From Halogeometricum rufum (lineage in GTDB: Archaea; Halobacteriota; Halobacteria; Halobacteriales; Haloferacaceae), in NCBI RefSeq assembly GCF_900112175.1, contig NZ_FOYT01000005.1, positions 1 to 64,000 on the forward strand: 64,000 bases of DNA, in the 5' to 3' direction. Shown piece by piece: positions 1 through 64,000 of the stretch (positions are counted from its first letter, which is position 1; each line of letters starts with the position of its first letter). The translations under genes and the position numbers were made by a program. Below the pieces are notes generated by a model. It made no database searches. It was not told the origin of the DNA and saw nothing but the letters and a program-made list of their open reading frames with translations.

Positions 1-1
1 C

Positions 2-774
<773 letters not shown>

Positions 775-775
<1 letters not shown>

Positions 776-1884
776 TGCCGCTGGCCGACCTGTGGGCCGT
801 CGAGTTGCTCATCGCCGCCTTCGCCGGCGGCGCGTTCGGCGCTGCGCTCGGCGCCCTCCCGGCGTTCATCTTCACCGGCTTCATGGTCATCGCCGGAGAA
901 GCGGCCGTCGTCGCCAACGTCGACGCCGGTTCGATCACCGGTTCCGTCGCGTTCGGCGCGCCGTTCTCCCCGGCCATCAGTTTCGCCGGCGGCGCCGCCG
1001 CGACGGCGTACGCGGCGAAACGTGGCTACATGCAGTCGGGCTTCGACTACCACAACGCCAAGGACATCACGTTCGCCCTCGGGACGAAGCCGGACGTCCT
1101 CGCCGTCGGCGGGGTGTTCGGCATCCTCGGCTACTGGCTGACCGTCGCGTCCTCCACGTTCGCGCTCCCGTGGGATCCCATCGCGATGGGCGTCACGCTG
1201 TCGGCCCTCGCGCACCGCGTCGCCTTCGGCTACCCGATAATCGGCGAGGTGCGCGGCGACGGCCTGCTCGACATGTCGCCGTTCGAACGCGAGGAGATGC
1301 GCGTGATGGGAGAGAGCGCGACGAGTGACGCGACGGCGGGCGACGCCGCGACGGACGGGGGAACCGCGAGCGAGGCTGACGGTTCCTCGTCGGAACCACG
1401 GTCCGACGGTGGGACGGCGACGGGTAACCGCCTCGCGGTCGAACCGTGGCTCCCCCACCAGTACAAGTGGGGTAACGTCGCCGCGGTCAGCCTCGTCGCC
1501 GGCCTCCTCGGGGCGTACATCGCGATGGCGACCGGCAGCGCGTTCCTCGCGTTCGGTATCAGCGCGGCGTCGCTGCTGTTCCTCAACCTCGGCGTCGAGC
1601 GCATCCCCGTCACCCACCACATGACCATCATCGGGAGCGCCGGTGCGCTCGCGTCGGTGGGCGGTGCCGACGGGTCGCTCCTCGTCGCACTCGTCGCCGG
1701 CGGCATCCTCGGGACGGTTGCCGGCCTGTTCGGCGAGTTGTTCCAGCGCATCTTCTACGCGCACAGCGACACCCACTGGGACCCGCCGGCGGCCGCCATC
1801 GTCTTCGGGTCGTTCCTCATCGCGGTGCTCTACATCGCGGGCGTCTTCCCGGGTGCGTCGTACGTCCCGACGCTGGGATTCTGA
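775..1884 (+). CDS. Polytopic membrane protein co-transcribed with glpK (candidate glycerol-uptake partner)
   Basis: A 369-residue protein with two hydrophobic blocks, about residues 5-155 and 225-369, each with several membrane segments rich in Gly and Ala. Between them lies a polar, probably disordered loop (about 175-220) rich in Ser, Thr, Gly and Asp. In Haloferax volcanii a membrane protein of this kind follows glpK and has been proposed to help glycerol uptake. It is not an aquaporin-type facilitator: no NPA motif is visible. The ATG overlaps the glpK stop, so translational coupling is likely. The role in glycerol transport is inference from position; the exact substrate is unknown. Confidence 0.85.
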
Positions 1885-1977
1885 CGCGCGAGGCGACGGC
1901 AACCCCTCCACTTTTCCGCCGACTCACGCCGTAGCGTAGCGGCGGTCCCGGAAACCGCCGGTTCGGGTCGGTTCAGT

Positions 1978-2364
1978 TCAGTTCAGCTTGCGGTACTCGC
2001 GTGCGCCCTCGGCCGACTCGACCACGGAGTCGAGCGTCGCCTTCGAGGAGGTGGACTCGACGGCGGCTTCGAGCGCTCCTTCGAGGATGGGGGCGTCGGC
2101 GATGACCGCCTCCGTGTCCGTCATCTCCATGGCGAGTTCGGTGTTCATGACGGCGCTCCCGAGGTCCACGAGGACGACGACGCCGTCGCCGTCGTCCGCC
2201 GCCTCGAGGGCCTCCTCGATTCGGTTGGCGTTGGTGCCGACGCCGCCGTCGCCGTCGCCGCCCGCGGCCTCGATTCGCGCGTTCCCGCCGCCCATCTGCG
2301 CGGCGATGTCGCAGATGCCCTCGGCCGCCTTGTCGCTGTGCGAGACGACGACCAGCCCGATCAT
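1978..2364 (-). CDS. dhaM: Dihydroxyacetone kinase phosphotransfer subunit DhaM (EIIA-Man domain only)
   Basis: Carries phosphate from the PTS to DhaL-bound ADP so that DhaK can phosphorylate dihydroxyacetone. It has 128 residues and consists of a single mannose-type EIIA domain beginning MIGLVVVSHS; His9 is the expected phosphorylated residue. The HPr and enzyme I domains fused to some bacterial DhaM proteins are absent. The ATG chosen overlaps the dhaL stop by four bases (ATGA) and begins exactly at the conserved N-terminus; the frame is open further upstream but that part lies inside dhaL. It is the last gene of the dhaK-dhaL-dhaM operon and converges on the glpK operon, 93 bases away. Confidence 0.93.
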   Translation of the reverse strand: MIGLVVVSHSDKAAEGICDIAAQMGGGNARIEAAGGDGDGGVGTNANRIEEALEAADDGDGVVVLVDLGSAVMNTELAMEMTDTEAVIADAPILEGALEAAVESTSSKATLDSVVESAEGAREYRKLN

Positions 2365-3071
2365 TGGGCCTCCTCGGGGTCCTCGTCCGGGACCGACTCG
2401 GCCGCCGGCGCCACGTCCGTCTCGCCCTCCAGATACTCCTCGGCCGTCGCCAGAATCTCCTCCATGATGAACAGCGTGCTGGTCGCGCCGGGGTCCTGGT
2501 GGCCGACCGACCGCCACCCGAGGAACGAGGCGCGCCCCTTCGTCGCCTTTATCGGGACGGTGAACGCGACGCCGCGTCTGGCCCCCTCGACGGCCTTGGC
2601 GAACGCCGTCAACGGCGGCAGGTCGTCGTGTTCGATGGACTTCTTGTACGTGTGGACCGCGGGCACCAGTGCGTCCACCATGGTCTTCGCGCCGATCGGC
2701 GCGTCACCCCTGTCCTGCACCTTGTCGAGGTACGCCTCGGCGAACGCGACGGACGTCTCCGTCGTGATTCCTCCCTCCAGTTCCTGACTCGCGGTCATGA
2801 GCGACCCGCCGTAGAGGGGGCCCGCCGCGCCGCCGACGTTGCCGATGATGGTGGTCCCCACCGTCTTCACCACCTCGGCGGGCGACATCTCCTCGAACTC
2901 GTCGGTCTTCTCGGCGACGGCGCTGAACCCGCGGTACATGTTGTTCCCGTGGTCGGCGTCGCCGATAGCCGAGTCGAGGTCGGTCAGATGCGACTTCTCG
3001 TCTTCGATGCGCGCCGCCACGTTCTCGATGGCTGTGATGAGTGCCTCACGCTGGACGGATTCGTCGGCCAT
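2361..3071 (-). CDS. dhaL: Dihydroxyacetone kinase ADP-binding subunit DhaL
   Basis: Binds ADP with two magnesium ions as a permanent cofactor; DhaM rephosphorylates it and it passes the phosphate to dihydroxyacetone on DhaK. It has 236 residues, slightly longer than typical DhaL (about 210), the excess being an acidic C-terminal tail. The metal-binding motif DSAIGDADHGNN lies at about residues 33-44, with D33, D38 and D40 as the expected ligands. The start is MADESVQ at 3071; an in-frame upstream ATG four codons earlier is possible but less likely. The gene lies 87 bases after dhaK and overlaps dhaM by four bases. Confidence 0.94.
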   Translation of the reverse strand: MADESVQREALITAIENVAARIEDEKSHLTDLDSAIGDADHGNNMYRGFSAVAEKTDEFEEMSPAEVVKTVGTTIIGNVGGAAGPLYGGSLMTASQELEGGITTETSVAFAEAYLDKVQDRGDAPIGAKTMVDALVPAVHTYKKSIEHDDLPPLTAFAKAVEGARRGVAFTVPIKATKGRASFLGWRSVGHQDPGATSTLFIMEEILATAEEYLEGETDVAPAAESVPDEDPEEAQ

Positions 3072-3158
3072 ACCGACACACACGGCGGCTGTTGGCTTGA
3101 AACTACGGCGAGAAAAACGGGTGGTGTCAAGGTCCGCTCGCGGCCGTCGGCGGCTACC

Positions 3159-4154
3159 TCACCGCTTCAGCGCGGGGGTGTCGACCGCGGCGCCGAGCAG
3201 TTCCTTCAGTTCGTCGTCCACGCGACAGACCGTGACGGAGCAGCCCATCATGTCCAGCGAGGTCATGTAGTCGCCGACCCACGCGTCCCACGTCTCCAGG
3301 CCGCGGTCGTCGAGTATCTCCTGCACCTTCCGGTTCACGATGAACAGTTCCGACAGCGGCGTCCCGCCCATGCCGTTGACGATGGAGACGACGTCGTCGC
3401 CGTCGTCGGGGTCGAGGTCCGCGAGGACGTTCTCGGTGAGGTGTTCGGCCACCTCGTCGGCGGTCATCATCTCGGTTCGCTCCGTTCCGGGTTCGCCGTG
3501 GATGCCGATGCCGAGTTCTATCTCGTCCTCGCCGAGGTCGAACGTCTCCTCGCCCTTCTCGGGCGTGATGCAGGAGGTGAGCGCCATCCCCATCGTCCGC
3601 ACGTTGTCGATGACCTTCTCGCCGACCGCCTGCACCTCCTCCAGCGACCCGCCGTCGGCCGCCTTCGCGCCGACGGCCTTGTGGACGAGGATGGTGCCGC
3701 AGACGCCGCGGCGGCCCGAGGTGTACAGCGAGTCCTCGACGGCCACGTCGTCGTTGACGACCACCTGCGCCACCTCGACGTCCTCCATCTCGGCCATCTC
3801 GGCGGCCGTGTCGAAGTTCATCACGTCGCCCTCGTAGTTCTTCACGACGCAGAGGACCCCCTCGCCGGCGTCGCAGGCCCGTACCATCTCGTTCAGTTCG
3901 TCGGCCGTCGGTGAGGTGAACACCTCGCCCGCCGCCGCGCCGTCCAGCATCCCGTCGCCGATGTAGCCGGCGTGTGTCGGTTCGTGTCCGCTCCCGCCTC
4001 CGGAGACGACGCCCACCTTGCCGTCGACCGGCGCATCCGACCGAACGAGAACCTTGGTGCCGTCGAGTCGACGGACTCTGTCGGGATACGCCGCCACCAT
4101 TCCCTCCAGCATCTCGTCCACGTAGTCCGATGGGTCGTTTACCAGTTTCTTCAT
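3159..4154 (-). CDS. dhaK: Dihydroxyacetone kinase substrate-binding subunit DhaK
   Basis: Binds dihydroxyacetone covalently and holds it for phosphorylation to DHAP, which enters glycolysis or gluconeogenesis. It has 331 residues, normal for DhaK. The phosphate/substrate loop GGSGHEP is at residues 53-59. The histidine that forms the hemiaminal with the substrate is H219 in GIGIHGEPG. It is the first gene of the dha operon, with the start at MKKLVNDP. With glycerol kinase next door it gives the cell two routes from three-carbon alcohols to DHAP. DHA is a known overflow product of organisms sharing hypersaline habitats. Confidence 0.96.
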   Translation of the reverse strand: MKKLVNDPSDYVDEMLEGMVAAYPDRVRRLDGTKVLVRSDAPVDGKVGVVSGGGSGHEPTHAGYIGDGMLDGAAAGEVFTSPTADELNEMVRACDAGEGVLCVVKNYEGDVMNFDTAAEMAEMEDVEVAQVVVNDDVAVEDSLYTSGRRGVCGTILVHKAVGAKAADGGSLEEVQAVGEKVIDNVRTMGMALTSCITPEKGEETFDLGEDEIELGIGIHGEPGTERTEMMTADEVAEHLTENVLADLDPDDGDDVVSIVNGMGGTPLSELFIVNRKVQEILDDRGLETWDAWVGDYMTSLDMMGCSVTVCRVDDELKELLGAAVDTPALKR

Positions 4155-4253
4155 GGTCCAAAATGATAGACGGCCGATTCCGTCAAAAGTGTTAGCTGTG
4201 GTTCACCTGAACGAACCGGGGTCACGTCGGGCGAAAATCGCCGGCCGTCGGGG

Positions 4254-7200
4254 CTACTCCGTTCGCGTGACGCCGATGACGATGGTGACGCCCTCGACGT
4301 CCCACTCCTCGGTCAGGTCGGCGTCCTCGCCCGCCGCGTCGAGGGTGGTCGCGCGGACCTCCTCGGCGACGAGGCTGTCGTGCCGATTCACCAGGTCGGC
4401 CACCCGGTCGTCCTGCACGTCGAGGCTGACCGCTATCTCCTCCTCGACGTCGAGGTCCAGGCGCTTGCGCATCTCCTGGATGCGGCGGATGACGTCGCGG
4501 GCGTAGCCCTCGGCCTCTATCTCCTCGGTGAGAGAGGTGTCGACGTAGACGACGCCGCCGTCGGTGCCGTCGGTCGCGTCGAACTCGGCCGCGTAGACGT
4601 TCTCGGGCGGTTCGGCGCGGTACTCGACCATCTCGTCGGTGAGTTCGACCGCCTCGCCGTCCACCTCGACGCCGGATTCGACCGCCTCGCGGGAGGCTCC
4701 CTTCACCGCCTGCATCACCTTCTGGGCGTCCCCGCCGAAGGCGGGGCCGATGACGCCCATCTGCGGGTCGGCGTACTCGACGAGTTCGTCGAACGTCTCG
4801 ACCACCTCGACGGACCGGGCGTTCACCCGGTCGGCGAGGAGGTCGGACAACGCCTCGACGGCCTCGGCCACCTCGTCGTCCTCGCTGGCGACGACGACGC
4901 GCTGGACGGGCCATCGAAGCTTACGTTCGCCCTGCTGGCGGGCGTTGGCGGCCGCCTCCTCGACGTTCCGCAGGACCGCCATGTTGCGTTCGAGTTCCTC
5001 GTCGCGCCACGACTCGTCCACCGTCGGGTAGTCGAGGGCGTGGACGGTGGTCTCGCTCCCGTCGAGGTGCTGGTACATCCGTTCGGCGACGTACGGCGTG
5101 AACGGCGCGACGAGTCGCACCGTCTCGTTCAGGACCGTCGCCAGCGTCGCGTACGCGCCGCGTTTGGACGCGGAGTCCTCCTCCTCCCACATCCGTTCGC
5201 GGATGGCCTTCACGTAGAAGCGCGAGACGTCGCCCGTCACGAAGTCGATGACGGCGTTGAGCGCGTCGGACACCTCGTAGTCGTCCCACGCCGCGGCCAC
5301 CTCGGCCTTCACAGTCTGCAGGCGCGACAGCACCCACTCGTCCACGACGGTGAGTTCGCCCGCGTCGAGGTCCGGGTTCGACGGGTCGTAGCCGTCCAGT
5401 TCCATGTACGGCAGGGGGAACCTGAACACGTTCCAGAAGATGTTCAGGTCCGACTGGGTGTCGTCGAGGCCGTCCCACTCGAACGAGAGGTCGACGCCCT
5501 GTTGGTCGTGGCTCAGGAGGTACGCGCGCAGGGGGTCCCGCCCCGCGCGGTCGATGGCCTCCTCCGGCGTGACGATGTTGCCCAGCGACTTCGACATCTT
5601 CCGGCCGTTCTCGTCGTTGGCGAACCCGTGCATGAGGACCTCCTTGTACGGGATCTCGCCGAGCGCGGCGGTTCCCATGCCGAGTTGTGACCAGAACCAC
5701 CCGCGGGTCTGGTCGTGCGCCTCCACGATGAGGTCGGCGGGCCACAGTTCCTCGAACGCGGCCGTCTCGCTGGGGTAGTCGAGCGTGCCCCACGTCGCCA
5801 CCGAGGAGTCTATCCAGACGTCGAACACGTCCGGGACGCGTTCGTAGGTGGTGCCGTCCTCGGTGATGGTGAGGGGGTCCACCGAGGGGCGGTGCAGGTC
5901 CAGTTCCTCGGGGTCGACGTCCTGGTCGGCGCGTTCGGCCAACTCCTCGCGCGTGCCGACGACGAGGAAGTCGCCGTCGTCGGACTGCCAGATGGGCAGC
6001 GGAATGCCCCAGTAGCGCTGCCGGGAGATGTTCCAGTCGGGGGCGTCGGCGACGAAGTCGCGGAAGCGGTTGTCGCGCGCCCACTGCGGGTGCCACTCGG
6101 AGTCGGCGATGTTGTCGAGGAGTTCCTCCTTCACGTCGGTGACGGTGATGAACCACTGGTCGGTGGCGAGGAAGATGATGTCCGTGTCGCACCGCCAGCA
6201 GTGCCCGTAGCGGTGGCGGTGTTCGCCCGAGTGCAGGAGGTGGCCGTCGGCGTCGAGGTCCTCGACTATCTCGGGGTTGGCGTCGCGGACGAACGTCCCG
6301 GCGTAGTCGCCGGCCTGCTCTGTGAACTCGCCGCGACCGTTCACGGGGACGAACACGTCGAGTCCGAGTTCCTGCCCGCGGGCGAAGTCCTCCTGCCCGT
6401 GGCCGGGCGCGGAGTGGACCAGTCCGGTCCGGTCGGCCTCGACGTAGTCGGCGGTGTACACCTCGCCGGCGCCCTCGAAGTCGGCGAACTCGGTCAGGCG
6501 GTCCGCGAGTGGGTGGTCGTACTCCCAGCCGACCATCTCGTCGCCGGACAGTTCCTCGACGACTTCGTAGTCCTCGTAGCGGCCCTTCTTCAGCACGTCC
6601 TCGACGCAGGGTTCGGCGACGTACAGCACCTCGCTCTCGCCGCCCTTCTCCGCGCGGACGGCCTGATAGGTCATCTCGCCGTCGACGGCGACGAACGTGT
6701 TGGCGGGGATGGTCCACGGCGTCGTCGTCCAGATGACGAGGCTCCCCTCCCTGCCTTGCAGGGGGAACTTCACGTAGATGGACGGGGACTCTATCTCGTC
6801 GTACTCGACTTCGTTCGCGGCGATGGCGGTCTGACACCGCGGGCAGTAGTTGACCGAGCGCTTGCCCTGTTCGACGAGTCCGCGCTCTGCGACCTGCTGG
6901 AACGCCCACCAGGCGGCCTCCATGTACTCGGGCGAGAGCGTCTTGTACGGGTCGTCCCAGTCCATCCAGACGCCGATGGACTGGAAGTCCTCGTCCATCG
7001 CCTCGCGGTTGCGTTCGGCGAACGACTTGCACTCCTCGATGAACGACTCCATGCCGTACTCCTCGATGTCCCGCTTGGTCTCGAAGCCGAGTTCCTCCTC
7101 GACTTTGACCTCGATGGGGAGGCCGTGCATGTCGTAGCCCGGCCGGTCCGTGACCCGGTGGCCGGTCATCCGCTTGTAGCGGACGATGGCGTCTTTCAGC

Positions 7201-7385
7201 GTCTTGTTCCACGCCGTTCCGAGGTGCATCTGACCCGACGTGTACGGCGGCCCGTCGACGAAGAAGAAGGCCGGGTCGTCCGCGTGCGCCTCCTTCGTCG
7301 CCTCGTAGGCGTTCTCCTCGTCCCAGTAGTCGCCGACCGCGGACTCCAGGTCCGCCGGCGTGTACTGGTCGCTTAGGTCGTCCAT
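4254..7385 (-). CDS. ileS: Isoleucine--tRNA ligase
   Basis: Class I aminoacyl-tRNA synthetase that charges tRNA-Ile and edits valine. It has 1043 residues, as expected for the archaeal/eukaryotic-type enzyme. The HIGH-type signature appears as MHLGT at about 53-57 and KMSKS at about residues 596-600 (NENGRKMSKSLGN). The WIDSSVATW segment and the long acidic C-terminal region are also typical. The frame stays open far upstream, but the ATG at 7385 gives the conserved N-terminus and has a TATA-like box (bases 7406-7413) about 25 bases ahead. This fits a leaderless mRNA. Confidence 0.97.
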   Translation of the reverse strand: MDDLSDQYTPADLESAVGDYWDEENAYEATKEAHADDPAFFFVDGPPYTSGQMHLGTAWNKTLKDAIVRYKRMTGHRVTDRPGYDMHGLPIEVKVEEELGFETKRDIEEYGMESFIEECKSFAERNREAMDEDFQSIGVWMDWDDPYKTLSPEYMEAAWWAFQQVAERGLVEQGKRSVNYCPRCQTAIAANEVEYDEIESPSIYVKFPLQGREGSLVIWTTTPWTIPANTFVAVDGEMTYQAVRAEKGGESEVLYVAEPCVEDVLKKGRYEDYEVVEELSGDEMVGWEYDHPLADRLTEFADFEGAGEVYTADYVEADRTGLVHSAPGHGQEDFARGQELGLDVFVPVNGRGEFTEQAGDYAGTFVRDANPEIVEDLDADGHLLHSGEHRHRYGHCWRCDTDIIFLATDQWFITVTDVKEELLDNIADSEWHPQWARDNRFRDFVADAPDWNISRQRYWGIPLPIWQSDDGDFLVVGTREELAERADQDVDPEELDLHRPSVDPLTITEDGTTYERVPDVFDVWIDSSVATWGTLDYPSETAAFEELWPADLIVEAHDQTRGWFWSQLGMGTAALGEIPYKEVLMHGFANDENGRKMSKSLGNIVTPEEAIDRAGRDPLRAYLLSHDQQGVDLSFEWDGLDDTQSDLNIFWNVFRFPLPYMELDGYDPSNPDLDAGELTVVDEWVLSRLQTVKAEVAAAWDDYEVSDALNAVIDFVTGDVSRFYVKAIRERMWEEEDSASKRGAYATLATVLNETVRLVAPFTPYVAERMYQHLDGSETTVHALDYPTVDESWRDEELERNMAVLRNVEEAAANARQQGERKLRWPVQRVVVASEDDEVAEAVEALSDLLADRVNARSVEVVETFDELVEYADPQMGVIGPAFGGDAQKVMQAVKGASREAVESGVEVDGEAVELTDEMVEYRAEPPENVYAAEFDATDGTDGGVVYVDTSLTEEIEAEGYARDVIRRIQEMRKRLDLDVEEEIAVSLDVQDDRVADLVNRHDSLVAEEVRATTLDAAGEDADLTEEWDVEGVTIVIGVTRTE

Positions 7386-7405
7386 ACAGGAGGACAATTC
7401 GGGAA

Positions 7406-7413
7406 CGTATATC
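7406..7413 (-). promoter_or_regulatory. TATA-like box of ileS
   Basis: GATATACG on the minus strand, centred about 25 bases before the ATG at 7385. It supports that start over the much longer open frame and implies a leaderless transcript. Confidence 0.55.
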
Positions 7414-7549
7414 AAGTCCGTGGAACCGTGCGAACGGGTCGACGGGCGACCGACCGACCGACGCGCAACCGACCCCTGTCGACCTGCGGCCGGACCCCGA
7501 GGGCCGGCCTCCACCCGCACCCGCCCGCGTTCCACCGGACCCCGCCGAC

Positions 7550-8146
7550 CTACGACCGGCGTCGCGGCGTCGCCGTGTGCCGTCCGATTCGGTCGCCCGT
7601 CTCCTCGTCGTAGACGGTCACCACCGCCGTCGACGGCGTGGCCTCCGCCTCGTACCGCGTCAGCGTCGTGGCGATGACCGCTTCCACGTCGTCGTCGAAC
7701 GACAGCGACTCGGGGTCGCGCGGCGACCGGACCGTCGGAACAGAGACGGTGTCCCACCCGGTCCAGGCGAGTTCGCCGTGCAGTATCGTCGGCTGGACGC
7801 TGTACGCCTCCTCGACGGGCATCTTCGCCTCGAACAGGAGGAGGAAGCCGTTCGAGTAGTCGTCGTTCCGCACGTCGTTGTCCATCGACTGCTCTCGCTT
7901 CGGGTAGTGGTCGGTGAACAGGTCGTCCACGTCCGCGGGCGACTCGGTGAACAGTTCGGTGTGGGCGGTTCCCCGCGACGCCGCGGAGAGGCCGCCGACG
8001 AACCACGGTTCGTCTGCGGGGTGGAACACCGTCGTCGCGTGGTCCATGTCGATACGACCGCTCACCCGTCGCCGGACGGTCCCGAGACAACCGGTGAGGC
8101 CGGTGAGCGAGGCGGCGGACGCCGCGAGGAGGGCTCTGCGCTTCAC
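7550..8146 (-). CDS. Predicted lipoprotein, haloarchaeal, unknown function
   Basis: A 198-residue protein with an N-terminal signal containing twin basic residues (KRR), a hydrophobic stretch and a lipobox LTGC with Cys20. It is therefore probably exported and lipid-anchored on the outside of the membrane. The mature part is acidic with beta-rich character; no enzyme motif is recognised. The start codon is GTG at 8146, supported by a TATA-like box GTTATTTATC at 8168-8177. The neighbours (ileS downstream, a Tat-exported beta-helix protein upstream) lie in separate transcription units and say little about function. Confidence 0.8.
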   Translation of the reverse strand: MKRRALLAASAASLTGLTGCLGTVRRRVSGRIDMDHATTVFHPADEPWFVGGLSAASRGTAHTELFTESPADVDDLFTDHYPKREQSMDNDVRNDDYSNGFLLLFEAKMPVEEAYSVQPTILHGELAWTGWDTVSVPTVRSPRDPESLSFDDDVEAVIATTLTRYEAEATPSTAVVTVYDEETGDRIGRHTATPRRRS

Positions 8147-8167
8147 GTCGTCAGCTGTCGTTCTGTC

Positions 8168-8177
8168 GATAAATAAC
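8168..8177 (-). promoter_or_regulatory. TATA-like box deciding a GTG start
   Basis: GTTATTTATC on the minus strand, centred about 26 bases before the GTG at 8146. It supports the non-ATG start of the lipoprotein gene and a leaderless message. Confidence 0.5.
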
Positions 8178-8248
8178 TGCGGGTCCGGTCCGGCTCTTCG
8201 AACGCCGACGTGTCGTCGGCCGCCTCGTACTCGGTCTTGCTCGGTGCG

Positions 8249-9418
8249 CTACGGACGGTTCGCGTGAACCTTCGAGTCGGAACCGACGTCTTGGATATCG
8301 GTGTCGAACCCCGCTATCGTGTTCGATATCAGCTTGTTGTTCTCGCCGACGTTCAGGACGCCGACCGCACCCAGGTCCGAGTTCTCGTCACGGAGTTCGT
8401 TGTTCACGAGTTTGTTGTTGTTCACGCTGGCGAGGTACGCCCCGACGATCGCCTCGTCGACGCGGTTCCGCACGAACCGGTTGTTCTCCGCGGCCGCACT
8501 CGCCACCCCGATGTCGCTGTTGCGCACGTCGTTCCCGCGTACCGCGACCCCCGAGGAGGCGAAGACGAGGACCCCCGCCGACGTGGCCGAATCGTAGCTG
8601 TCACCGTACCGGTTGTCGGCGACGAGGTTGTCCCGAACCGTCCCGTCCGCACCGAACCCGATTTGAATCCCGTTCGGGCCCCACGCCTCGCCGACCCCAC
8701 CGCCCGCTTCGACGGTGTTTCCGACCACGTCCACCGTCGGTGCGGGGTGGGTACCACTGTCCCCGTTCGCCCCGATGCCCGTCCGTTCGTACTCGCGCAC
8801 CTCGTTCCCTCGAACCGTCACGCTGGAATCGCCGTAGGCGATAACGCCGAACGTCTCCTTACCCCCGACACCCATGTTCCGGACGGTGGTGTCCGAGACG
8901 CTACCCGAGACGTTCCGGACCAACACGCCGACGGAACGGTCGTCGGGTTGCCTGTCGTCGCCGTCGATTTCGAGTCCGGAGACGGTGACGGTCACCGCGT
9001 CGGAACCGGTCACCACACCACCGCTCTCGGTTCCACCGTACGCGAACACCACCGGTTCCCACTCGTTTCCGCTCTCGGGAACCGCGAACGCCGCCGGCGA
9101 CGACGGGGCGCGAATCGTCGGGTCGTCTACCCCACGCAGGTGGAGACTCGTGTCGACGACCACCTGTTCGACGTAGGGGCCTCCGCTCCCCCTCACGCAC
9201 ACCGTGTCGCCGGTACTGGCGGCGTCGACGCCCGCCTGAACCGTCGGTTCGTCGTCAGGGACGACGACATCGCATCCCTTGGTTCCCGGCGGCCCACCAC
9301 CGCGTCCCGGACGCGCACTCGCCGTTCCACCCAGACCAGCGACGGTCAGCCCACTCAGCCCGACGCCTTTGAGAACGCTTCGTCTGTCCACCAGTCGCCT
9401 CGATGACTCGTTCGACAT
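8249..9418 (-). CDS. Tat-exported right-handed beta-helix repeat protein (NosD-like)
   Basis: A 389-residue protein with a twin-arginine signal (RRSVLKG at 12-18, then a hydrophobic segment ending near ASARPG). The mature part begins with the TVQAGVDAASTGDTVCVRGS type of segment common at the start of surface beta-helix proteins. It continues with many short repeats of the form G-N-x-V-x-x-N (for example VVGNTVEAG, VRGNDVRNS, FVRNRVDEA, LVNNELRDE, LISNTIAGF), the PbH1 pattern of right-handed parallel beta-helices. Such proteins bind or cleave polysaccharide, but no catalytic triad can be assigned. The probable location is outside the cell. Confidence 0.85.
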   Translation of the reverse strand: MSNESSRRLVDRRSVLKGVGLSGLTVAGLGGTASARPGRGGGPPGTKGCDVVVPDDEPTVQAGVDAASTGDTVCVRGSGGPYVEQVVVDTSLHLRGVDDPTIRAPSSPAAFAVPESGNEWEPVVFAYGGTESGGVVTGSDAVTVTVSGLEIDGDDRQPDDRSVGVLVRNVSGSVSDTTVRNMGVGGKETFGVIAYGDSSVTVRGNEVREYERTGIGANGDSGTHPAPTVDVVGNTVEAGGGVGEAWGPNGIQIGFGADGTVRDNLVADNRYGDSYDSATSAGVLVFASSGVAVRGNDVRNSDIGVASAAAENNRFVRNRVDEAIVGAYLASVNNNKLVNNELRDENSDLGAVGVLNVGENNKLISNTIAGFDTDIQDVGSDSKVHANRP

Positions 9419-9566
9419 CCCGCATAGCTATTGACTCACCGACACTTAGTTTCTCGTGTGCCTCGCTCGGCCGCGCGTTCTCCGACATTCGCCGCCTCAA
9501 CGGTCGCACGGCAGACTCGTCGCTCGAAGCGTAGGTGACGTACTCGGCGACAGAGACGGTGGCCTC

Positions 9567-10028
9567 TCAGAAGTCCGGCAGGTCGTCGGGCGCCTCGTAC
9601 TCGGACTCCCAGTCGATGTAGTCGTCTTTCAGCACGTCGCACACCGTCTGTCCCAACTCCGTCAGGCCGGCGTTGATGCTCGAAACCTGCTTCCACGAGG
9701 CGAGGTCGGGGTGGACCTCCCGTTCCTTCCAGTCCTGCGGGAGGCCCGGCGCGTGGTAGCCGACGCGTCCGGCGAAGTCGTCCCAGAAGAAGTCGAAGTC
9801 CGACCCGAGGCCGAGGTCCGTGACGATGGCCCACTCGCCGGCCGTCACCTGCGTCTCGGCGGCCCACTCCGCGAACGCCTCGGCCCACGCCCCCTCCCGG
9901 AGGAACGCGCCGAGTTCGTCGCGTCGGTAGTCGTTGTCGTCGCCGACCACGTCGGCGTCGTCGTACTCGTTCGGGTCGACGGACGGGCTGAGTTCCGGCG
10001 GCGTCGGGGGTTCGGCGTCGAGTGCCAT
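9567..10028 (-). CDS. Conserved haloarchaeal hypothetical protein
   Basis: A 153-residue acidic, cytoplasmic-looking protein with no signal peptide or membrane segment. It is rich in Trp and Asp, with recognisable blocks around WAIVTDLGLGSDFDFFWDDF and a C-terminal part with predicted helices. I know no function for it. The start MALDAEPP has an AT-rich box (GCTTTTACC, minus strand, near 10055) at the usual distance. It is a single gene, separate from the nuclease-like gene upstream. Confidence 0.75.
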   Translation of the reverse strand: MALDAEPPTPPELSPSVDPNEYDDADVVGDDNDYRRDELGAFLREGAWAEAFAEWAAETQVTAGEWAIVTDLGLGSDFDFFWDDFAGRVGYHAPGLPQDWKEREVHPDLASWKQVSSINAGLTELGQTVCDVLKDDYIDWESEYEAPDDLPDF

Positions 10029-10133
10029 GTCTCCCGGTTGGGCGGGCGAGGGTAAAAGCGGCGCCCCGCGACGTCGGCGACACGGCGTCGACGACGCGGC
10101 GGAGCGAGTGGGCGGGCGACCGTCGGCCGTCTC

Positions 10134-10601
10134 TCAGAACTCCGCGTCGTCGGGGCCGTCGGAGGGTTCCCCGAGGTCGAAGCGTTCCGGCGGTTGGCCG
10201 GCCTCGTCCAACACCTCGTCGGAGACGACGATGGGGCAGTCCACGCGGACCGCGAGGGCGACGGCGTCGCTGGGGCGGGCGTCGAAGACGAACTTCTTCG
10301 GTTCGCCGTCGTCGTAGCGTTCGGCGTCTATCTTCGCGAAGAACGTCCCCTCGGCCAAGTCGTCGATGCGGATGCCGTCGATGGCGCCGCCGAACTCCGT
10401 TATCATGTCCACCAGCAGGTCGTGGGTCAACGGTCGTTCGAACGGTTCGCCGGAGAGGGCGAGTTGGATGGCCTGCGCTTGGTCGGAGGTGATGACGATG
10501 GGGAGGAACTCCTCGCGGACTTCGAGGATGACCGCCGGAACGCTCCCGCCCTCGGCGTCGACGCCCACGCCGATTCCTTTCACCTCTGCCCGGTGGTTCA
10601 T
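10134..10601 (-). CDS. DUF151 bifunctional nuclease-like protein
   Basis: A 155-residue protein of the DUF151 family. Segments typical of the family include VILEVREEFLPIVI, AQAIQLALSGEPFERPLTHDL and FDARPSDAVALAVRVDCPI. Plant and bacterial members have been reported with nuclease activity, but the role in archaea is not established. The start at MNHRAEVKG is supported by a TATA-like GCTATTCATACC (minus strand, about 27 bases upstream) and by the family N-terminus; the frame is open further upstream into the next gene and that part was rejected. The C-terminus is acidic. Confidence 0.88.
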   Translation of the reverse strand: MNHRAEVKGIGVGVDAEGGSVPAVILEVREEFLPIVITSDQAQAIQLALSGEPFERPLTHDLLVDMITEFGGAIDGIRIDDLAEGTFFAKIDAERYDDGEPKKFVFDARPSDAVALAVRVDCPIVVSDEVLDEAGQPPERFDLGEPSDGPDDAEF

Positions 10602-10657
10602 GTGGCACGGTTGGTCGGCGAGGTATGAATAGCTAGGCCACGCCGGAGCGGTCCGCC

Positions 10658-11272
10658 TCAGTCGCGCCGGAGGTACCAGACGACCGACCAGACGAGGAGG
10701 ACCGAGAGGCCGCCGAGGAAGAAGAGGAGTCCGGGCGGCAGACCCGCGGCGGTGGCGGCGTCGTCGGCGACGCGCGCGGCCTCCATCGTCGTCGCGTCCG
10801 CGGACTCGGTCGCGCCGCCGGTCTGTCCGACGAACGGGAACCCGGCGACCAGCCACTGGACGAGGAGGCTGGCGACGGCGACGACGCCGACTGCTCCGAG
10901 GAGGCGACGGAGCGCACTCATCACGCCGGTCGTCCCCTCGCGGTCGGCCGCGACGACGACCAGCGGTCTGTCCGAGGGCGCGTACACCTTCATCTCGCGA
11001 CCCTTCTCGGAGTAGACGGTGTCGACCACCTCGACGGCGCCGGCGTCTTCGAGGCGGCCGAGGTGGTACTGGACGTTCTGCAGGGAGGTGTCGACGGCGT
11101 CGGCGAGGGCGGCCGCGTTCGCGGGGTCCTCGTGGAGGGCCGCGAGGATGCGCCGCGCCGTCGCCGAGGAGAGGGCCGACAGCAGGTCGTCTGCCGCGTC
11201 GTCGTCGAGACCGATGACGCGGGGGGAGGCGTCTCCCTCGGCCGACGACGTGGAGGGCAGGAGGCGTGCCAT
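10658..11272 (-). CDS. Membrane-anchored ArsR-like winged-helix protein
   Basis: A 204-residue protein. The N-terminal half (about 22-100) is a winged-helix DNA-binding domain of ArsR type (SSATARRILAALHEDP, then a recognition helix around SLQNVQYHLGRLEDAG). The C-terminal half has two strong membrane segments, about 118-142 and 176-200, joined by a Ser/Thr/Ala loop, and ends in YLRRD. The arrangement suggests a regulator tethered to the membrane that could sense envelope or redox state. The signal and targets are unknown. The start at 11272 has an AT-rich box about 28 bases upstream. Confidence 0.88.
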   Translation of the reverse strand: MARLLPSTSSAEGDASPRVIGLDDDAADDLLSALSSATARRILAALHEDPANAAALADAVDTSLQNVQYHLGRLEDAGAVEVVDTVYSEKGREMKVYAPSDRPLVVVAADREGTTGVMSALRRLLGAVGVVAVASLLVQWLVAGFPFVGQTGGATESADATTMEAARVADDAATAAGLPPGLLFFLGGLSVLLVWSVVWYLRRD

Positions 11273-11377
11273 GCGCCGGGCTACGCCGTCACGGGATACA
11301 AACTTGTTGTTCGTTCGGGGACGGAGCCGAATCCCCGACGAACGGTGATTTCGACGGCCGCGACCGGGGCCGGACCG

Positions 11378-11752
11378 CTACGAGAGGAACGTGGCGACGT
11401 CGGTAGAAGAGACCATCCCCACGTAGTCGTCGTCCACGACCGGGAGGTGTTTGATGCCGTACGTGGTCATCATCGCGGCCACCTCCTCCATGTAGAGGTC
11501 CGGCGACGCCGTCTCCACGTCCGTCGTCATCACGTCCGACACCTGCAGCGTCGACACGTCCTCGCCCTCGGCGACGGCGTCGAGTACGTCCGTGCTGCTG
11601 ATTATCGCCCGCGGAGAGGTCTGAACGACGAGCGCGTTGATCTCCTTCTCACGCATCCGCCGCGCGGCCTCCATCACGGTCGCGTCCGGAGCGATGGTTT
11701 CCAGCGGCGTCGACATCACGTCTGCGACGGTGACTCTGTCTGCAGAACTCAT
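11378..11752 (-). CDS. CBS-pair protein
   Basis: A 124-residue protein made almost entirely of two CBS motifs (about 8-60 and 70-124; DVMSTPLETIAPDATV and DVMTTDVETASPDLYM mark the two halves, VGMVSSTDVATFLS the end). CBS pairs bind adenine nucleotides and report energy state. With no effector domain this one probably acts by docking to another protein, which cannot be named. A clear TATA box, CCTTTATACC at 11775-11784 on the minus strand, sits about 27 bases before the ATG, so the message is probably leaderless. Confidence 0.92.
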   Translation of the reverse strand: MSSADRVTVADVMSTPLETIAPDATVMEAARRMREKEINALVVQTSPRAIISSTDVLDAVAEGEDVSTLQVSDVMTTDVETASPDLYMEEVAAMMTTYGIKHLPVVDDDYVGMVSSTDVATFLS

Positions 11753-11774
11753 ACCGTGACGGACGGGAGCGAAC

Positions 11775-11784
11775 GGTATAAAGG
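11775..11784 (-). promoter_or_regulatory. TATA box of the CBS-pair gene
   Basis: CCTTTATACC on the minus strand, 23-32 bases before the ATG at 11752. One of the clearest haloarchaeal TATA boxes in the window. Confidence 0.6.
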
Positions 11785-11806
11785 TAGGACGACGAGAGAC
11801 GGCGAC

Positions 11807-13159
11807 TCAGACGTCGTCGTCCGCCGGGGCGTCCACGACGGCCACGCGCAGGTCGTTCACGTTCGTGCCCGTCGGGCCGGTCTGTACCAGACGGCCCCGT
11901 TCCCGGAGGAACGGGAGCGCGTCGTTGTCGGCGAGGGCCGCCGCCGCCTCGCTCTCGTCGGACCGAGTCTCGACCGTCGCCGCGTCCACGACGGCGCCCG
12001 CCACCGCCGTCCCGCCGTCCTCGCCGTCGCTGTCGATAGCGGCGACGACCGCGTCGGTCCCGAGTTCGCGCGCGGCCGACAGACAGTACTCGAGGTTCGG
12101 CCCGCCCTCGCCGTCGCCGTCGACGGTGACCGTGCACTCGCCGCCGGTGAGGACGACGGCCGGCGCGTCGAGGGGGTCGCCGGTGGCCGCCACCTCCTCG
12201 GCGACGGCGACGTGCGTCTTCGCCGCCTCGCGCGCCTCGCCGCGGACCCGCGAGGAGAGTATCGTCGGCTCGTAGCCGCGGTCCCGCGCGGTCTCGCGCG
12301 CCGCCGAGAGCGCGGCGTGCGCGTCGGCGAGGACGTGGTTCGTCACCCGGTCGAACGCCGGGTCGTCCGACTTCGGCGTCTCGTCGACCGCGCCGCGAGC
12401 GCCGCGTTCGAGCCTGTCGCGAACGCTCTCGGGCACGTCGAGGTCGTAGCGGGCCAGCACCGACAGGGCGTCGTCGAAGGTGGTGTCGTCGGGCGCGGTC
12501 GGACCCGACGCGACGACGCCGAGGTCGTTGCCCACCACGTCGCTGAAGACGAGTCCGACCACCGTCGCGGGCGCGGCGAGACGGGCCAGACCGCCGCCCT
12601 TGAGCGTCGAGAGGTGCTTTCTGACCGCGTTCAGTTCGCCGATGTGCGCGCCGGAACGGAGGAGGGCGTCCGTCGTCGCCTGGAGGTCAGACAGCGAGAT
12701 TCCGTCGGCGGGCGTCGGAATCACCGCGCTGGCTCCCCCGGTGACGACGGCGAGGACGAGCGTCCGGTCGTCCGTCTCCGCGAGGAGTTCCACGATTCGC
12801 GAGGCGCTCTCGACGCCCGCCTCGGAGGGGACGGGGTGTGCGCCCGGCAGGCGGTCGATTCGCTCCCCGCGGCCGGGGGCGGGCGTGACCACGACGCCGC
12901 CGTCGATTCGGTCGCCGAGGACCGCTTCGAGGGCGTCGGCCACGCCGTCGCCGGCCTTCCCCCCGCCGACGACGAGGACGCGGTCGAACCGCCCGAGGTC
13001 GTACGTCGCGTCCGCGACGCGGAGTTCGTCGCCCTCGACGGCGACGGCGTCTCTGACGACGCGGTCGGGTAAGACGGCCGCGACGGAGTCTCTGAGACAC
13101 GCGATGGCCGTCTCGTGCGCTCGCGTCGGCGTGTCGGCGTCGAACGAGATACTGGTCAT
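11807..13159 (-). CDS. Glycerate 2-kinase, MOFRL family
   Basis: A 450-residue kinase converting D-glycerate plus ATP to 2-phosphoglycerate. The N-terminal domain carries the nucleotide region VVGGGKAGDGVADALE and VVVTPAPGRG. The C-terminal MOFRL domain carries VLTGGECTVTV and IDSDGEDG. This class-II enzyme links sugar-acid or glycerate breakdown to lower glycolysis. The ATG at 13159 (MTSISFDADTP) is chosen because the TATA-like box shared with the divergent gene lies 26 bases upstream; the frame remains open beyond it. It has the normal length for the family. Confidence 0.92.
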   Translation of the reverse strand: MTSISFDADTPTRAHETAIACLRDSVAAVLPDRVVRDAVAVEGDELRVADATYDLGRFDRVLVVGGGKAGDGVADALEAVLGDRIDGGVVVTPAPGRGERIDRLPGAHPVPSEAGVESASRIVELLAETDDRTLVLAVVTGGASAVIPTPADGISLSDLQATTDALLRSGAHIGELNAVRKHLSTLKGGGLARLAAPATVVGLVFSDVVGNDLGVVASGPTAPDDTTFDDALSVLARYDLDVPESVRDRLERGARGAVDETPKSDDPAFDRVTNHVLADAHAALSAARETARDRGYEPTILSSRVRGEAREAAKTHVAVAEEVAATGDPLDAPAVVLTGGECTVTVDGDGEGGPNLEYCLSAARELGTDAVVAAIDSDGEDGGTAVAGAVVDAATVETRSDESEAAAALADNDALPFLRERGRLVQTGPTGTNVNDLRVAVVDAPADDDV

Positions 13160-13180
13160 ACCCCGAGATGCTCCGACAAC

Positions 13181-13190
13181 GGTAAAAAGC
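13181..13190. promoter_or_regulatory. Single AT-rich TATA-like element between two divergent genes
   Basis: GGTAAAAAGC is the only AT-rich stretch in the 51 bases between the glycerate kinase ATG (13159, minus) and the TraB-like ATG (13211, plus). Its centre at 13185 is 26 bases from each start codon, so it could serve as the TATA element for both leaderless messages. Confidence 0.5.
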
Positions 13191-13210
13191 GTGGGCGGAA
13201 ATCGAAGGTA

Positions 13211-14878
13211 ATGAGTCAGGAAGCGGCCGGCGAGGGTCGCGTCCGCGTCGTCGGGACGGCCCACGTCTCCGAGGACAGCGTCCGCGAAGTCGAAGCCGTC
13301 GTCGCGGAGGAACGCCCGGACGTGGTCGCCGTCGAACTCGACGAGGGACGGTACCGCCAGATGAAGGGCGGCACGCCCGACGACCTCGAACCCGGAGACC
13401 TGCTCCGCGGCAACACCGTCTTCCAGTTCATCGCCTACTGGATGCTGTCGTACGTGCAGGCGCAACTCGGCGAGAAGTTCGACGTGCAACCGGGCGCCGA
13501 CATGCTCGCGGCCGTCGAGACGGCCGAGGAGTTCGGCATCGACGTGGCCCTCGTGGACCGCGACATCAACGAGACGATGCGGCGCTTCTGGTCGCGGATG
13601 TCGTTCGTCGAGAAGCTACAGATGGTCGGCGGCCTCGCGTTCGGACTCGGCGACAGTCGCGGCGTCGGCGTCGTCCTCGGCCTCCTCGTCGGACTGCTGG
13701 TCGGCCCGGTGGTCGGCCTGTTCGGTGGGTCGGTCGGCGTCGGCCTCCCCCTCCTCGCCCGCGTCACCGGCGGCGCACTCGTCTTCGCCGCCGTCGCGGC
13801 CGTCCTCTGGGTCGGGTCCGCGTCGCTCCTCGACACGGAGGACCGCCTGTTCCTCGCCCTCGGCGTCGGCGTCGCCGCCGGGATGGTCGGCGGCGTCGGA
13901 CTCGGCGTCGCCGCCCCCGTCGTCGACCGACTGAGCCCGTTCGCCGTCCGCGTCGTCGGCAGTCTCTCCCTCGGCATCGGCGTCGGTCTGTTGCTCGCCG
14001 GCCTCGCCGCGACGCTCGCGACGGCGTTCGGCATGGGTCCCGACGAGGACGTCGAGGAGATGGACGAGATGGACATCAGCGCGATGACCGACACGGACGT
14101 GGTCAGCGCGATGATGGAGGAGTTCCGCGAGTTCTCCCCCGGCGGCGCGCAGGCCCTCATCGACGAACGCGACGCGTACATCGCGCACCGACTGGTCGGA
14201 CTCCGGCAGTCCGGCCTGCACGTCGTCGCCGTCGTGGGCGCGGGCCACCGCGAGGGCATCGAGCGCTACCTCGCCAACCCACAGGAGTTGCCGCCGATGG
14301 AGTCGCTGACGGGGACGCCCTCCGGCGGCCTCCCGTGGGCGAAGATAGTCGGCACGGGCATCTCCGTCGCCGTCGTCGCGTTCTTCGGCCTGTTGGCGCT
14401 CTCGACGGCCGGTAACGACACGCTCCTCCGCCTGTTCGGCGCGTGGTTCCTCGTCAACGGTGCGTTCGCGGCCGGACTGGCGAAGGCGGCGGGCGCGCGG
14501 TGGCCCTCGGCCCTGGTCGGCGGCGCCGTCGCGTGGATGACCTCCATCAACCCGTTCCTCGCTCCCGGGTGGTTCACGGGCTACATGGAACTGCAGTACC
14601 GTCCGGTCAACGTCGGCGACATCAACCGCCTCAACGAACTGCTGGCCGACGAGGAGACGCCCCTCGGCGAACTCGTCGGCGACATGTTCGACGTCCCCCT
14701 GTTCCGACTCATCATGGTCGTCGCGGCGACGAACATCGGCAGTATCGTCGCCTCGGCGCTGTTCATCGGCTACGTGCTCCCGCTCTTCGCCCTCGACCTG
14801 GGCGGTCCGTCGGGCATCATCGACCTGATGTTCGAGGGCGCGCGCAACGGCTGGGACATCCTCGTCGGCCTCGTCTGA
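13211..14878 (+). CDS. TraB/PrgY-family membrane protein
   Basis: A 555-residue protein. The N-terminal soluble domain (about 1-135) has the TraB signature GTAHVSEDSV at 15-24, the acidic segment VVAVELDEGRY, and a cytosolic-looking helical part. The later region has several hydrophobic segments in two blocks (about 145-275 and 380-555) separated by an acidic stretch and the conserved GAGHREGIERYL. Bacterial PrgY/TraB reduces activity of a peptide pheromone; the archaeal role is unknown. The start at 13211 is supported by the box at 13181-13190. A metallo-protease gene follows 82 bases later and may be co-transcribed. Confidence 0.9.
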   Translation: MSQEAAGEGRVRVVGTAHVSEDSVREVEAVVAEERPDVVAVELDEGRYRQMKGGTPDDLEPGDLLRGNTVFQFIAYWMLSYVQAQLGEKFDVQPGADMLAAVETAEEFGIDVALVDRDINETMRRFWSRMSFVEKLQMVGGLAFGLGDSRGVGVVLGLLVGLLVGPVVGLFGGSVGVGLPLLARVTGGALVFAAVAAVLWVGSASLLDTEDRLFLALGVGVAAGMVGGVGLGVAAPVVDRLSPFAVRVVGSLSLGIGVGLLLAGLAATLATAFGMGPDEDVEEMDEMDISAMTDTDVVSAMMEEFREFSPGGAQALIDERDAYIAHRLVGLRQSGLHVVAVVGAGHREGIERYLANPQELPPMESLTGTPSGGLPWAKIVGTGISVAVVAFFGLLALSTAGNDTLLRLFGAWFLVNGAFAAGLAKAAGARWPSALVGGAVAWMTSINPFLAPGWFTGYMELQYRPVNVGDINRLNELLADEETPLGELVGDMFDVPLFRLIMVVAATNIGSIVASALFIGYVLPLFALDLGGPSGIIDLMFEGARNGWDILVGLV

Positions 14879-14960
14879 CGGCGTCCCCGCGCACCGGCGA
14901 GGACGGCCGAACCCGCAAGGCCCATCCCGCCGCCGACCGAACGGTCGGCGACGCGAACAC

Positions 14961-15602
14961 ATGAGTACGAACACCTCGCTCAGTTTCAGCTCCAGTGAAC
15001 TCCGTGACCTCGCCGTCGCGTGGGTCGCCCTCGGTCTCGCCTTCGCCATCTTCTTCGCCGGCGGCGGCATGCGCGCCATCGCCAACGTCGTCGGCGGCGG
15101 ACTGGTCGGTCCGTTCCTCGTCAGCCTCCTCACCGCCGGCATCGGCTTTCTCCTGCACGAACTCGCGCACAAGGTGGTCGCCGTCCGCTTCGGCCAGGTG
15201 GCGGAGTTCCGCGCGGACTACGGCATGCTGTTTCTCGCCGTGATGAGTTCGCTCGCCGGCTTCATCTTCGCCGCGCCGGGAGCCGTCTACCACCGGGGCA
15301 TGCTCACCGACCGCGAACACGGACTCATCGCGCTGGCGGGCCCCGTCACCAACCTCCTCCTCGCGGCGTTGTTCCTCCCCGTCCTCCTCGTCGGCGTCCT
15401 CGGCGGGTCGGAGTTCGTCGGCCTCGTCGGCTCCCGCGGCGTCACCATCAACGTGTTCCTCGCCGCGTTCAACATGCTGCCGTTCGGCGCGCTCGACGGC
15501 AACACCGTCGTCTCGTGGAGCAAGACGGTGTTCGTCGCCGTGTTCGTCCCCTCGGTGCTGTTGACGCTCGGTCTGTTCGTCTTCGGCGGCGGCCTGTTCT
15601 GA
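14961..15602 (+). CDS. M50-type intramembrane metalloprotease (site-2 protease-like)
   Basis: A 213-residue integral membrane protein with about six membrane segments. The zinc-binding HELAH motif is at residues 66-70 inside a hydrophobic segment, and the second-site aspartate lies in FGALDGN at about 176-182, the layout of short M50 peptidases. Such enzymes cut regulators or signal remnants within the membrane; the substrate is unknown. It lies downstream of the TraB-like gene on the same strand with no strong promoter of its own visible, so a two-gene operon is likely. Confidence 0.92.
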   Translation: MSTNTSLSFSSSELRDLAVAWVALGLAFAIFFAGGGMRAIANVVGGGLVGPFLVSLLTAGIGFLLHELAHKVVAVRFGQVAEFRADYGMLFLAVMSSLAGFIFAAPGAVYHRGMLTDREHGLIALAGPVTNLLLAALFLPVLLVGVLGGSEFVGLVGSRGVTINVFLAAFNMLPFGALDGNTVVSWSKTVFVAVFVPSVLLTLGLFVFGGGLF

Positions 15603-15698
15603 CGGGTCACCGCTGGGTTTCGTTCGCCCGACGGTCGACGGCAGAGTGATAGTCCTCCCGCGAGAGACGCCGCCACGGGCCGTCGAACGACAGACGGC

Positions 15699-16021
15699 AT
15701 GGACCCCCTCGAACTGCTGGGCAACGAGATTCGCATCGACGTCCTCCGCGAACTCGCCGAGGCGAACGCCCCGCTCTCCTTCACCTCACGAGACTCTGCG
15801 AGTACTTCGTCCGCGACGTGCCCGAGGGGTACGAGTTGGGCCACGCCGGGACGCGCGTCGTCGACGTCGCGGGCGGCGAGGGGACGGGTGCCCGGGACGC
15901 GGCGTCGGCGGACTCGGAGTCGGAGACGAGAAGCGAAACGTCGGACGCAACGAGGTGTCCGGTCTGCGACGACGACTACGAGAAGCTCTTTCACGCCCAT
16001 CTGACGCCGCCGCGGGAGTGA
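15699..16021 (+). pseudogene. Decayed ArsR-like winged-helix gene with internal deletions and a frameshift
   Basis: The frame opening at 15699 reads MDPLELLGNEIRIDVLREL then AEANAPLSFT, the usual start of a haloarchaeal winged-helix regulator, and then loses sense. From about 15787 another frame reads LTRLCEYFVRDVPEGYELG, the continuation of such a domain, and ends at 16021 with CPVCDDDYEKLFHAHLTPP, a zinc-ribbon-like tail. Between the two halves about 15-20 residues of the HTH core appear missing. A further large middle segment is probably missing before the Cys motif, because relatives I recall are about 200 residues or longer. The coding-like flanks in two frames point to deletion rather than to a short real gene. 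Confidence 0.7.
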
Positions 16022-16054
16022 CGCGCGGCGCGAGCGGTGGGAAACGCCGTGCGA

Positions 16055-16094
16055 GCGGCGGGAATCGGTAAGTAGCGGCGGGAATCGGCGAGTA
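16055..16094. repeat. Two tandem copies of a 20-base unit
   Basis: GCGGCGGGAATCGGTAAGTA is followed at once by a copy differing at two positions, then by the first six bases of a third. It lies between the decayed HTH gene and the small membrane-protein gene. No coding sense is seen; it may be a slippage product. Confidence 0.7.
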
Positions 16095-16189
16095 GCGGCG
16101 CGTGGCGGTGGACGAACGACGGAGGGGGGGACCTGTCGCGCCGAGAGGCGCGACGTTCGCGCGTGACGGTGGTGGGTAGGTTAGCGTCG

Positions 16190-16438
16190 TCAGTCTCGAC
16201 CGTAGCCGTGGCCCGCGACGAGGGCGAACAGGTTACAGGCGAGCAGGCCCGCGAAGCGGAGCATCTCCGCCTGTTCGAGTCCCCCGGCGAGGAGGGGGAG
16301 GTACGTCAGCGGGAGCAGGATGGCCGCCCAGAACGTCACCGTCTCCGCGGAGCGGAGGGTGAGGCGGGCGGCGGAGTTGGCGAGGCCGATGCTACGTCGG
16401 ACGGACGAGTTTTCGAGGGTGGAGGGGACGCTTGACAT
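16190..16438 (-). CDS. Small two-segment membrane protein
   Basis: An 82-residue protein with a polar N-terminus (about 1-30) and two hydrophobic segments (about 33-52 and 60-76), ending GHGYGRD. Codon use and the acid-poor, membrane-type composition look genuine. An AT-rich box (GATTATATG, minus strand, near 16480) lies about 40 bases upstream of the ATG. No function is recognised. It stands alone, facing away from purM. Confidence 0.6.
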   Translation of the reverse strand: MSSVPSTLENSSVRRSIGLANSAARLTLRSAETVTFWAAILLPLTYLPLLAGGLEQAEMLRFAGLLACNLFALVAGHGYGRD

Positions 16439-16804
16439 CGTTGGTTACCGTCAGCGATTCCTACGTGTCGACCCCACATATAATCGACAGAGACTTACCG
16501 TTATTTTCGGACCGTTCACAGTACTGTCGGACGTTTCACCGACGTTTCACGAACGCCTCAGAAATCCTTAGACCGTTTACGAACGGTTTTGCGTTAGTTT
16601 CTCAGAATCGTGTCAGCCCGTGTCGTGACGCGGTTCCGAAAGCGAGTTTCAGAGTGCCTAGCCGGGTAGTTGGAGCCGCGTACCAAAGACCCCTCCACGG
16701 GCCGTCCCCGGTTCGGTCACCGGTCGGGTCTGGCGCGCGGCGACGGGGCGTCTCGCGCGCGGTGGACGGGCACCTTTTTCCCCTCCGACCGCGCGCCTTC
16801 GGAC
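16439..16804. other. 366-base intergenic region with GTTTCAC repeats and a dyad
   Basis: Between the small membrane-protein gene and purM. The first half is unusually AT-rich for this genome. It contains GACGTTTCAC twice in tandem (16530-16550), a related CCGTTCAC at about 16512-16519, and a perfect dyad ACCGTT-TACG-AACGGT at 16573-16588 followed by TTTT. The second half is GC-rich and ends with ACCTTTTTCCCC about 27 bases before the purM ATG, a possible weak TATA element. No tRNA or protein gene is visible. The repeats may be regulator sites. Confidence 0.5.
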
Positions 16805-17809
16805 ATGACCGGGAACGACGCGGGCGAGGGCCCCGCGGACGAGGCTGACGAGGAGGAACTGACCTACGCGGACGCCGGCGTCGACATCGACGCCAGCGAG
16901 GCGGCGACGGCGGCACTGGTCGGTGCCGTCGGCGAGAGCGAGGGCGACTACGCCGGACTCCTGGACATCGGCGACCGCTACCTCGCCCTCGCGACGGACG
17001 GCGTGGGGACCAAACTCATCGTCGCGGAGGCACTCGACGACTACTCCACCGTCGGCATCGACTGCATCGCGATGAACGCCAACGACCTGGTCGCGGCGGG
17101 CGTCCGGCCCGTCGCGTTCGTCGACTACCTCGCCGTCGACGCCCCCGACGAACGGTTCGCCGAACAGGTGGGACGGGGCCTCTCGGCGGGCGCTGAGGCG
17201 GCGGGCGTCGAACTCGTCGGCGGCGAGACGGCCGTCATGCCGGAGGTCATCAAGGGACTGGACCTGGCGGGCACCTGCGCGGGACTGGCGCGCAAGGACG
17301 CCATCTTCCCCGGCGAGGCGGAGGAGGGCGACGCACTCGTCGGCTTCCGCTCCTCGGGTATCCACTCGAACGGGCTCACACTCGCCCGGGAGGCGGCGAC
17401 GCGCGACCACGAGTACGACGACGACTGCCCGTTCGAGGGCTACGACACCGTCGGCGAGGCGTTGCTGGAACCCACGCGCATCTACACCGACCTGCTGGAC
17501 CCGATGCGCGAACACGGCGTGCACGCGGCGGCCCACGTCACCGGCGGCGGGTGGACCAACCTCGAACGCATGGGGTCGTTCCGCTACGTCGTCGAGGACG
17601 CCTTCGACCCGCACCCGGTGTTCGAGTTCGTCCAGCGCGCGGGCAACGTCTCCGACGAGGAGATGCACCGCACGTTCAACATGGGTACCGGGTTCGTCGC
17701 GGCCCTCGCTCCCGAGAACGCCGAGGAACTGGCGGCGGCGACGGACGGCCGAATCGTCGGCCGCGTCGAGTCGGGGTCCGGCGTCGCCGTCCGGAGTCTG
17801 GAACTCTGA
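16805..17809 (+). CDS. purM: Phosphoribosylformylglycinamidine cyclo-ligase (AIR synthetase)
   Basis: Closes the imidazole ring of purines: FGAM plus ATP gives AIR. It has 334 residues, normal for PurM. Visible motifs are YADAGVDI near the N-terminus, ATDGVGTKL (ATP-binding loop), MNANDLVAAGVRP, GGETAVMPEV and the C-terminal FNMGTGFVA. An acidic extension of about 18 residues precedes the conserved start, typical of halophilic proteins. The ATG at 16805 is chosen because the frame upstream lacks family similarity. A P450 gene follows after 10 bases on the same strand, without an obvious functional link. Confidence 0.96.
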   Translation: MTGNDAGEGPADEADEEELTYADAGVDIDASEAATAALVGAVGESEGDYAGLLDIGDRYLALATDGVGTKLIVAEALDDYSTVGIDCIAMNANDLVAAGVRPVAFVDYLAVDAPDERFAEQVGRGLSAGAEAAGVELVGGETAVMPEVIKGLDLAGTCAGLARKDAIFPGEAEEGDALVGFRSSGIHSNGLTLAREAATRDHEYDDDCPFEGYDTVGEALLEPTRIYTDLLDPMREHGVHAAAHVTGGGWTNLERMGSFRYVVEDAFDPHPVFEFVQRAGNVSDEEMHRTFNMGTGFVAALAPENAEELAAATDGRIVGRVESGSGVAVRSLEL

Positions 17810-17819
17810 CCGCAGGGCC

Positions 17820-19112
17820 GTGACTCCCCCGAGACCGCCCGCACCCGATGGTCTGCCCGTCCTCGGCAACACCGTGGCCTTCGCTCGGAGTCCGTTCTCC
17901 TTCACCGACGCCGCCGTCGCGGAACACGGCGACGTGGTTCGCCTCTCCATTCTGGGGAGCGACCGCTACATCGTCGCCCACCCCGACCTGTTCGAACGCG
18001 CCCTCGTGACCGACCGCGAGGCGTTCGCGAAGACGGACGACTTCCGCCTCGCGTTCGGCGACAGCGTCCTCGCCGTCGAGGGCGACGCGTGGCGCGAACA
18101 GCGCGACCTGCTGGACCCGTTCTTCTTCTACCGGCGGGTCGCGGAGTACGTCCCCGCGATGCGCGAACAGGCCGCCCGGCGCGCGTCGTCGTGGACGCCG
18201 GGCGAGACGTACTCGATGGTCGACGAGATGAAGGGCCTCACGTTCGACGTGCTGGCGGCGACGCTGCTCGGATTGGACCGCGACGGCGGCGGCGACGCGT
18301 TGCGGCGGGCCGCCGACGACCTGAACGCCCGCTTCGCACCAACGTCGTGGGCGCTGCCGGACTGGCTGCCGACGCCGAGTCGCCGGCGGTTCGACCGCGC
18401 CGTGACGACGTTGCGCGAGGAGATAGACCGACTCGTGCGCGCGGACCACGACGACGACTCCCTGCTGTCGGTCCTCGCGAACGCGCGCGAGGGCGAAGGC
18501 TACCCCCGGTCGGACGCCGCCGTGTCGGACCAACTGGTCGGCGTCATCTTCGCCGGCCACGAGACGACGGCCCTCGCCCTGACGTTCGCGTGGTACCTCC
18601 TCGCGCGAAATCCGGGCGTCAGGGAACGGGTCGAACGCGAGGTGGACGAGGTGGTCGGCGACGACCCCGTCCGGACGGACCACCTTTCGGAACTCACCGT
18701 CCTCGAACGGATCTTCCGGGAGTCGATGCGGCTGTATCCGCCGATTCACACGCTCCCGCGGGAGACGACGCGCGACGTCGAACTGGGCGGCTACCGGATT
18801 CCCGCGGGGTCGGAGGCGTTGCTCTCGGTCGTGAACGTCCACCGCGACGCCCGGTTCTTCGAGAGACCGGACCGGTTCGACCCGGACCGGTGGGACCGCG
18901 ACGACCGACACGACTACGCCTACGTCCCGTTCGGGGCGGGGCCGCGGCGGTGCGTCGGCCGGACGTTCGCGACGATGGAGGCCAAGGCGGTGATGGCGGC
19001 GGTGATAAAGCGGTACCGACTGGAGTGGGCGGGCGACGGCGAGCTGGGTCTGAACCCGCAGATGACGACGCAACCGCGCGGCGAAGTGCCGATGACGGTG
19101 CGAGAGCGGTAG
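17820..19112 (+). CDS. Cytochrome P450
   Basis: A 430-residue haem monooxygenase, soluble, with no N-terminal anchor. The family features are in order: proline-rich start with LPVLGNTVAF, I-helix AGHETTA, K-helix ExxR (ESMR), the PERF-like segment ERPDRFDPDRW, and the haem loop FGAGPRRCVG with the axial thiolate at Cys378. It resembles the haloarchaeal CYP174 group, a recollection not checked here. The substrate is unknown and no ferredoxin or reductase gene is adjacent. The start codon is GTG at 17820, 10 bases after purM. The same frame stays open beyond the TAG in a G-rich stretch. Confidence 0.94.
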   Translation: MTPPRPPAPDGLPVLGNTVAFARSPFSFTDAAVAEHGDVVRLSILGSDRYIVAHPDLFERALVTDREAFAKTDDFRLAFGDSVLAVEGDAWREQRDLLDPFFFYRRVAEYVPAMREQAARRASSWTPGETYSMVDEMKGLTFDVLAATLLGLDRDGGGDALRRAADDLNARFAPTSWALPDWLPTPSRRRFDRAVTTLREEIDRLVRADHDDDSLLSVLANAREGEGYPRSDAAVSDQLVGVIFAGHETTALALTFAWYLLARNPGVRERVEREVDEVVGDDPVRTDHLSELTVLERIFRESMRLYPPIHTLPRETTRDVELGGYRIPAGSEALLSVVNVHRDARFFERPDRFDPDRWDRDDRHDYAYVPFGAGPRRCVGRTFATMEAKAVMAAVIKRYRLEWAGDGELGLNPQMTTQPRGEVPMTVRER

Positions 19113-19226
19113 TCGGTCGAGGCGGCGGCGACGGCGGAGGAGGTGGAGACGACGGCGGAGGAGGCGGCGGCAATGGGGCCAGAGGAAGCGGAGGCCGAGA
19201 GAGACGGAGAGAGGCGGCGGCGGAAC
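19113..19226. other. G-rich low-complexity spacer
   Basis: 114 bases between the P450 and XRE-CBS stops. The plus strand is strongly G-rich, with GACGGCGGAGGAGG repeated at 19130-19143 and 19151-19164. It might slow polymerase or form G-rich structures between convergent genes. No gene is called here. Confidence 0.5.
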
Positions 19227-19766
19227 TCAGAGGCGGGCCGCGACGTCGGCTTCGGTGATGATGCCCACCGTCTGTCCGCCCCCGACGACGAGGACGGCCG
19301 AGTGGTGGTCGAGCGAGGAGTCGATCTCTTCGAGGGTCGCCTCGGGTTCGACCGTCGTGATGGCCTCGCGCATCACTTCGGCGACCGGGAGGTCACCCAC
19401 GTCTTCGTCCTGCACACGCCTGATGTCCCCGTTCGAGATGATGCCGACGGGGCGGCCGTCGCGGATGACCGGCAGTTGCGAGAACCCCTCCTCGAGCATC
19501 CGGTCGCGGGCGTCGCGCACGGAGTCGTCGGGCGAGACGCTGACGACGTTCGTGTTCATCAGGTCGTCCGCGCGGACGACGCTCCCCTCCGCCTCGTCGA
19601 GTGCGTTGACGATGCGCCGGAGGGTGGAGAGGCGCGGGTCCACGTCGCCGCCTTCGATTCGCGCGATGAGTGGCTGGGAGACGCCCGCCATCTCGGCGAG
19701 CGTGCTCTGCGTGAGGTCGAGTTCTTTCCGCCGTTCCCGGAGGTCGTGCGGGGTCGGGAGTTCCAT
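19227..19766 (-). CDS. XRE-type HTH plus CBS-pair transcriptional regulator
   Basis: A 179-residue protein. Residues about 5-60 form an XRE/lambda-repressor helix-turn-helix (LTQSTLAEMAGVSQPLIARI). Residues about 65-179 form two CBS motifs (DLMNTNVVSVSPDDSV and EVMREAITTVEPEATL), ending GIITEADVAARL. It therefore looks like a DNA-binding regulator controlled by adenine nucleotides. The family is widespread in euryarchaea but its targets are generally not known. A 6-3-6 dyad overlaps its own promoter (see 19775-19789), which suggests autoregulation. It is convergent with the P450 gene. Confidence 0.93.
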   Translation of the reverse strand: MELPTPHDLRERRKELDLTQSTLAEMAGVSQPLIARIEGGDVDPRLSTLRRIVNALDEAEGSVVRADDLMNTNVVSVSPDDSVRDARDRMLEEGFSQLPVIRDGRPVGIISNGDIRRVQDEDVGDLPVAEVMREAITTVEPEATLEEIDSSLDHHSAVLVVGGGQTVGIITEADVAARL

Positions 19767-19774
19767 ACTCCACG

Positions 19775-19789
19775 ATAACCGCAGGTTAT
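19775..19789. promoter_or_regulatory. Perfect dyad at the promoter of the XRE-CBS gene (candidate operator)
   Basis: ATAACC-GCA-GGTTAT is a perfect inverted repeat with six-base arms. It lies 9-23 bases before the ATG at 19766 and overlaps the edge of the TATA-like element (TCATATAACC on the minus strand, 19784-19793). Occupation would block the promoter. The natural candidate binder is the XRE-CBS protein itself; this is inference. Confidence 0.6.
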
Positions 19790-19809
19790 ATGAAAAAGGT
19801 TCCGGACGG

Positions 19810-20178
19810 TCAGGCCGCGGCGTCTTCCTCGTCGGCTTCCGTCTCGACGACGTCGATGACCGACAGCGGAACGTCGCGAAGCGCGCCGCCGACTTCGCTC
19901 TTGGCGATGCGGGAGGCGTGCTTCTCGCCGTCGGCGTTGAACACGTCGATTTCGAGCAGAAGCCCGACGAGCGCCGTGTCCGCGGCGATGAACGCCGAGT
20001 CGAACGGTTCGCCGCAGGCGGGACAGCCGGTGACGCCGACTTCCACCTCGACGTACTCCTTGTCCTTCTCGTTCAGTCGCTTGCCCGCCTCGCTGACCGC
20101 GACACCGATGGCGTCGTCGATGTCCTCGACGTCGCGGACCAGCCACGCGGCCTCCATCGCGACGAGATAGTTGCTCAT
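19810..20178 (-). CDS. UPF0212 / DUF555 family protein
   Basis: A 122-residue protein conserved across euryarchaea, function unknown. The family start MSNYLVAMEAAWLVRDV and the CPACG motif (Cys52, Cys55) are present, suggesting a bound metal, though only one CxxC is visible. Other typical segments are FDSAFIAADTALVGLLLE and DVFNADGEKHASRIAKSEVG. The start at 20178 is preceded by GGAGGG, a plausible ribosome-binding site. The frame continues upstream for 19 codons but lacks similarity. The C-terminus is acidic. Confidence 0.92.
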   Translation of the reverse strand: MSNYLVAMEAAWLVRDVEDIDDAIGVAVSEAGKRLNEKDKEYVEVEVGVTGCPACGEPFDSAFIAADTALVGLLLEIDVFNADGEKHASRIAKSEVGGALRDVPLSVIDVVETEADEEDAAA

Positions 20179-20434
20179 ACCCTCCAGTAGCGCCACGGGG
20201 TTTCGTGTCTTGTGGTTCGTCCGGCCCCGTGACAACCACAGTTATTCATCAAAGATGATGATATTCTTCCGCGTACGGAACGGAAATCTACGCCATAAGT
20301 TATACAGACGAGGGGGAACTGGGACCGGATTCCTACGCCGTGAGCGGCGCCGAGACCAGTCGAGTTGTCACCGAAACAACTCCAGTTTAATCGGCAGACA
20401 GCGTCGGGGTATTCGAATCGGAGCGGTCGTAACG

Positions 20435-20442
20435 TATATATA
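20435..20442 (+). promoter_or_regulatory. TATA box of the 61-residue membrane-protein gene
   Basis: TATATATA, the strongest TATA box in the window, centred about 32 bases before the ATG at 20471. It shows that this small gene is transcribed on its own and decides the start against a longer upstream frame. Confidence 0.65.
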
Positions 20443-20470
20443 CACCCGGCTCGCCCGCTCAGCTAACGCG

Positions 20471-20656
20471 ATGCTCAACGCGATGCACCGGTCAGTCACG
20501 TTCGCCCTCTACCAGTTCACCCTGGCACTCGGCATCCTGCTCATGCCGGTCGCCCTTCTCGCACGTCGGGCAGGCCTCCACCTGCCGGTCGACCGGGCGG
20601 TCGAAGCCACGGGTGCAGCGTACGAACGCGCGGGTGGGAACGCACGGACGAACTGA
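20471..20656 (+). CDS. Small haloarchaeal membrane protein
   Basis: A 61-residue protein starting MLNAMHRSVTFALYQF, with one long hydrophobic segment (about 12-35) and an amphipathic, mixed-charge C-terminal half with LHLPVDRAVE. Proteins with this start are common in haloarchaea; their function is not known to me. The frame is open upstream, but the TATATATA box at 20435-20442 places the transcription start just before this ATG. It is followed by a T-run at 20674-20678 and then psmB. Confidence 0.75.
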   Translation: MLNAMHRSVTFALYQFTLALGILLMPVALLARRAGLHLPVDRAVEATGAAYERAGGNARTN

Positions 20657-20673
20657 CGCCTCCTCGCGGTCCG

Positions 20674-20678
20674 TTTTT
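20674..20678 (+). terminator. Oligo-T run after the small membrane-protein gene
   Basis: TTTTT follows the stop at 20656 by 17 bases in GC-rich surroundings, the usual form of an archaeal intrinsic terminator. It separates this gene from psmB, which has its own promoter. Confidence 0.4.
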
Positions 20679-20778
20679 CACGCCCCCGAGCGACCGCGCC
20701 GTCGACGGTCACTTCGGCGGTACCGAGGCGCTACGGGGCCGCTATACGCGGAACGGGCAACAGCAGGGGGAAGGGTGG

Positions 20779-20788
20779 CATTTATCAG
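20779..20788 (+). promoter_or_regulatory. TATA-like box of psmB
   Basis: CATTTATCAG, centred about 27 bases before the ATG at 20811, supports that start and a leaderless or nearly leaderless message. Confidence 0.5.
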
Positions 20789-20810
20789 CGCCGGGGCTCA
20801 AAAAGGGGTA

Positions 20811-21542
20811 ATGCGTACTCCCACGAGCGACGACATCTCGGGCGGTCTCGACCCCCTGAACGGCGACCACTCCGGTGTGTTCGCCCCGGAACTCGGCGAG
20901 TTCCCCAACGCCGAACAGCGCGCGGGCGAGTCGACGGCACAGGAGACGAAGACGGGGACGACGACGGTCGGTCTGAAGACCGAAGACGGCGTCGTGCTGG
21001 CGACCGACATGCGCGCCAGTCTCGGCTACATGGTCTCCTCGAAGGACGTCCAGAAGGTCGAGGAGATTCACCCGACGGGCGCGCTCACCATCGCCGGGTC
21101 CGTCTCGGCGGCGCAGTCGCTCATCCGCTCGATTCGCGCGGAGGTCCGACTGTACGAATCCCGTCGCGGCGAGGACATGAGCATGCAGGCGCTCTCGACG
21201 CTCCTCGGTAACTTCCTCCGCTCGGGCGCGTTCTACGTCGTCCAGCCCATCCTCGGCGGCGTCGACGAGGAGGGACCGCACATCTACAGCATCGACCCCG
21301 CGGGCTCCATCCTCGAAGAAGAGTACACCGTCACGGGCTCCGGGAGCCAGTACGCCCTCGGCGTCCTCGAACAGGAGTACAGCGACGACCTGTCCATCGA
21401 GGAAGCCAAGCGCATCGCCGCACACGCCGTCGAGAGTGCACTCGAACGCGACCTGGCCTCGGGTAACGGCATCAACATCTGCGTCGTGACCGAAGACGGC
21501 GTCGAGATAACCCAGCACAAAGAGATCGAAGACCTGCTGTAG
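20811..21542 (+). CDS. psmB: Proteasome beta subunit
   Basis: Catalytic subunit of the 20S proteasome, forming the inner rings that degrade proteins unfolded by PAN-type ATPases. It has 243 residues. A propeptide of 49 residues ends TKTG, and autocleavage would expose Thr50 of TTTVGLKTEDG as the N-terminal nucleophile. Other marks are ATDMRASLGYMV with the catalytic-site Asp and IAGSVSAAQ with the Lys-region fold. The long acidic propeptide is as described for haloarchaeal beta subunits. The C-terminus is KEIEDLL. The alpha subunit is not in the window, as is usual. Confidence 0.97.
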   Translation: MRTPTSDDISGGLDPLNGDHSGVFAPELGEFPNAEQRAGESTAQETKTGTTTVGLKTEDGVVLATDMRASLGYMVSSKDVQKVEEIHPTGALTIAGSVSAAQSLIRSIRAEVRLYESRRGEDMSMQALSTLLGNFLRSGAFYVVQPILGGVDEEGPHIYSIDPAGSILEEEYTVTGSGSQYALGVLEQEYSDDLSIEEAKRIAAHAVESALERDLASGNGINICVVTEDGVEITQHKEIEDLL

Positions 21543-21622
21543 GTCGGAGCGTCGCGGCCTCTCCTCTCCGTTCTCTTCGCCGTCCAGCGGCGCGTCCGCG
21601 CCGAAAGCGGCGGCGCCGGCAG

Positions 21623-23155
21623 TTACAGCCAGTCCGCGAACGTACCTTCCAGCAGCGTCTCGGTCTGGTTCCCGATGTACTCGCGTTGCATGGCGAAGAC
21701 GGCCTCGGCGAAGTCCTCGCCGTCGTCGAGGTGGCTCTCGACGCGTTCGACCTTCCACCCGGCGGGCGTCCGTCCCGACGCCGCGCGGACGCGGAGCGGT
21801 TCGACGTACCGGTCGGCCTCCGCCTGCGAACACCCCGCCGACTTCAGCCCGTCGACGGCGTGCGCGAGGATGTCGTCGTACACCTCGGCGGGGTCCGTCG
21901 TCTCGTGGCCGTCGTTGGCTATCCACCGCTGCTCGCCGTCGAAGCCGTCGCGCATGGCCGTGTAGAAGTTCTCCTTCGCCGTCTCCCAGTCCTGGTCGAC
22001 GACCGGGTGCTGGCGCTTCGGGAGGCTCTCCATCAGGCCAGCGAACGCCGCCTGAAAGGCGATGGAGTCGCGGACGGTCGGCTGTGCGGCGATGGGGCGG
22101 AACTCGATGCGGGCGTTCGCCGACGACCGCGTCGCGCCGTCGAACACCGGGCGAACCCACCGCCAGAACGTCCCGTGCTTGCGCCGGAGCGTGGCGAACG
22201 AGTCGTCGAACCGGTCGCCGCGCGGGACGGGCATCGGAACGACGCTCGGGTCGGTGGCGACTCTGTCCACCGCCTCCGCCACGTCCGAGAGGTCCTCGGG
22301 GAAGCGGACCTTCTGTGCGTCTTTGCCGTTCAACACGGACTCGAAGACGGTGATGCGGTTCCCCATGTAGCCGTCGGCGAGGATGTCGCGCGGGTCGGCG
22401 TCGTCGTAGAGGTCCGGCGGGAAGAACGGCGAGTTGACGCCGAGGGCGAGGAGTGGCCCGGCGACGCGGAGCGCGTAGTTGAAGTAGACGGGCAGGTCGG
22501 CGGCGTGAGCGACCTGATAGTGCGGCTGGATGGAGGTGATGAGCGACTCGGGCATCACCGTATCGGCGTCGAGTTCGACGTGCGGGGCGTCGAGGCCCAT
22601 GTCGTCGGCCGCGTACTGCCCGTTGGCCATCGCGTGGTAGCGGACGGAGTCGCTCATGTTCGTCGCGATGCGGATGCCGTCGTCCTCGATGCTGTCGGTG
22701 AGGTACCCCCGGGCCGTCTCGCCCGTCGGCGGGACGGTCCAGAGGCCGTCGCTGACGAGGCGCATCCCCTCCGAGGAGGTGCACTGGAGGGCGGCGGTGA
22801 GACGGGCGAGCACCTCCGATTCCTGCGCCCTGAGGCCGTGCGGGTTCAACGGCTGCGGACTCGTCGTCATCTCGGCGTTGTGGAGGCCGAGTTCCTTCTC
22901 GAACCCGATGAGTTCGAGGAGGCGACGGGGGACGCGCATCAGTCCGTTCGCCATGTCGTCGTCGGCCGAGGACCACCGGCCGTCCGCGACGGCGTAGAAC
23001 TCGTACTCCAGCCCGACGATTGACTGGTGGTTGTCGAACGTGCCGGCCGCCAACTCGGATTTGACCACCTCGGCGTCCGCCTCCGCCTGCGCCTCGTACT
23101 CCTCGGCGTCGACGGCGAGCACGTCTCGAACCCGGTCCGCAAGCTCGTCGCTCAT
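21623..23155 (-). CDS. GCS2-type glutamate--cysteine ligase-like protein
   Basis: A 510-residue carboxylate-amine ligase-like protein. The N-terminal part has VGLEYEFYAV, the first Glu-rich strand of the GCS2/YbdK fold, followed by HNAEMTTSPQP. The C-terminal catalytic region has ANARIEFRPIAAQPTVRD, matching the R-x-E-x-R type segment of that family. Haloarchaea use gamma-glutamylcysteine as their main thiol, so a role in thiol synthesis is possible. This protein is longer than typical GCS2 enzymes (about 360-430), and another substrate cannot be ruled out. The start at 23155 fits the family; the frame is open upstream. It is divergent from ligA. Confidence 0.72.
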   Translation of the reverse strand: MSDELADRVRDVLAVDAEEYEAQAEADAEVVKSELAAGTFDNHQSIVGLEYEFYAVADGRWSSADDDMANGLMRVPRRLLELIGFEKELGLHNAEMTTSPQPLNPHGLRAQESEVLARLTAALQCTSSEGMRLVSDGLWTVPPTGETARGYLTDSIEDDGIRIATNMSDSVRYHAMANGQYAADDMGLDAPHVELDADTVMPESLITSIQPHYQVAHAADLPVYFNYALRVAGPLLALGVNSPFFPPDLYDDADPRDILADGYMGNRITVFESVLNGKDAQKVRFPEDLSDVAEAVDRVATDPSVVPMPVPRGDRFDDSFATLRRKHGTFWRWVRPVFDGATRSSANARIEFRPIAAQPTVRDSIAFQAAFAGLMESLPKRQHPVVDQDWETAKENFYTAMRDGFDGEQRWIANDGHETTDPAEVYDDILAHAVDGLKSAGCSQAEADRYVEPLRVRAASGRTPAGWKVERVESHLDDGEDFAEAVFAMQREYIGNQTETLLEGTFADWL

Positions 23156-23304
23156 ACCCTCCCGTGTGCGTCCGTGCGGCTTGAATCCCGCGGCTCCGTC
23201 GTCCCGTGGCACGCCCTCCCGAACGAGGGGTCGCACGGCTTCGAGGACCGCGGGCGGCGACCGATTCGGCGGACTTTTTTCCGCCGGGAGTTCAGAGACC
23301 GACG

Positions 23305-25137
23305 ATGCAGTTCGCCGAGTTCGCCGCCCGAGCGTCGGAGATGGAGACCGAACCCGCGGACCTCGCGACCGTCGCGTTGGTCCGTGACCTGTTCTGCGAC
23401 GCCGGAGACGACCTGACCGTCGTCGTCCGCTTCGTCCAGGGCCGCGTCTTCCCCGCGTGGGACTCCACGACGCTCGACGTCGGCCCCCGACTGCTCCGGG
23501 AGGCCATCGCGCGCGCCGCCGGGCAGAACGTCACGGCCGGAGACGTGGAGGACCGACTCGCCGACGCGGGCGAAATCGGCGCCGTCGCCGCGGGCTACGA
23601 CTTCGGCGGCCAGCGGGGACTGGCGGCGTTCGCTGGCGGGGGCGGCGACGGCCTCTCGGTGCGCGAGGTGGACGAGACGCTCCGCGAACTCGCCGCCGCC
23701 TCGGGGGCCGGCAGCGAGGACCGGAAACTCAACACGCTGTTCGGCCTGTTCAACCGCGCGAGCCCGGAGGAGGCGAAGTACCTCGCCCGCCTCGTCCTCG
23801 GGGAGATGCGCATCGGCGTCGGCGAGGGTACCGTCCGCGACGCCGTCGCCGAGGCGTTCCTCGCGGGCCCCGAGGTTGACGACGACGAGGGCGACGAAGA
23901 CGACATCGCGACCGGCGGAGACGCCGACGACGACGCGGAAGACGGCGCGAGCGGTGACGGGACAGACACCGCGGCGGAGGAGTCGGTGAGCGACAGAGCA
24001 ACCACGCACGCGACGGCCGACGAACTCGCCGCCGTCGAACGCGCCCTGCAGGTGTCGAACGACTACGGCATGGTCGCGCGAGTCGCCCGCGAGGAGGGCC
24101 GCGACGGCCTCGAAGCCGTCCGCCTCGAAGTCGGCCGACCCGTGCAGGCGATGCTGGCGCAGGCCGGGACGGTGACGGACGCTCTCGAGGCGTGGGACGA
24201 GGCGGCGGTCGAACGCAAGTTCGACGGCGCGCGCGTGCAGGTCCACGTCGCGAGCGGTGACGAGGAAGAGGGGGCCGCCGCCGACGTGTCGCTGTTCTCC
24301 CGCAACATGGACGACGTGACCGACGCCCTCCCCGAAGTCGTGGAGTTCGTCGCGGACCACGTCGACGCGCCGGCCATCCTCGACGGCGAGGTGGTCGCCG
24401 TCGACGACGACGGGGAGCCGTTGCCGTTTCAGGAGGTGCTGCGCCGGTTCCGCCGGAAGCACGACGTCGACCGGATGCGCGAGGAGGTCCGCGTCGAACT
24501 CCGCGCGTTCGACTGCCTGCACGCCGGCGGCGAGGACTTGCTCGACGCGCCCGTGACCGAACGGCACGCCCGCCTGTCGGAGTTGGTCCCCGAATCGGCC
24601 GTCTCCGGCCTCCTCGTCTCCGACGACGAGGGAGAGATAGCCGCGTTCGAGGAGGCGTCGCTCGACGCCGGCCACGAGGGAGTCATGCTGAAGAACCCCG
24701 ACTCCACCTACTCGCCGGGGGACCGCGGGAAGAACTGGCTGAAGCGCAAGCCCGACGTGGAGACGGTGGACCTCGTGGTGACGGGCGCCGAGTGGGGCGA
24801 GGGCCGCCGCGCCAACCACCTCGGCACGTTCCTGCTGTCGGCCCGCGACGGCGACGACTACGCCACCATCGGGAACGTCGCCACCGGCATCACCGACGAG
24901 GAGTTGGCGGACCTGTCGGCCCTGCTGGAGCCCGAAATCGTCAGCGAGGACGGACAGACGGTCGAGTTGAACCCCGCCGTCGTCTTCGAGGTGGGCTACG
25001 AGGAGATTCAGCGCTCGCCGACGTACTCCTCGGGGTACGCGCTCCGCTTCCCCCGGTTCGTCGCCGTCCGCGAGGACAAGACGCCCGCCGACGCCGACTC
25101 GCTCGAACGCATCGAGCGACTGGCCGAGTCCCAGTAG
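23305..25137 (+). CDS. ligA: ATP-dependent DNA ligase
   Basis: Seals nicks in DNA replication and repair. It has 610 residues. Order: an N-terminal helical DNA-binding domain (1-about 285); the adenylation domain with VERKFDGARVQVH, nucleophile Lys305; motif III FDCLHAG; motif IV EGVMLKNPDS; motif V LKRKPDVETVDLVV; and an OB-fold to the end (EEIQRSPTYSSGYALRFPR). About 45 residues at 190-236 are a low-complexity acidic insertion inside the DNA-binding domain. The start at 23305 is preceded by GACTTTTTTCCG at about -30, a possible TATA element. Confidence 0.96.
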   Translation: MQFAEFAARASEMETEPADLATVALVRDLFCDAGDDLTVVVRFVQGRVFPAWDSTTLDVGPRLLREAIARAAGQNVTAGDVEDRLADAGEIGAVAAGYDFGGQRGLAAFAGGGGDGLSVREVDETLRELAAASGAGSEDRKLNTLFGLFNRASPEEAKYLARLVLGEMRIGVGEGTVRDAVAEAFLAGPEVDDDEGDEDDIATGGDADDDAEDGASGDGTDTAAEESVSDRATTHATADELAAVERALQVSNDYGMVARVAREEGRDGLEAVRLEVGRPVQAMLAQAGTVTDALEAWDEAAVERKFDGARVQVHVASGDEEEGAAADVSLFSRNMDDVTDALPEVVEFVADHVDAPAILDGEVVAVDDDGEPLPFQEVLRRFRRKHDVDRMREEVRVELRAFDCLHAGGEDLLDAPVTERHARLSELVPESAVSGLLVSDDEGEIAAFEEASLDAGHEGVMLKNPDSTYSPGDRGKNWLKRKPDVETVDLVVTGAEWGEGRRANHLGTFLLSARDGDDYATIGNVATGITDEELADLSALLEPEIVSEDGQTVELNPAVVFEVGYEEIQRSPTYSSGYALRFPRFVAVREDKTPADADSLERIERLAESQ

Positions 25138-25200
25138 CGGCGGAGCGTCGCCGGTCGGCGTCCCCGTCCACGTCCGAGTCCGGAGCCGTCGCCCTCGGGG

Positions 25201-26046
25201 TCAGACGTACCGCGACAGCGCCTCGAACGCGCGTTCGGCCGCCTCGTCCGGCCGGTCCGGGTAGGTGTACAGTTCGAGCGTGACGAACCCGTCGTAGCCG
25301 ACGCCGTCGAGGGCGTCGAACACGGCCGCGAAGTCGAGGTCGCCGTCGCCGGGGACGAGGTGGTAGTGCTTCCCGCGGACGCCGCCGGCGATGTCTTCGA
25401 GGTGGACGCCGGTGATGTGACCGGCGGCCTTCTCGATGCTCTCGCGGGGGTCCTCGCCGTAGACGGCGGCGTGTCCCACGTCGAGGTTGACGCCGAGTCC
25501 GTCGCGGCCCACGTCGTCGATGAGCGTCAGCACCTCGTCGGTACTCTCGACGAGGAGTTCGGGTTCGAACTCGATGCCGACGTCCACCCCGCGCGGTTCG
25601 GCGTAGTCGAGGATGTCGTGCAGGGAGTCCAGCAGGTGGTCGTACGCCGTCTCCGGCATCGTCCCCGGGAGGGGGCGACCGCTGGCGAGGCAGACGGCCG
25701 GCGCGCCCGTGGCGTCGGCCAGGTCGACGGCGCGCTTCGTGTAGTCGACGCGCCACGCGCGCAGGTCGGCGTCCGGGTTGACGACGCTCGGTTCGAAGAA
25801 CGACGACGGCGGCGCGTCGTCGTAGTAGCCCGTCGCCGTGTTCGCGTTGACGTTCGAGACGGCGACGCCGGTGTCGTCGAGGGCGTCGGCGAGGGCCGCC
25901 TCGTCGTCCGCGTCGAACTCCGGGAAGTACGCGTGGGGCGCGTCGCCGAGTATCTCGACTCCCGCGTAGCCGTGGCCGGCGATGCGCCGGACGGCCTCGG
26001 GGAGCGTGTGGTTCGTGTAGGCGTTCGTCGAGAATGCGAGTTTCAT
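25201..26046 (-). CDS. TIM-barrel sugar-phosphate isomerase/epimerase family protein (copy 1, ebo-like cluster)
   Basis: A 281-residue xylose isomerase-like/AP-endonuclease-2-fold protein. The metal site of the family is intact: E159 in GIEFEPE, D189 and H192 in LDVGH, H215 in GVHLED, the HYHLVPGDG loop (about 227-235) and E258 in VTLELY. The real substrate is unknown; an isomerase or epimerase acting on a cyclitol or sugar phosphate fits. It is clearly paralogous to the TIM-barrel protein two genes upstream. It is the last gene of the operon tatD-TIM2-ubiA-TIM1, starting 10 bases after the prenyltransferase stop. Confidence 0.88.
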   Translation of the reverse strand: MKLAFSTNAYTNHTLPEAVRRIAGHGYAGVEILGDAPHAYFPEFDADDEAALADALDDTGVAVSNVNANTATGYYDDAPPSSFFEPSVVNPDADLRAWRVDYTKRAVDLADATGAPAVCLASGRPLPGTMPETAYDHLLDSLHDILDYAEPRGVDVGIEFEPELLVESTDEVLTLIDDVGRDGLGVNLDVGHAAVYGEDPRESIEKAAGHITGVHLEDIAGGVRGKHYHLVPGDGDLDFAAVFDALDGVGYDGFVTLELYTYPDRPDEAAERAFEALSRYV

Positions 26047-26056
26047 CGTTGGGTCG

Positions 26057-26989
26057 TCAGCTCACGTCGAAGTATCTGGACAGCACCGTGGCGGGGACGA
26101 GGAACGCGGCGGCGGCCGCGGCGAACGCCGGCCCCGCGACGACGGCGACGGCGGCGTCGAGGAGGACGATGCCGAGGACGCAGGTGCCGACGGCGGGACC
26201 GACGTTCGCGGGCGTCGGGTCGGCCATGGCCGGGGCGAGCGCTCGCCAGTCCCACGCGAGGAAGCACGCGGCGACGACGGTGGCGAGGAGGCCCGTCGCC
26301 GTCGTGCCGAGGAGGGTGGCGACGACGGCGACGACCATCGCGGCCAGCGTGGCCGCCGCGGCGGTGAGTGCCACGGCCGACGCCTCGCCGCCGCCCGTCT
26401 CGGCCTCCGCCATCCGGGTCAGCGCGGCGACGTAGCCGACGACGGCCGCCGGGAACAGGAGCGCGACGCCGCCGAACGCGGCCGCTCCGGCGACCGACAG
26501 GCCGAGGGCGACGTTCAGTCCGCGGGCCGCGCCCATGGCGAGGAACCCCGCGGGGCCGCCCTTCAGGAGGCCGTCGTAGAGGGCGACGGCGAGGGCGAGC
26601 GTCGCGGCCGTCGCGCCCGGGACGGCCCCGCCGACGGCCGTCGCGAGGACGACGCCGGCGAGGAGGAGTCCGACCCCGAGCGAGAGCGCCTCGGTCCGCC
26701 CGACGCGACCCGAGGGAATCGGTCGGTTCGGGCGGTGTCTGCGGTCTTCGGCCGCGTCGGCCACGTCGTTGAGCGTCGTGCCCGCGGCGTAGACGAGGAC
26801 GGACGCGAGACAGAGGCCGACCACCGTCGGGAGCGACGCCGTCGCGCCGAGGGCGACGGCGAGGGCGACGCCCGCGAGGACGTCCGGCGGGGCGGTGAAG
26901 ACGTTCGGGAGTCGAATCAGGTCGGCGTAGTCGCTCGCGACTCGCCGGACCGACTCGACTCCGAGTGCGTCTCCGACGCCCGTCGCCAT
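26057..26989 (-). CDS. UbiA-type prenyltransferase (EboC/SCO3242-like)
   Basis: A 310-residue integral membrane protein with about eight to nine segments. The first aspartate-rich motif is NDVADAAED at residues 74-82, which binds the Mg-diphosphate of a prenyl donor, and VALYDGLLKGGPAGF resembles the region after it in UbiA proteins. The second Asp-rich site is less clear, around DWRALAPAMADP. The acceptor is unknown. Flanked by two TIM-barrel epimerases and a TatD-like hydrolase, it matches the EboC position of bacterial ebo clusters. In this context a prenyl transfer to a cyclitol or other metabolite is likely; ordinary quinone or lipid synthesis is the alternative. Confidence 0.88.
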   Translation of the reverse strand: MATGVGDALGVESVRRVASDYADLIRLPNVFTAPPDVLAGVALAVALGATASLPTVVGLCLASVLVYAAGTTLNDVADAAEDRRHRPNRPIPSGRVGRTEALSLGVGLLLAGVVLATAVGGAVPGATAATLALAVALYDGLLKGGPAGFLAMGAARGLNVALGLSVAGAAAFGGVALLFPAAVVGYVAALTRMAEAETGGGEASAVALTAAAATLAAMVVAVVATLLGTTATGLLATVVAACFLAWDWRALAPAMADPTPANVGPAVGTCVLGIVLLDAAVAVVAGPAFAAAAAAFLVPATVLSRYFDVS

Positions 26990-26992
26990 CCG

Positions 26993-27829
26993 TCAGGCCC
27001 ACCCGTGGTCGCGGAGGTAGTCCATCGCCCCCTGCGCCGTCTCGGCGGCCGTCTCCTGGTACGGGTAGAGTTCGACCGTCACGTAGCCGTCGTAGCCCGA
27101 GTCCTCGACGGCCTGCAGGAAGCCGTCGATGTCCATCGCGCCGTCGCCGAGTTGGGTGTGTTCGTGCGTGCGGTCGGCGGGGATGTCTTCGAGGTGGTAG
27201 TGCCGCGTGTACGGCGCGAGCGTCTCGACCAGTTCCGCGGGGTCCTCGCCCACGCAGAACAGGTGCCCCGCGTCGAAGTTGCAGGTGATTCGGTCTGAGT
27301 CCACGCGGTCCATCAGGTCGAGGAACTGGTCGGACGTCTCTATCAGGAGGTCGGGTTCGGGTTCGACCATCACGTCCACGCCCACGTCCTCGGCCTTCGC
27401 GGCGAGTTCGTTCAGTCCCTCGACGAACGTGTCCGTCGCCCACTCGCGGGACTTCCCCTCGGGAATCGGGCCGCCGGGTTCGATGGATATCTTGTCGCAG
27501 CCGAGTTCGGCCGCGGCGTCCAGCGAGTCCAGCGTGTAGTCGACGCGGCGGCGGCGGTAGTCCTCGTCTACCTCGACGAACGAGGGGTGGTGGAAGTCCT
27601 CGATGGCCGTCAGCATGAACGCGTTACAGTTGCTGATCTCGAGGTCGTTGGCGTCGAGGGCGGTTCGCACCTCGTCGTACTCCTCGCCCGTCGCCTCGGG
27701 CGGGTAGAGGAACGGCTGGTCGAACAGGAGTTCGATGCCGTCGTAGCCCGCGTCCGCGACGGCCTCGATGGCCCCGACGGTGGAGTACTCCCGGAACGCG
27801 TTCATCGAGAAGCCGAACTGGAGCGACAT
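26993..27829 (-). CDS. TIM-barrel sugar-phosphate isomerase/epimerase family protein (copy 2, ebo-like cluster)
   Basis: A 278-residue paralogue of the protein at 25201-26046. Shared blocks include the RVDYT region, the acid pair VEPEPDLL (E156), FDAGH (D186, H189), HYHLED (H212), the THEHTQLGDG loop and E253 in VTVELYPY, so the metal centre is complete. It is three bases from the tatD-like stop and three bases from the prenyltransferase start, so co-translation is expected. Two related but distinct isomerases in one operon suggest two successive isomerisations or a heteromeric enzyme. The substrate is unknown. Confidence 0.88.
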   Translation of the reverse strand: MSLQFGFSMNAFREYSTVGAIEAVADAGYDGIELLFDQPFLYPPEATGEEYDEVRTALDANDLEISNCNAFMLTAIEDFHHPSFVEVDEDYRRRRVDYTLDSLDAAAELGCDKISIEPGGPIPEGKSREWATDTFVEGLNELAAKAEDVGVDVMVEPEPDLLIETSDQFLDLMDRVDSDRITCNFDAGHLFCVGEDPAELVETLAPYTRHYHLEDIPADRTHEHTQLGDGAMDIDGFLQAVEDSGYDGYVTVELYPYQETAAETAQGAMDYLRDHGWA

Positions 27830-27832
27830 GGG

Positions 27833-28687
27833 TCACTCGGCCTCTGCGCCCTGCGGGGGGTTCTCGTCCGCCGACTCCGCCGCGACGGCGTCCGCGTAGT
27901 CGAAGTGCGGCGACTGCGAGAAGAACTCCAGGGGGTTCTCGAACAGCAGTTTGCGCACCTCCTCGCGGTCCCAGCCGGCGTCTATCATCGCGTCGCGGGC
28001 CTTCGGGACGGCGAGTGGGTCCGAGTCGTCCCAGTCCGCCGAGGAGTTGATGATGCGTCGGTCGGTGCCGTACTCCTCGAGCAGGGGCATGACCTCCTCG
28101 ATGGATATCTTGCCGGGGTAGAGCGTGAACCCGAGCCAGCAGTCCGTCGCCGCCGTCGTCTCCATCGTGTCCGGTTCGTTGTGGTCGATGATGATGCGCT
28201 CCTGCGTGACGCCCATCTCCTCGATGATGTCCACCGTGCGTTCGGCACCTTTCGGCTTCTCCGTGTGCGGGAGGTGGATGATGACCGGCTGTTCGTGTTC
28301 CTCGGCGAGTCTGAGTTGCTCGCGGAAGGCCCACTCCTCCTCGTCGGTCTGGAGGTTGAAGCCGATCTCGCCGACGCCGACGACCCGGTCGCGTTCGAGG
28401 TACTCCGGCAGGCGGTCGATGACCGCCTCGGACATCTCGCGGTCGACGGCCTCCTTGGGGTTGATGGAGACGGTGACGTAGTGGTCCATCCCCGCCACCC
28501 GGTCGGCGCGTTCGGTCTCGAAGTCGATGATGTGCTCGAAGTAGTCGAAGAACGATTCGGGATACAGCTTGTCCGACCCCGACCAGAACGAGGGTTCGAT
28601 GACGCACTCGATGCCGGACCGTCGCATCTCACGGTAGTCATCCGTGGTCCGCGAGGTCATGTGCGCGTGTGAGTCGATGAGGCGCAT
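27833..28687 (-). CDS. TatD-like metal-dependent hydrolase (EboB-like)
   Basis: A 284-residue amidohydrolase-fold protein. The metal ligands expected for TatD are present: DSHAH (H7, H9), E107 in GEIGF, H138 in IIHLPH, H169 in IIDHNEP and D218 in SSADWDD. True TatD is a 3'-5' nuclease, but in ebo-type clusters the homologue is thought to act in small-molecule metabolism. The start at 28687 (MRLIDSHAH) fits the family; an ATG 13 codons upstream is in frame but adds nothing conserved. It is the first gene of the minus-strand operon and divergent from inositol-phosphate synthase. Confidence 0.87.
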   Translation of the reverse strand: MRLIDSHAHMTSRTTDDYREMRRSGIECVIEPSFWSGSDKLYPESFFDYFEHIIDFETERADRVAGMDHYVTVSINPKEAVDREMSEAVIDRLPEYLERDRVVGVGEIGFNLQTDEEEWAFREQLRLAEEHEQPVIIHLPHTEKPKGAERTVDIIEEMGVTQERIIIDHNEPDTMETTAATDCWLGFTLYPGKISIEEVMPLLEEYGTDRRIINSSADWDDSDPLAVPKARDAMIDAGWDREEVRKLLFENPLEFFSQSPHFDYADAVAAESADENPPQGAEAE

Positions 28688-28788
28688 GGGCCACACTCCG
28701 GACCAGTCGGGCTTTGTTACCGGCATCCTACAGGTTTAGGCGCCGAGAAAGCTCGTGATACGCCCCCGGTAGCAGTCGGTTAACGAGC

Positions 28789-28798
28789 CGTTCGAACG
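28789..28798. promoter_or_regulatory. Palindrome in the divergent ebo-like promoter region (candidate operator)
   Basis: CGTTCGAACG, a perfect 10-base palindrome, lies roughly midway in the 189 bases between the tatD-like and inositol-phosphate synthase starts. It is the natural place for a regulator that controls both operons. Short palindromes also arise by chance in GC-rich DNA. Confidence 0.35.
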
Positions 28799-28842
28799 AG
28801 GGTATTCGACCGATTTCGGCGGCCTCCCGCGTGAAGCAGACG

Positions 28843-28852
28843 CATAACTAAC
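28843..28852 (+). promoter_or_regulatory. TATA-like box of the inositol-phosphate synthase gene
   Basis: CATAACTAAC, centred about 30 bases before the ATG at 28877, the best AT-rich element on the plus strand of the divergent region. Confidence 0.45.
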
Positions 28853-28876
28853 CGCGTTCCGTCCGCCGTCCAGTAC

Positions 28877-30196
28877 ATGACGCGAACGCGAACGGGTGTC
28901 TGGTTCGTCGGCGCCCGCGGCAACGTCGCCACCACGGCCATCGCCGGGGCGCGCGGCATCGCCCGAGACACGACGGACCGAACCGGGATGGTCACCGCCC
29001 GGGAGCCCTGTACCTCACTCGAACTCCCACCGGTCGAGGGGTTCGTCTTCGGCGGCCACGACATCGCCGACAGACCCCTCCATCACACCGCGACCGAACT
29101 CGCCGACTCGGACATCGTCGACAGGCGGACGCTCGAAGCCGTCGCCGACGACCTGCGGGAGATAGACGACCGCATCGAGACGGGCACCGCCCAGAACTGC
29201 GGGAGCGCCGTCTCCTTGGCCGACGGCGACACGCTGGACCGCGACCACACCGTCGGGGAGGTGGTCGAGCAGATTCGCGCGGACTACGCCGACTTCGTCG
29301 CCGAGACGGGCGTGGACCGTCTGGTCGTCGTCAACCTCGCCTCCTCGGAACCGCCCGTGAGCGAACCCGAGCGGTACGACACGCTGGCCGCCTTCGAGGA
29401 AGCCGTCGAGTCGGACGACGCGGACCTGCCGGCGAGTTCGCTGTACGCGTACGCCGCCCTCTCGGCGGGCCACCCCTACGTCAACTTCACGCCCTCCACC
29501 GGGAGCGAACTCGGCGGCCTGCGCGAGTTGGCCGAACGCGAGAACGTCCCGCACGTCGGCCGCGACGCCAAGACGGGCGAGACGCTCCTGAAGACCGCGC
29601 TCGGGCCGATGTTCGCCGGCCGCAACCTCGACGTGATGTCGTGGGACGGCTTCAACATCCTCGGCAACGGCGACGGCAAGGTGTTGGAGGACGACGAGAA
29701 CAAGGCCGGGAAACTCCAGAGCAAGGGCGGCGTCCTCTCGAACATCCTCGGGTCGGAGATGCACAACCGGGTTCGCATCGACTACACTCCCTCCCTCGAC
29801 GACTGGAAGACGGCGTGGGACCACGTCCACTTCCGCGGGTTCATGGGGACGGAGATGAGCCTGCAGTTCACGTGGCAGGGCGCGGACTCCTCGCTGGCCG
29901 CCCCCCTCGTGTTGGACCTCGTTCGCCTCGTCGCCCACGCCGACGAACGCGGCGAGGGCGGCGTCCAGACCCACCTCGCCTCGTTCTTCAAAGAGCCGAT
30001 GGACGTGGACGAACACGACCTCTCCCGGCAGTTCGCCATGCTGGAGGCCTACGTGAACGACCACGCCGACGGCGCGAACCCCGACCCGGCGACGCCCGTG
30101 CGGACGGACGGCGCCGGCGGTGACGACAACACGACGGACGGAGACGACGACGCTCCCGACGACACGGCCCGCGGCGACGCGGGGGGCGAACGATGA
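28877..30196 (+). CDS. ino1: Myo-inositol-1-phosphate synthase
   Basis: NAD-dependent cyclase turning glucose 6-phosphate into inositol phosphate. It has 439 residues. Family marks are the Rossmann segment VGARGNVATT (11-20), VNLASSEPP, FTPSTGSELGGL, the catalytic-region RDAKTGETLLKTAL, NILGNGDGKVL and SLQFTWQGADS. The last 40 or so residues form an acidic Gly/Asp/Thr tail not found in the core family. The gene is divergent from the tatD/ubiA operon and overlaps the phosphatase-family gene by four bases, tying it to the ebo-like cluster, where bacteria of the classic ebo type have a sugar-phosphate cyclase instead. General inositol-lipid synthesis is the alternative role. Confidence 0.93.
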   Translation: MTRTRTGVWFVGARGNVATTAIAGARGIARDTTDRTGMVTAREPCTSLELPPVEGFVFGGHDIADRPLHHTATELADSDIVDRRTLEAVADDLREIDDRIETGTAQNCGSAVSLADGDTLDRDHTVGEVVEQIRADYADFVAETGVDRLVVVNLASSEPPVSEPERYDTLAAFEEAVESDDADLPASSLYAYAALSAGHPYVNFTPSTGSELGGLRELAERENVPHVGRDAKTGETLLKTALGPMFAGRNLDVMSWDGFNILGNGDGKVLEDDENKAGKLQSKGGVLSNILGSEMHNRVRIDYTPSLDDWKTAWDHVHFRGFMGTEMSLQFTWQGADSSLAAPLVLDLVRLVAHADERGEGGVQTHLASFFKEPMDVDEHDLSRQFAMLEAYVNDHADGANPDPATPVRTDGAGGDDNTTDGDDDAPDDTARGDAGGER

Positions 30197-31608
30197 CCGG
30201 GACCGACCGCCCCGCAGAACGGGTCGTCGTCCTCGACGTGGTCGGCCTGCAACCCGAACACGTCGACGGCGAGACGACGCCGAACCTCGCCGGCCTGTTC
30301 GGCGACGGCGCGACGACGGGCGTCGTCCCCCCGTTCCCGTGCGTGACGATACCCTCGCAGACGACGCTCGCGACCGGCCTCTCGCCGTCGACCCACGGCG
30401 ACGTGTCGAACGCCGAGTACGACCGAGAGCGCGACGCGGTCGAACTCTGGGGTCGCGACAGCGGCGACCGACGGCGCGTCTGGGAGATGCAGGGCGACAG
30501 CGGACTCACGACCGGCGCGCTGTTCTTCCAGCACCTGTACGGCACCGACGTCGACGTGGCGGTGACGCCGAAACCCATCGAGGACGAGAACAACGACCTC
30601 ATCGAGATGAACTGCTGGACGAACCCCGACGGGTTCTACGACGAACTCCGCGAGGAGTACGGCCACTTCCCGCTTCACAACTACTGGGGGCCGGCCGCCA
30701 ACGCGGAGAGCACGAAGTGGATTCTCTCGGCGGCGCGCGAGGCGACCGACCGCTACGACCCCGACATGCTGTGGGCGTACGTCCCCCACCTCGACTACGC
30801 GGGACAGAGTCACGGGCCGAATTCGGAGGCGTTCGCCGAGGCCCTCGCGGAGGTGGACGAACTCGTCGGCGACTACCTCGACTTCCTCCGCGGGACCGAC
30901 CGCTGGGAGGAGACGGCCGTCGTCGTCGTCAGCGAGTACGGCTTCCACGAGGTGTCGACGCCCGTCTTCCCGAACCGAGCGCTCCGCGAGGCGGGCCTGA
31001 TGGCGACGCAGGAGGCGGCGGAAGGCGGGCTGATTCCGGACCTCGCGGCCTCCGAGGCGTTCGCCGTCGCGGACCACCAAGTCGCGCACGTCTACTGCGA
31101 CCAAGACGCCGTCGAACGGGCGCGCGAGGCCCTCGAACCGCTCCCGGGCATCGAACGGGTCCTCGACGGCGACGACCAGACCGCCTACGACATCGACCAC
31201 GCGAACGCGGGGGACCTCGTCCTCGTCGCCGACCCCGACGCGTGGTTCACCTACTACTGGTGGGACGAGGGCGAGGACGAAGCGATGCCGCCGTACGCCG
31301 ACAGCGTCGACATCCACGAGAAACCCGGCTACGACCCCTGCGAACTGTTCCTCGGCGAGGACGGCTTCGTCTCGACGGACCCCTCGAAGGTCCGGGGGTC
31401 CCACGGGCGCGTCGACTCCGAGACGACGCCGTTCTTCGGCGTCGGCGGCCCCGCCGCGCCGTCGCTCTCGCTGGACGGCGACATCGACATGCGTCAGGTC
31501 GCGCCGACGGTGCTCGACCTCCTCGGCGTCCGCGACGACGTGGCGATGGAGTTCGAGGGCGCGTCCATCCTCGCGGCGTCGAACGCGCTCGGACCGGCCG
31601 ACGACTGA
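30193..31608 (+). CDS. Nucleotide pyrophosphatase/alkaline phosphatase family protein (EboF-like)
   Basis: A 471-residue member of the alkaline-phosphatase superfamily, type I phosphodiesterase branch. D15 in VLDVVGLQ and T52 in PCVTIPSQTTLATG match the metal and nucleophile positions; HLDYAGQSHG supplies the next Asp/His pair. Where many relatives have SDHG, this protein has SEYGFHEV, and a late histidine is in GSHGRV. No signal peptide is seen, so it should act in the cytosol. It overlaps the inositol-phosphate synthase gene (ATGA), implying joint action, for example removing phosphate or a nucleotide group from a cyclitol product. Confidence 0.88.
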   Translation: MTGTDRPAERVVVLDVVGLQPEHVDGETTPNLAGLFGDGATTGVVPPFPCVTIPSQTTLATGLSPSTHGDVSNAEYDRERDAVELWGRDSGDRRRVWEMQGDSGLTTGALFFQHLYGTDVDVAVTPKPIEDENNDLIEMNCWTNPDGFYDELREEYGHFPLHNYWGPAANAESTKWILSAAREATDRYDPDMLWAYVPHLDYAGQSHGPNSEAFAEALAEVDELVGDYLDFLRGTDRWEETAVVVVSEYGFHEVSTPVFPNRALREAGLMATQEAAEGGLIPDLAASEAFAVADHQVAHVYCDQDAVERAREALEPLPGIERVLDGDDQTAYDIDHANAGDLVLVADPDAWFTYYWWDEGEDEAMPPYADSVDIHEKPGYDPCELFLGEDGFVSTDPSKVRGSHGRVDSETTPFFGVGGPAAPSLSLDGDIDMRQVAPTVLDLLGVRDDVAMEFEGASILAASNALGPADD

Positions 31609-31716
31609 CCGGTCGGGGACGCGAGGCCGGGCGAGTCGACTTCCCGTAGGGCCCGAACGCATCGCGGCCGCCTCGAAGCCGAAACTCGTTATTCCCCGGG
31701 CGCGCTACGGTATCGT

Positions 31717-32433
31717 ATGACCGTCTCCTTCCGGAACCTCGACGTCTCGTGGCTCGGCTACGCCACGGCCAGAATCGAGTCGGAGTCGGGGTACGTCGTC
31801 TACCTCGACCCCGGCCGCTACGGCGTGCTGGACGACTACTACGCCCGCGACGGCGACCTGATCTGCGTCACCCACGACCACCACTACGACAGCGACGCGA
31901 TACGCTCGGTGGCAAAGGAGGACGCCACCGTCGTCGTCTTCGAGGCGGTGGACGCGGACAACATCGACCGCGACGTCGAACCGGTCGCGGACCTCCCGTA
32001 CGAGGTGGTCCGCGTCGGCGAGGAGGAACACCTGACGGTCGGCCCCGTGGACCTGTGGACGGTCGCCGCGTACAACGAGGCCGACGGTCCGCACACCAGA
32101 GACGACGGGAGCCTCGTCCACCCGCCCGGGTTCGGCTGTGGGTTCCTCCTGTCGGTGGACGGCACCACGGTGTTCTGGCCCGGCGACAGCGACGCTCTCG
32201 ACGGCTTCGAGCGGTTGTCGGTCGACCTCTTCCTCGCCAACATCGGCGGCAGCGTCGTGATGGACCGCCACGAGGCCGCCGACCTGGCCGAGGCCCTGAA
32301 CCCCGGACTCGTCCTGCCGATTCACTACGACACCATCGACCTCCTCTCGACCGACCCCGAGGCGTTCGCGGCCGACGTGGCCGCCCGCGGCGTCCCCGTC
32401 GTCCTCGAAGACCCGACGGACCACGCGGTCTGA
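31717..32433 (+). CDS. Metallo-beta-lactamase-fold hydrolase (UlaG-like)
   Basis: A 238-residue protein with the metallo-hydrolase fold. The first metal motif reads VTHDHHYDSD (H53, H55, D58); the usual HxHxDH is slightly altered, with Tyr at 57. Later marks are VFWPGDSDAL and LPIHYDTIDLL with the C-terminal histidine. The substrate is unknown; UlaG relatives open lactones. An AT-rich box (TCGTTATTCC) sits about 27 bases before the ATG, so it is transcribed apart from the upstream phosphatase gene, 108 bases away. Any link to the ebo-like cluster rests only on position. Confidence 0.87.
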   Translation: MTVSFRNLDVSWLGYATARIESESGYVVYLDPGRYGVLDDYYARDGDLICVTHDHHYDSDAIRSVAKEDATVVVFEAVDADNIDRDVEPVADLPYEVVRVGEEEHLTVGPVDLWTVAAYNEADGPHTRDDGSLVHPPGFGCGFLLSVDGTTVFWPGDSDALDGFERLSVDLFLANIGGSVVMDRHEAADLAEALNPGLVLPIHYDTIDLLSTDPEAFAADVAARGVPVVLEDPTDHAV

Positions 32434-32521
32434 AGTGCGGGTCCCGCGGAGGGCGTCCCGAGGTGTGGCCGCCGAATCCGCGGCAACCGTTTTGCCCCGT
32501 CCGCCCCTCGGGTAGGAGACG

Positions 32522-33343
32522 ATGACGCCGCTCACCCCGACCGTCGACCACGGCCACCTCGAACGACGCATCCCGTACTACCGCGCCGGCGACGGCCCGC
32601 GAACGCTCGTCGTCCTCCCCGGACTGAGCGACGCGTTCGCCGGCCGGCCGAACCGGGCGACGGCGGAGTACCTCGCCCGCGTGACCTACGCCGGACTCAC
32701 CGACGAGTTCACCGTGTGGACGGTCGGCCGACCGAAGCGTCTCGACGCCGAGACGACGACGCGGGAACTCGCCGGGTCGGCCGCGACGGCCCTCGACGAA
32801 CTCGACGGCGGCCACGTCGTCGGCCACTCGATGGGGGGACTGCTCGCCCAACACCTCGCCGCCGACTACCCGGACCTGGTGGACCGACTCGTCCTCGCGT
32901 CCTCGGCCGCGCACGTCGGCGACGCCGGCCGGGCGATTCTCGAAGACTGGCAGACGTGGGCGCGGACGGACGCGTGGGGGAACCTGTACGCCGCCTCGGC
33001 GCGCGAGTCACACACCGGGTGGCGACGGCGAGCGTACCCCCCGCTGTTGCGCGCGGCCGGGTCCCTCCTGTCGCCGCCGTACCCCGGCGACGTGGAGACG
33101 TCCATCCGGGCCTGCCTCGACCACGACGCCTCGGATAGACTCCCCGACCTGACGACGCCGACGCTGGTCGTCGGGGGCGACGAGGACCGCCTGTTCCCGC
33201 CGGCCCTGTTGCGCGAGACGAAGGCGATGCTCCCGGATGCGACGCTCGCGGTGCTGTCGAACACGGGGCACGCCGCCGTCTCCGAACGGCCGAAGACGGT
33301 CAACCGACTGCTCTCGCGGTTCCTCCGCGGCGAGTCGCTCTGA
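32522..33343 (+). CDS. Alpha/beta hydrolase
   Basis: A 273-residue alpha/beta-hydrolase-fold protein with the nucleophile elbow GHSMGG (Ser103). VVGGDEDRLFPP contains the likely catalytic Asp, and NTGHAAVSE near the end the catalytic His. The substrate is unknown; esterase or lipase-type activity is plausible. The start MTPLTPTVDHG has CCGTTTTGCCC near -30 as a possible TATA element. It ends three bases from the stop of the convergent top6A gene. Confidence 0.9.
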   Translation: MTPLTPTVDHGHLERRIPYYRAGDGPRTLVVLPGLSDAFAGRPNRATAEYLARVTYAGLTDEFTVWTVGRPKRLDAETTTRELAGSAATALDELDGGHVVGHSMGGLLAQHLAADYPDLVDRLVLASSAAHVGDAGRAILEDWQTWARTDAWGNLYAASARESHTGWRRRAYPPLLRAAGSLLSPPYPGDVETSIRACLDHDASDRLPDLTTPTLVVGGDEDRLFPPALLRETKAMLPDATLAVLSNTGHAAVSERPKTVNRLLSRFLRGESL

Positions 33344-33346
33344 GCC

Positions 33347-34441
33347 TCAGATGACGCCCATCGCGTCCAGTCGCTCGGGCAGGTAGGTCTCCGTCACGAA
33401 GTCGAGGCCCCGGGAAGCGAGCGCCTGCTGTTCGGCCTTCTTGTCGATGTCGAGTTGGAGTTCTATCTGCTCCTCCCAGTAGTCGGTCATGAACCGCGGG
33501 TCCTCGAGTTCGGATTCGAGGGCGTTCACGTCGGAGTCCGACAAGGGGTCGGTCGGCAGGTCGTACTCGACGATGTCCTCCGGTTGGATGCCGACGAACT
33601 TCGCCTGCGGCGTGGCGAGGTACTCCGAGAGGTGCGCGGACTTGATGGAACCGTACGCGACGGAGCCGTAGATGCGGTACGACCACGGGTCGCCGTCTGT
33701 GAAGACCACGACGGGCAGGTCGAGTTCGTCGTGGAGGCGCTTCGTGATGCGGCGCGTCGCCCGCGCGGGTTGCCCCTTCAGGTGGACGACGAGACAGCCG
33801 TACTCCTCGTCGAAGCCGTTCTCGATGAGACGGTCGCGCATCCCACCGGTCTCCACGCAGAGGACGAAGTCGATGTCGTGGTCGAGGAACTCGATGGTGT
33901 CGGGGTTGTTCGGAATCTGGTAGCCGCCCTCGCCGACGTCCTCCTGACAGTGTATCTCGCGCTCGCCGCGACGGGTCTGCTCGCGGAGTTCCAGCGGCCC
34001 CATCAGGGTCGCGCCCGACTCCTCCGGGCGCATGTGGAAGTCCTCGCGGGTGACCTGCGAGACGATTTCGAGGTCCTCGATGAGCTGGTTCGACTCGTCT
34101 TGGTCGTTGAACTGCGCCTCTTCGGTGTCCCAGGACTCCGAGAGGTAGTACAACTCACGGAGGGTCGAGGAGCGGTCCTCCTCCAACTGGTTGACGAGGA
34201 ACTCGATGGCGTACGTCGCCTTCAGCAGTTTGCGCGCGCCGCGGACGCTGTTGGCCGACCGGGTGGACTTCCGGTCGCCGTACACCCACACCTTCGACTC
34301 CTCGTCGAAGACGATGTTGCTCTTCGTCCGCGTCGGGATGTCCATGTGCGGGATATCGCCGTCGGCGAACTGGTCGTAGAACTCCGCGGCGAGGTCGATG
34401 AGTCGTTCCTGCGCGAGTTCGTCGTTCTGTTTCGTGCTCAT
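33347..34441 (-). CDS. top6A: DNA topoisomerase VI subunit A
   Basis: DNA-cutting subunit of the archaeal type IIB topoisomerase, homologous to Spo11. It has 364 residues, the usual length. The winged-helix CAP region carries the catalytic tyrosine in [11 protein letters not shown] (Y98/Y99). The Toprim domain follows, with the acidic residues in [11 protein letters not shown] and [12 protein letters not shown]. The gene begins 12 bases after the top6B stop, and the two make a heterotetramer. Confidence 0.97.
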
Positions 34442-34453
34442 TGTTGGTCGGGT

Positions 34454-36856
34454 TCAGGTGTTGACTGTCAGTTTCTCCGCCTCGACGCCGTCGACGTTGA
34501 TGTCGAACGACGCCTCCGAGGACACGGTGTAGGTGAGTTCCGCGGTGTCGCCCGCCGACACCGACGGGTTCCACTTGACGAACCACTCGCCGTCCAAGTC
34601 CACGACGGTGGCGTCGTCGGGCACGTCCGTCGGTTCGACGGTGACGATGTCGGTGATGTCGGGGGTCTCCGAGCGGTCGGAGTGGTTCTCGACGACGAGG
34701 GTGACGGTGTCGCCCTCGACGTGGCGTTCGACGCTCACGTTGTTCATGATGCGCGCGAGTGCGCCGTCGATGTTCGGCCGTTCGCGGTGGGTCACCTCCG
34801 CGAGTTTGTCGGCCATCTCGGGCAGGATGCGCCCGAGGACGTCCTGTTTCTTCCGGCGCTTCTGCATCGACCGGCGCTTGTTCAGGTACGACTTCAGTTC
34901 GCGCGCCGCCTCGCGGATGGCGAGTTCTATCTCGTCCTCTATCTCGGGGATGTTCGCGAGGGCGTCCTTCGACTCGGAGGTGAACGGCACGTTCGTGGAC
35001 GCGACGTGGACCATGATGACCGCCGGCCCACTCGGCATGCCGGAACCGCCGGGTTGGTCCAGCCCGTAGTTGCGCCAGCCGATTCGCTTGACCACGTCCG
35101 TCGTCGCGCACGCCCCGCGCTGGTAGACGAGGGGGACGCGGTTGGCGAAACGGAGCAGGTCGACCGACCCCTCGGACGCCAACTCGCCGCCGTAGGCGAT
35201 GCCCGCCTCGACGATGAACGGGTCGCCGCCGTGGACTTCCGCGTCGCGCGTCGCCGCGGCGTAGAAGTCGGCGTCGTACTCCTTCCGGAGGCCGGCCTCG
35301 ACCAACTCGGCGCTGATGGGCGACAGGCAGTTCGTCGGCGGCGCGAGGATGTCCGCCTCGCGCATCCCCTCCAGCAGTTCGGAGGCGGTGTCTCTGTCGT
35401 CGGCGACTTCCCGCACCTTCGGCACGTCGTCGGGGACGGTGCGCATGACCGCCCAGAGCGACTCGCAGACGTTCTCGCGGGCCGTGTCGCCGAACGACAC
35501 GTCGTCGGAGACCAGCAGGTCCGCCGACCGGTCCACGTACTCGCGGACCTGCTTCTTCGTCGCGCGGTGGACGGGCGAGGCGTCGAACTTCTCGGCGACC
35601 CGTTCGGCGAGTCCGTGGACCGTCTCGTCGTCCTTCCGCGTGCTCGTCGCCTCGTCGACGAGGGCGTACAGGTCCGACGTGCGGTCCGTCGTCAGCGTCG
35701 CCCACGCCGCCTCGACGGCGTTCTCGCGGACGGTGTCGCCGAACGTGACCCCGAACTCGTCTTCGATGTCGTCGGCGACGGTGTCGACGATGTCCGCGAC
35801 TTCGAAGTGCGTCGTCCGTTCGCGGTTCCTGAGCGTGTCGCCGACGCGCCCGGCGAACGTGTCCGTCGCCTCGGCACCCTTGTTGGCGACGGCGTCGGCG
35901 ATGGCGGCGTCCACGTCGGTGTCGTCGTCCTCGGGGACGCCCCACCCCATCTCGCGGCCGAAGTGTCTGTCGCGGAAGTTGTTCAGAATCTTGTCGGCCG
36001 TCTTCGCGCCGACGCGGGTGAACTCCTCCTGCAGGAAGCCCGAGACTGAGTACGACTCGGTGCGCGAGAGCATCTTGATGAGCGTCCCGAGTTCGACGCC
36101 GTGCGGGTGCGGTCGAATCTCCTCCGTCTCCGCGGGGAGGTCCGCCCCCTCGACGCGTTCGTAGCGGAGCGGTTCCTCCAACCCCGGTTCGTCGAGGACC
36201 AGTCGGGCGTGCGGGTTGACGACGGCGGTGTGCTTGACGTAGTCGTGGAGTTGCTGGCGGGCGCGCATGTTCGCCTCCATCTCCACCTCGATGCGCGTGC
36301 CGTGCGTCGGGGAGAGGTCGGACTCGCCCGGTTCGAGTTCGCGTTCGACCTGAATCTCCGGTTCGTTCGTGTCCGTGTCGATGATGAGTTCGAAGTACTG
36401 CGCCGCACTGTCGCCCTGCGTCCGCGAGGTGACTTTCGCGGGCTTGCCCGACGTGAGTTGCGAGTAGAGAACCGCCGCGGAGATACCGATACCCTGCTGT
36501 CCGCGCGACTGTTCGCGCGCGTGGAACCGGGAGCCGTACAGCAGTTTCCCGAACACCTTCGGAATCTGCTCTTTGGTGATGCCCGGCCCGTTGTCCTCGA
36601 CGACGAGCGTGTAGTAGTCGCCGGACTCGCGAATCTCGATGGAGATGTCGGGCTTGATTCCCGCCTCCTCGGTTGCGTCGAGGGCGTTGTCCACCGCCTC
36701 CTTCACGGCGGTGACCAAGCCTCGCGCCCCCGAGTCGAACCCGAGCATGTGCTTGTTCTTCTCGAAGAACTCGGCGATGGAAATCGCGCGTTGGCTCTCG
36801 GCCAACTCCTCTGCGATTCCCGCGTCCTCGCCGAGCGTCGACTGGAACGAGGTCAT
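34454..36856 (-). CDS. top6B: DNA topoisomerase VI subunit B
   Basis: ATPase subunit of topoisomerase VI. It has 800 residues, longer than non-halophilic relatives (about 530-660). The extra length is a segment at about 285-480 rich in Asp, Glu and Arg that seems to extend the helix-two-turn-helix/linker part, as in other haloarchaea. GHKL motifs are [12 protein letters not shown] (N box), VEDNGPGI and the glycine-rich RGQQGIGIS. The transducer domain ends the protein, with an Ig-like C-terminal domain. The promoter box TACTTAAGC precedes the ATG. It is divergent from gyrB. Confidence 0.97.
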
Positions 36857-36882
36857 TCTGTGGGGGAAGGTTCTGGACGGGC

Positions 36883-36891
36883 GCTTAAGTA
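36883..36891 (-). promoter_or_regulatory. TATA-like box of top6B
   Basis: TACTTAAGC on the minus strand, centred about 31 bases before the ATG at 36856. Confidence 0.5.
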
Positions 36892-36983
36892 CTGTTCGGG
36901 AGTGAGGTGAAAGTGAAATCCGGCGCGACGAGCGCCGAAAGAACTACGTTGGTGAACGAGAGCATGTCACACGAATCGGGTGA

Positions 36984-39020
<2,037 letters not shown>

Positions 39021-41594
39021 ATGAGTTCTGACGCACCTGACGAGTTCCGACCGGACGCGGGCATCGCCGCGGAGGTCAAGACCGCACGTATCGAACAGGA
39101 GATGGAGCAGTCGTACATCGACTACGCGATGTCGGTCATCGCGGGGCGCGCGCTCCCCGACGTGCGCGACGGCCTGAAACCCGTCCACCGCCGCATCCTC
39201 TACGCGATGGACCAGGCGGGCGTCACCCCCCGGTCCTCGCACCGGAAGTCCTCGTCCATCGTGGGCGAGACGATGGGTGACTACCACCCGCACGGCGACA
39301 GCGCCATCTACGACGCCCTCGCGCGCATGGCGCAGGACTTCTCGATGCGGTACCCCCTCGTGGACGGCCAGGGGAACTTCGGCTCCATCGACGGCGACCC
39401 GCCGGCGGCGATGCGGTACACGGAGGCCCGCATGTCGCCAATCGCCGAGGAACTCCTCGCCGACATCGACAAGGACACCGTCGACTTCCAGTCGAACTAC
39501 GACGACCGCAAACAGGAACCGGTCGTCCTCCCCGCGTCGTTCCCGAACCTGCTCGTCAACGGCTCTTCGGGCATCGCCGTCGGGATGTCCACGAACATCC
39601 CGCCGCACAATCTCGGCGAGGTCATCGACGCGACGACCCACCTCATCGAGAACCCCGACTGTACGGTCGAGGACCTGATGGAGTTCGTGCAGGGGCCGGA
39701 CTTCCCGACGGGCGCGAACATCGTCGGCCGGAACGCCGTCCACAAGGCGTACAAGACCGGCCGCGGCCGTATCCGCGTCCGCGCCGAGTTCGAGGTCGAC
39801 GACCAGGGCGACAACATCGTCATCAGCGAACTCCCCTACCAGGAGAACAAGGCGCGCCTCATCGAGCGAATCGCCGACGACGTGAACGAGGGGAAGATAG
39901 AGGGAATCCGCGACCTGCGCGACGAGTCCGACCGCGACGGTATCCGCGTCGTCGTCGAACTCAAGCGCGGCGCGAACCCCGACGTGGTGAAGAACCAGTT
40001 GCTCGAACACCACCTCGAATCCACGTTCGGCGTCATCAACCTCGCCCTCGTCGACGGGCAACCGCGGGTGCTCACCCTGAAGGAGACGCTCACGGAGTAC
40101 CTGAAGCACCGACGCGAGGTCGTCCGCCGTCGCTCCGAGTACGAACTCTCCGAGGCCGAGGACCGCGCGCACATCCTCGAAGGCCGCCTGAAGGCCCTCG
40201 ACAACATCGACGACGTGGTGGAGACCATCCGAAACTCCGAGAGTCGCGACGACGCGAAGGCCGCACTCCGCGGGGAGACGACCGTCGAAGTCGACGGCGA
40301 ACCGCTCCCGACGTTCGACTTCTCGGAGGAGCAGGCCAACCACATCGTCGCCATGCAACTCGGCTCGCTCACCTCGATGGAGGCGGCCGAGATAGAAGAG
40401 GAGTACGAGGACGTCCAGGCGACGATAGAGCGCCTGAACGAGATTCTGAGCGACACGTCCGAACTCGACGCGGTCATCGAGTCCGAGTTGGAGGAGATAA
40501 AGGAGGAGTACGCCGACGAACGGCGCACCTCGTTCATCGAGGACACCGGGACGGTGACCCACGAGGACCTCATCGCCGAGGAGGACGTCGTCGTCGTCGT
40601 CACCGAGGACGACTACATCAAGCGGATGTCGTTGGACTCCTTCCGCGCCCAACACCGCGGCGGCAAGGGCATCATCGGCACCGACCTGAAGGAGGGTGAC
40701 CGGGTGTCGTCCGTCTTCGTCGCGAGCACGCACGACTACCTGCTCTACTTCACGAACCACGGGCAGGTGTACAAGCTGAAGACGTACCAGATTCCGGAGA
40801 TGTCCCGGACCGCCCGCGGGAAGTCCGCCGTGAACCTGCTGGAACTGGACGACGGCGAGGAGATAACCGCCGTCGTCAACACCGCCGACATCGACGAGGA
40901 GACGGACAAGTACCTCACGATGGCGACGCGGAACGGCTACGTCAAGCGCACCAGCGTCGAGAAGTTCCAGAACATCCTCTCGACGGGCATCATCGCCACG
41001 AAACTCGACGAGGACGACGAACTCGCCGACGTGGAGGTGACCGACGGCGACCACGACCTGATACTCGCCTCGAAGGAGGGGATGTCCATTCGGTTCGACG
41101 AGGACGACGTGCGCGCGATGGGTCGGTCCGCCCGCGGCGTCCGCGGGATGAAACTGGAGGGCGACGACGAACTGGTCGGCGTCGCCGCCGTGAACGAGGA
41201 CCTGCACAACTGGGTGCTCACGGTCACGCAGAACGGGTACGGGAAGCGGACCGACATCGAGCGCTACCGCCGCCAGTCCCGCAACGGGAAGGGTCTCATC
41301 GACATCAAGACGAACGACAGGAACGGCCCCGTCTGCGCGATGGAGACGGTGGGCTACGGCGACCACCTGTTCGTCATGAGCGAGTCGGGACAGATTCTCC
41401 GCACGCCCGTCGAGGACATCTCGACGGTCGGTCGCAACACGATGGGCGTCATCGTGATGGAGATGGACCCGGGCGACCACGTGGCGAGCGTGGACGTCCA
41501 CCAGGTCGGGTCCGACGAGGTGGACGCCGAGGCAGCGGAATCCGCAGAGGACGAGGCCGCCGACGCGGCCGACACCGACGACGCGGACGAGTAG
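39021..41594 (+). CDS. gyrA: DNA gyrase subunit A
   Basis: DNA-cleaving subunit of gyrase. It has 857 residues. The catalytic tyrosine is Y133 in [10 protein letters not shown]. The quinolone region reads [10 protein letters not shown], with Ser94 and Asp98 in the positions usually found in susceptible enzymes. The C-terminal pinwheel domain begins around HRGGKGIIG, which resembles the GyrA box, and several G-R-x-x-x-G-V blades follow. The tail is acidic and Ala-rich. The ATG follows the gyrB stop with no gap. Confidence 0.98.
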
Positions 41595-41693
41595 GCTCCG
41601 GTCGACGGACTGCGGCGCTCTTTTCGCGTGTCGACCGACCGAAACGTCGAGTAACCGCCGGCGACATTCACCGGAAACCCGGTGTGTTCGGCG

Positions 41694-42602
41694 TTACAGG
41701 ATGCGCTTGCCGAGCCCACTGGCCGCGAGTTCGGTCGCGAGGGCGGCCGTCTCGTTGTGTTCGTCGAGGATGGGGTTCACCTCGACCACTTCCATCGACC
41801 GGAGGGCGTCCGTCGCGGCGACCCGTTCGAGCGCGAAGTGCGCCTCGCGGTAGGTGACGCCGCCGCGGACGGGCGTTCCGACGCCGGGCGCCTCGCGGGG
41901 GTCGAGCCAGTCGAGGTCGAGGCTGACGTGGATGCCGTCGGGGGCCGAACAGGCCACGTCGAGAGCGTCGTCGACGACGGCGTCGATGCCGCGTTCGTCG
42001 ATGTCGGACATGGTGTAGGCGGTGACGTCGCTGTCGTTGATGGCCTCGCGTTCGGTCGGGTCGAGGTCCCGGAGGCCGACGATGGCGACGTGTTCCTCGC
42101 GCAGGCCGTCGGCGTTCGCCCACGGCGTGTCGGCGAAGTCGCCGACGCCGAGGAGGGCCGCCAGCGGCATGCCGTGGACGTTGCCGGAGGGCGACGTGCT
42201 CGGCGTGTTGAAGTCGCCGTGCGCGTCGAACCAGACGAGACCGATGTCCGCGTCGCGCGCGGACCCCGTCACCGACCCGATGGCGACGGAGTGGTCGCCG
42301 CCGAGGACGAGGGGGGTCTCGCCGGCGTCGAGTGCGTCGGTCACGCGGTCGGACAGGGCGGTGACGACTTCGCGCGTCTCCCGGAGGAACTTCGCGTCGC
42401 CCTCGGATGGGGCCTCGGCCTCGGGGTCTCTGACCTCCGCGCGGGGGGCGGCCACGTCGCCGTCGTCCGAGACGGAGACGCCCGCGGCCGCGAGTTCGTC
42501 CGCGAGTCCGCCGTACCGGATGGCGGAGGGGCCCATGTCCACGCCGCGTCGGTTCGCGCCGTAGTCGGTCGGTGCGCCGATGATTCGGACGGGTCGCGTC
42601 AT
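41694..42602 (-). CDS. rocF: Arginase/agmatinase family ureohydrolase (arginase)
   Basis: A 302-residue manganese enzyme of the ureohydrolase family, most like arginase (RocF), giving ornithine and urea. The binuclear metal motifs are complete: [20 protein letters not shown] and SLDLDWLDP. The segment ending [13 protein letters not shown] is typical. [16 protein letters not shown]-type residues near the N-terminus are arginase-like, but an agmatinase cannot be fully excluded. It stands alone, convergent with gyrA and 39 bases from a DUF389 gene on the same strand. Confidence 0.92.
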
Positions 42603-42641
42603 GGTCGCACCTGCGAGGACCGCCCGGGTAGTGGTTGCGGT

Positions 42642-44123
42642 TCAGCGCCCGAGCGCGGCCCCTCCGAACGGACCGGCGACGCCGAACGCGCCGAAGCCAC
42701 CCGACGGTTCGATGTCGGCGGGACCGACAGCACCGACCGGCGGGTCGGTCACCTCATCGCGGACGAGTCCGGTCGCGCGGTCGTACAGCGCCGAGAGCCA
42801 GCGGACGAGGCGGGGGGACTCGGTGCCACCGGATTCGGCGACGGCGCGCTGGTAGTCGAGCGTGTGGACCTCGACGGTGACCGCCTGCCCGGTGCGCTGT
42901 CGCAGTCGCTCTCGCACGTCGGCGGCGAGGTCCGGGTGGACGGCGTCCGCGTCGCTGGCGACGGTGACGGTGACGCTCTCGGGCGAGCGGAACAGCCCCG
43001 GATCGTCGTACTGGGTGGCGACGCCGACGAGTTCGAGGCTCCGGTACTCCTCCTCGGAGAGCGTCGTCTGTACCCCGGCGTTCACCTCCTGTTCGAAGGT
43101 GACGTGGGTGTAGGTGGCGGCGGCAGTCGCCGCCGCGACGGCGACGAACGCGACCACGACGAGCGCGTACGCGCCGGTTCGGAGGCTCGGTCCCAGGTCG
43201 CGCCACGTGTCGGCGACGACGGAGGAGCGGTAGCCGAGGGCGACCAGCGCGACGTACGCGGCGATGTTGATGAACACGATGTTCATCAGGAGGAGGACGA
43301 CGGCGCCGAGGACGAGGACGGGCTGGAACCAGACGGTGCCGATGGCCGCCGCCGCGACGGAGGGGACGATGGCGGCGGCGACGGCGACGCCGGCGATGGA
43401 GACGGGGAGGTCGGTCGCCAGCGCCAGCGCACCCGCGGCCCCCGCGGCGACGGCGACGGCGAGTGCGAGCAACGACGGCGTGACGAAGAAGCCGACCTGC
43501 TGGACGCGCGCGACGGCGAGCGTGGCCGGGACGAACAGCGACTCGCGGACGGCGTAGGTGACGACGACGGCGCTGAGGTAGGCGGCGACGAGGCCGAGAC
43601 CCTGCGAGACGACGCTGCGGACCAGCATCCCCCGGTCGTCGATGACCGCGCCGACGGAGGCCGACAGCGACGACCCGGCGAACGGCGCGATGACCATCGC
43701 GCCGACGACGACGATGGCGGAGTTCAACAGCAGTCCGGCGGTCGCCAGCGTCGCCGACAGAGCGGCGAAGGCGAGGTAGGTCGCCCGGCCGGGCGTCAGG
43801 TCCTCGGCTCGCTCCCGTATCTCGGGGTGGGAGATGCCGCGGTTGCCCTGCGGCCCCTCGACGAACTGGTCGTCGAGGTGGTCGTTGACGGTCTGCGAGG
43901 CGTCGGCGTCGACGACGACGGTGTAGGCGTCGGCGTCCAGACCGCTGTCGCGGAGGTGGGCGAGGACGGCGTCGACGGCGCCATCGGCGACGGGGAGTTC
44001 GAGGAACGCGCTGTCGACGCGTTCGTCGTCCGGGAGGAGAGCGTACTCGGCCTCCAACTCGTCGAGGGCGGCGACGACCGAATCCCGGTCGGCGTCGGCG
44101 AGACGGGCGCGGATGAGTCGCAC
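42642..44123 (-). CDS. DUF389 membrane protein (copy 1)
   Basis: A 493-residue protein. The N-terminal small domain (about 1-90) has ferredoxin-like strands (VRLIRARLADADRDSVV, then YTVVVDADASQTVNDHL). The membrane part has about eight segments with the family motif AIVVVGAMVIAPFAGSSLSA and MVIAPF-type residues, and the C-terminal third is soluble and beta-rich. The function of DUF389 is unknown; transport or a stress role has been guessed. The GTG start at 44123 aligns with the N-terminus of the divergent paralogue at 44305. The frame stays open upstream but the extra part lacks similarity. Confidence 0.87.
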   Translation of the reverse strand: MRLIRARLADADRDSVVAALDELEAEYALLPDDERVDSAFLELPVADGAVDAVLAHLRDSGLDADAYTVVVDADASQTVNDHLDDQFVEGPQGNRGISHPEIRERAEDLTPGRATYLAFAALSATLATAGLLLNSAIVVVGAMVIAPFAGSSLSASVGAVIDDRGMLVRSVVSQGLGLVAAYLSAVVVTYAVRESLFVPATLAVARVQQVGFFVTPSLLALAVAVAAGAAGALALATDLPVSIAGVAVAAAIVPSVAAAAIGTVWFQPVLVLGAVVLLLMNIVFINIAAYVALVALGYRSSVVADTWRDLGPSLRTGAYALVVVAFVAVAAATAAATYTHVTFEQEVNAGVQTTLSEEEYRSLELVGVATQYDDPGLFRSPESVTVTVASDADAVHPDLAADVRERLRQRTGQAVTVEVHTLDYQRAVAESGGTESPRLVRWLSALYDRATGLVRDEVTDPPVGAVGPADIEPSGGFGAFGVAGPFGGAALGR

Positions 44124-44304
44124 AGAAGAGAGACGCGTGCGCGACCGTTGAGCGTTCTGGCCGAACCGGGCGTTCGCGGCGGAGACGCCCGGACGGCCGG
44201 AGGCCCGGAACGGTCGGAGACGCGACGGCTCGGTCGCTGCGGCGAGTCGCAGCGGACGACATCGCCCAGCACCCTCAAGACGACGACCCCCGTTCGTGAA
44301 CTCG

Positions 44305-45726
44305 ATGCGGTTGATTAAGCTCCTCGTCGCCGAGGAGTCCCGGTCGACGGTTCTCGACGTGCTGGAGTCGGAGAACATCGACTTCGTCGTCACGAAGGAC
44401 GCGTCCGAGCGCGGAGACGACGTACTCGTGGAGTTCCCCCTGCCGACGCAGGCCGTCGAGTACGTCATGACCGAACTCCGCGAGGCGGGCGTTGACGACC
44501 GCGAGTACACGGTCATCGCCAGCGCGGAGACGGCGAAGACGCGCAACTACCACGAACTCGAAGACCGGTTCGTCGCCGGCGTCGAGGAGGACGACGCCGT
44601 CGCCCGCGAGGAGATTCGGGCGAAGGCGCTCGACATGCACCGGAACAAGCTGACGTACTACTCGATGACGCTGTTCAGCGCGCTGGTCGCCGCCGCCGGA
44701 CTCCTGATGGACTCCCCCGCCGTCGTCGTCGGCGCGATGGTCATCGCCCCGCAGGTCGGCTCCGCGCTCATCGCGGGCGTCGGCATCTCGCTGAACGACC
44801 GGCGCATGATTCGCATGGGCTTCACGCAGCAACTGTTCGGCTTCGCCGCGGCCATCGCCGGCGCGTTCGTCCTCGGACTCGTCCTCCAGTCCGGGCAGAT
44901 AGTGACCGCCGTCCTCGACGTCTCGACCATCGGGCAGATAACCAAACGCATCTCGCCGGGGTTGCTCTCGGTGCTGGTCGCCCTCTGTGCGGGCGCGGCG
45001 GGCGCGTTCGGTCTGGCGACGGCCCTGCCCGTCTCGCTGGTCGGCGTCATGATAGCGGCGGCGCTCATCCCCGCCGCCGCGGCCGTCGGCATCGGGATGG
45101 CGTGGGGCCTGCCGAGCGTCGCCCTCGGCGCGATTCTCCTGTTGGTCGTGAACGCCGTCGCGGTCAACGTCTCGGCGTTCCTCGTCCTCTGGTATCTCGG
45201 CTACCGGCCCGAGGCGTGGGCCCCGGAGGAACGGGCGGCGACGGACGGCACCGAGGCGACGACGACGGCAGATGGGGGAGACGACGGCGGCGACGGGTTC
45301 GGCGCGTACGTCCCCGCGGCAATCGCCCTCGCGTCCCTCCTCGTCGTCTTCGTCGGCGCGGGCGGGATGCTCGCCGGACAGGTCGCGTTCGACAACGCCG
45401 TCAACACCGCCGTCGAGGACGCGATGGAACAGGAGGAGTACGCGGAACTCGAACTCGCGTCCGTGCGGACGGAGGTGGGCATGATTCGGTTCCTCGACCG
45501 GACGCCGGAGGTGAGCGTCGTGGTCAGACGGCCCGCCGACGTGCCGTACCCAGACCTCGCGGAGTCTGTCAGACAGCAGGTCCAACAGGAGACGGACCGC
45601 GAGGTTCACGTCTCCGTCGAGTTCGTGGAGGGACAGACCGCGGGCGACCAACGGACGCGCGTCCGTCGGCCGTCGGCCTTACCGGACGCCGCGTCGCGGC
45701 CGCGAGTCGCGCCGGCTCACTTGTAG
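44305..45726 (+). CDS. DUF389 membrane protein (copy 2)
   Basis: A 473-residue paralogue of the preceding protein with the same plan: MRLIKLLVAEESRSTVLDVL, a small soluble domain to about 95, then membrane segments with AVVVGAMVIAPQVGSALIAG, a polar acidic loop (about 310-335) and a soluble C-terminal domain. The ATG at 44305 is preferred to the GTG at 44296 because it matches the paralogue. It is divergent from copy 1 across 181 bases. Its stop overlaps the end of the convergent epimerase gene by 10 bases. Confidence 0.88.
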   Translation: MRLIKLLVAEESRSTVLDVLESENIDFVVTKDASERGDDVLVEFPLPTQAVEYVMTELREAGVDDREYTVIASAETAKTRNYHELEDRFVAGVEEDDAVAREEIRAKALDMHRNKLTYYSMTLFSALVAAAGLLMDSPAVVVGAMVIAPQVGSALIAGVGISLNDRRMIRMGFTQQLFGFAAAIAGAFVLGLVLQSGQIVTAVLDVSTIGQITKRISPGLLSVLVALCAGAAGAFGLATALPVSLVGVMIAAALIPAAAAVGIGMAWGLPSVALGAILLLVVNAVAVNVSAFLVLWYLGYRPEAWAPEERAATDGTEATTTADGGDDGGDGFGAYVPAAIALASLLVVFVGAGGMLAGQVAFDNAVNTAVEDAMEQEEYAELELASVRTEVGMIRFLDRTPEVSVVVRRPADVPYPDLAESVRQQVQQETDREVHVSVEFVEGQTAGDQRTRVRRPSALPDAASRPRVAPAHL

Positions 45727-46631
45727 GGGTCGCAGACGCGGGAGACGCCCTCCTCGAACGAGATCTGCGGCTCCCAACCGGTCGTCTCGCGAATCTTCGT
45801 CGCGTCGGCCTTCGTGTCGTGGACGTACACGTCGAGGGGGTTCTCGACGTACGTCGGTTCAACGTCGGTCCCCAGTTCCTCGTTTATCATCTCGACCATC
45901 GTGTTGAAGTCGTACGACTCCCCCGTGCCGAGGTTGTAGATGCCCTGGAGTTCGTGGTCGCCGGCGAGTTCGATGCCGCGGACGATGTCGTCCACGTGCG
46001 TGAAGTCGCGCGTCTGCGACCCGTCGCCGAACAGTTCCGGCCGTTCGCCGTTCGCTATCTGGTGGGCGAACTGCGCGACGGTGTTGGCGTACTCGCCCTT
46101 GTGTTCCTCCGCGCCGCCGTAGCCCTGATACACCGAGAAGAAGCGCAGGCCGGCCAGCGTCATGTCGTAGTGGTGGTGGAAGTACTCCCCGTACTGTTCG
46201 CGGGCGAGTTTCGACGCCTCGTAGCACGTCCGCGCCTCGACCGGCAGGTCCTCCGGCGAGGGGTCGGTCCGAGAGCCGTAGATGGAGGAGGTGGAGGCGT
46301 AGACGACGGTGTCACAGCCGTCTTCGCGGGCCTGTTCGACGGCGTTGACGAACCCCTCGACGTTCACCCGCGTCGCCTCGCGCTTGTTCTCCTCCGCCAT
46401 CGTGTACGAGGAGTACGCCGCGAGGTGGAACAGCACGTCGACGTCCTGCGTCGGCAAGTCGTCCTCCAAGACGCTGGCGTCGACGAACTCGACGGCCTCC
46501 GAGAGGTTCTCGGGCGTCCCCAGATGCAGGTCGTCCACGGCCACCACGTCGTTCTCCGCGGCGAGGTGGTTCGCGAGATTCGAACCGATGAATCCGGCAC
46601 CCCCGGTCACCAGTACGCGTTTGTCGTGCAT
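45717..46631 (-). CDS. NAD-dependent nucleotide-sugar epimerase/dehydratase
   Basis: A 304-residue extended short-chain dehydrogenase of the GalE/UDP-glucose epimerase type. The NAD-binding GGAGFIGSNLANHL is at about residues 10-23. Catalytic Ser and Tyr-Lys are in YASTSSIYGS and CYEASKLAREQY. Later marks are RFFSVYGQG-like FFSVYQGYG and GDGSQTRDFTHVDD. It probably makes a nucleotide sugar for surface glycan or protein glycosylation; the exact sugar is unclear. The start at 46631 (MHDKRVLVTG) fits the fold; the frame is open upstream. No glycosyltransferase is adjacent. Confidence 0.92.
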   Translation of the reverse strand: MHDKRVLVTGGAGFIGSNLANHLAAENDVVAVDDLHLGTPENLSEAVEFVDASVLEDDLPTQDVDVLFHLAAYSSYTMAEENKREATRVNVEGFVNAVEQAREDGCDTVVYASTSSIYGSRTDPSPEDLPVEARTCYEASKLAREQYGEYFHHHYDMTLAGLRFFSVYQGYGGAEEHKGEYANTVAQFAHQIANGERPELFGDGSQTRDFTHVDDIVRGIELAGDHELQGIYNLGTGESYDFNTMVEMINEELGTDVEPTYVENPLDVYVHDTKADATKIRETTGWEPQISFEEGVSRVCDPYK

Positions 46632-46808
46632 ACGGCAGGGAGGTGCGGCGAGACACAAAGCAATACCGAAACGAAGGGTCCGCATCCGGGCCGTCTCGTT
46701 CCGAATTTGTGAAAATAGCACACGGTAGTGGACGAAAATTATGGTACGGCGACGTGATTACACGAACTATCCATCGGATTTAAGGACGTATGCGGCGAAC
46801 GTTCCTGC

Positions 46809-47342
46809 ATGTCATCTATCGAACTGACGTCCAGTCAGAAGACGATTCTGACGGCACTGATCAACCTCTACAGGCAGACGGAGGACGCTGTCAAGGGAGA
46901 GGACATCGCCGAAGAAGTCAACCGCAACCCGGGCACCATCCGAAACCAGATGCAGAGCCTCAAGGCCCTGCAACTGGTCGAGGGGGTTCCGGGTCCGAAG
47001 GGCGGGTACAAGCCGACGGCGAACGCCTACGAGGCACTCGACGTCGACCAGATGGACGAACCCGCGACGGTCCCCCTGTTCCACAACGACGAGGCCGTCG
47101 AGGGCGTCAACGTGGACGAGATAGACCTCTCGTCGGTTCACCACCCCGAACTCTGCCGCGCCGAAATTCACGTTCAGGGGTCGGTCCGCGACTTCCACGA
47201 GGGCGACGAGGTACGCGTCGGCCCGACCCCCCTCTCGAAACTCGTCATCGAGGGAACGGTCGACGGCAAGGACGACACCAGCAACATTCTCATCCTCCGC
47301 ATCGAAGACATGCGGGCACCCGAAGGCGAAGCGTCTCACTGA
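46809..47342 (+). CDS. Winged-helix transcriptional regulator (Rrf2/TrmB-like)
   Basis: A 177-residue protein. The N-terminal winged helix (about 5-75) contains KGEDIAEEVNRNPGTIRNQM as recognition region and GPKGGYKPT as wing. The C-terminal half is a beta-rich acidic domain (CRAEIHVQGSVRDFHEGDEV, ILILRIEDM) that could bind a ligand. Similar haloarchaeal proteins are annotated as Rrf2- or TrmB-family; targets are unknown. There are no Cys clusters, so an iron-sulfur sensor is unlikely. A TATA-like GATTTAAGG at 46777-46785 precedes the ATG by about 28 bases. It is divergent from the epimerase gene. Confidence 0.85.
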   Translation: MSSIELTSSQKTILTALINLYRQTEDAVKGEDIAEEVNRNPGTIRNQMQSLKALQLVEGVPGPKGGYKPTANAYEALDVDQMDEPATVPLFHNDEAVEGVNVDEIDLSSVHHPELCRAEIHVQGSVRDFHEGDEVRVGPTPLSKLVIEGTVDGKDDTSNILILRIEDMRAPEGEASH

Positions 47343-47653
47343 GGCTCTCCTCTCGAAGCGCTCGAATCGAGCGTTCTCTCTTCCGCCAGCGTTAGCTCTC
47401 TTCTCACGACCCGTCGACGCTCGCCGTCTCGCCGGTCGTCCGCCGCGGGCGGACGGTCGTGGCTCTCCGAGCGACTCGTCTGCGGAGGTCGGCGAAGAGA
47501 CGAGTGACTGGTGAGCGAAAGAGCAGGAGCGACTGGCGAGCGAAAGAGCAGGAGCGACTGGCGAGCGAAAGAGCAGGAGCGACTGGTGAGCAGAAGAGAG
47601 GAGAGAAGAGAGAGAGAGAAACCGCGTCGGCTACCGTGCGGTCGCGTCCGCGT
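47343..47653. other. 311-base intergenic region with a 25-base tandem repeat
   Basis: Between the convergent regulator and NADH dehydrogenase-like genes. The left part (47343-47500) shows no feature beyond short T-runs. Three and a half copies of a 25-base unit follow at 47506-47605, then a purine-rich GAGAGA stretch. No ORF with haloarchaeal character or RNA gene is seen. Confidence 0.6.
47506..47605. repeat. 25-base tandem repeat, three full copies and one partial
   Basis: The unit starts GACTGG(T/C)GAGCGAAAGAG and recurs at 47506, 47531, 47556 and 47581, nearly identical in the first three and diverging in the fourth. Because 25 is not a multiple of three, it is not coding. The copies abut without spacers, so it is not CRISPR. 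Confidence 0.85.
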
Positions 47654-48844
47654 CTACAGACTCTCCCACGCGTCGATGGCGTGGCGAGCGTCCGTCACGT
47701 CGGCGATCCACTTCGCGGCGATGCCCTTCTTCAGCGACCGGGCGGCCGGGCCGCCGAAGACGTTGATGGGGAGTTTGCCGACGCCGGGGACTTTCACCGC
47801 GTGAGCGACGGCGTCGTCGCCGACGGAGACGACGGTGCCGCGGTCCTCGTGCGTCCACGTCTTCAGCGGCTGCCCCTTGACGGCGCGCGCGACGTTCTCG
47901 CCCGCCACGTCCGCGGCCTGCCAGGCGGCCTGCGCCGTCGGCGGCGCGACGGAGTCGGTGCCCTGTTCGACGAGGGCGGAGTCGCCGACGGCGAACACGC
48001 GTTCGTCGCTCGTCCGGAAGTCGGGTTCCGTGAAGATGCGGTTCGAGCGCTCGTCCTTCTCCACGTTCGCCTCCGCGACTTCCTTCTGACCCGTGATGCC
48101 GCCGGTCCAGATGAGGACGTCGTAGTCGAGTTCGTCGGGGTCTTCGTCCTCGCCGCCGCCGAGGTAGACGTTCTCCTCGTCCACCTTCGAGATGAACTCG
48201 CCGGTGAGGATGTCGATGTCGAGCGCTTCGAGGCGCTTGCGGAGGGCCCCCTGCAGTTCGCGGTCGTTGCCGGGGAACACCTCGTCGAGGCCCTCGACGA
48301 GAGTGATGTCGATGGGCGCGCGCTGTTCGTCGCGGTACTCGGCTATCTCGCCCGCCGTCTGGATGCCGGAGAGACCCGCACCGCCGACGATGACCTTCGC
48401 CGGGTCGTCCTGCGAGGCGTCCTCGGCGGCCGCCTTCACGTCGCTGTGAATCTCGCGGGCGTCGTCGAGACTCTTCAGTTCGAGGGAGTACTCCTCCAGT
48501 CCGTCGATGCCGTAGAAGGCCGTCGCGGACCCGAGGCAGACGAGGAGGTAGTCGTAGTCGACCTCGCCGTCTTCGAGTTCCACGGTTCGCTCGTCCACGT
48601 CGACGTTCTCGACGTGGCCCTTGACGAACTCCGTCTCGGGCGCTTTGATGTCGTCGATGGGGATGGCGACCTTCGACTCGGCGCTCGGGTCGCGGATGCA
48701 GCGGTGCACCTCGTGGAGGACGAGGTGGTAGTCGTTCTCAGAAACCCAGGTGAGTTCCGCGTCGGGACCGAGTTCTTCTTCGAGTCGTTTGACGGCACCG
48801 GTGCCTGCGTAGCCGGAGCCGAGGACGACGACCTGCGTGCTCAT
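47654..48844 (-). CDS. Type II NADH dehydrogenase-like FAD oxidoreductase
   Basis: A 396-residue flavoprotein of the NDH-2/sulfide:quinone reductase superfamily. The FAD-binding motif VVVLGSGYAGTGAVKRL is at 4-20, and the second nucleotide site is VIVGGAGLSGIQTAGE at about 165-180. FAVGDSALVEQG near 295 contacts FAD. It would pass electrons from NADH to menaquinone without pumping protons. Cysteines typical of sulfide:quinone reductase are not seen, so NDH-2 is preferred. The start at 48844 is fixed by a TATA box at 48866-48875. Confidence 0.88.
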   Translation of the reverse strand: MSTQVVVLGSGYAGTGAVKRLEEELGPDAELTWVSENDYHLVLHEVHRCIRDPSAESKVAIPIDDIKAPETEFVKGHVENVDVDERTVELEDGEVDYDYLLVCLGSATAFYGIDGLEEYSLELKSLDDAREIHSDVKAAAEDASQDDPAKVIVGGAGLSGIQTAGEIAEYRDEQRAPIDITLVEGLDEVFPGNDRELQGALRKRLEALDIDILTGEFISKVDEENVYLGGGEDEDPDELDYDVLIWTGGITGQKEVAEANVEKDERSNRIFTEPDFRTSDERVFAVGDSALVEQGTDSVAPPTAQAAWQAADVAGENVARAVKGQPLKTWTHEDRGTVVSVGDDAVAHAVKVPGVGKLPINVFGGPAARSLKKGIAAKWIADVTDARHAIDAWESL

Positions 48845-48865
48845 GCGAAACTGTCCGTAGGCATC

Positions 48866-48875
48866 GGATAAATGG
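48866..48875 (-). promoter_or_regulatory. TATA box of the NDH-2-like gene
   Basis: CCATTTATCC on the minus strand, centred 26 bases before the ATG at 48844, supporting this start over a longer frame of 28 extra codons. Confidence 0.55.
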
Positions 48876-49075
48876 CCTGCGAAACGTCCTTCACCCCAAA
48901 TCGACAGACTGCGACGCGGCGCGGCCAAAATTGCCGGTGAATCGCTGTCGGATATATCGTGCCACTCGTGACCACGACTCGACCGACGGCGCGCCGGTAC
49001 GTCGTCGGCCGCGGCGGGTCCCTCCGGTCGCCGGCCTCGCGTCGTGAGCGGTCGGGTCGCGGACCCGTCGCCCCG

Positions 49076-49894
49076 TCAGTCGAGCGACAGGCCGGCGTGC
49101 CAGCGGTCGACGCCCGCCTCGCGCTTTCGCTCGTCCATCTTCGCGAGGAGGTGGACGGCGAGACTCGCCGTCTCGGCGGCGCGGGACTCGCCCTCGGTGC
49201 GGAACTCCCCGGTGACCCGGTTGGCGTAGACCGAGCAGACGGCGCCGGCGCGCAGGCCGTAGACGTTCGCGATGGTCAGGAGTGCGGCCGCCTCCATCTC
49301 GATGTTCTTCACGTTCGCCTCCCGCAGTTCCTCGACCAGTGACTCCGACCCCGCGGCGCGGAACCCCTCGAACCCGGGGCGACCCTGCCCGGCGTAGAAG
49401 GAATCGGCGCTCATCGTCAGGCCGACGTGGTAGTCGTAGCCCAGTCGTTCGGCCGCGGCGACGAGGGCCGAGACGACTTCGTGGTCGGCGACGGCCGGGT
49501 AGTCCTCGCGGACGTACTCCTTGGAGGTGCCCTCCTGCCGGACGGCACCCGAGGTGATGACCAGGTCGCCCACCTCCATCTCGGGCTGAATCGCGCCGCA
49601 GGAACCCACGCGGATGAACGTCTCCGCGTCGACGCGGGCGAGTTCCTCGACGGCGATGGCCGCCGACGGACTGCCGATGCCGGTGGAGGTGACGGAGATG
49701 GGCGTCCCCTCGTAGGTTCCCGTCGCCGTGCGGTACTCGCGGTGGTACGCCTTCTCCTCCGCGTCGTCCCAGAGCGCGGTCACCTTGTCGACGCGTTCGG
49801 GGTTCCCCGGCAGGAGGACGGCGTCCGCCACGTCCTCTCGCGTCAGTTCGATGTGGTACTGGACCTCGTCGTTGGGGTCCTCGCTGTCGTCCAT
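49076..49894 (-). CDS. udp: Uridine phosphorylase
   Basis: Splits uridine with phosphate to uracil and ribose 1-phosphate. It has 272 residues. NP-I family marks are LLPGNPERVDKV, STGIGSPSAAIAVEEL, RVGSCGAIQPE (phosphate site) and NIEMEAAALLTIA (ribose site). Substrate preference for uridine follows from overall similarity; purine phosphorylase activity is the alternative. It lies 60 bases downstream of cytidine deaminase on the same strand, together making a pyrimidine salvage unit. A possible ribosome-binding site GGTGAGG precedes the ATG. Confidence 0.93.
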   Translation of the reverse strand: MDDSEDPNDEVQYHIELTREDVADAVLLPGNPERVDKVTALWDDAEEKAYHREYRTATGTYEGTPISVTSTGIGSPSAAIAVEELARVDAETFIRVGSCGAIQPEMEVGDLVITSGAVRQEGTSKEYVREDYPAVADHEVVSALVAAAERLGYDYHVGLTMSADSFYAGQGRPGFEGFRAAGSESLVEELREANVKNIEMEAAALLTIANVYGLRAGAVCSVYANRVTGEFRTEGESRAAETASLAVHLLAKMDERKREAGVDRWHAGLSLD

Positions 49895-49954
49895 ACCCTC
49901 ACCTGCGCGGAGCGTCGTTGAAGGGTTTGTGCTTCCACGCGTCCGCCGGGGCTC

Positions 49955-50368
49955 TCATTCCCGGTTCGCCTCGGCCGCCTCCAAGGTGTCCAAGGAGATG
50001 GTGTTCGGCAGGAGTTCGCCGAGCGCGTACTCCGTCGTCTCCTCGCCGCCCTCGTCGCAGACGACGACGAGGTCCTCGTCGCAGAACTCCGCGAGCGTCT
50101 GCCGGCACATCCCGCACGGGGTGACGCCGTCCCGGGCGCCGGAGGAGACGGCGAGGCGGTCGAACTCGCGGTGACCGTTCTTCACCGCCTCCGCGACGGC
50201 GACTTCCTCGGCGTGCAGGCTGTTCGAGTAGTTCGCGTTCTCGATGTTACAGCCGACGAACACCTCGCCGTCGACCGTCCGGAGGGCGGCACCGACCGTG
50301 TACTCGGAGTACGGGACGTACGCCTGTTCGAGGGCTTCGCGGGCGCGCGTGACGAGTGATTCGGGCAT
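49955..50368 (-). CDS. cdd: Cytidine deaminase
   Basis: Converts cytidine or deoxycytidine to uridine or deoxyuridine. It has 137 residues, the short tetrameric type. Zinc ligands are in CNIENANYSNSLHAEEVA (HAEE) and PCGMCRQ; the catalytic Glu is in HAE. It is the first gene of the cdd-udp pair, the product of one enzyme being the substrate of the next. An AT-rich CAAACTACAAACG stretch lies at the usual promoter distance. Confidence 0.95.
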   Translation of the reverse strand: MPESLVTRAREALEQAYVPYSEYTVGAALRTVDGEVFVGCNIENANYSNSLHAEEVAVAEAVKNGHREFDRLAVSSGARDGVTPCGMCRQTLAEFCDEDLVVVCDEGGEETTEYALGELLPNTISLDTLEAAEANRE

Positions 50369-50496
50369 GCGAGGCGGGTTTCGGTGGTGGACGTTTGTAG
50401 TTTGCCGTGTCGGGTCGCGTCCGGTCGACCGGTCCCGTCCGCTCGTCGGTTCGACTGCGACCGTCGTCGGTGACTCGTCGTCACCGGCCGCGGCCG

Positions 50497-51576
50497 TCAG
50501 TCGTCTCCGGCCCCGGCGCCGACGTCGACGGTATCGACTTCGATGCTACCCATGTCGGGCGTGCCCCGGTCACCACGAGCGGATTGAATCTTGCCCAACG
50601 CGACGGCGCAGACGTAGATGCCGACGGCGACGAGGACGATGATGCCGCCGGCCGTGACGCCGGCGTAGAAGGCGACGGCGATGCCCAGCAACACCGCGAG
50701 TTCCGCGAGGACGACCGAAACCACCAGCGACTCCGAAAAGCTCCTCGACACCTGGGTCGCGCCCGCGACCGGAACCACGAGCATCGCCGCGACGAGGATG
50801 ACGCCCATGATCTGCATCGCGCCGACCACGACCATCGCCGTCAGCATCACCATCACCCGGTTGTACCAGTTGACGGAGATGCCGGAGACGGCGGCCGCCG
50901 TCTCGTCGAAGGTGACGTACAGGAGTTGGTTGCGCGTCAGGGCCACCGTCCCGACGATGACGGCGAACAGCACCAGGAGAATCGCCGCGCTCTGGGGCGA
51001 CACCGTGGAGAGGTTGCCGAAGAGGAACTGGTTGACCCCGACGGCGAGTCCCCCCGCGTTGAGGCTGATGAGCGTCGTCCCCAGCGCGAACCCCGTCGAC
51101 AGGACGATGGCCATCGAGACGTCGTTGTAGGCGTCGGTGACCTCGGAGATGAGTTCGATGAACAGGGCTGCGATCATCGCCACGACGACGGCGGTGAGAT
51201 ACGGCGACACCCCGAGGTCGATGACGGCGTTCAGGAACAGGCCGACGGCCACCCCGGCGAACCCGGTGTGGGCCAGTGCGTCGCCGATGAGTGCGAGCTG
51301 GCGGTGGACGAGGAACGTCCCGATGAGCGGCGCCATCACGCCGACGCAGAGGCCGACGAGGATGGCCCGGTGCATGAACCGGTAGCGCGGACTCAGCATC
51401 TCGAGGTTCGTGAGGTAGTACGTCCAGTCCATCAGCCAGTACCACTGCTCCAAGAGCCACAGGAGGACGCCGAAGACCGGGTCGCCGACGGAACCGCTCT
51501 GCATCGGGAGCAGCAGCGACGGGTCCGCAGCGGCTGTGGCGCTCGTCACGAGCGTGGCCGCGACACCTGCGCTCAT
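50497..51576 (-). CDS. Zinc/manganese-type ABC transporter permease
   Basis: A 359-residue permease of the ABC-3 family (ZnuB/MntB-like) with about nine membrane segments, including FLVHRQLALIGDALAHTGFAG and YVTFDETAAAVSGI, which are typical. The N-terminal 40 residues are a less conserved extension. It is co-transcribed with its ATPase, which it overlaps by four bases, and the binding lipoprotein. The metal (Zn or Mn) cannot be settled from sequence. Confidence 0.93.
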   Translation of the reverse strand: MSAGVAATLVTSATAAADPSLLLPMQSGSVGDPVFGVLLWLLEQWYWLMDWTYYLTNLEMLSPRYRFMHRAILVGLCVGVMAPLIGTFLVHRQLALIGDALAHTGFAGVAVGLFLNAVIDLGVSPYLTAVVVAMIAALFIELISEVTDAYNDVSMAIVLSTGFALGTTLISLNAGGLAVGVNQFLFGNLSTVSPQSAAILLVLFAVIVGTVALTRNQLLYVTFDETAAAVSGISVNWYNRVMVMLTAMVVVGAMQIMGVILVAAMLVVPVAGATQVSRSFSESLVVSVVLAELAVLLGIAVAFYAGVTAGGIIVLVAVGIYVCAVALGKIQSARGDRGTPDMGSIEVDTVDVGAGAGDD

Positions 51577-52397
51577 CCGTCCACCTCCGCGAGGAACCGC
51601 GCCTCGGTTCCGAACGCACGGGCCAGCGCGTCGCTGTCGACGAACTCGTCGGTCGGCCCGTCGAAGTAGACCTCGCGGTTCAGGCAGACGACGCGGTCGG
51701 CGTGTTCGACGACCGCCCCGAGGTCGTGTTCGATGAGTACGACGGTGATGCCCTCGGCGTTGAGTGCCGCCAGCAGGTCGTAGAACGCGTCGACCGACTC
51801 GGCGTCGACGCCGACCGTCGGCTCGTCCAGTACGAGCAGGTCGGCCTCGCTCGCCAGCGCTCGCGCGATGAACGCGCGCTGGCGTTGGCCGCCCGAGAGG
51901 TGCGTGACGCGCCGGTCGGCGAACGCGCTCATGCCGACGGTCTCGAGTGCGTCGTCGACGAGCGTCCAGTCCCCGCTCGACAGCCGGCCGAACCCGACGT
52001 GGGGGAATCGGCCCATCTTCACCACCTCGCGGACGGTGATGGGCATCTCCTTCGCGGCGCTGGCCTGCTGGGCGACGTAGCCGATACGCTCGCCGTCGTC
52101 GAAGCGGACGGCGCGTTCACCGAACAGGCGGGCAGTGCCCGTGTCGGGGGCGAGCAGGCCCAGCATCAACTGCATCAGCGTGGACTTTCCCGAACCGTTC
52201 GGTCCGACGATGGCGACGTACTCGCCCGGGTCGATGGCCAGCGAGACGTCCTCGACCACGGGCGTCGCCGTGTAGCCGAAGGTGACGTCCGCGAGGTCGA
52301 CGACCGGCTCGCTCGCCGTGGCGTCCGTGTCGGTCTCGGTGGCCGTCCCCTCGGCCGTGCCGCCCGTCTTCGCGGGGTCGGTATCCTGCGTGCTCAT
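51573..52397 (-). CDS. Zinc/manganese-type ABC transporter ATP-binding protein
   Basis: A 274-residue ABC ATPase. Walker A is GPNGSGKST, the signature LSGGQRQR, Walker B LLVLDEP with the following H-loop IEHD. The first 30 residues are a Thr/Asp-rich tail. It overlaps the permease start and the binding-protein stop by four bases each, so binding protein, ATPase and permease form one operon. The start MSTQDTDPAK at 52397 is the only one consistent with this arrangement. Confidence 0.93.
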   Translation of the reverse strand: MSTQDTDPAKTGGTAEGTATETDTDATASEPVVDLADVTFGYTATPVVEDVSLAIDPGEYVAIVGPNGSGKSTLMQLMLGLLAPDTGTARLFGERAVRFDDGERIGYVAQQASAAKEMPITVREVVKMGRFPHVGFGRLSSGDWTLVDDALETVGMSAFADRRVTHLSGGQRQRAFIARALASEADLLVLDEPTVGVDAESVDAFYDLLAALNAEGITVVLIEHDLGAVVEHADRVVCLNREVYFDGPTDEFVDSDALARAFGTEARFLAEVDG

Positions 52398-53476
52398 ATC
52401 GGTTCGAAGTTCCGCCACTCTTCGAGCCAACTCTCGGAGGGGGCCGCCTCCTCGGGCGTCTCGTTTCCGAGGACGATTTCGAACGTGGGCATGTTGATGT
52501 TGTAGGCGATCTCCTCGTAGCCCCAGTTCTCCTCGACCCACTCCTCGCGAACGCCGGCGTAGGGCGTCACGGGGAAGTACGCCTCGACGGCCGTCTCGCG
52601 GACGAGCTGCTGGGCGGGGCGCTGGGACTCGAAGACGCCGTTGGCGATGTATTCGATGTCGTTCTCGCGGATGACTCTCGCCGCCTCGCTGATGTCGGCG
52701 GGCTTGACGTCGCCGCTCGCCGCGAGACTCGTCACCAGCGGCCGCATCCGCACGCCGTAGCGCACCCCGATGTACTGGAAGGCGTTGTGCGCGGCCAGTT
52801 GGACGATGTCGCGGTCGGCCCGGTCGAAGATGGCCTCGTAGTCCGAGTCGATCTGGTCGAGCACCTCGGACTTGTACGTCTCGGCGTTCTCGCGGAAGGC
52901 GTCGGCGTGTTCCGGGACGAGGTCGGCGAAACCGTCGGCGATGTTGTCCACGGACTGCTTCGCGCGCCGAGGGTCGAGCCAGAAGTGCGGGTCCTTCCCG
53001 CGCTGAGCCCCGACGCCCTCCTCATCGCGGTCGAGTGACGCGGCCAGGTCCACGAGGTCGATGCCCTTCCGGGCGTTGATGAGCGCCGTGTCGACGTCGT
53101 CCCCCTCGAGTGTCTGGATGGCGCGGTCGGCCCACGGCTGGAAGTCTTTCCCGACGTGGACGAACGCGTCCGCCTCGACGATACGCTGGGTGATGCTGGC
53201 GTTGGGCTCCCAGCCGTGGCCGTGTAGCCCCGTCGGGACCAAGTTCTCCACCGTCAGCGGGGTTCCGTCGGCTATCTGCCGGCCGAAGTCGAAGAAGCTG
53301 AAGAACGAGGCCACGGCGACCGGTCCGTCGCGGCCGTCGTCGCCGTCGCTCCCGGCCAGTCCCGGCGCGCTCGGCAGCGCCGTGCACCCGGCCAGACCCG
53401 CGAGCGCCGCGGCACCGCCGGCTCGGAGCGCGTCTCGTCGCGTCACCGCCCGATGTTGACGCAGTTTTCGTGTCAT
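52394..53476 (-). CDS. Metal ABC transporter substrate-binding lipoprotein (ZnuA/MntC-like)
   Basis: A 360-residue cluster A-I (ZnuA-type) binding protein. It has a twin-arginine signal (TRRDALRAGG) and a lipobox LAGC with Cys31, so it is Tat-exported and lipid-anchored. Possible metal ligands are the His pair in GLHGHGWEP, H in DPHFWLDPRR, H in AAHNAFQY and a late acidic residue. No His-rich loop of ZnuA type is present. It is the first gene of the operon; a dyad overlaps its promoter (see 53498-53513), suggesting metal-responsive repression. Confidence 0.92.
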   Translation of the reverse strand: MTRKLRQHRAVTRRDALRAGGAAALAGLAGCTALPSAPGLAGSDGDDGRDGPVAVASFFSFFDFGRQIADGTPLTVENLVPTGLHGHGWEPNASITQRIVEADAFVHVGKDFQPWADRAIQTLEGDDVDTALINARKGIDLVDLAASLDRDEEGVGAQRGKDPHFWLDPRRAKQSVDNIADGFADLVPEHADAFRENAETYKSEVLDQIDSDYEAIFDRADRDIVQLAAHNAFQYIGVRYGVRMRPLVTSLAASGDVKPADISEAARVIRENDIEYIANGVFESQRPAQQLVRETAVEAYFPVTPYAGVREEWVEENWGYEEIAYNINMPTFEIVLGNETPEEAAPSESWLEEWRNFEPI

Positions 53477-53497
53477 CTGTGTTCACCGAAACTATCG

Positions 53498-53513
53498 ATT
53501 AGACGCATCTAAT
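53498..53513. promoter_or_regulatory. Dyad ATTAGA-N4-TCTAAT at the metal-transporter promoter (candidate operator)
   Basis: A perfect inverted repeat with six-base arms and CGCA between, 22-37 bases before the ATG at 53476, where the TATA element should be. The TTAG/CTAA arms resemble operators of DtxR/MntR-type metal repressors. It probably gives metal-dependent shut-off of the importer; the regulator is not in the window. Confidence 0.55.
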
Positions 53514-53699
53514 TCTTTGTTTCATGGAGACATACTTGTAGGTTGTGCTCTCAAAACTGTAGTGAGCCGTCCGTACGGGCGCTGGAGAGAGTCGGCTTCC
53601 GATTCGGCGCGTCGGCCGACCGAAGTGGGGTGCGAATTGGACCAGACCGAACCGGACCGGAAGGGGAAGCGACAAGCCTACCCGCCACGTACTCGGAGT

Positions 53700-53996
53700 G
53701 TGCCACCGGAATCCGAACCAGCCGTCGAGACGCCGGCCGGCCGGGAGGGACTCGGGCGGTCGATTCTCCTCGCCGTCGGCGTCGGCGTCGTCGCCATCTC
53801 CGGACTGCTCGGCTTCTTCATCGGGAGCAACGGCGCGGAAGCGGTCCCCGAGGCCAACCTCCTCGGCGGACTCCTCGTCCTGCCGACGACGCCCCTGTCG
53901 ATGACGCTGTACGGCGTCGTCCTCTCCACCGTCGTCCTCGCCGTCCTGTTCGGACTCGTCGAACTCGCCTCGCGGATGGAAGACGAGCGTCGATAG
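53700..53996 (+). CDS. Small two-segment membrane protein (cox-cluster-like)
   Basis: A 98-residue protein from a GTG start at 53700. It has a polar N-terminal tail and two hydrophobic segments (about 25-43 and 62-90), with the LPTTPLSMTLYGVV stretch that resembles small proteins annotated near haloarchaeal cytochrome oxidase genes. The frame is open back to 53517, but that part is Arg/Ser-rich and not conserved in type. The function is unknown. Another small membrane protein follows. Confidence 0.65.
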   Translation: MPPESEPAVETPAGREGLGRSILLAVGVGVVAISGLLGFFIGSNGAEAVPEANLLGGLLVLPTTPLSMTLYGVVLSTVVLAVLFGLVELASRMEDERR

Positions 53997-54064
53997 CGGG
54001 TCGGCGTCGCCGCGACGCCCCGAGAGGCGCGGCGCTTTTACGAGTGCGCGACCGACCATCGACC

Positions 54065-54370
54065 ATGCGCAGTTCCGCCACCGCGTCCGCGGACGACGAC
54101 AGCGAGGAGGCGGCGTTCGACGACGAGTTCGACCCCGACGACCCGTTCGACGGCGAGGACCCCCTCGAACCCGACGCCGGCGGGAAGAATCGAAAGCGCG
54201 CCGCGTTGGCCGTCTTCCCGTTCCTCGCCATCGGCCTCGGGAACGTCGTCCTGCTCCTCGGGTGGGGAATCGAACCGCTGTGGGCGTTCGCCATCCTCCC
54301 GCCCATCCTGTTCTGTTCGGTCCTCGCGTACATCGTCTTCAGCACGGACTTCCTCGACGACCGGACCTGA
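54065..54370 (+). CDS. Small acidic membrane protein
   Basis: A 101-residue protein: an acidic, disordered N-terminal part (about 1-45, many Asp and Glu), then two hydrophobic segments (about 46-68 and 73-93) and a short charged end FLDDRT. Such proteins are frequent in haloarchaea and uncharacterised. It starts 68 bases after the preceding gene and could share its transcript. Confidence 0.72.
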   Translation: MRSSATASADDDSEEAAFDDEFDPDDPFDGEDPLEPDAGGKNRKRAALAVFPFLAIGLGNVVLLLGWGIEPLWAFAILPPILFCSVLAYIVFSTDFLDDRT

Positions 54371-54403
54371 CGCGGACCCGGTGCCCCGTCCCGTCCCCGG
54401 CGT

Positions 54404-54997
54404 CTACCCCCCGGTGTCGTACTTGTACGTCGTCTCCTCGGGGTCGATGCCGAAGTCCTCGGCCGTCTCCTCTATCTCCACCTCGCCGGGGTCGGGGGTG
54501 TCCGCGGGCGTGGCCGTCTTGAACCGTTCCCGCAGTTCCTCGGGCATCCGGAACCGCCCGGGTTGGACGCGCATGGCGATGGCGTCCTCGCCGCGTTCGG
54601 CGCGGACCGTCTCCAGTCGCTCCCGGAGCGTCTCCGGCAGGTCGTCGCTGTCGACCGGTTGGAAGCCGAACGTGAGGAAGTAGTCGGGTTCGACCGTGAA
54701 CGTGTAGACGCGGTCGAACGACTCGTCGCTCGCCTTCGCCAGCAGACGTTCGACGACGTGCGCGCCGACGCCCTGGTCGCGCCACTCTTCCAGCGTGAAG
54801 ACGAACGCGAGTTCGCACCACTCCTCGTCGTCGACCTTGTGGACGCGAATCCGGCCGAACCCGGCCTTCCTGTTCGTCCGTTCGTCGAGGGCGATGACGT
54901 AGTCGCGGGAACGGAACGCCGGGTCTTCGAGTCCCGACTCCTCGATGCGGTCGAGTAACCAAACCTCTTCGCGGTTCTTGGCGTCCCGTACGTACAT
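54404..54997 (-). CDS. GNAT-family acetyltransferase
   Basis: A 197-residue acyltransferase with the acetyl-CoA site EEWRDQGVGAHVVERLL (Q/RxxGxG/A motif) in the middle, preceded by WCELAFVFT as the beta-4 strand. The substrate is unknown. The C-terminal third is acidic and not part of the usual GNAT core. It is convergent with the small membrane-protein gene, 33 bases away, and probably monocistronic. Confidence 0.86.
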   Translation of the reverse strand: MYVRDAKNREEVWLLDRIEESGLEDPAFRSRDYVIALDERTNRKAGFGRIRVHKVDDEEWCELAFVFTLEEWRDQGVGAHVVERLLAKASDESFDRVYTFTVEPDYFLTFGFQPVDSDDLPETLRERLETVRAERGEDAIAMRVQPGRFRMPEELRERFKTATPADTPDPGEVEIEETAEDFGIDPEETTYKYDTGG

Positions 54998-55060
54998 AGC
55001 GGGAGGTAGGCGGGCGGCCGGAAAAGGATTTGTGGGGCGTCGGACGCCCCGGCGAGCGCC

Positions 55061-56503
55061 TCAGTAGGGGATGAAGATGAGGCCGACGGCGAGGAACGGA
55101 ATCAACAGCAGCAGCATCGTGACGCCGTAGCCGAACATGTCGCGGGCGCGGATGCCCGTGATGCCGAGGAGGGGGAGCGCCCAGAACGGTTGCAGGAGGT
55201 TGGTGTGCGCGTCGCCGACGGCGTAGGCGATGGTGGCCTGCCCCGCGGGCACGCCGAGTTCGTTCGCCGCCTGGAGGACGGTGGTGCCGATGACCGTCCA
55301 CTCGCCGCCGCCGGAGGGGACGAAGACGTTGATGACGGCGGCCGTCATCCACGCGACGGCCGGGAACGTCGCCGGCGTCGAGAGGGAGACGAGCGCCTCG
55401 GCCATCGTCCCCGAGAGCCCGGAGTTGTTCATCATGCCGATGATGCCGGCGTAGAGGGGGAACTGGAGGACGATGCCGCCCGTGGAGGTGATGGCGTCGT
55501 AGAACTGCTCTTGGTACGCCTTCGGCCGCGTGTAGAGCGCGAGGCCGAGGAACAGGAACAGGAAGTTGACGATGTTGAGGTTCAGCGCCGAGAGCCCCTG
55601 CGTGGCGAACGAGTAGGCGGCGAACGCGACGCCCGTGAGGGCGATGACGCCGCCGACGACCCGACTCTGATTTATCTTCTCGCCCAGCGTCGAGGGAACC
55701 GTCGCCGGCCCCGCGTCCGCGCCGACGGCGTCCGGGTCGGTGACGGCGGCGTCGTCGCCGCCGTCGGCGGCCGAGTCGAACAGTTTCGACTCGGCGACGT
55801 AGTTCGTGATGCCCTCGGCGTTCGACGGTTGGGGCGCGAGGAGGTAGAGGACGAGGGCGGTGTAGAGGATGCCGGTGACGACGAGCGTCAGCGTGTACGG
55901 GTGGAACACCGTCTCCGAGGTGGGAATCAGACCGGAGACGATGCCCTGTTCGACGAAGACGTTACCCGGCGTGTTCATCAGGAGGGGCGCAGACCCCGCG
56001 AGTCCCCAGTGCCACGTCAGCCCCATGCCCATGTAGCCGGCCAGACAGAGCAGCGGGTAGTGGACTCGCAAGTCTCGTTTGGCGGCCTGTCGGCCCATCT
56101 CGCGAGCCATCACCGCGCCGACGATGAGGCCGAGCCCCCAGTGGACCCACGCGACGACCATCGAGATGAGGCCGACGAGGACGACGGCCTGCTTGCCGTC
56201 GTTCGGCACTGCGGTCAGCCGTTCGATGCCTCGCTGGACGAGCGGGTGGTACGCGAGCGCGTAACCCGTCACGAGGATGAGCACCATCTGCATCGCGAAG
56301 CTGAGGAGCACCCAGAAGCCGTCGTACCAGTACGTCACCATCGCCGCCGGGTTCGCCCCCTCGACGACCACGCCGCCGACGAAGACGACGTAGCTCAGGA
56401 GGATGGCGAACAGGAACGGACTCGGCATCACCCGCTCGACGACGTTCGACATCCGGGCACCGAAGCGCTGAATCGCGGAGCCGGAACTCGTCTCTGTGGA
56501 CAT
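55061..56503 (-). CDS. atoE: Short-chain fatty acid transporter, AtoE family
   Basis: A 480-residue membrane protein with about eleven segments, of the TIGR00366/AtoE family. Typical parts are MPSPFLFAILLSYVVF at the start, AWVHWGLGLIVGAVMARE, LTWHWGLAGSAPLL and FVPSGGGEWTVIG. It should import acetate to butyrate-size acids. It is divergent from an AMP-forming acyl-CoA synthetase gene across 109 bases, which fits uptake followed by activation. The promoter is CGTTTATCTAG on the minus strand, about 30 bases before the ATG. Confidence 0.93.
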   Translation of the reverse strand: MSTETSSGSAIQRFGARMSNVVERVMPSPFLFAILLSYVVFVGGVVVEGANPAAMVTYWYDGFWVLLSFAMQMVLILVTGYALAYHPLVQRGIERLTAVPNDGKQAVVLVGLISMVVAWVHWGLGLIVGAVMAREMGRQAAKRDLRVHYPLLCLAGYMGMGLTWHWGLAGSAPLLMNTPGNVFVEQGIVSGLIPTSETVFHPYTLTLVVTGILYTALVLYLLAPQPSNAEGITNYVAESKLFDSAADGGDDAAVTDPDAVGADAGPATVPSTLGEKINQSRVVGGVIALTGVAFAAYSFATQGLSALNLNIVNFLFLFLGLALYTRPKAYQEQFYDAITSTGGIVLQFPLYAGIIGMMNNSGLSGTMAEALVSLSTPATFPAVAWMTAAVINVFVPSGGGEWTVIGTTVLQAANELGVPAGQATIAYAVGDAHTNLLQPFWALPLLGITGIRARDMFGYGVTMLLLLIPFLAVGLIFIPY

Positions 56504-56612
56504 AACGGCAGGAATGGTGGACGAAACCTAGATAAACGTTCCGGATAAATTCGAGAGTCGGATTAACGTTCGGGAAAGTTACTTCCCACGACGCGGACAA
56601 TCAGGGTACGTC
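56504..56612. promoter_or_regulatory. Divergent control region of atoE and the acyl-CoA synthetase
   Basis: 109 bases between two start codons. It contains AACGTTCCGG and AACGTTCGGG as direct repeats 29 bases apart (56536-56545 and 56565-56574). A dyad GGGAA-N6-TTCCC (56572-56587) overlaps a possible plus-strand promoter element. One regulator could control both genes. Confidence 0.45.
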
Positions 56613-58619
56613 ATGGAGATACCCGACACGGACGAGGTCGTCCACGAACCGTCGCAGGAGTTCGTGGAGTCGACGAACGTCCACGCGTTCATGCAGGAGT
56701 ACGGCATCGACGACTACGACGAACTGATTCGGCGCACCTGCACCGACGTGGACGGGGTCGCCGAGTCGGGCGTGGACTGGTTCTGGGACGAACTCCCCGA
56801 CTACCTCGGCATCGACTTCTACTCTGACTACGACACCGTCCGCGACGACACGGACGGCCCGCAGTTCTCCGACTGGTACCCCGGCGGCACCATCAACGTC
56901 GCGCACAACGTCCTCGACAGGCACGCCGCCCCCGACGCGGCGGCGCGGAACGACGTGGCCCTCATCTGGGAGGGTGAACCCGGCGACGAGCGCAAGATAA
57001 CGTACCACGACCTGCACCGGGAGGCCAACCGCGTGGCGAACGTCTTGGAGTCGTACGGCATCGAGACGGGGGACACGGTGGGCCTCTACATGCCGATGAT
57101 TCCCGAGGTGGTGTCCATCCTCTACGGCTGTCTCAAAGTCGGCGCCATCGCCGTCCCCATCTTCTCGGGGTTCGGCGTGGACGCGACGGCGACGAGAATC
57201 GAGGATTCGGGCTGTTCGGTGCTGTTCACCGCCGACGGCTTCTATCGCCGCGGCGGCGAGGTGACGCTGAAGGACGGCGCTGACGCCGCCATCAAGCAGG
57301 CCGGGCAGGTCGAACACACCGTCGTCTACGACCGACTGGGCATCGCGGACAGACAGGACGAGTTCATCAAGTGGACCGGCCGCGACGACTGGTGGAGCGA
57401 GACGGTCGAGGAGGCCGACAGCCACTACGAGACGAAGGAACTCCCCTCCGCGCAGGAGTCGATGCTGCTCTACTCCTCGGGGACGACGGGCGAACCGAAG
57501 GGCATCGTCCACACGCACGCGGGCGTCCTGCTGCAGACGGCCAAGGAGATACACTTCGGCTTCGACCACAAGCCCTCGGACCGCTTCTTCTGGGTGTCCG
57601 ACATCGGGTGGATGATGGGGCCGTGGACGCTCATCGGCAACCACGCGTTCGGCGGCACCGTGTTCATGTACGAGGGCGCGCCGGACCACCCCGAACCCGA
57701 CCGGTTCTGGCAGATGATCGAACGGCACGGGCTCACCACCTTCGGCATCTCGCCGACGGCCATCAGAGCGCTCAGGAAGTACGGCGACAAGTGGTTGGAC
57801 GACTACGACCTGTCGTCGCTCCGCCTCCTCGGGTCGACGGGCGAACCGTGGGACCCCGAGTCGTGGATGTGGTTCTACGAGAACGTCGGCGGCGGCGACA
57901 CGCCCATCATGAACATCTCCGGCGGCACCGAGATATGCGGCTGCTTCCTCATGCCGATGCCGACCCAACCGCTGAAGCCGTGTTCGCTCGGGGGGCCGGG
58001 ACTGGGGATGAACGTCGACATCGTGGACGAGACGGGCGAGAGCATCGCCGACACGCACGAACGCGGCTTCCTCGTCGCCCGCGACTCCTGCCCGTCGACG
58101 ACGAAGAGCCTCTGGTCCGGCGACGAACGCTACCTCGAGGAGTACTGGTCGACGTTCGAGGACCCACCGCTGTGGGACCACGGCGACTGGGCGCAGAAGG
58201 ACGAAGACGGCTTCTGGTTCCTCCACGGGCGCGCCGACGACGCCCTGAACGTGGCCGGCCGGAAGGTCGGTCCCGCGGAGATAGAGAGCGTCCTCATCGA
58301 ACACGACGCCGTCAACCGGGCCGCCGTCGTCGGCGTCGACGACGAGACGACGGGCACCGCCGTCGTCGCCTACGTCGTCCTCGAAGACGGCGTCGAATCG
58401 AGCGAGGAGTTGCGCGAGGAACTGCGCGAGTTGGTCGGCGACGAACAGGGCAAGCCGTTCCGCCCGCGCGAACTCAAGTTCGTCTCGGAGTTCCCGAAGA
58501 CCCAGTCGGGCAAGATAATCCGCCGCGCCATCGCCGCCGTGCACCAGGGCGACGACCCCGGCGACCTCTCCAGCATCGAGAACCCCGACGCACTGGACGA
58601 GATACGCGAGGCGCGCTGA
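56613..58619 (+). CDS. acs: AMP-forming acetyl-CoA (acyl-CoA) synthetase
   Basis: A 668-residue ANL-superfamily enzyme activating acetate or another short-chain acid to the CoA ester via the adenylate. The P-loop motif is LLYSSGTTGEPKGIVHTH, the A5-type motif FGISPTAIRAL, WWTDG-like motifs are diverged, and the catalytic lysine near the end is in KTQSGKIIRR. The N-terminal part has the ACAS_N-like NVAHNVLDRH. It is divergent from the atoE-type transporter, so it probably activates the imported acid; propionate or butyrate are possible. Confidence 0.93.
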   Translation: MEIPDTDEVVHEPSQEFVESTNVHAFMQEYGIDDYDELIRRTCTDVDGVAESGVDWFWDELPDYLGIDFYSDYDTVRDDTDGPQFSDWYPGGTINVAHNVLDRHAAPDAAARNDVALIWEGEPGDERKITYHDLHREANRVANVLESYGIETGDTVGLYMPMIPEVVSILYGCLKVGAIAVPIFSGFGVDATATRIEDSGCSVLFTADGFYRRGGEVTLKDGADAAIKQAGQVEHTVVYDRLGIADRQDEFIKWTGRDDWWSETVEEADSHYETKELPSAQESMLLYSSGTTGEPKGIVHTHAGVLLQTAKEIHFGFDHKPSDRFFWVSDIGWMMGPWTLIGNHAFGGTVFMYEGAPDHPEPDRFWQMIERHGLTTFGISPTAIRALRKYGDKWLDDYDLSSLRLLGSTGEPWDPESWMWFYENVGGGDTPIMNISGGTEICGCFLMPMPTQPLKPCSLGGPGLGMNVDIVDETGESIADTHERGFLVARDSCPSTTKSLWSGDERYLEEYWSTFEDPPLWDHGDWAQKDEDGFWFLHGRADDALNVAGRKVGPAEIESVLIEHDAVNRAAVVGVDDETTGTAVVAYVVLEDGVESSEELREELRELVGDEQGKPFRPRELKFVSEFPKTQSGKIIRRAIAAVHQGDDPGDLSSIENPDALDEIREAR

Positions 58620-58637
58620 AAGGGGCGACGGCGCTCC

Positions 58638-58686
58638 GCGAAACGAGGCGAGAGCGCACGACGGCGGTTCGCGAAACGAGGCGAGA
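58638..58686. repeat. Direct repeat of 16 bases after acs
   Basis: GCGAAACGAGGCGAGA occurs at 58638-58653 and 58671-58686. It lies between the acs stop and the end of the convergent truncated-ligase gene. No function is evident. Confidence 0.6.
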
Positions 58687-58709
58687 CTCGGGGGGCGAAC
58701 GCCCGGTCC

Positions 58710-59447
58710 TCAGAGCACGTCCGCGACGGCGATAGACCGCGCTTCGGGACCCGTCCCGACGCTCACGTCGCCGACCGTCCCCGCGTCGGGGAACACGACC
58801 ACCGCGCCGGCCAGAATCGGCGCGAGGAGGCCGGCGGCGACGACGCCCGGTCGGTCGAACGAGTCGCGGACGACCACCGCGTCGCCGGGGGCGACGTCGC
58901 ACCCTTCGACGACGGCGACGGCCGCGTCGAGGAGGTCCGCGTGGGCGTACGTCCGTCCGTCGGCCCGGAGGACGGCGTCCGACGGCGACACCTCCGACGG
59001 GTGGACCGCGGGGTTCTCGCTCCACACCTCCTTCTCCCAGTGCGTCGTCTCCGGTCGGTCCGGCGCGCCGCCGTAGACGGCGAGTTTGTGTCCCGGCGGG
59101 AGGTCGAACTCGGCCTCGCGTTCGACGCCGACCACCGTCGCCCGCGGGGGCGACGACGCGTCCGCGCCGAAGGCGGTGACGGCCCCCAACTGCGCCGCGC
59201 CGTAGAACGTGAGGACGGGTTCCGGGAGGAAGTCGGGGGCGACGGCGACCCCGTCGCCGGCGCGGACGCCGAGGTAGCGGAGGACGTTCCCCGCCTTGTA
59301 CGTCGTCGTCACGAAGTCGTAGTAACTGTACGAACGGCCGGAGGCGTCGTCGCGGAGGGCCGGCGCGCCGGTCCGGCGGTCCCGGGCGACCAGGTCGCCG
59401 ACGACCCTCGCGTCGGCCACTCGCTGCGGCGGTGCGTCGGAGGTCAC
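58710..59447 (-). CDS. Truncated ANL-superfamily (acyl-CoA synthetase-like) protein
   Basis: A 245-residue protein resembling only the N-terminal part of acyl-CoA synthetases (YSYYDFVTTTYKAGNVLRYLGV, then VAPDFLPEPVLTFYGAAQLGAV). There is no SSGTTG P-loop, no adenylation motif and no catalytic lysine, so it cannot activate acids in the usual way. It is about 40 percent of a full enzyme yet is an intact, acidic, well-formed frame, so it may be a stable domain with a regulatory role. The start is GTG at 59447. It is convergent with the full-length synthetase gene. Confidence 0.7.
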   Translation of the reverse strand: MTSDAPPQRVADARVVGDLVARDRRTGAPALRDDASGRSYSYYDFVTTTYKAGNVLRYLGVRAGDGVAVAPDFLPEPVLTFYGAAQLGAVTAFGADASSPPRATVVGVEREAEFDLPPGHKLAVYGGAPDRPETTHWEKEVWSENPAVHPSEVSPSDAVLRADGRTYAHADLLDAAVAVVEGCDVAPGDAVVVRDSFDRPGVVAAGLLAPILAGAVVVFPDAGTVGDVSVGTGPEARSIAVADVL

Positions 59448-59600
59448 GTCCGCAGAGAGGGCGGCGACCGGCAAAGGTCCGTCGTCCCGCCGCGGCGGTC
59501 CGATTCGGCCGGAACTATCGAACGGACTACGTGTCCCGGTCGGCGCGCGGGGTGCCGATATACTCGGCGAATTGACAATCTCCTTCGAGCGTAAAATGAC

Positions 59601-59610
59601 ATAATAGGAA
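59601..59610 (+). promoter_or_regulatory. TATA-like box of the alcohol dehydrogenase gene
   Basis: ATAATAGGAA, about 31-46 bases before the two nearby ATG codons (59641, 59647). It argues against the GTG at 59626 as the start. Confidence 0.45.
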
Positions 59611-59646
59611 TAGCTCCCCAGTATCGTGTGGTGGCATGACATGTCA

Positions 59647-60810
59647 ATGAGAGCCGTGGTCTATCAGGGACCGAAGGACGTAGCGATAGAGGAAGTCGAC
59701 GAACCGGAGATAGAACACCCGAACGATGTCCTCATCGACATCACGACGACGGCCATCTGCGGGTCGGACCTCCACATGTACGAGGGTCGGACCGCCGCGG
59801 AACCGGGCATCGTCTTCGGGCACGAGAACATGGGTATCGTGACCGACGTCGGCGACGGGGTGGACACGCTGAAGGAGGGGGACCGCGTGGTCGCGCCGTT
59901 CAACGTCGCCTGCGGCTTCTGTGAGAACTGCGAGGACGGCTACACCGGCTTCTGTACGAACGTCAATCCGGGCTTCGCCGGCGGCGCGTACGGCTACGTC
60001 GCGATGGGCCCGTACAAGGGCGGACAGGCGGAGAAACTCCGCATCCCGTACGCCGACTTCAACGCGCTGAAACTGCCGGAGGGCGACGAACACGAGGACT
60101 CGTTCTCCCTCCTGGCGGACATCTTCCCGACCGGGTGGCACGGAACCGAACTCGCCGGTCTGGAACCGGGCGAGTCCATCGCCGTCTACGGGGCGGGACC
60201 GGTGGGTCTGATGGCGGCCTACAGCGCCAAGATAAAGGGCGCCGCCGAAATCTACGTCGTCGACCGGGTGCCGAGTCGCCTCGAACTCGCCGAGAAGCAC
60301 TGCGACGCGACGGCCATCAACTTCGAGGACGGCGACCCCGTCGAGCAGATAATCGACGCTCACGGCGACGAAGTCGACAGAGGCGTCGACGCCGTCGGCT
60401 ATCAGGCCATCGACCCCGAGAAGGTGCGTGACTCCGACGAACCGTACGACCCGGCCAAGGAGAACCCGGCCGTCGTCCTCAACCAACTCATCAAGACCGT
60501 CAGGCCGACGGGCCAACTGGGCATCCCCGGCCTGTACGTCCCCTCTGACCCCGGCGCGCCCGACGAGATGGCCGCGCAGGGTCGCCTCGGCATCGACTTC
60601 GGGAAACTGTTCGAGAAGGGACAGCGTCTCGGAACCGGTCAGTGCAACGTCAAGCAGTACAACCGGGAACTCCGCGACCTCATCATCCAGGGTCGCGCGG
60701 ACCCGAGTTGGGTCGTCTCACACCGCGTCGGCCTCGACGAGGCACCCGAGATGTACGAGGCGTTCGACAAGCGCGAAGAGGGCGTCACGAAGGTACTCCT
60801 CGAACCGTAG
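59647..60810 (+). CDS. Zinc-dependent alcohol/formaldehyde dehydrogenase
   Basis: A 387-residue medium-chain dehydrogenase, closest to glutathione-independent formaldehyde dehydrogenase types. Catalytic zinc ligands are in CGSDLHMYEG and FGHENMG. The structural zinc is held by the four cysteines of CGFCENCEDGYTGFC. NAD binding is at VYGAGPVGLMAAYSA. A long insertion follows, including DPEKVRDSDEPYDPAKENP, as in PFDH-like enzymes. The substrate may be formaldehyde or another alcohol. Two ATGs (59641, 59647) are possible; MRAVVYQGP is preferred as the family start. Confidence 0.92.
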   Translation: MRAVVYQGPKDVAIEEVDEPEIEHPNDVLIDITTTAICGSDLHMYEGRTAAEPGIVFGHENMGIVTDVGDGVDTLKEGDRVVAPFNVACGFCENCEDGYTGFCTNVNPGFAGGAYGYVAMGPYKGGQAEKLRIPYADFNALKLPEGDEHEDSFSLLADIFPTGWHGTELAGLEPGESIAVYGAGPVGLMAAYSAKIKGAAEIYVVDRVPSRLELAEKHCDATAINFEDGDPVEQIIDAHGDEVDRGVDAVGYQAIDPEKVRDSDEPYDPAKENPAVVLNQLIKTVRPTGQLGIPGLYVPSDPGAPDEMAAQGRLGIDFGKLFEKGQRLGTGQCNVKQYNRELRDLIIQGRADPSWVVSHRVGLDEAPEMYEAFDKREEGVTKVLLEP

Positions 60811-60839
60811 CGTCGTCCGCGTCAGCGTCCGCACCCGCG

Positions 60840-60846
60840 ATTTTTT
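60840..60846 (+). terminator. Oligo-T terminator after the dehydrogenase gene
   Basis: ATTTTTT lies 30 bases after the stop at 60810 in GC-rich sequence, typical for archaeal termination. It also ends transcription before the convergent small gene. Confidence 0.5.
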
Positions 60847-60855
60847 CGCTCGGTC

Positions 60856-61011
60856 TCAGGCCCGCACCCACGCCTTCGGGTGGTCGTCGCGCAGGTGGTC
60901 GTGGTACATCTCGACCATCTCCGGATACGTCGTCGTGAGGGCGTGCCACTCGCAGTGGTCGCACTTGCCTCTCACGACTGCACGGTAGCCTGACAGCATC
61001 TGTTCGGTCAT
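60856..61011 (-). CDS. Small zinc-finger-like protein
   Basis: A 51-residue protein, MTEQMLSGYRAVVRGKCDHC onward, with CDHCEW followed by HDHLRDDHP, giving a Cys2-His2-type spacing that probably binds zinc. Similar short proteins are common in haloarchaea, function unknown. The start at 61011 is supported by the TATA-like box AAACTATATC (61035-61044, minus strand) 28 bases upstream. The frame extends further upstream but without a promoter in place. A His-rich CobW-type GTPase is the next large gene. Confidence 0.75.
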   Translation of the reverse strand: MTEQMLSGYRAVVRGKCDHCEWHALTTTYPEMVEMYHDHLRDDHPKAWVRA

Positions 61012-61034
61012 CACCTGCAACAAATCGCAGTCGG

Positions 61035-61044
61035 TGATATAGTT
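61035..61044 (-). promoter_or_regulatory. TATA box of the small zinc-finger gene
   Basis: AAACTATATC on the minus strand, centred 28 bases before the ATG at 61011. It decides the start against the longer frame and implies a leaderless mRNA. Confidence 0.6.
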
Positions 61045-61130
61045 TTGGGTGAGAATGTCAGCCGTGAGAACTGATGCCGCGGGTGTCGGGGGCAATAGCC
61101 ATGTTCGTTCGGTGAGAAGACGGGTCCAAC

Positions 61131-61298
61131 ATGTGTCTCTACTGCATGATGGACGAGGGTTGGTCGCGCCTCCTGGAGTACGACGACGTCTACCAGTCGG
61201 CGCAGGCGGCCGCCGCCGAGAGGGAGTCGAACTACGGCTTCGAGGAGGAGTGGGACGAACTCCGAGAGCAGGTCACGCCGTCGGGAACGGGTCGCTGA
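61131..61298 (+). CDS. Short CxxC protein of 55 residues
   Basis: It begins MCLYCMMDEGWSRLLEYDD and ends EQVTPSGTGR. The CLYC pair at 2-5 and the acidic, Glu/Asp-rich remainder with few rare codons look like a real haloarchaeal protein. It lies divergent from the small zinc-finger gene and overlaps the 3' end of the convergent CobW-type gene by 26 bases. No function is recognised; a metal or redox role is guessed from the cysteines. Chance openness in GC-rich DNA is the main alternative, so confidence is moderate. Confidence 0.5.
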   Translation: MCLYCMMDEGWSRLLEYDDVYQSAQAAAAERESNYGFEEEWDELREQVTPSGTGR

Positions 61299-62412
61299 AC
61301 GCCGCCGCGTCGGTCTCTTCTGTCGCCTCCTCGTCGGTCAGGAGACAGCCGTCCAGTTGCTCGCGAATCGCCGCCTCGTCTAACTCGGTGCCGATGAAGA
61401 CGAGTCTGGTCGCCGGGTCGTCCTCGGCCCGCCACTCGCCGATGGGGCCCGCCGTGACCGACGGACCGGCGCGGTTCAGTCCCATCACCGTCTCCGGGCG
61501 CGTGGCGAGGAGGAAGAAGCCCTTCGCGCGGTAGACGCCGGACGGCCACTCGTCTATCCACGCGTCGAACCGTTCGGGGTGGAACGGACGGGTCGTCTCG
61601 TAGCAGAACGAGGAGACGCCGTGACTCTCGCCGTCGGCGTGGTCGTGGTCCGCGTGGTCTCCGCCGGTGTGGTCGTCGTGGTCACCGTCGGCGTGGTCGT
61701 GGCGCTCCGCGAGATGTCGTTTCCACCCGGCGGAGCGTCTGACGGCGTCGAAGTCGAACAGGCCGGTGTCCAGCACCGTCTCCGGGGAGACGTCGGCGTG
61801 CGTCGTCCGGTGCAGTTCCGCCCGCGGTTGGAGTTCCCGGACCACGTCTTCGACGTCGTCGAGGGCGTCGTCGGGGACTAGGTCGCACTTGTTCAACAGG
61901 AGGACGTCGCAGAACTCCACCTGGTCCACGAGGACCTGCGCGAGTTCGCGGCCGCCGGCGTCGCTGGCGTCCGGGCGGTTCGTCTCCGGGTCGAACTCCT
62001 TCCAGAAGCCGTACGCGTCGAGGACCGACACCAGCGTGTCGAGGCGGTACCGGTCGCTCACCCGGTCTTCCTCCAGAAACGTCTTCGCCACGGGGTACGG
62101 TTCGCTGATGCCCGACGCCTCCACGAGGAGGCAGTCGAACTCGCGGTCGTCCGCGAGGCGGACCACCTCGTCGGCCAAATCGTCGTTCAGCCGACAGCAG
62201 ATACAGCCGTTCGTCAGGTCGACCACGTCGCCGTCGGCGTCGCCGGCGACCAACTGAGCGTCCACGTTGACCTCGCCCATGTCGTTGACGAGGACGGCCA
62301 CCTCGTAGCCGGCTTCGTTCCGCAGGACGCGGTTCACGAGCGTCGTCTTCCCCGCGCCGAGCGTTCCGCTGACGAGTGTCACGGGAGTTCGGTCGTCGCT
62401 ACCGGCGGTCAT
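61273..62412 (-). CDS. CobW/COG0523-family GTPase (metal chaperone-like)
   Basis: A 379-residue G3E GTPase. The P-loop is GTLGAGKTTL (16-25). The metal-binding NGCICC motif is at about 68-73, and NKCD appears as LLNKCDLVPDD. The linker at about 230-262 has eight His in 27 residues alternating with Asp and Gly (HDHADGDHDDH), a zinc or nickel-binding stretch. The C-terminal CobW_C domain ends the protein. Its role is probably delivering zinc to an apo-enzyme in metal shortage; cobalamin synthesis is less likely, with no cob genes around. Confidence 0.92.
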   Translation of the reverse strand: MTAGSDDRTPVTLVSGTLGAGKTTLVNRVLRNEAGYEVAVLVNDMGEVNVDAQLVAGDADGDVVDLTNGCICCRLNDDLADEVVRLADDREFDCLLVEASGISEPYPVAKTFLEEDRVSDRYRLDTLVSVLDAYGFWKEFDPETNRPDASDAGGRELAQVLVDQVEFCDVLLLNKCDLVPDDALDDVEDVVRELQPRAELHRTTHADVSPETVLDTGLFDFDAVRRSAGWKRHLAERHDHADGDHDDHTGGDHADHDHADGESHGVSSFCYETTRPFHPERFDAWIDEWPSGVYRAKGFFLLATRPETVMGLNRAGPSVTAGPIGEWRAEDDPATRLVFIGTELDEAAIREQLDGCLLTDEEATEETDAAAFSDPFPTA

Positions 62413-62556
62413 CAGCGCACGTTGGGAGAGGAGCGAAATAACGTTCGGGAGCCGTCGGATTCGAAGAACCGACCGGGAGCGACGGCGTCGCGAGCGACGA
62501 CGCCCGACGCGTCGCCGACTCGCGGCCGCACCGCGGGCGGCCTCTCGGGAGTCGGT

Positions 62557-62877
62557 CTACGGCGCGCCGACCACGACGAGCCAGCTCTCTTCGGAGCCGT
62601 TTCGAAGCTGTCTCGTGGCGTCGGGCGAGACGCGCACGGCGTCGCCCTCGCTCAGTTCCACCTCGTCGTCGTCGACGACCAGCGTCGCGTGACCGCGCGT
62701 GAGGTAGTACACCTCTTCGTGACCCTCGTCCGCGTGGTCGTGTTCCATACCGACCCAGTCCGGTTCGGCCTCCACGAGGGTGAACCCGAGGTTCTCGGCG
62801 TCGAGTTCGTCGCGCATGAAGTGCATCGCGTCGCTCTTGGCCTCCACGTCCCCGTAGTTCGCTCTCGTGTAGGACAT
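62557..62877 (-). CDS. Cupin-domain protein
   Basis: A 106-residue single-domain cupin. Metal ligands are visible in MEHDHADEGHEEVYYLTRG (His-rich motif 1); motif 2 is weaker (LSEGDAVRVSP). The function is unknown; small cupins often bind metal or sugars. The start MSYTRANYGDVE at 62877 is preferred to one 11 codons upstream. It is a separate unit 144 bases from the CobW-type gene. Confidence 0.88.
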   Translation of the reverse strand: MSYTRANYGDVEAKSDAMHFMRDELDAENLGFTLVEAEPDWVGMEHDHADEGHEEVYYLTRGHATLVVDDDEVELSEGDAVRVSPDATRQLRNGSEESWLVVVGAP

Positions 62878-62998
62878 ACGTGCGGTGGTACGAGTGGCGG
62901 CCATTTGCAACTACTGGCACCGCCACGATAGGTGACCGGTCGACGCGAGAGAGTGTCGCGGACGGCGAGAAACGCGAACGGCGAGCGAGGTGCGGTGA

Positions 62999-64000
62999 TT
63001 ACAGCGAGTTCTTTATCTTCTCGAAGAAGCCCTCTTTGACGTTCACTTCCTCGCCGCCGGCCTCCGCGAACGCTTCGAGCGCCTCGCGCTGTTCGCTGTT
63101 CAGGTTCTCCGGCGTCACGACCTGGACCTGCACGTGCAAGTCGCCGCTCCCGCGCCCGCGCAGGTGCGGCATCCCCTCGTCGCGGATGCGGAACGACTCG
63201 CCGCTCTGCGTCCCCTTCGGCACCTCCAGTTCCGTCGTCCCGGTGACGGTGGGCACCTCCACCGTCGCGCCGAAGACGGCCTGCGGGAAGGAGATGGCGA
63301 GGCGGTGGTACAGGTCGTCGCCGTCGCGTTCGAAGTCGTCGTGCTCGCTGATGGACACCTCGATGAGCAGGTCGCCGTTCGGGCCGCCGTTCTCGCCGGG
63401 CGCGCCCTCGCCCTCCATCCGGAGGGTCTGCCCGTCGCGGATGCCCGCGGGGATGGTGACGGTCAGCGTCGCCTCCTCGCGGACGACGCCGTCGCCGTCG
63501 CACCGCGAACAGGTCTCGCTGTACGTCTGCCCCTCGCCGCCACACCGGCGACAGGTCTGCGTCTGCTGGACGCGGCCGAGGGGCGTGTCGCGGACGGTGG
63601 TGGTCTGCCCCTGTCCGTTACACTGCGGGCAGGTGTTCACCTCGGCGTCGTCGGGGTGGCCATCGCCGTCGCACTCGGGGCAGCGTTCGGGCCGGGTGAC
63701 GGAGAACTGCTTCTCGACGCCCTCGTACGCCTCTTCGAGGTCCAGACTCACGCGGGTGCGGAGGTTCTGGCCCTGCCGCGGGCGGTTGCGCTGTTGGCCC
63801 TGCCCGCCCATGCCGCCCCCGCCGCCGAAGAACTGGTTGAAGATGTCCTCGAAGGGGTTGCCCTGCCCGCCGCCGGCACCGCCGAACGGGTTGCCCTGTC
63901 CCCCCATCCCGCCGGCGCCGCCGCCGACGCCGCCGCGCTTCTCGGCCTGTTCGAACCGCTCGTGGCCCATCTGGTCGTACTGCCGGCGCGTCTGTTCGTC
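62999..64000 (-). CDS. dnaJ: Chaperone DnaJ, partial (5' end beyond window)
   Basis: Hsp40 co-chaperone that presents unfolded protein to DnaK and stimulates its ATPase. 333 residues are visible; the J-domain, except its last residues (RRQYDQMGHERF), is outside the window. The Gly/Phe-rich part is long and Gly-rich. The zinc centre has all four CxxCxGxG repeats: CPECDGDG, CPQCNGQG, CRRCGGEG and CSRCDGDG. C-terminal substrate-binding domains follow, ending FFEKIKNSL. The dnaK and grpE genes are probably upstream, as is common, but are not visible. Confidence 0.97.
   Translation of the reverse strand, partial: DEQTRRQYDQMGHERFEQAEKRGGVGGGAGGMGGQGNPFGGAGGGQGNPFEDIFNQFFGGGGGMGGQGQQRNRPRQGQNLRTRVSLDLEEAYEGVEKQFSVTRPERCPECDGDGHPDDAEVNTCPQCNGQGQTTTVRDTPLGRVQQTQTCRRCGGEGQTYSETCSRCDGDGVVREEATLTVTIPAGIRDGQTLRMEGEGAPGENGGPNGDLLIEVSISEHDDFERDGDDLYHRLAISFPQAVFGATVEVPTVTGTTELEVPKGTQSGESFRIRDEGMPHLRGRGSGDLHVQVQVVTPENLNSEQREALEAFAEAGGEEVNVKEGFFEKIKNSL

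Follow-up and report, generated by a model that had tools for sequence, protein, structure and literature searches.

The locus at positions 25201–31608 of Halogeometricum rufum contig NZ_FOYT01000005.1, within the 64,000-nucleotide stretch that we analyzed (the window), raises the question of whether a haloarchaeon carries a relative of the ebo pathway in which myo-inositol-1-phosphate synthase (MIPS) is the cyclase, and what such a pathway might make. Many bacterial phyla and algal plastids have conserved the ebo cluster, which received its name in 2016 and whose product is still unsolved, in part because the product of EboD is not known. Neither an archaeal cluster nor MIPS as an ebo cyclase is described in the literature that could be searched. 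We conclude that the six genes almost certainly form a real cluster akin to the ebo and EboC-type clusters.

The open reading frames bear out what an earlier note on this DNA had described, six adjacent genes with gaps of 3–10 bp or an overlap around a 189-bp divergent spacer, and Pfam returned the six protein families that it had named, each with near full-length coverage. One operon, on the minus strand, comprises TIM1, a xylose-isomerase-like TIM barrel (25201..26046, 281 residues; PF01261, 152 bits); an EboC-type UbiA-superfamily membrane prenyltransferase (26057..26989, 310 residues; NCBIfam EboC, 174.9 bits); TIM2, a second xylose-isomerase-like TIM barrel (26993..27829, 278 residues; PF01261, 168 bits); and an EboB-like TatD-family metal-dependent hydrolase (27833..28687, 284 residues; PF01026). 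These genes are separated by 10 bp (TIM1/UbiA), 3 bp (UbiA/TIM2), and 3 bp (TIM2/TatD). A longer start for the TatD-like frame lies at 28726; we prefer 28687 because the conserved start MRLIDSHAHM is found there, and the alignment with the TatD of a Streptomyces cluster (42% identical) begins at this second Met. The plus-strand operon consists of MIPS (28877..30196, 439 residues; PF07994 and PF01658) and, overlapping it by 4 bp, an EboF-like protein of the alkaline phosphatase superfamily (PDE; 30193..31608, 471 residues; PF01663, 178 bits). The 189 bp between the operons (28688..28876, no strand) are probably a divergent promoter region; TATA-like CATAACTAA stands ∼30 bp upstream of the MIPS start and the block CGGGCTTTGTTACCG on the TatD side, and Halogeometricum limi keeps both. 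The members of the window cluster include no inositol dehydrogenase and no phosphatase gene.

The UbiA protein scored 174.9 bits against the NCBIfam EboC family and 154.9 bits against SCO3242, with the next family at 54.7 bits; both scores are under the respective cut-offs (250 bits for the EboC equivalog and 260 bits for the SCO3242 family). It keeps the first Asp motif (NDxxDxxxD), and its second Asp-rich motif is deleted, as in bacterial EboC-type proteins. The signature residues and the missing second motif are common to 76 EboC-type proteins, and the DGGGP synthase of the same genome differs from them in these features. Judged by its sequence, the protein can be assigned to the EboC group of the UbiA superfamily despite its sub-cut-off score. 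We rejected the ordinary UbiA, MenA, heme O synthase, and DGGGP synthase families, which reached at most 55 bits compared to 175; the genome also has a separate DGGGP synthase. An AlphaFold model (pLDDT 93) has DGGGP synthase as its closest fold. A phylogeny, which the earlier note had proposed, placed the haloarchaeal UbiA proteins in one clade (99) and did not resolve its sister group.

MIPS is the only one in the genome. Its closest solved structure is that of Archaeoglobus fulgidus Ino1 (297 bits), whose catalytic Lys/Asp set is complete in the cluster MIPS: residues D230, K232, K239, D266, K279, K283, K311, D337, and K372, with catalytic roles that we take from established knowledge, are invariant in 16 cluster MIPS proteins. 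EboA and EboD are absent, as had been claimed. EboA (NF035938) was not found in any of 13 cluster-bearing haloarchaeal genomes, with three positive controls detected; the locus scan placed no EboD at any haloarchaeal locus; and the H. rufum genome has no PF01761 match above cut-off (best 20.8 bits).

The two TIM barrels were the one family for which the proposed match to EboB, EboC, EboE, and EboF failed. They form two separate clades far from EboE, TIM2 grouping with its Paenibacillus counterpart, and score 20–28 bits against the EboE family, for which the cut-off is 250; we therefore excluded them as EboE, and neither qualifies as the missing member. Candidate metal residues are invariant in both, E159/E161, D189, H215, and E258 of TIM1 in 10 orthologues including that of Paenibacillus, and E156/E158, D186, H212, and E253 of TIM2. 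The top matches of TIM1 are IolO and fructoselysine epimerase, with IolE lower in the list; we predict a metal-dependent sugar or cyclitol isomerase, epimerase, or dehydratase. A literature search returned no paper on "Art22," a TIM-barrel structure match.

The EboB, EboC, and EboF parts of the match held. The TatD-like protein, encoded in an operon with UbiA, is ∼40% identical to bacterial EboB and keeps every ligand residue (H7, H9, E107, H138, H169, and D218, invariant with classical EboB included). The PDE is 37 to 42% identical to those of bacterial MIPS-type clusters, and a profile of cluster PDEs scored 435–517 bits on classical EboF, with which they have unusual metal-site residues in common. 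Structure comparison gave an NPP/phosphonoacetate hydrolase fold. The dinuclear metal site with catalytic Thr is incomplete: Thr52, D201, and H404 of the NPP site are retained, and the ligand positions D54, H214, D257, and H258 are V17, Q205, E248, and Y249 (V or P, Q, E, and Y in 17 of 17 PDEs aligned). Because four of the seven expected metal-site residues are missing, a "pyrophosphatase" activity is uncertain.

A neighborhood survey across Halobacteria showed the cluster to be conserved, with EboC-type UbiA in 28 of 242 genomes and 13 genera. MIPS occurs in all 28 of these and in one other genome, a co-occurrence with a chance probability of ∼8e–36 counted by genomes and 2e–13 by genera. 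TatD, TIM2, and UbiA stand together in 28/28, mostly with TIM1, and in 18 of 20 longer loci MIPS and PDE are their neighbors. In one of the other two the genome is split (G020), and in the second the locus runs into a contig edge. Gene order is conserved in almost all haloarchaeal loci. This linkage and co-occurrence exclude a chance adjacency of two operons, and the combination named in advance as fatal to the ebo reading, ordinary families together with a neighborhood not conserved, is not what we found. No cluster was found in a 197-genome sample of the phylum outside Halobacteria (class composition unstated). In at least 7 of 23 haloarchaeal loci, an exported copper-binding dehydrogenase of the PQQ type (GSDH) is encoded no more than ∼10 kb from UbiA, in some cases among the cluster genes themselves (chance ∼1e–7). 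Genomes with the cluster have 3.3 GSDH copies compared to 1.5, uncorrected for kinship or genome size; mere presence is uninformative as a co-occurrence marker because 226 of 242 genomes encode a GSDH protein. Next to some haloarchaeal clusters are a third TIM barrel and an ABC transporter of the BMP type.

Among the EboC-type loci listed with a recognized ring-forming enzyme, each has one kind: EboD, MIPS, or an inosose synthase. At least 44 EboD loci and at least 14 MIPS loci came from the locus scan, and none listed carries both, a pattern drawn from that one scan and a few plasmid loci. MIPS-type loci occur in Gemmatirosa, Rokubacteria, and Planctomycetes; a Hymenobacter MIPS cluster (L056) was excluded because UbiA is missing. 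These data support the earlier proposal that MIPS stands at the place held by EboD in other clusters, and one cyclase kind per locus lends circumstantial support to a prenylated cyclitol.

We consider it reasonably probable that the haloarchaeal cluster encodes a cytoplasm-and-membrane pathway to an inositol-derived prenylated metabolite. MIPS would cyclize glucose-6-phosphate to inositol phosphate, the role of EboD or 2-deoxy-scyllo-inosose synthase in sister clusters; TIM1 and TIM2 may act on the cyclitol or on its keto form by isomerization, epimerization, or dehydration; and the TatD and EboF-like proteins could remove or rearrange hydrolyzable groups, the latter without the usual dinuclear phosphatase site. 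EboC-type UbiA would add a prenyl chain, probably C15–C20, at the membrane, perhaps onto a hydroxyl because its nearest characterized relatives are archaeal ether-lipid synthases. MIPS, TatD, and the two TIM barrels have intact catalytic residues. Counting against this reading are the sub-cut-off scores of UbiA, the lack of an inositol dehydrogenase or phosphatase among the cluster genes, and the degraded metal site of the EboF-like protein. That the product is a prenylated cyclitol, a chemistry that we infer and that has already been guessed for the bacterial operon (PMC5133447), has in our judgment slightly better than an even chance. By analogy with the export role of the cyanobacterial ebo cluster, the product may work at the membrane or on its far side; a role in export or outside the cytoplasm is possible, if on balance doubtful.

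The prenyl acceptor could instead be aromatic, quinoline- or hydroxybenzoate-like, with MIPS supplying a separate sugar part or carrier. Aromatic acceptors are usual for most UbiA-superfamily enzymes, and that of EboC may be aromatic because the bacterial EboC protein Ubi-297 transferred farnesyl groups to quinoline acids in vitro (the acceptors reported for bacterial EboC proteins are 8-hydroxyquinoline-2-carboxylic acid and quinaldic acid; PMC9235831). However, that assay offered aromatic acceptors, and the passages cited here name no cyclitols among the acceptors. Moreover, haloarchaeal clusters lack any gene that would supply an aromatic precursor, MIPS cannot be separated from UbiA in these archaea, and the shared partners in the locus scan are cyclases rather than aromatic-pathway enzymes; we hold an aromatic acceptor to be quite improbable. 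A prenylated cyclitol might also be a reusable lipid carrier across the membrane rather than an end product, in metabolite export like that of cyanobacterial ebo, a reading that we rate as unlikely though above the aromatic one. The GSDH genes near UbiA, and a ScyD/ScyE-family protein that adjoins one Streptomyces MIPS-type cluster, point toward export, whereas EboA and EboE, required in Nostoc, are missing from the haloarchaeal cluster, that of the window has neither a transporter nor a neighboring GSDH dehydrogenase, and haloarchaea make no scytonemin.

Catabolism or interconversion of inositol or rare sugars, in which IolE/IolI/IolO-type TIM barrels act on MIPS-made or imported inositol, would suit the best matches of TIM1, the additional TIM barrel and BMP-type transporter beside some clusters, and the IolE-like gene of the Paenibacillus cluster. 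We consider it very unlikely, since neither a membrane prenyltransferase nor a MIPS that works in biosynthesis has a place in catabolism, and the cluster lacks an inositol dehydrogenase, IolG, IolD, and a kinase. Least credible is that MIPS makes a lipid headgroup or compatible solute (archaetidylinositol or di-inositol phosphate) and its neighbors are unrelated: the closest solved MIPS is indeed from A. fulgidus, but the cluster lacks a CDP-alcohol transferase or nucleotidyltransferase, MIPS is almost always linked to UbiA and found in the same genomes, and such a MIPS is absent from 213 of 242 haloarchaeal genomes.

The prenylated-cyclitol reading makes the haloarchaeal cluster a starting point for learning what ebo-type pathways make. 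Unlike EboD, its cyclase looks like an ordinary inositol-phosphate synthase, an enzyme whose product is known, which makes it possible to predict the first intermediate and to label it with isotopes. Cluster-bearing species occur in Haloferax and Haloarcula, for both of which genetic tools exist. That three cyclases alternate argues directly for cyclitol chemistry, in a way that can be tested; a prenylated inositol, if found, would account for a widespread orphan pathway and represent a new class of isoprenoid lipid in archaea. More speculatively, and in our view improbable as a whole, EboC-type clusters may be one trans-domain class in which EboD, MIPS, or 2-deoxy-scyllo-inosose synthase interchangeably supplies a cyclitol that a UbiA without the second Asp motif prenylates, yielding a new inositol-derived isoprenoid lipid that in archaea might serve exported dehydrogenases of the copper/PQQ type as a cofactor or membrane carrier.

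Among known systems, archaeal DGGGP synthase is the nearest characterized sequence and fold to the window UbiA and shares its first Asp motif, whereas the EboC type is without the second Asp motif and ∼19 residues. The closest relatives of the cluster are MIPS-type EboC clusters (Streptomyces, Gemmatimonadota, Rokubacteria, and Planctomycetes) and one Paenibacillus operon. Planctomycete MIPS-TIM-UbiA-TIM loci (L071 and L127) likewise have MIPS beside EboC-type UbiA and TIM barrels and no EboA or EboE, but PDE and TatD are often elsewhere and one TIM barrel is of the Streptomyces type. The Paenibacillus phytorum operon (NZ_WHOA01000090, L107; TIM1-TatD-TIM2-EboC-PDE-IolE-like-DOIS) shares TatD, UbiA, PDE, and one-to-one counterparts of TIM1 and TIM2, in a genome without EboA or a true EboE; it differs in its cyclase, a 2-deoxy-scyllo-inosose synthase homologue, and in a UbiA that exceeds the EboC cut-off.

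The kinship claimed with the SCO3242-type cluster of Streptomyces and relatives was upheld. There SCO3242 is annotated "putative transferase" and SCO3243 myo-inositol phosphate synthase, and the clusters (e.g., NZ_CP108303 and NZ_CP107961; MIPS-UbiA-TIM-EboA-TatD-EboE-PDE) share with the haloarchaeal one MIPS beside an EboC-type UbiA, a TIM barrel, TatD, and PDE, with MIPS, PDE, and TatD 41 to 45% identical. They keep EboA and EboE, have a single other TIM barrel, and lie on one strand, whereas the haloarchaeal cluster lacks EboA and EboE, has TIM1 and TIM2 in two divergent operons, and encodes a UbiA below the SCO3242 cut-off (154.9 versus 260 bits). The classical operon, EboABCDEF of Bacteroidota, Cyanobacteria, and eustigmatophyte plastids (PMC5133447), shares adjacent genes, one cyclase per cluster, and homologues of EboB (TatD-like, beside EboC), EboC, and EboF (PF01663 lineage). 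It has EboA, EboE, and the sugar-phosphate cyclase EboD, in place of which the haloarchaeal cluster has MIPS, and the haloarchaeal cluster is thus distinct from the classical ebo operon.

Myo-inositol-1-phosphate synthase (MIPS) co-occurs so nearly completely with the UbiA-type prenyltransferase of the cluster at 25201-31608 that, in Halobacteria, it is practically a component of this cluster. A class-wide search found UbiA in 28/242 genomes (13/73 genera) and MIPS in 29, namely all 28 UbiA genomes and one more; the probability of this overlap by chance is ~8e-36 by genomes and 2e-13 by genera. The lone MIPS without UbiA (L146, G208:C1:2810753-2811988) is the sole exception among the haloarchaea searched, and no second MIPS was found in the window genome. 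The genes for the TatD-like hydrolase, one TIM barrel (TIM2), and UbiA are grouped in 28/28 UbiA genomes, usually adjoined by the other TIM barrel (TIM1), and MIPS and the EboF-like phosphodiesterase (PDE) flank this set in 18 of the 20 longer loci. In the two exceptions, MIPS lies 241 kb away (G020) or the locus is cut by a contig end (G209). The neighborhood described in the earlier note is widely kept in Halobacteria. Megaplasmids of Natronococcus and Halocatena also carry the cluster, and G209 has its genes in two copies (L008/L150), with TIM1 of one copy frameshifted and broken.

Our ORF analysis of the window reproduced the six proposed genes and their spacings exactly. For the TatD-like gene, 28687 is the most likely start: its conserved N-terminus, MRLIDSHAHM, opens at this position, which is also where the alignment with bacterial homologues sets in. 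With this start the divergent spacer measures 189 bp. Blocks of the spacer, among them a TATA-like CATAACTAA before MIPS, are kept in Halogeometricum limi (G158, same genus group), the closest relative among the compared genomes. Topoisomerase VI genes and a metallo-beta-lactamase-fold gene lie near the cluster in the window (31717-36856) and at L036, L037, and L040; their presence in two different haloarchaeal families hints at an old shared location. Upstream, 21623-23236 (minus strand) encodes an acidic 537-aa protein that matches no Pfam family at E<=0.001 and, by eye, looks like a glutamate-cysteine-ligase-type protein.

Pfam assigned the six proteins to PF01261 TIM barrels (two), UbiA, TatD, MIPS, and PF01663. 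The earlier note had called the set ebo-like or SCO3242-type, which profile searches bore out in part: the best NCBIfam families of UbiA are EboC (175 bits) and SCO3242 (155 bits; next family, 55 bits), though both scores fall below the curated cut-offs, and EboA, EboD, and EboE were not found. The Natronococcus orthologue scores 197 bits. As that note held, EboA is missing (13 cluster-bearing haloarchaeal genomes, three positive controls detected), and so is EboD (haloarchaeal loci and window genome). Its identification of the TIM barrels as EboE is ruled out by scores of 20-28 bits against a 250-bit cut-off and by their distance from the EboE clade. Because EboA, EboE, and EboD are all missing, the name ebo operon does not fit, and we call this an EboC-type, MIPS-type cluster.

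R26, Y67, an NDxxDxxxD motif, M152, R156, and E197 are invariant in 76 aligned EboC-type proteins, which lack the second Asp-rich motif and ~19 residues; the DGGGP synthase of the window genome, in contrast, keeps this motif. DGGGP synthase is the nearest fold to the UbiA AlphaFold model (pLDDT 93). By alignment, the Lys/Asp residues of MIPS equivalent to the Archaeoglobus fulgidus catalytic set are all kept and invariant, and TatD, TIM1, and TIM2 keep the expected metal residues. The PDE (30193-31608) has the fold of NPP and phosphonoacetate hydrolase. Relative to the seven established metal-site positions of Xanthomonas NPP, however, four differ in 17/17 proteins, including classical EboF: V/P stands for D54, Q for H214, E for D257, and Y for H258, making the published phosphodiesterase label for EboF doubtful. 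D294, H295, H299, D373, and H375 are invariant across this family (window and L062-L132, alignment A7); judged from the alignment, they possibly form a new site, or the protein may be non-catalytic.

Exported GSDH-cupredoxin dehydrogenases occur near UbiA in at least 7/23 haloarchaeal loci, resembling the ScyD/ScyE-type neighbors of bacterial clusters; none lies near UbiA in the window. These PQQ-type enzymes, most with a cupredoxin domain, stand beside or inside the cluster at L038, L039, L042, L045, L047, L058, and L059. BMP-type ABC transporter genes and a third TIM barrel occur at L047, L050, L058, and L059.

The cluster probably works by MIPS converting glucose-6-phosphate to inositol phosphate, which the TIM barrels and hydrolases would modify, with the EboC-type UbiA then attaching a prenyl chain at the membrane. 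One result speaks against a prenylated cyclitol: a bacterial EboC farnesylates quinoline acids in vitro (PMC9235831). The Nostoc ebo cluster has a demonstrated role in export (PMC6282210).

The 2016 survey detected ebo genes in seven bacterial phyla and recorded planctomycetes without eboD; it neither reported archaeal ebo genes nor mentioned inositol. In openly licensed literature, where absence is not proof, we found no paper combining EboD and MIPS, and SCO3242/SCO3243 only in two transcriptome papers with other subjects. In plasmid records, Streptomyces clusters run MIPS, SCO3242-family UbiA, TIM barrel, EboA, TatD, EboE, PDE, and a Gemmatirosa cluster has EboE, TatD, PDE, UbiA, MIPS, and TIM genes; MIPS, PDE, and TatD of bacterial clusters share 37-45% identity with their counterparts in the window. 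Scanning the UbiA alignment against genomes of 84,980 species gave at least 80 loci, which we annotated with profiles. Among the 80 listed, classical EboD occurs in 44, mostly ordered EboA-B-C-D-E-F, and MIPS in 14 (seven haloarchaeal, the others from planctomycetes, Rokubacteria, Myxococcota, and one unclassified bacterium); none has both. Another of the 80, from Paenibacillus phytorum (L107), reads TIM1-TatD-TIM2-EboC-PDE, with a UbiA above the EboC cut-off and TIM barrels pairing one-to-one with haloarchaeal TIM1 and TIM2 (tree support 95 and 87). An IolE-like dehydratase gene and a cyclase follow (5887-7889), the latter's best structural homologue being 2-deoxy-scyllo-inosose synthase (DOIS; 316 bits, next 149). 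Together, these loci indicate that three different ring-forming enzymes, EboD, MIPS, or DOIS, fill the same place. An isoprenoid-cyclitol hybrid has already been proposed for ebo (PMC5133447); to this we add the finding that either MIPS or DOIS can serve as cyclase.
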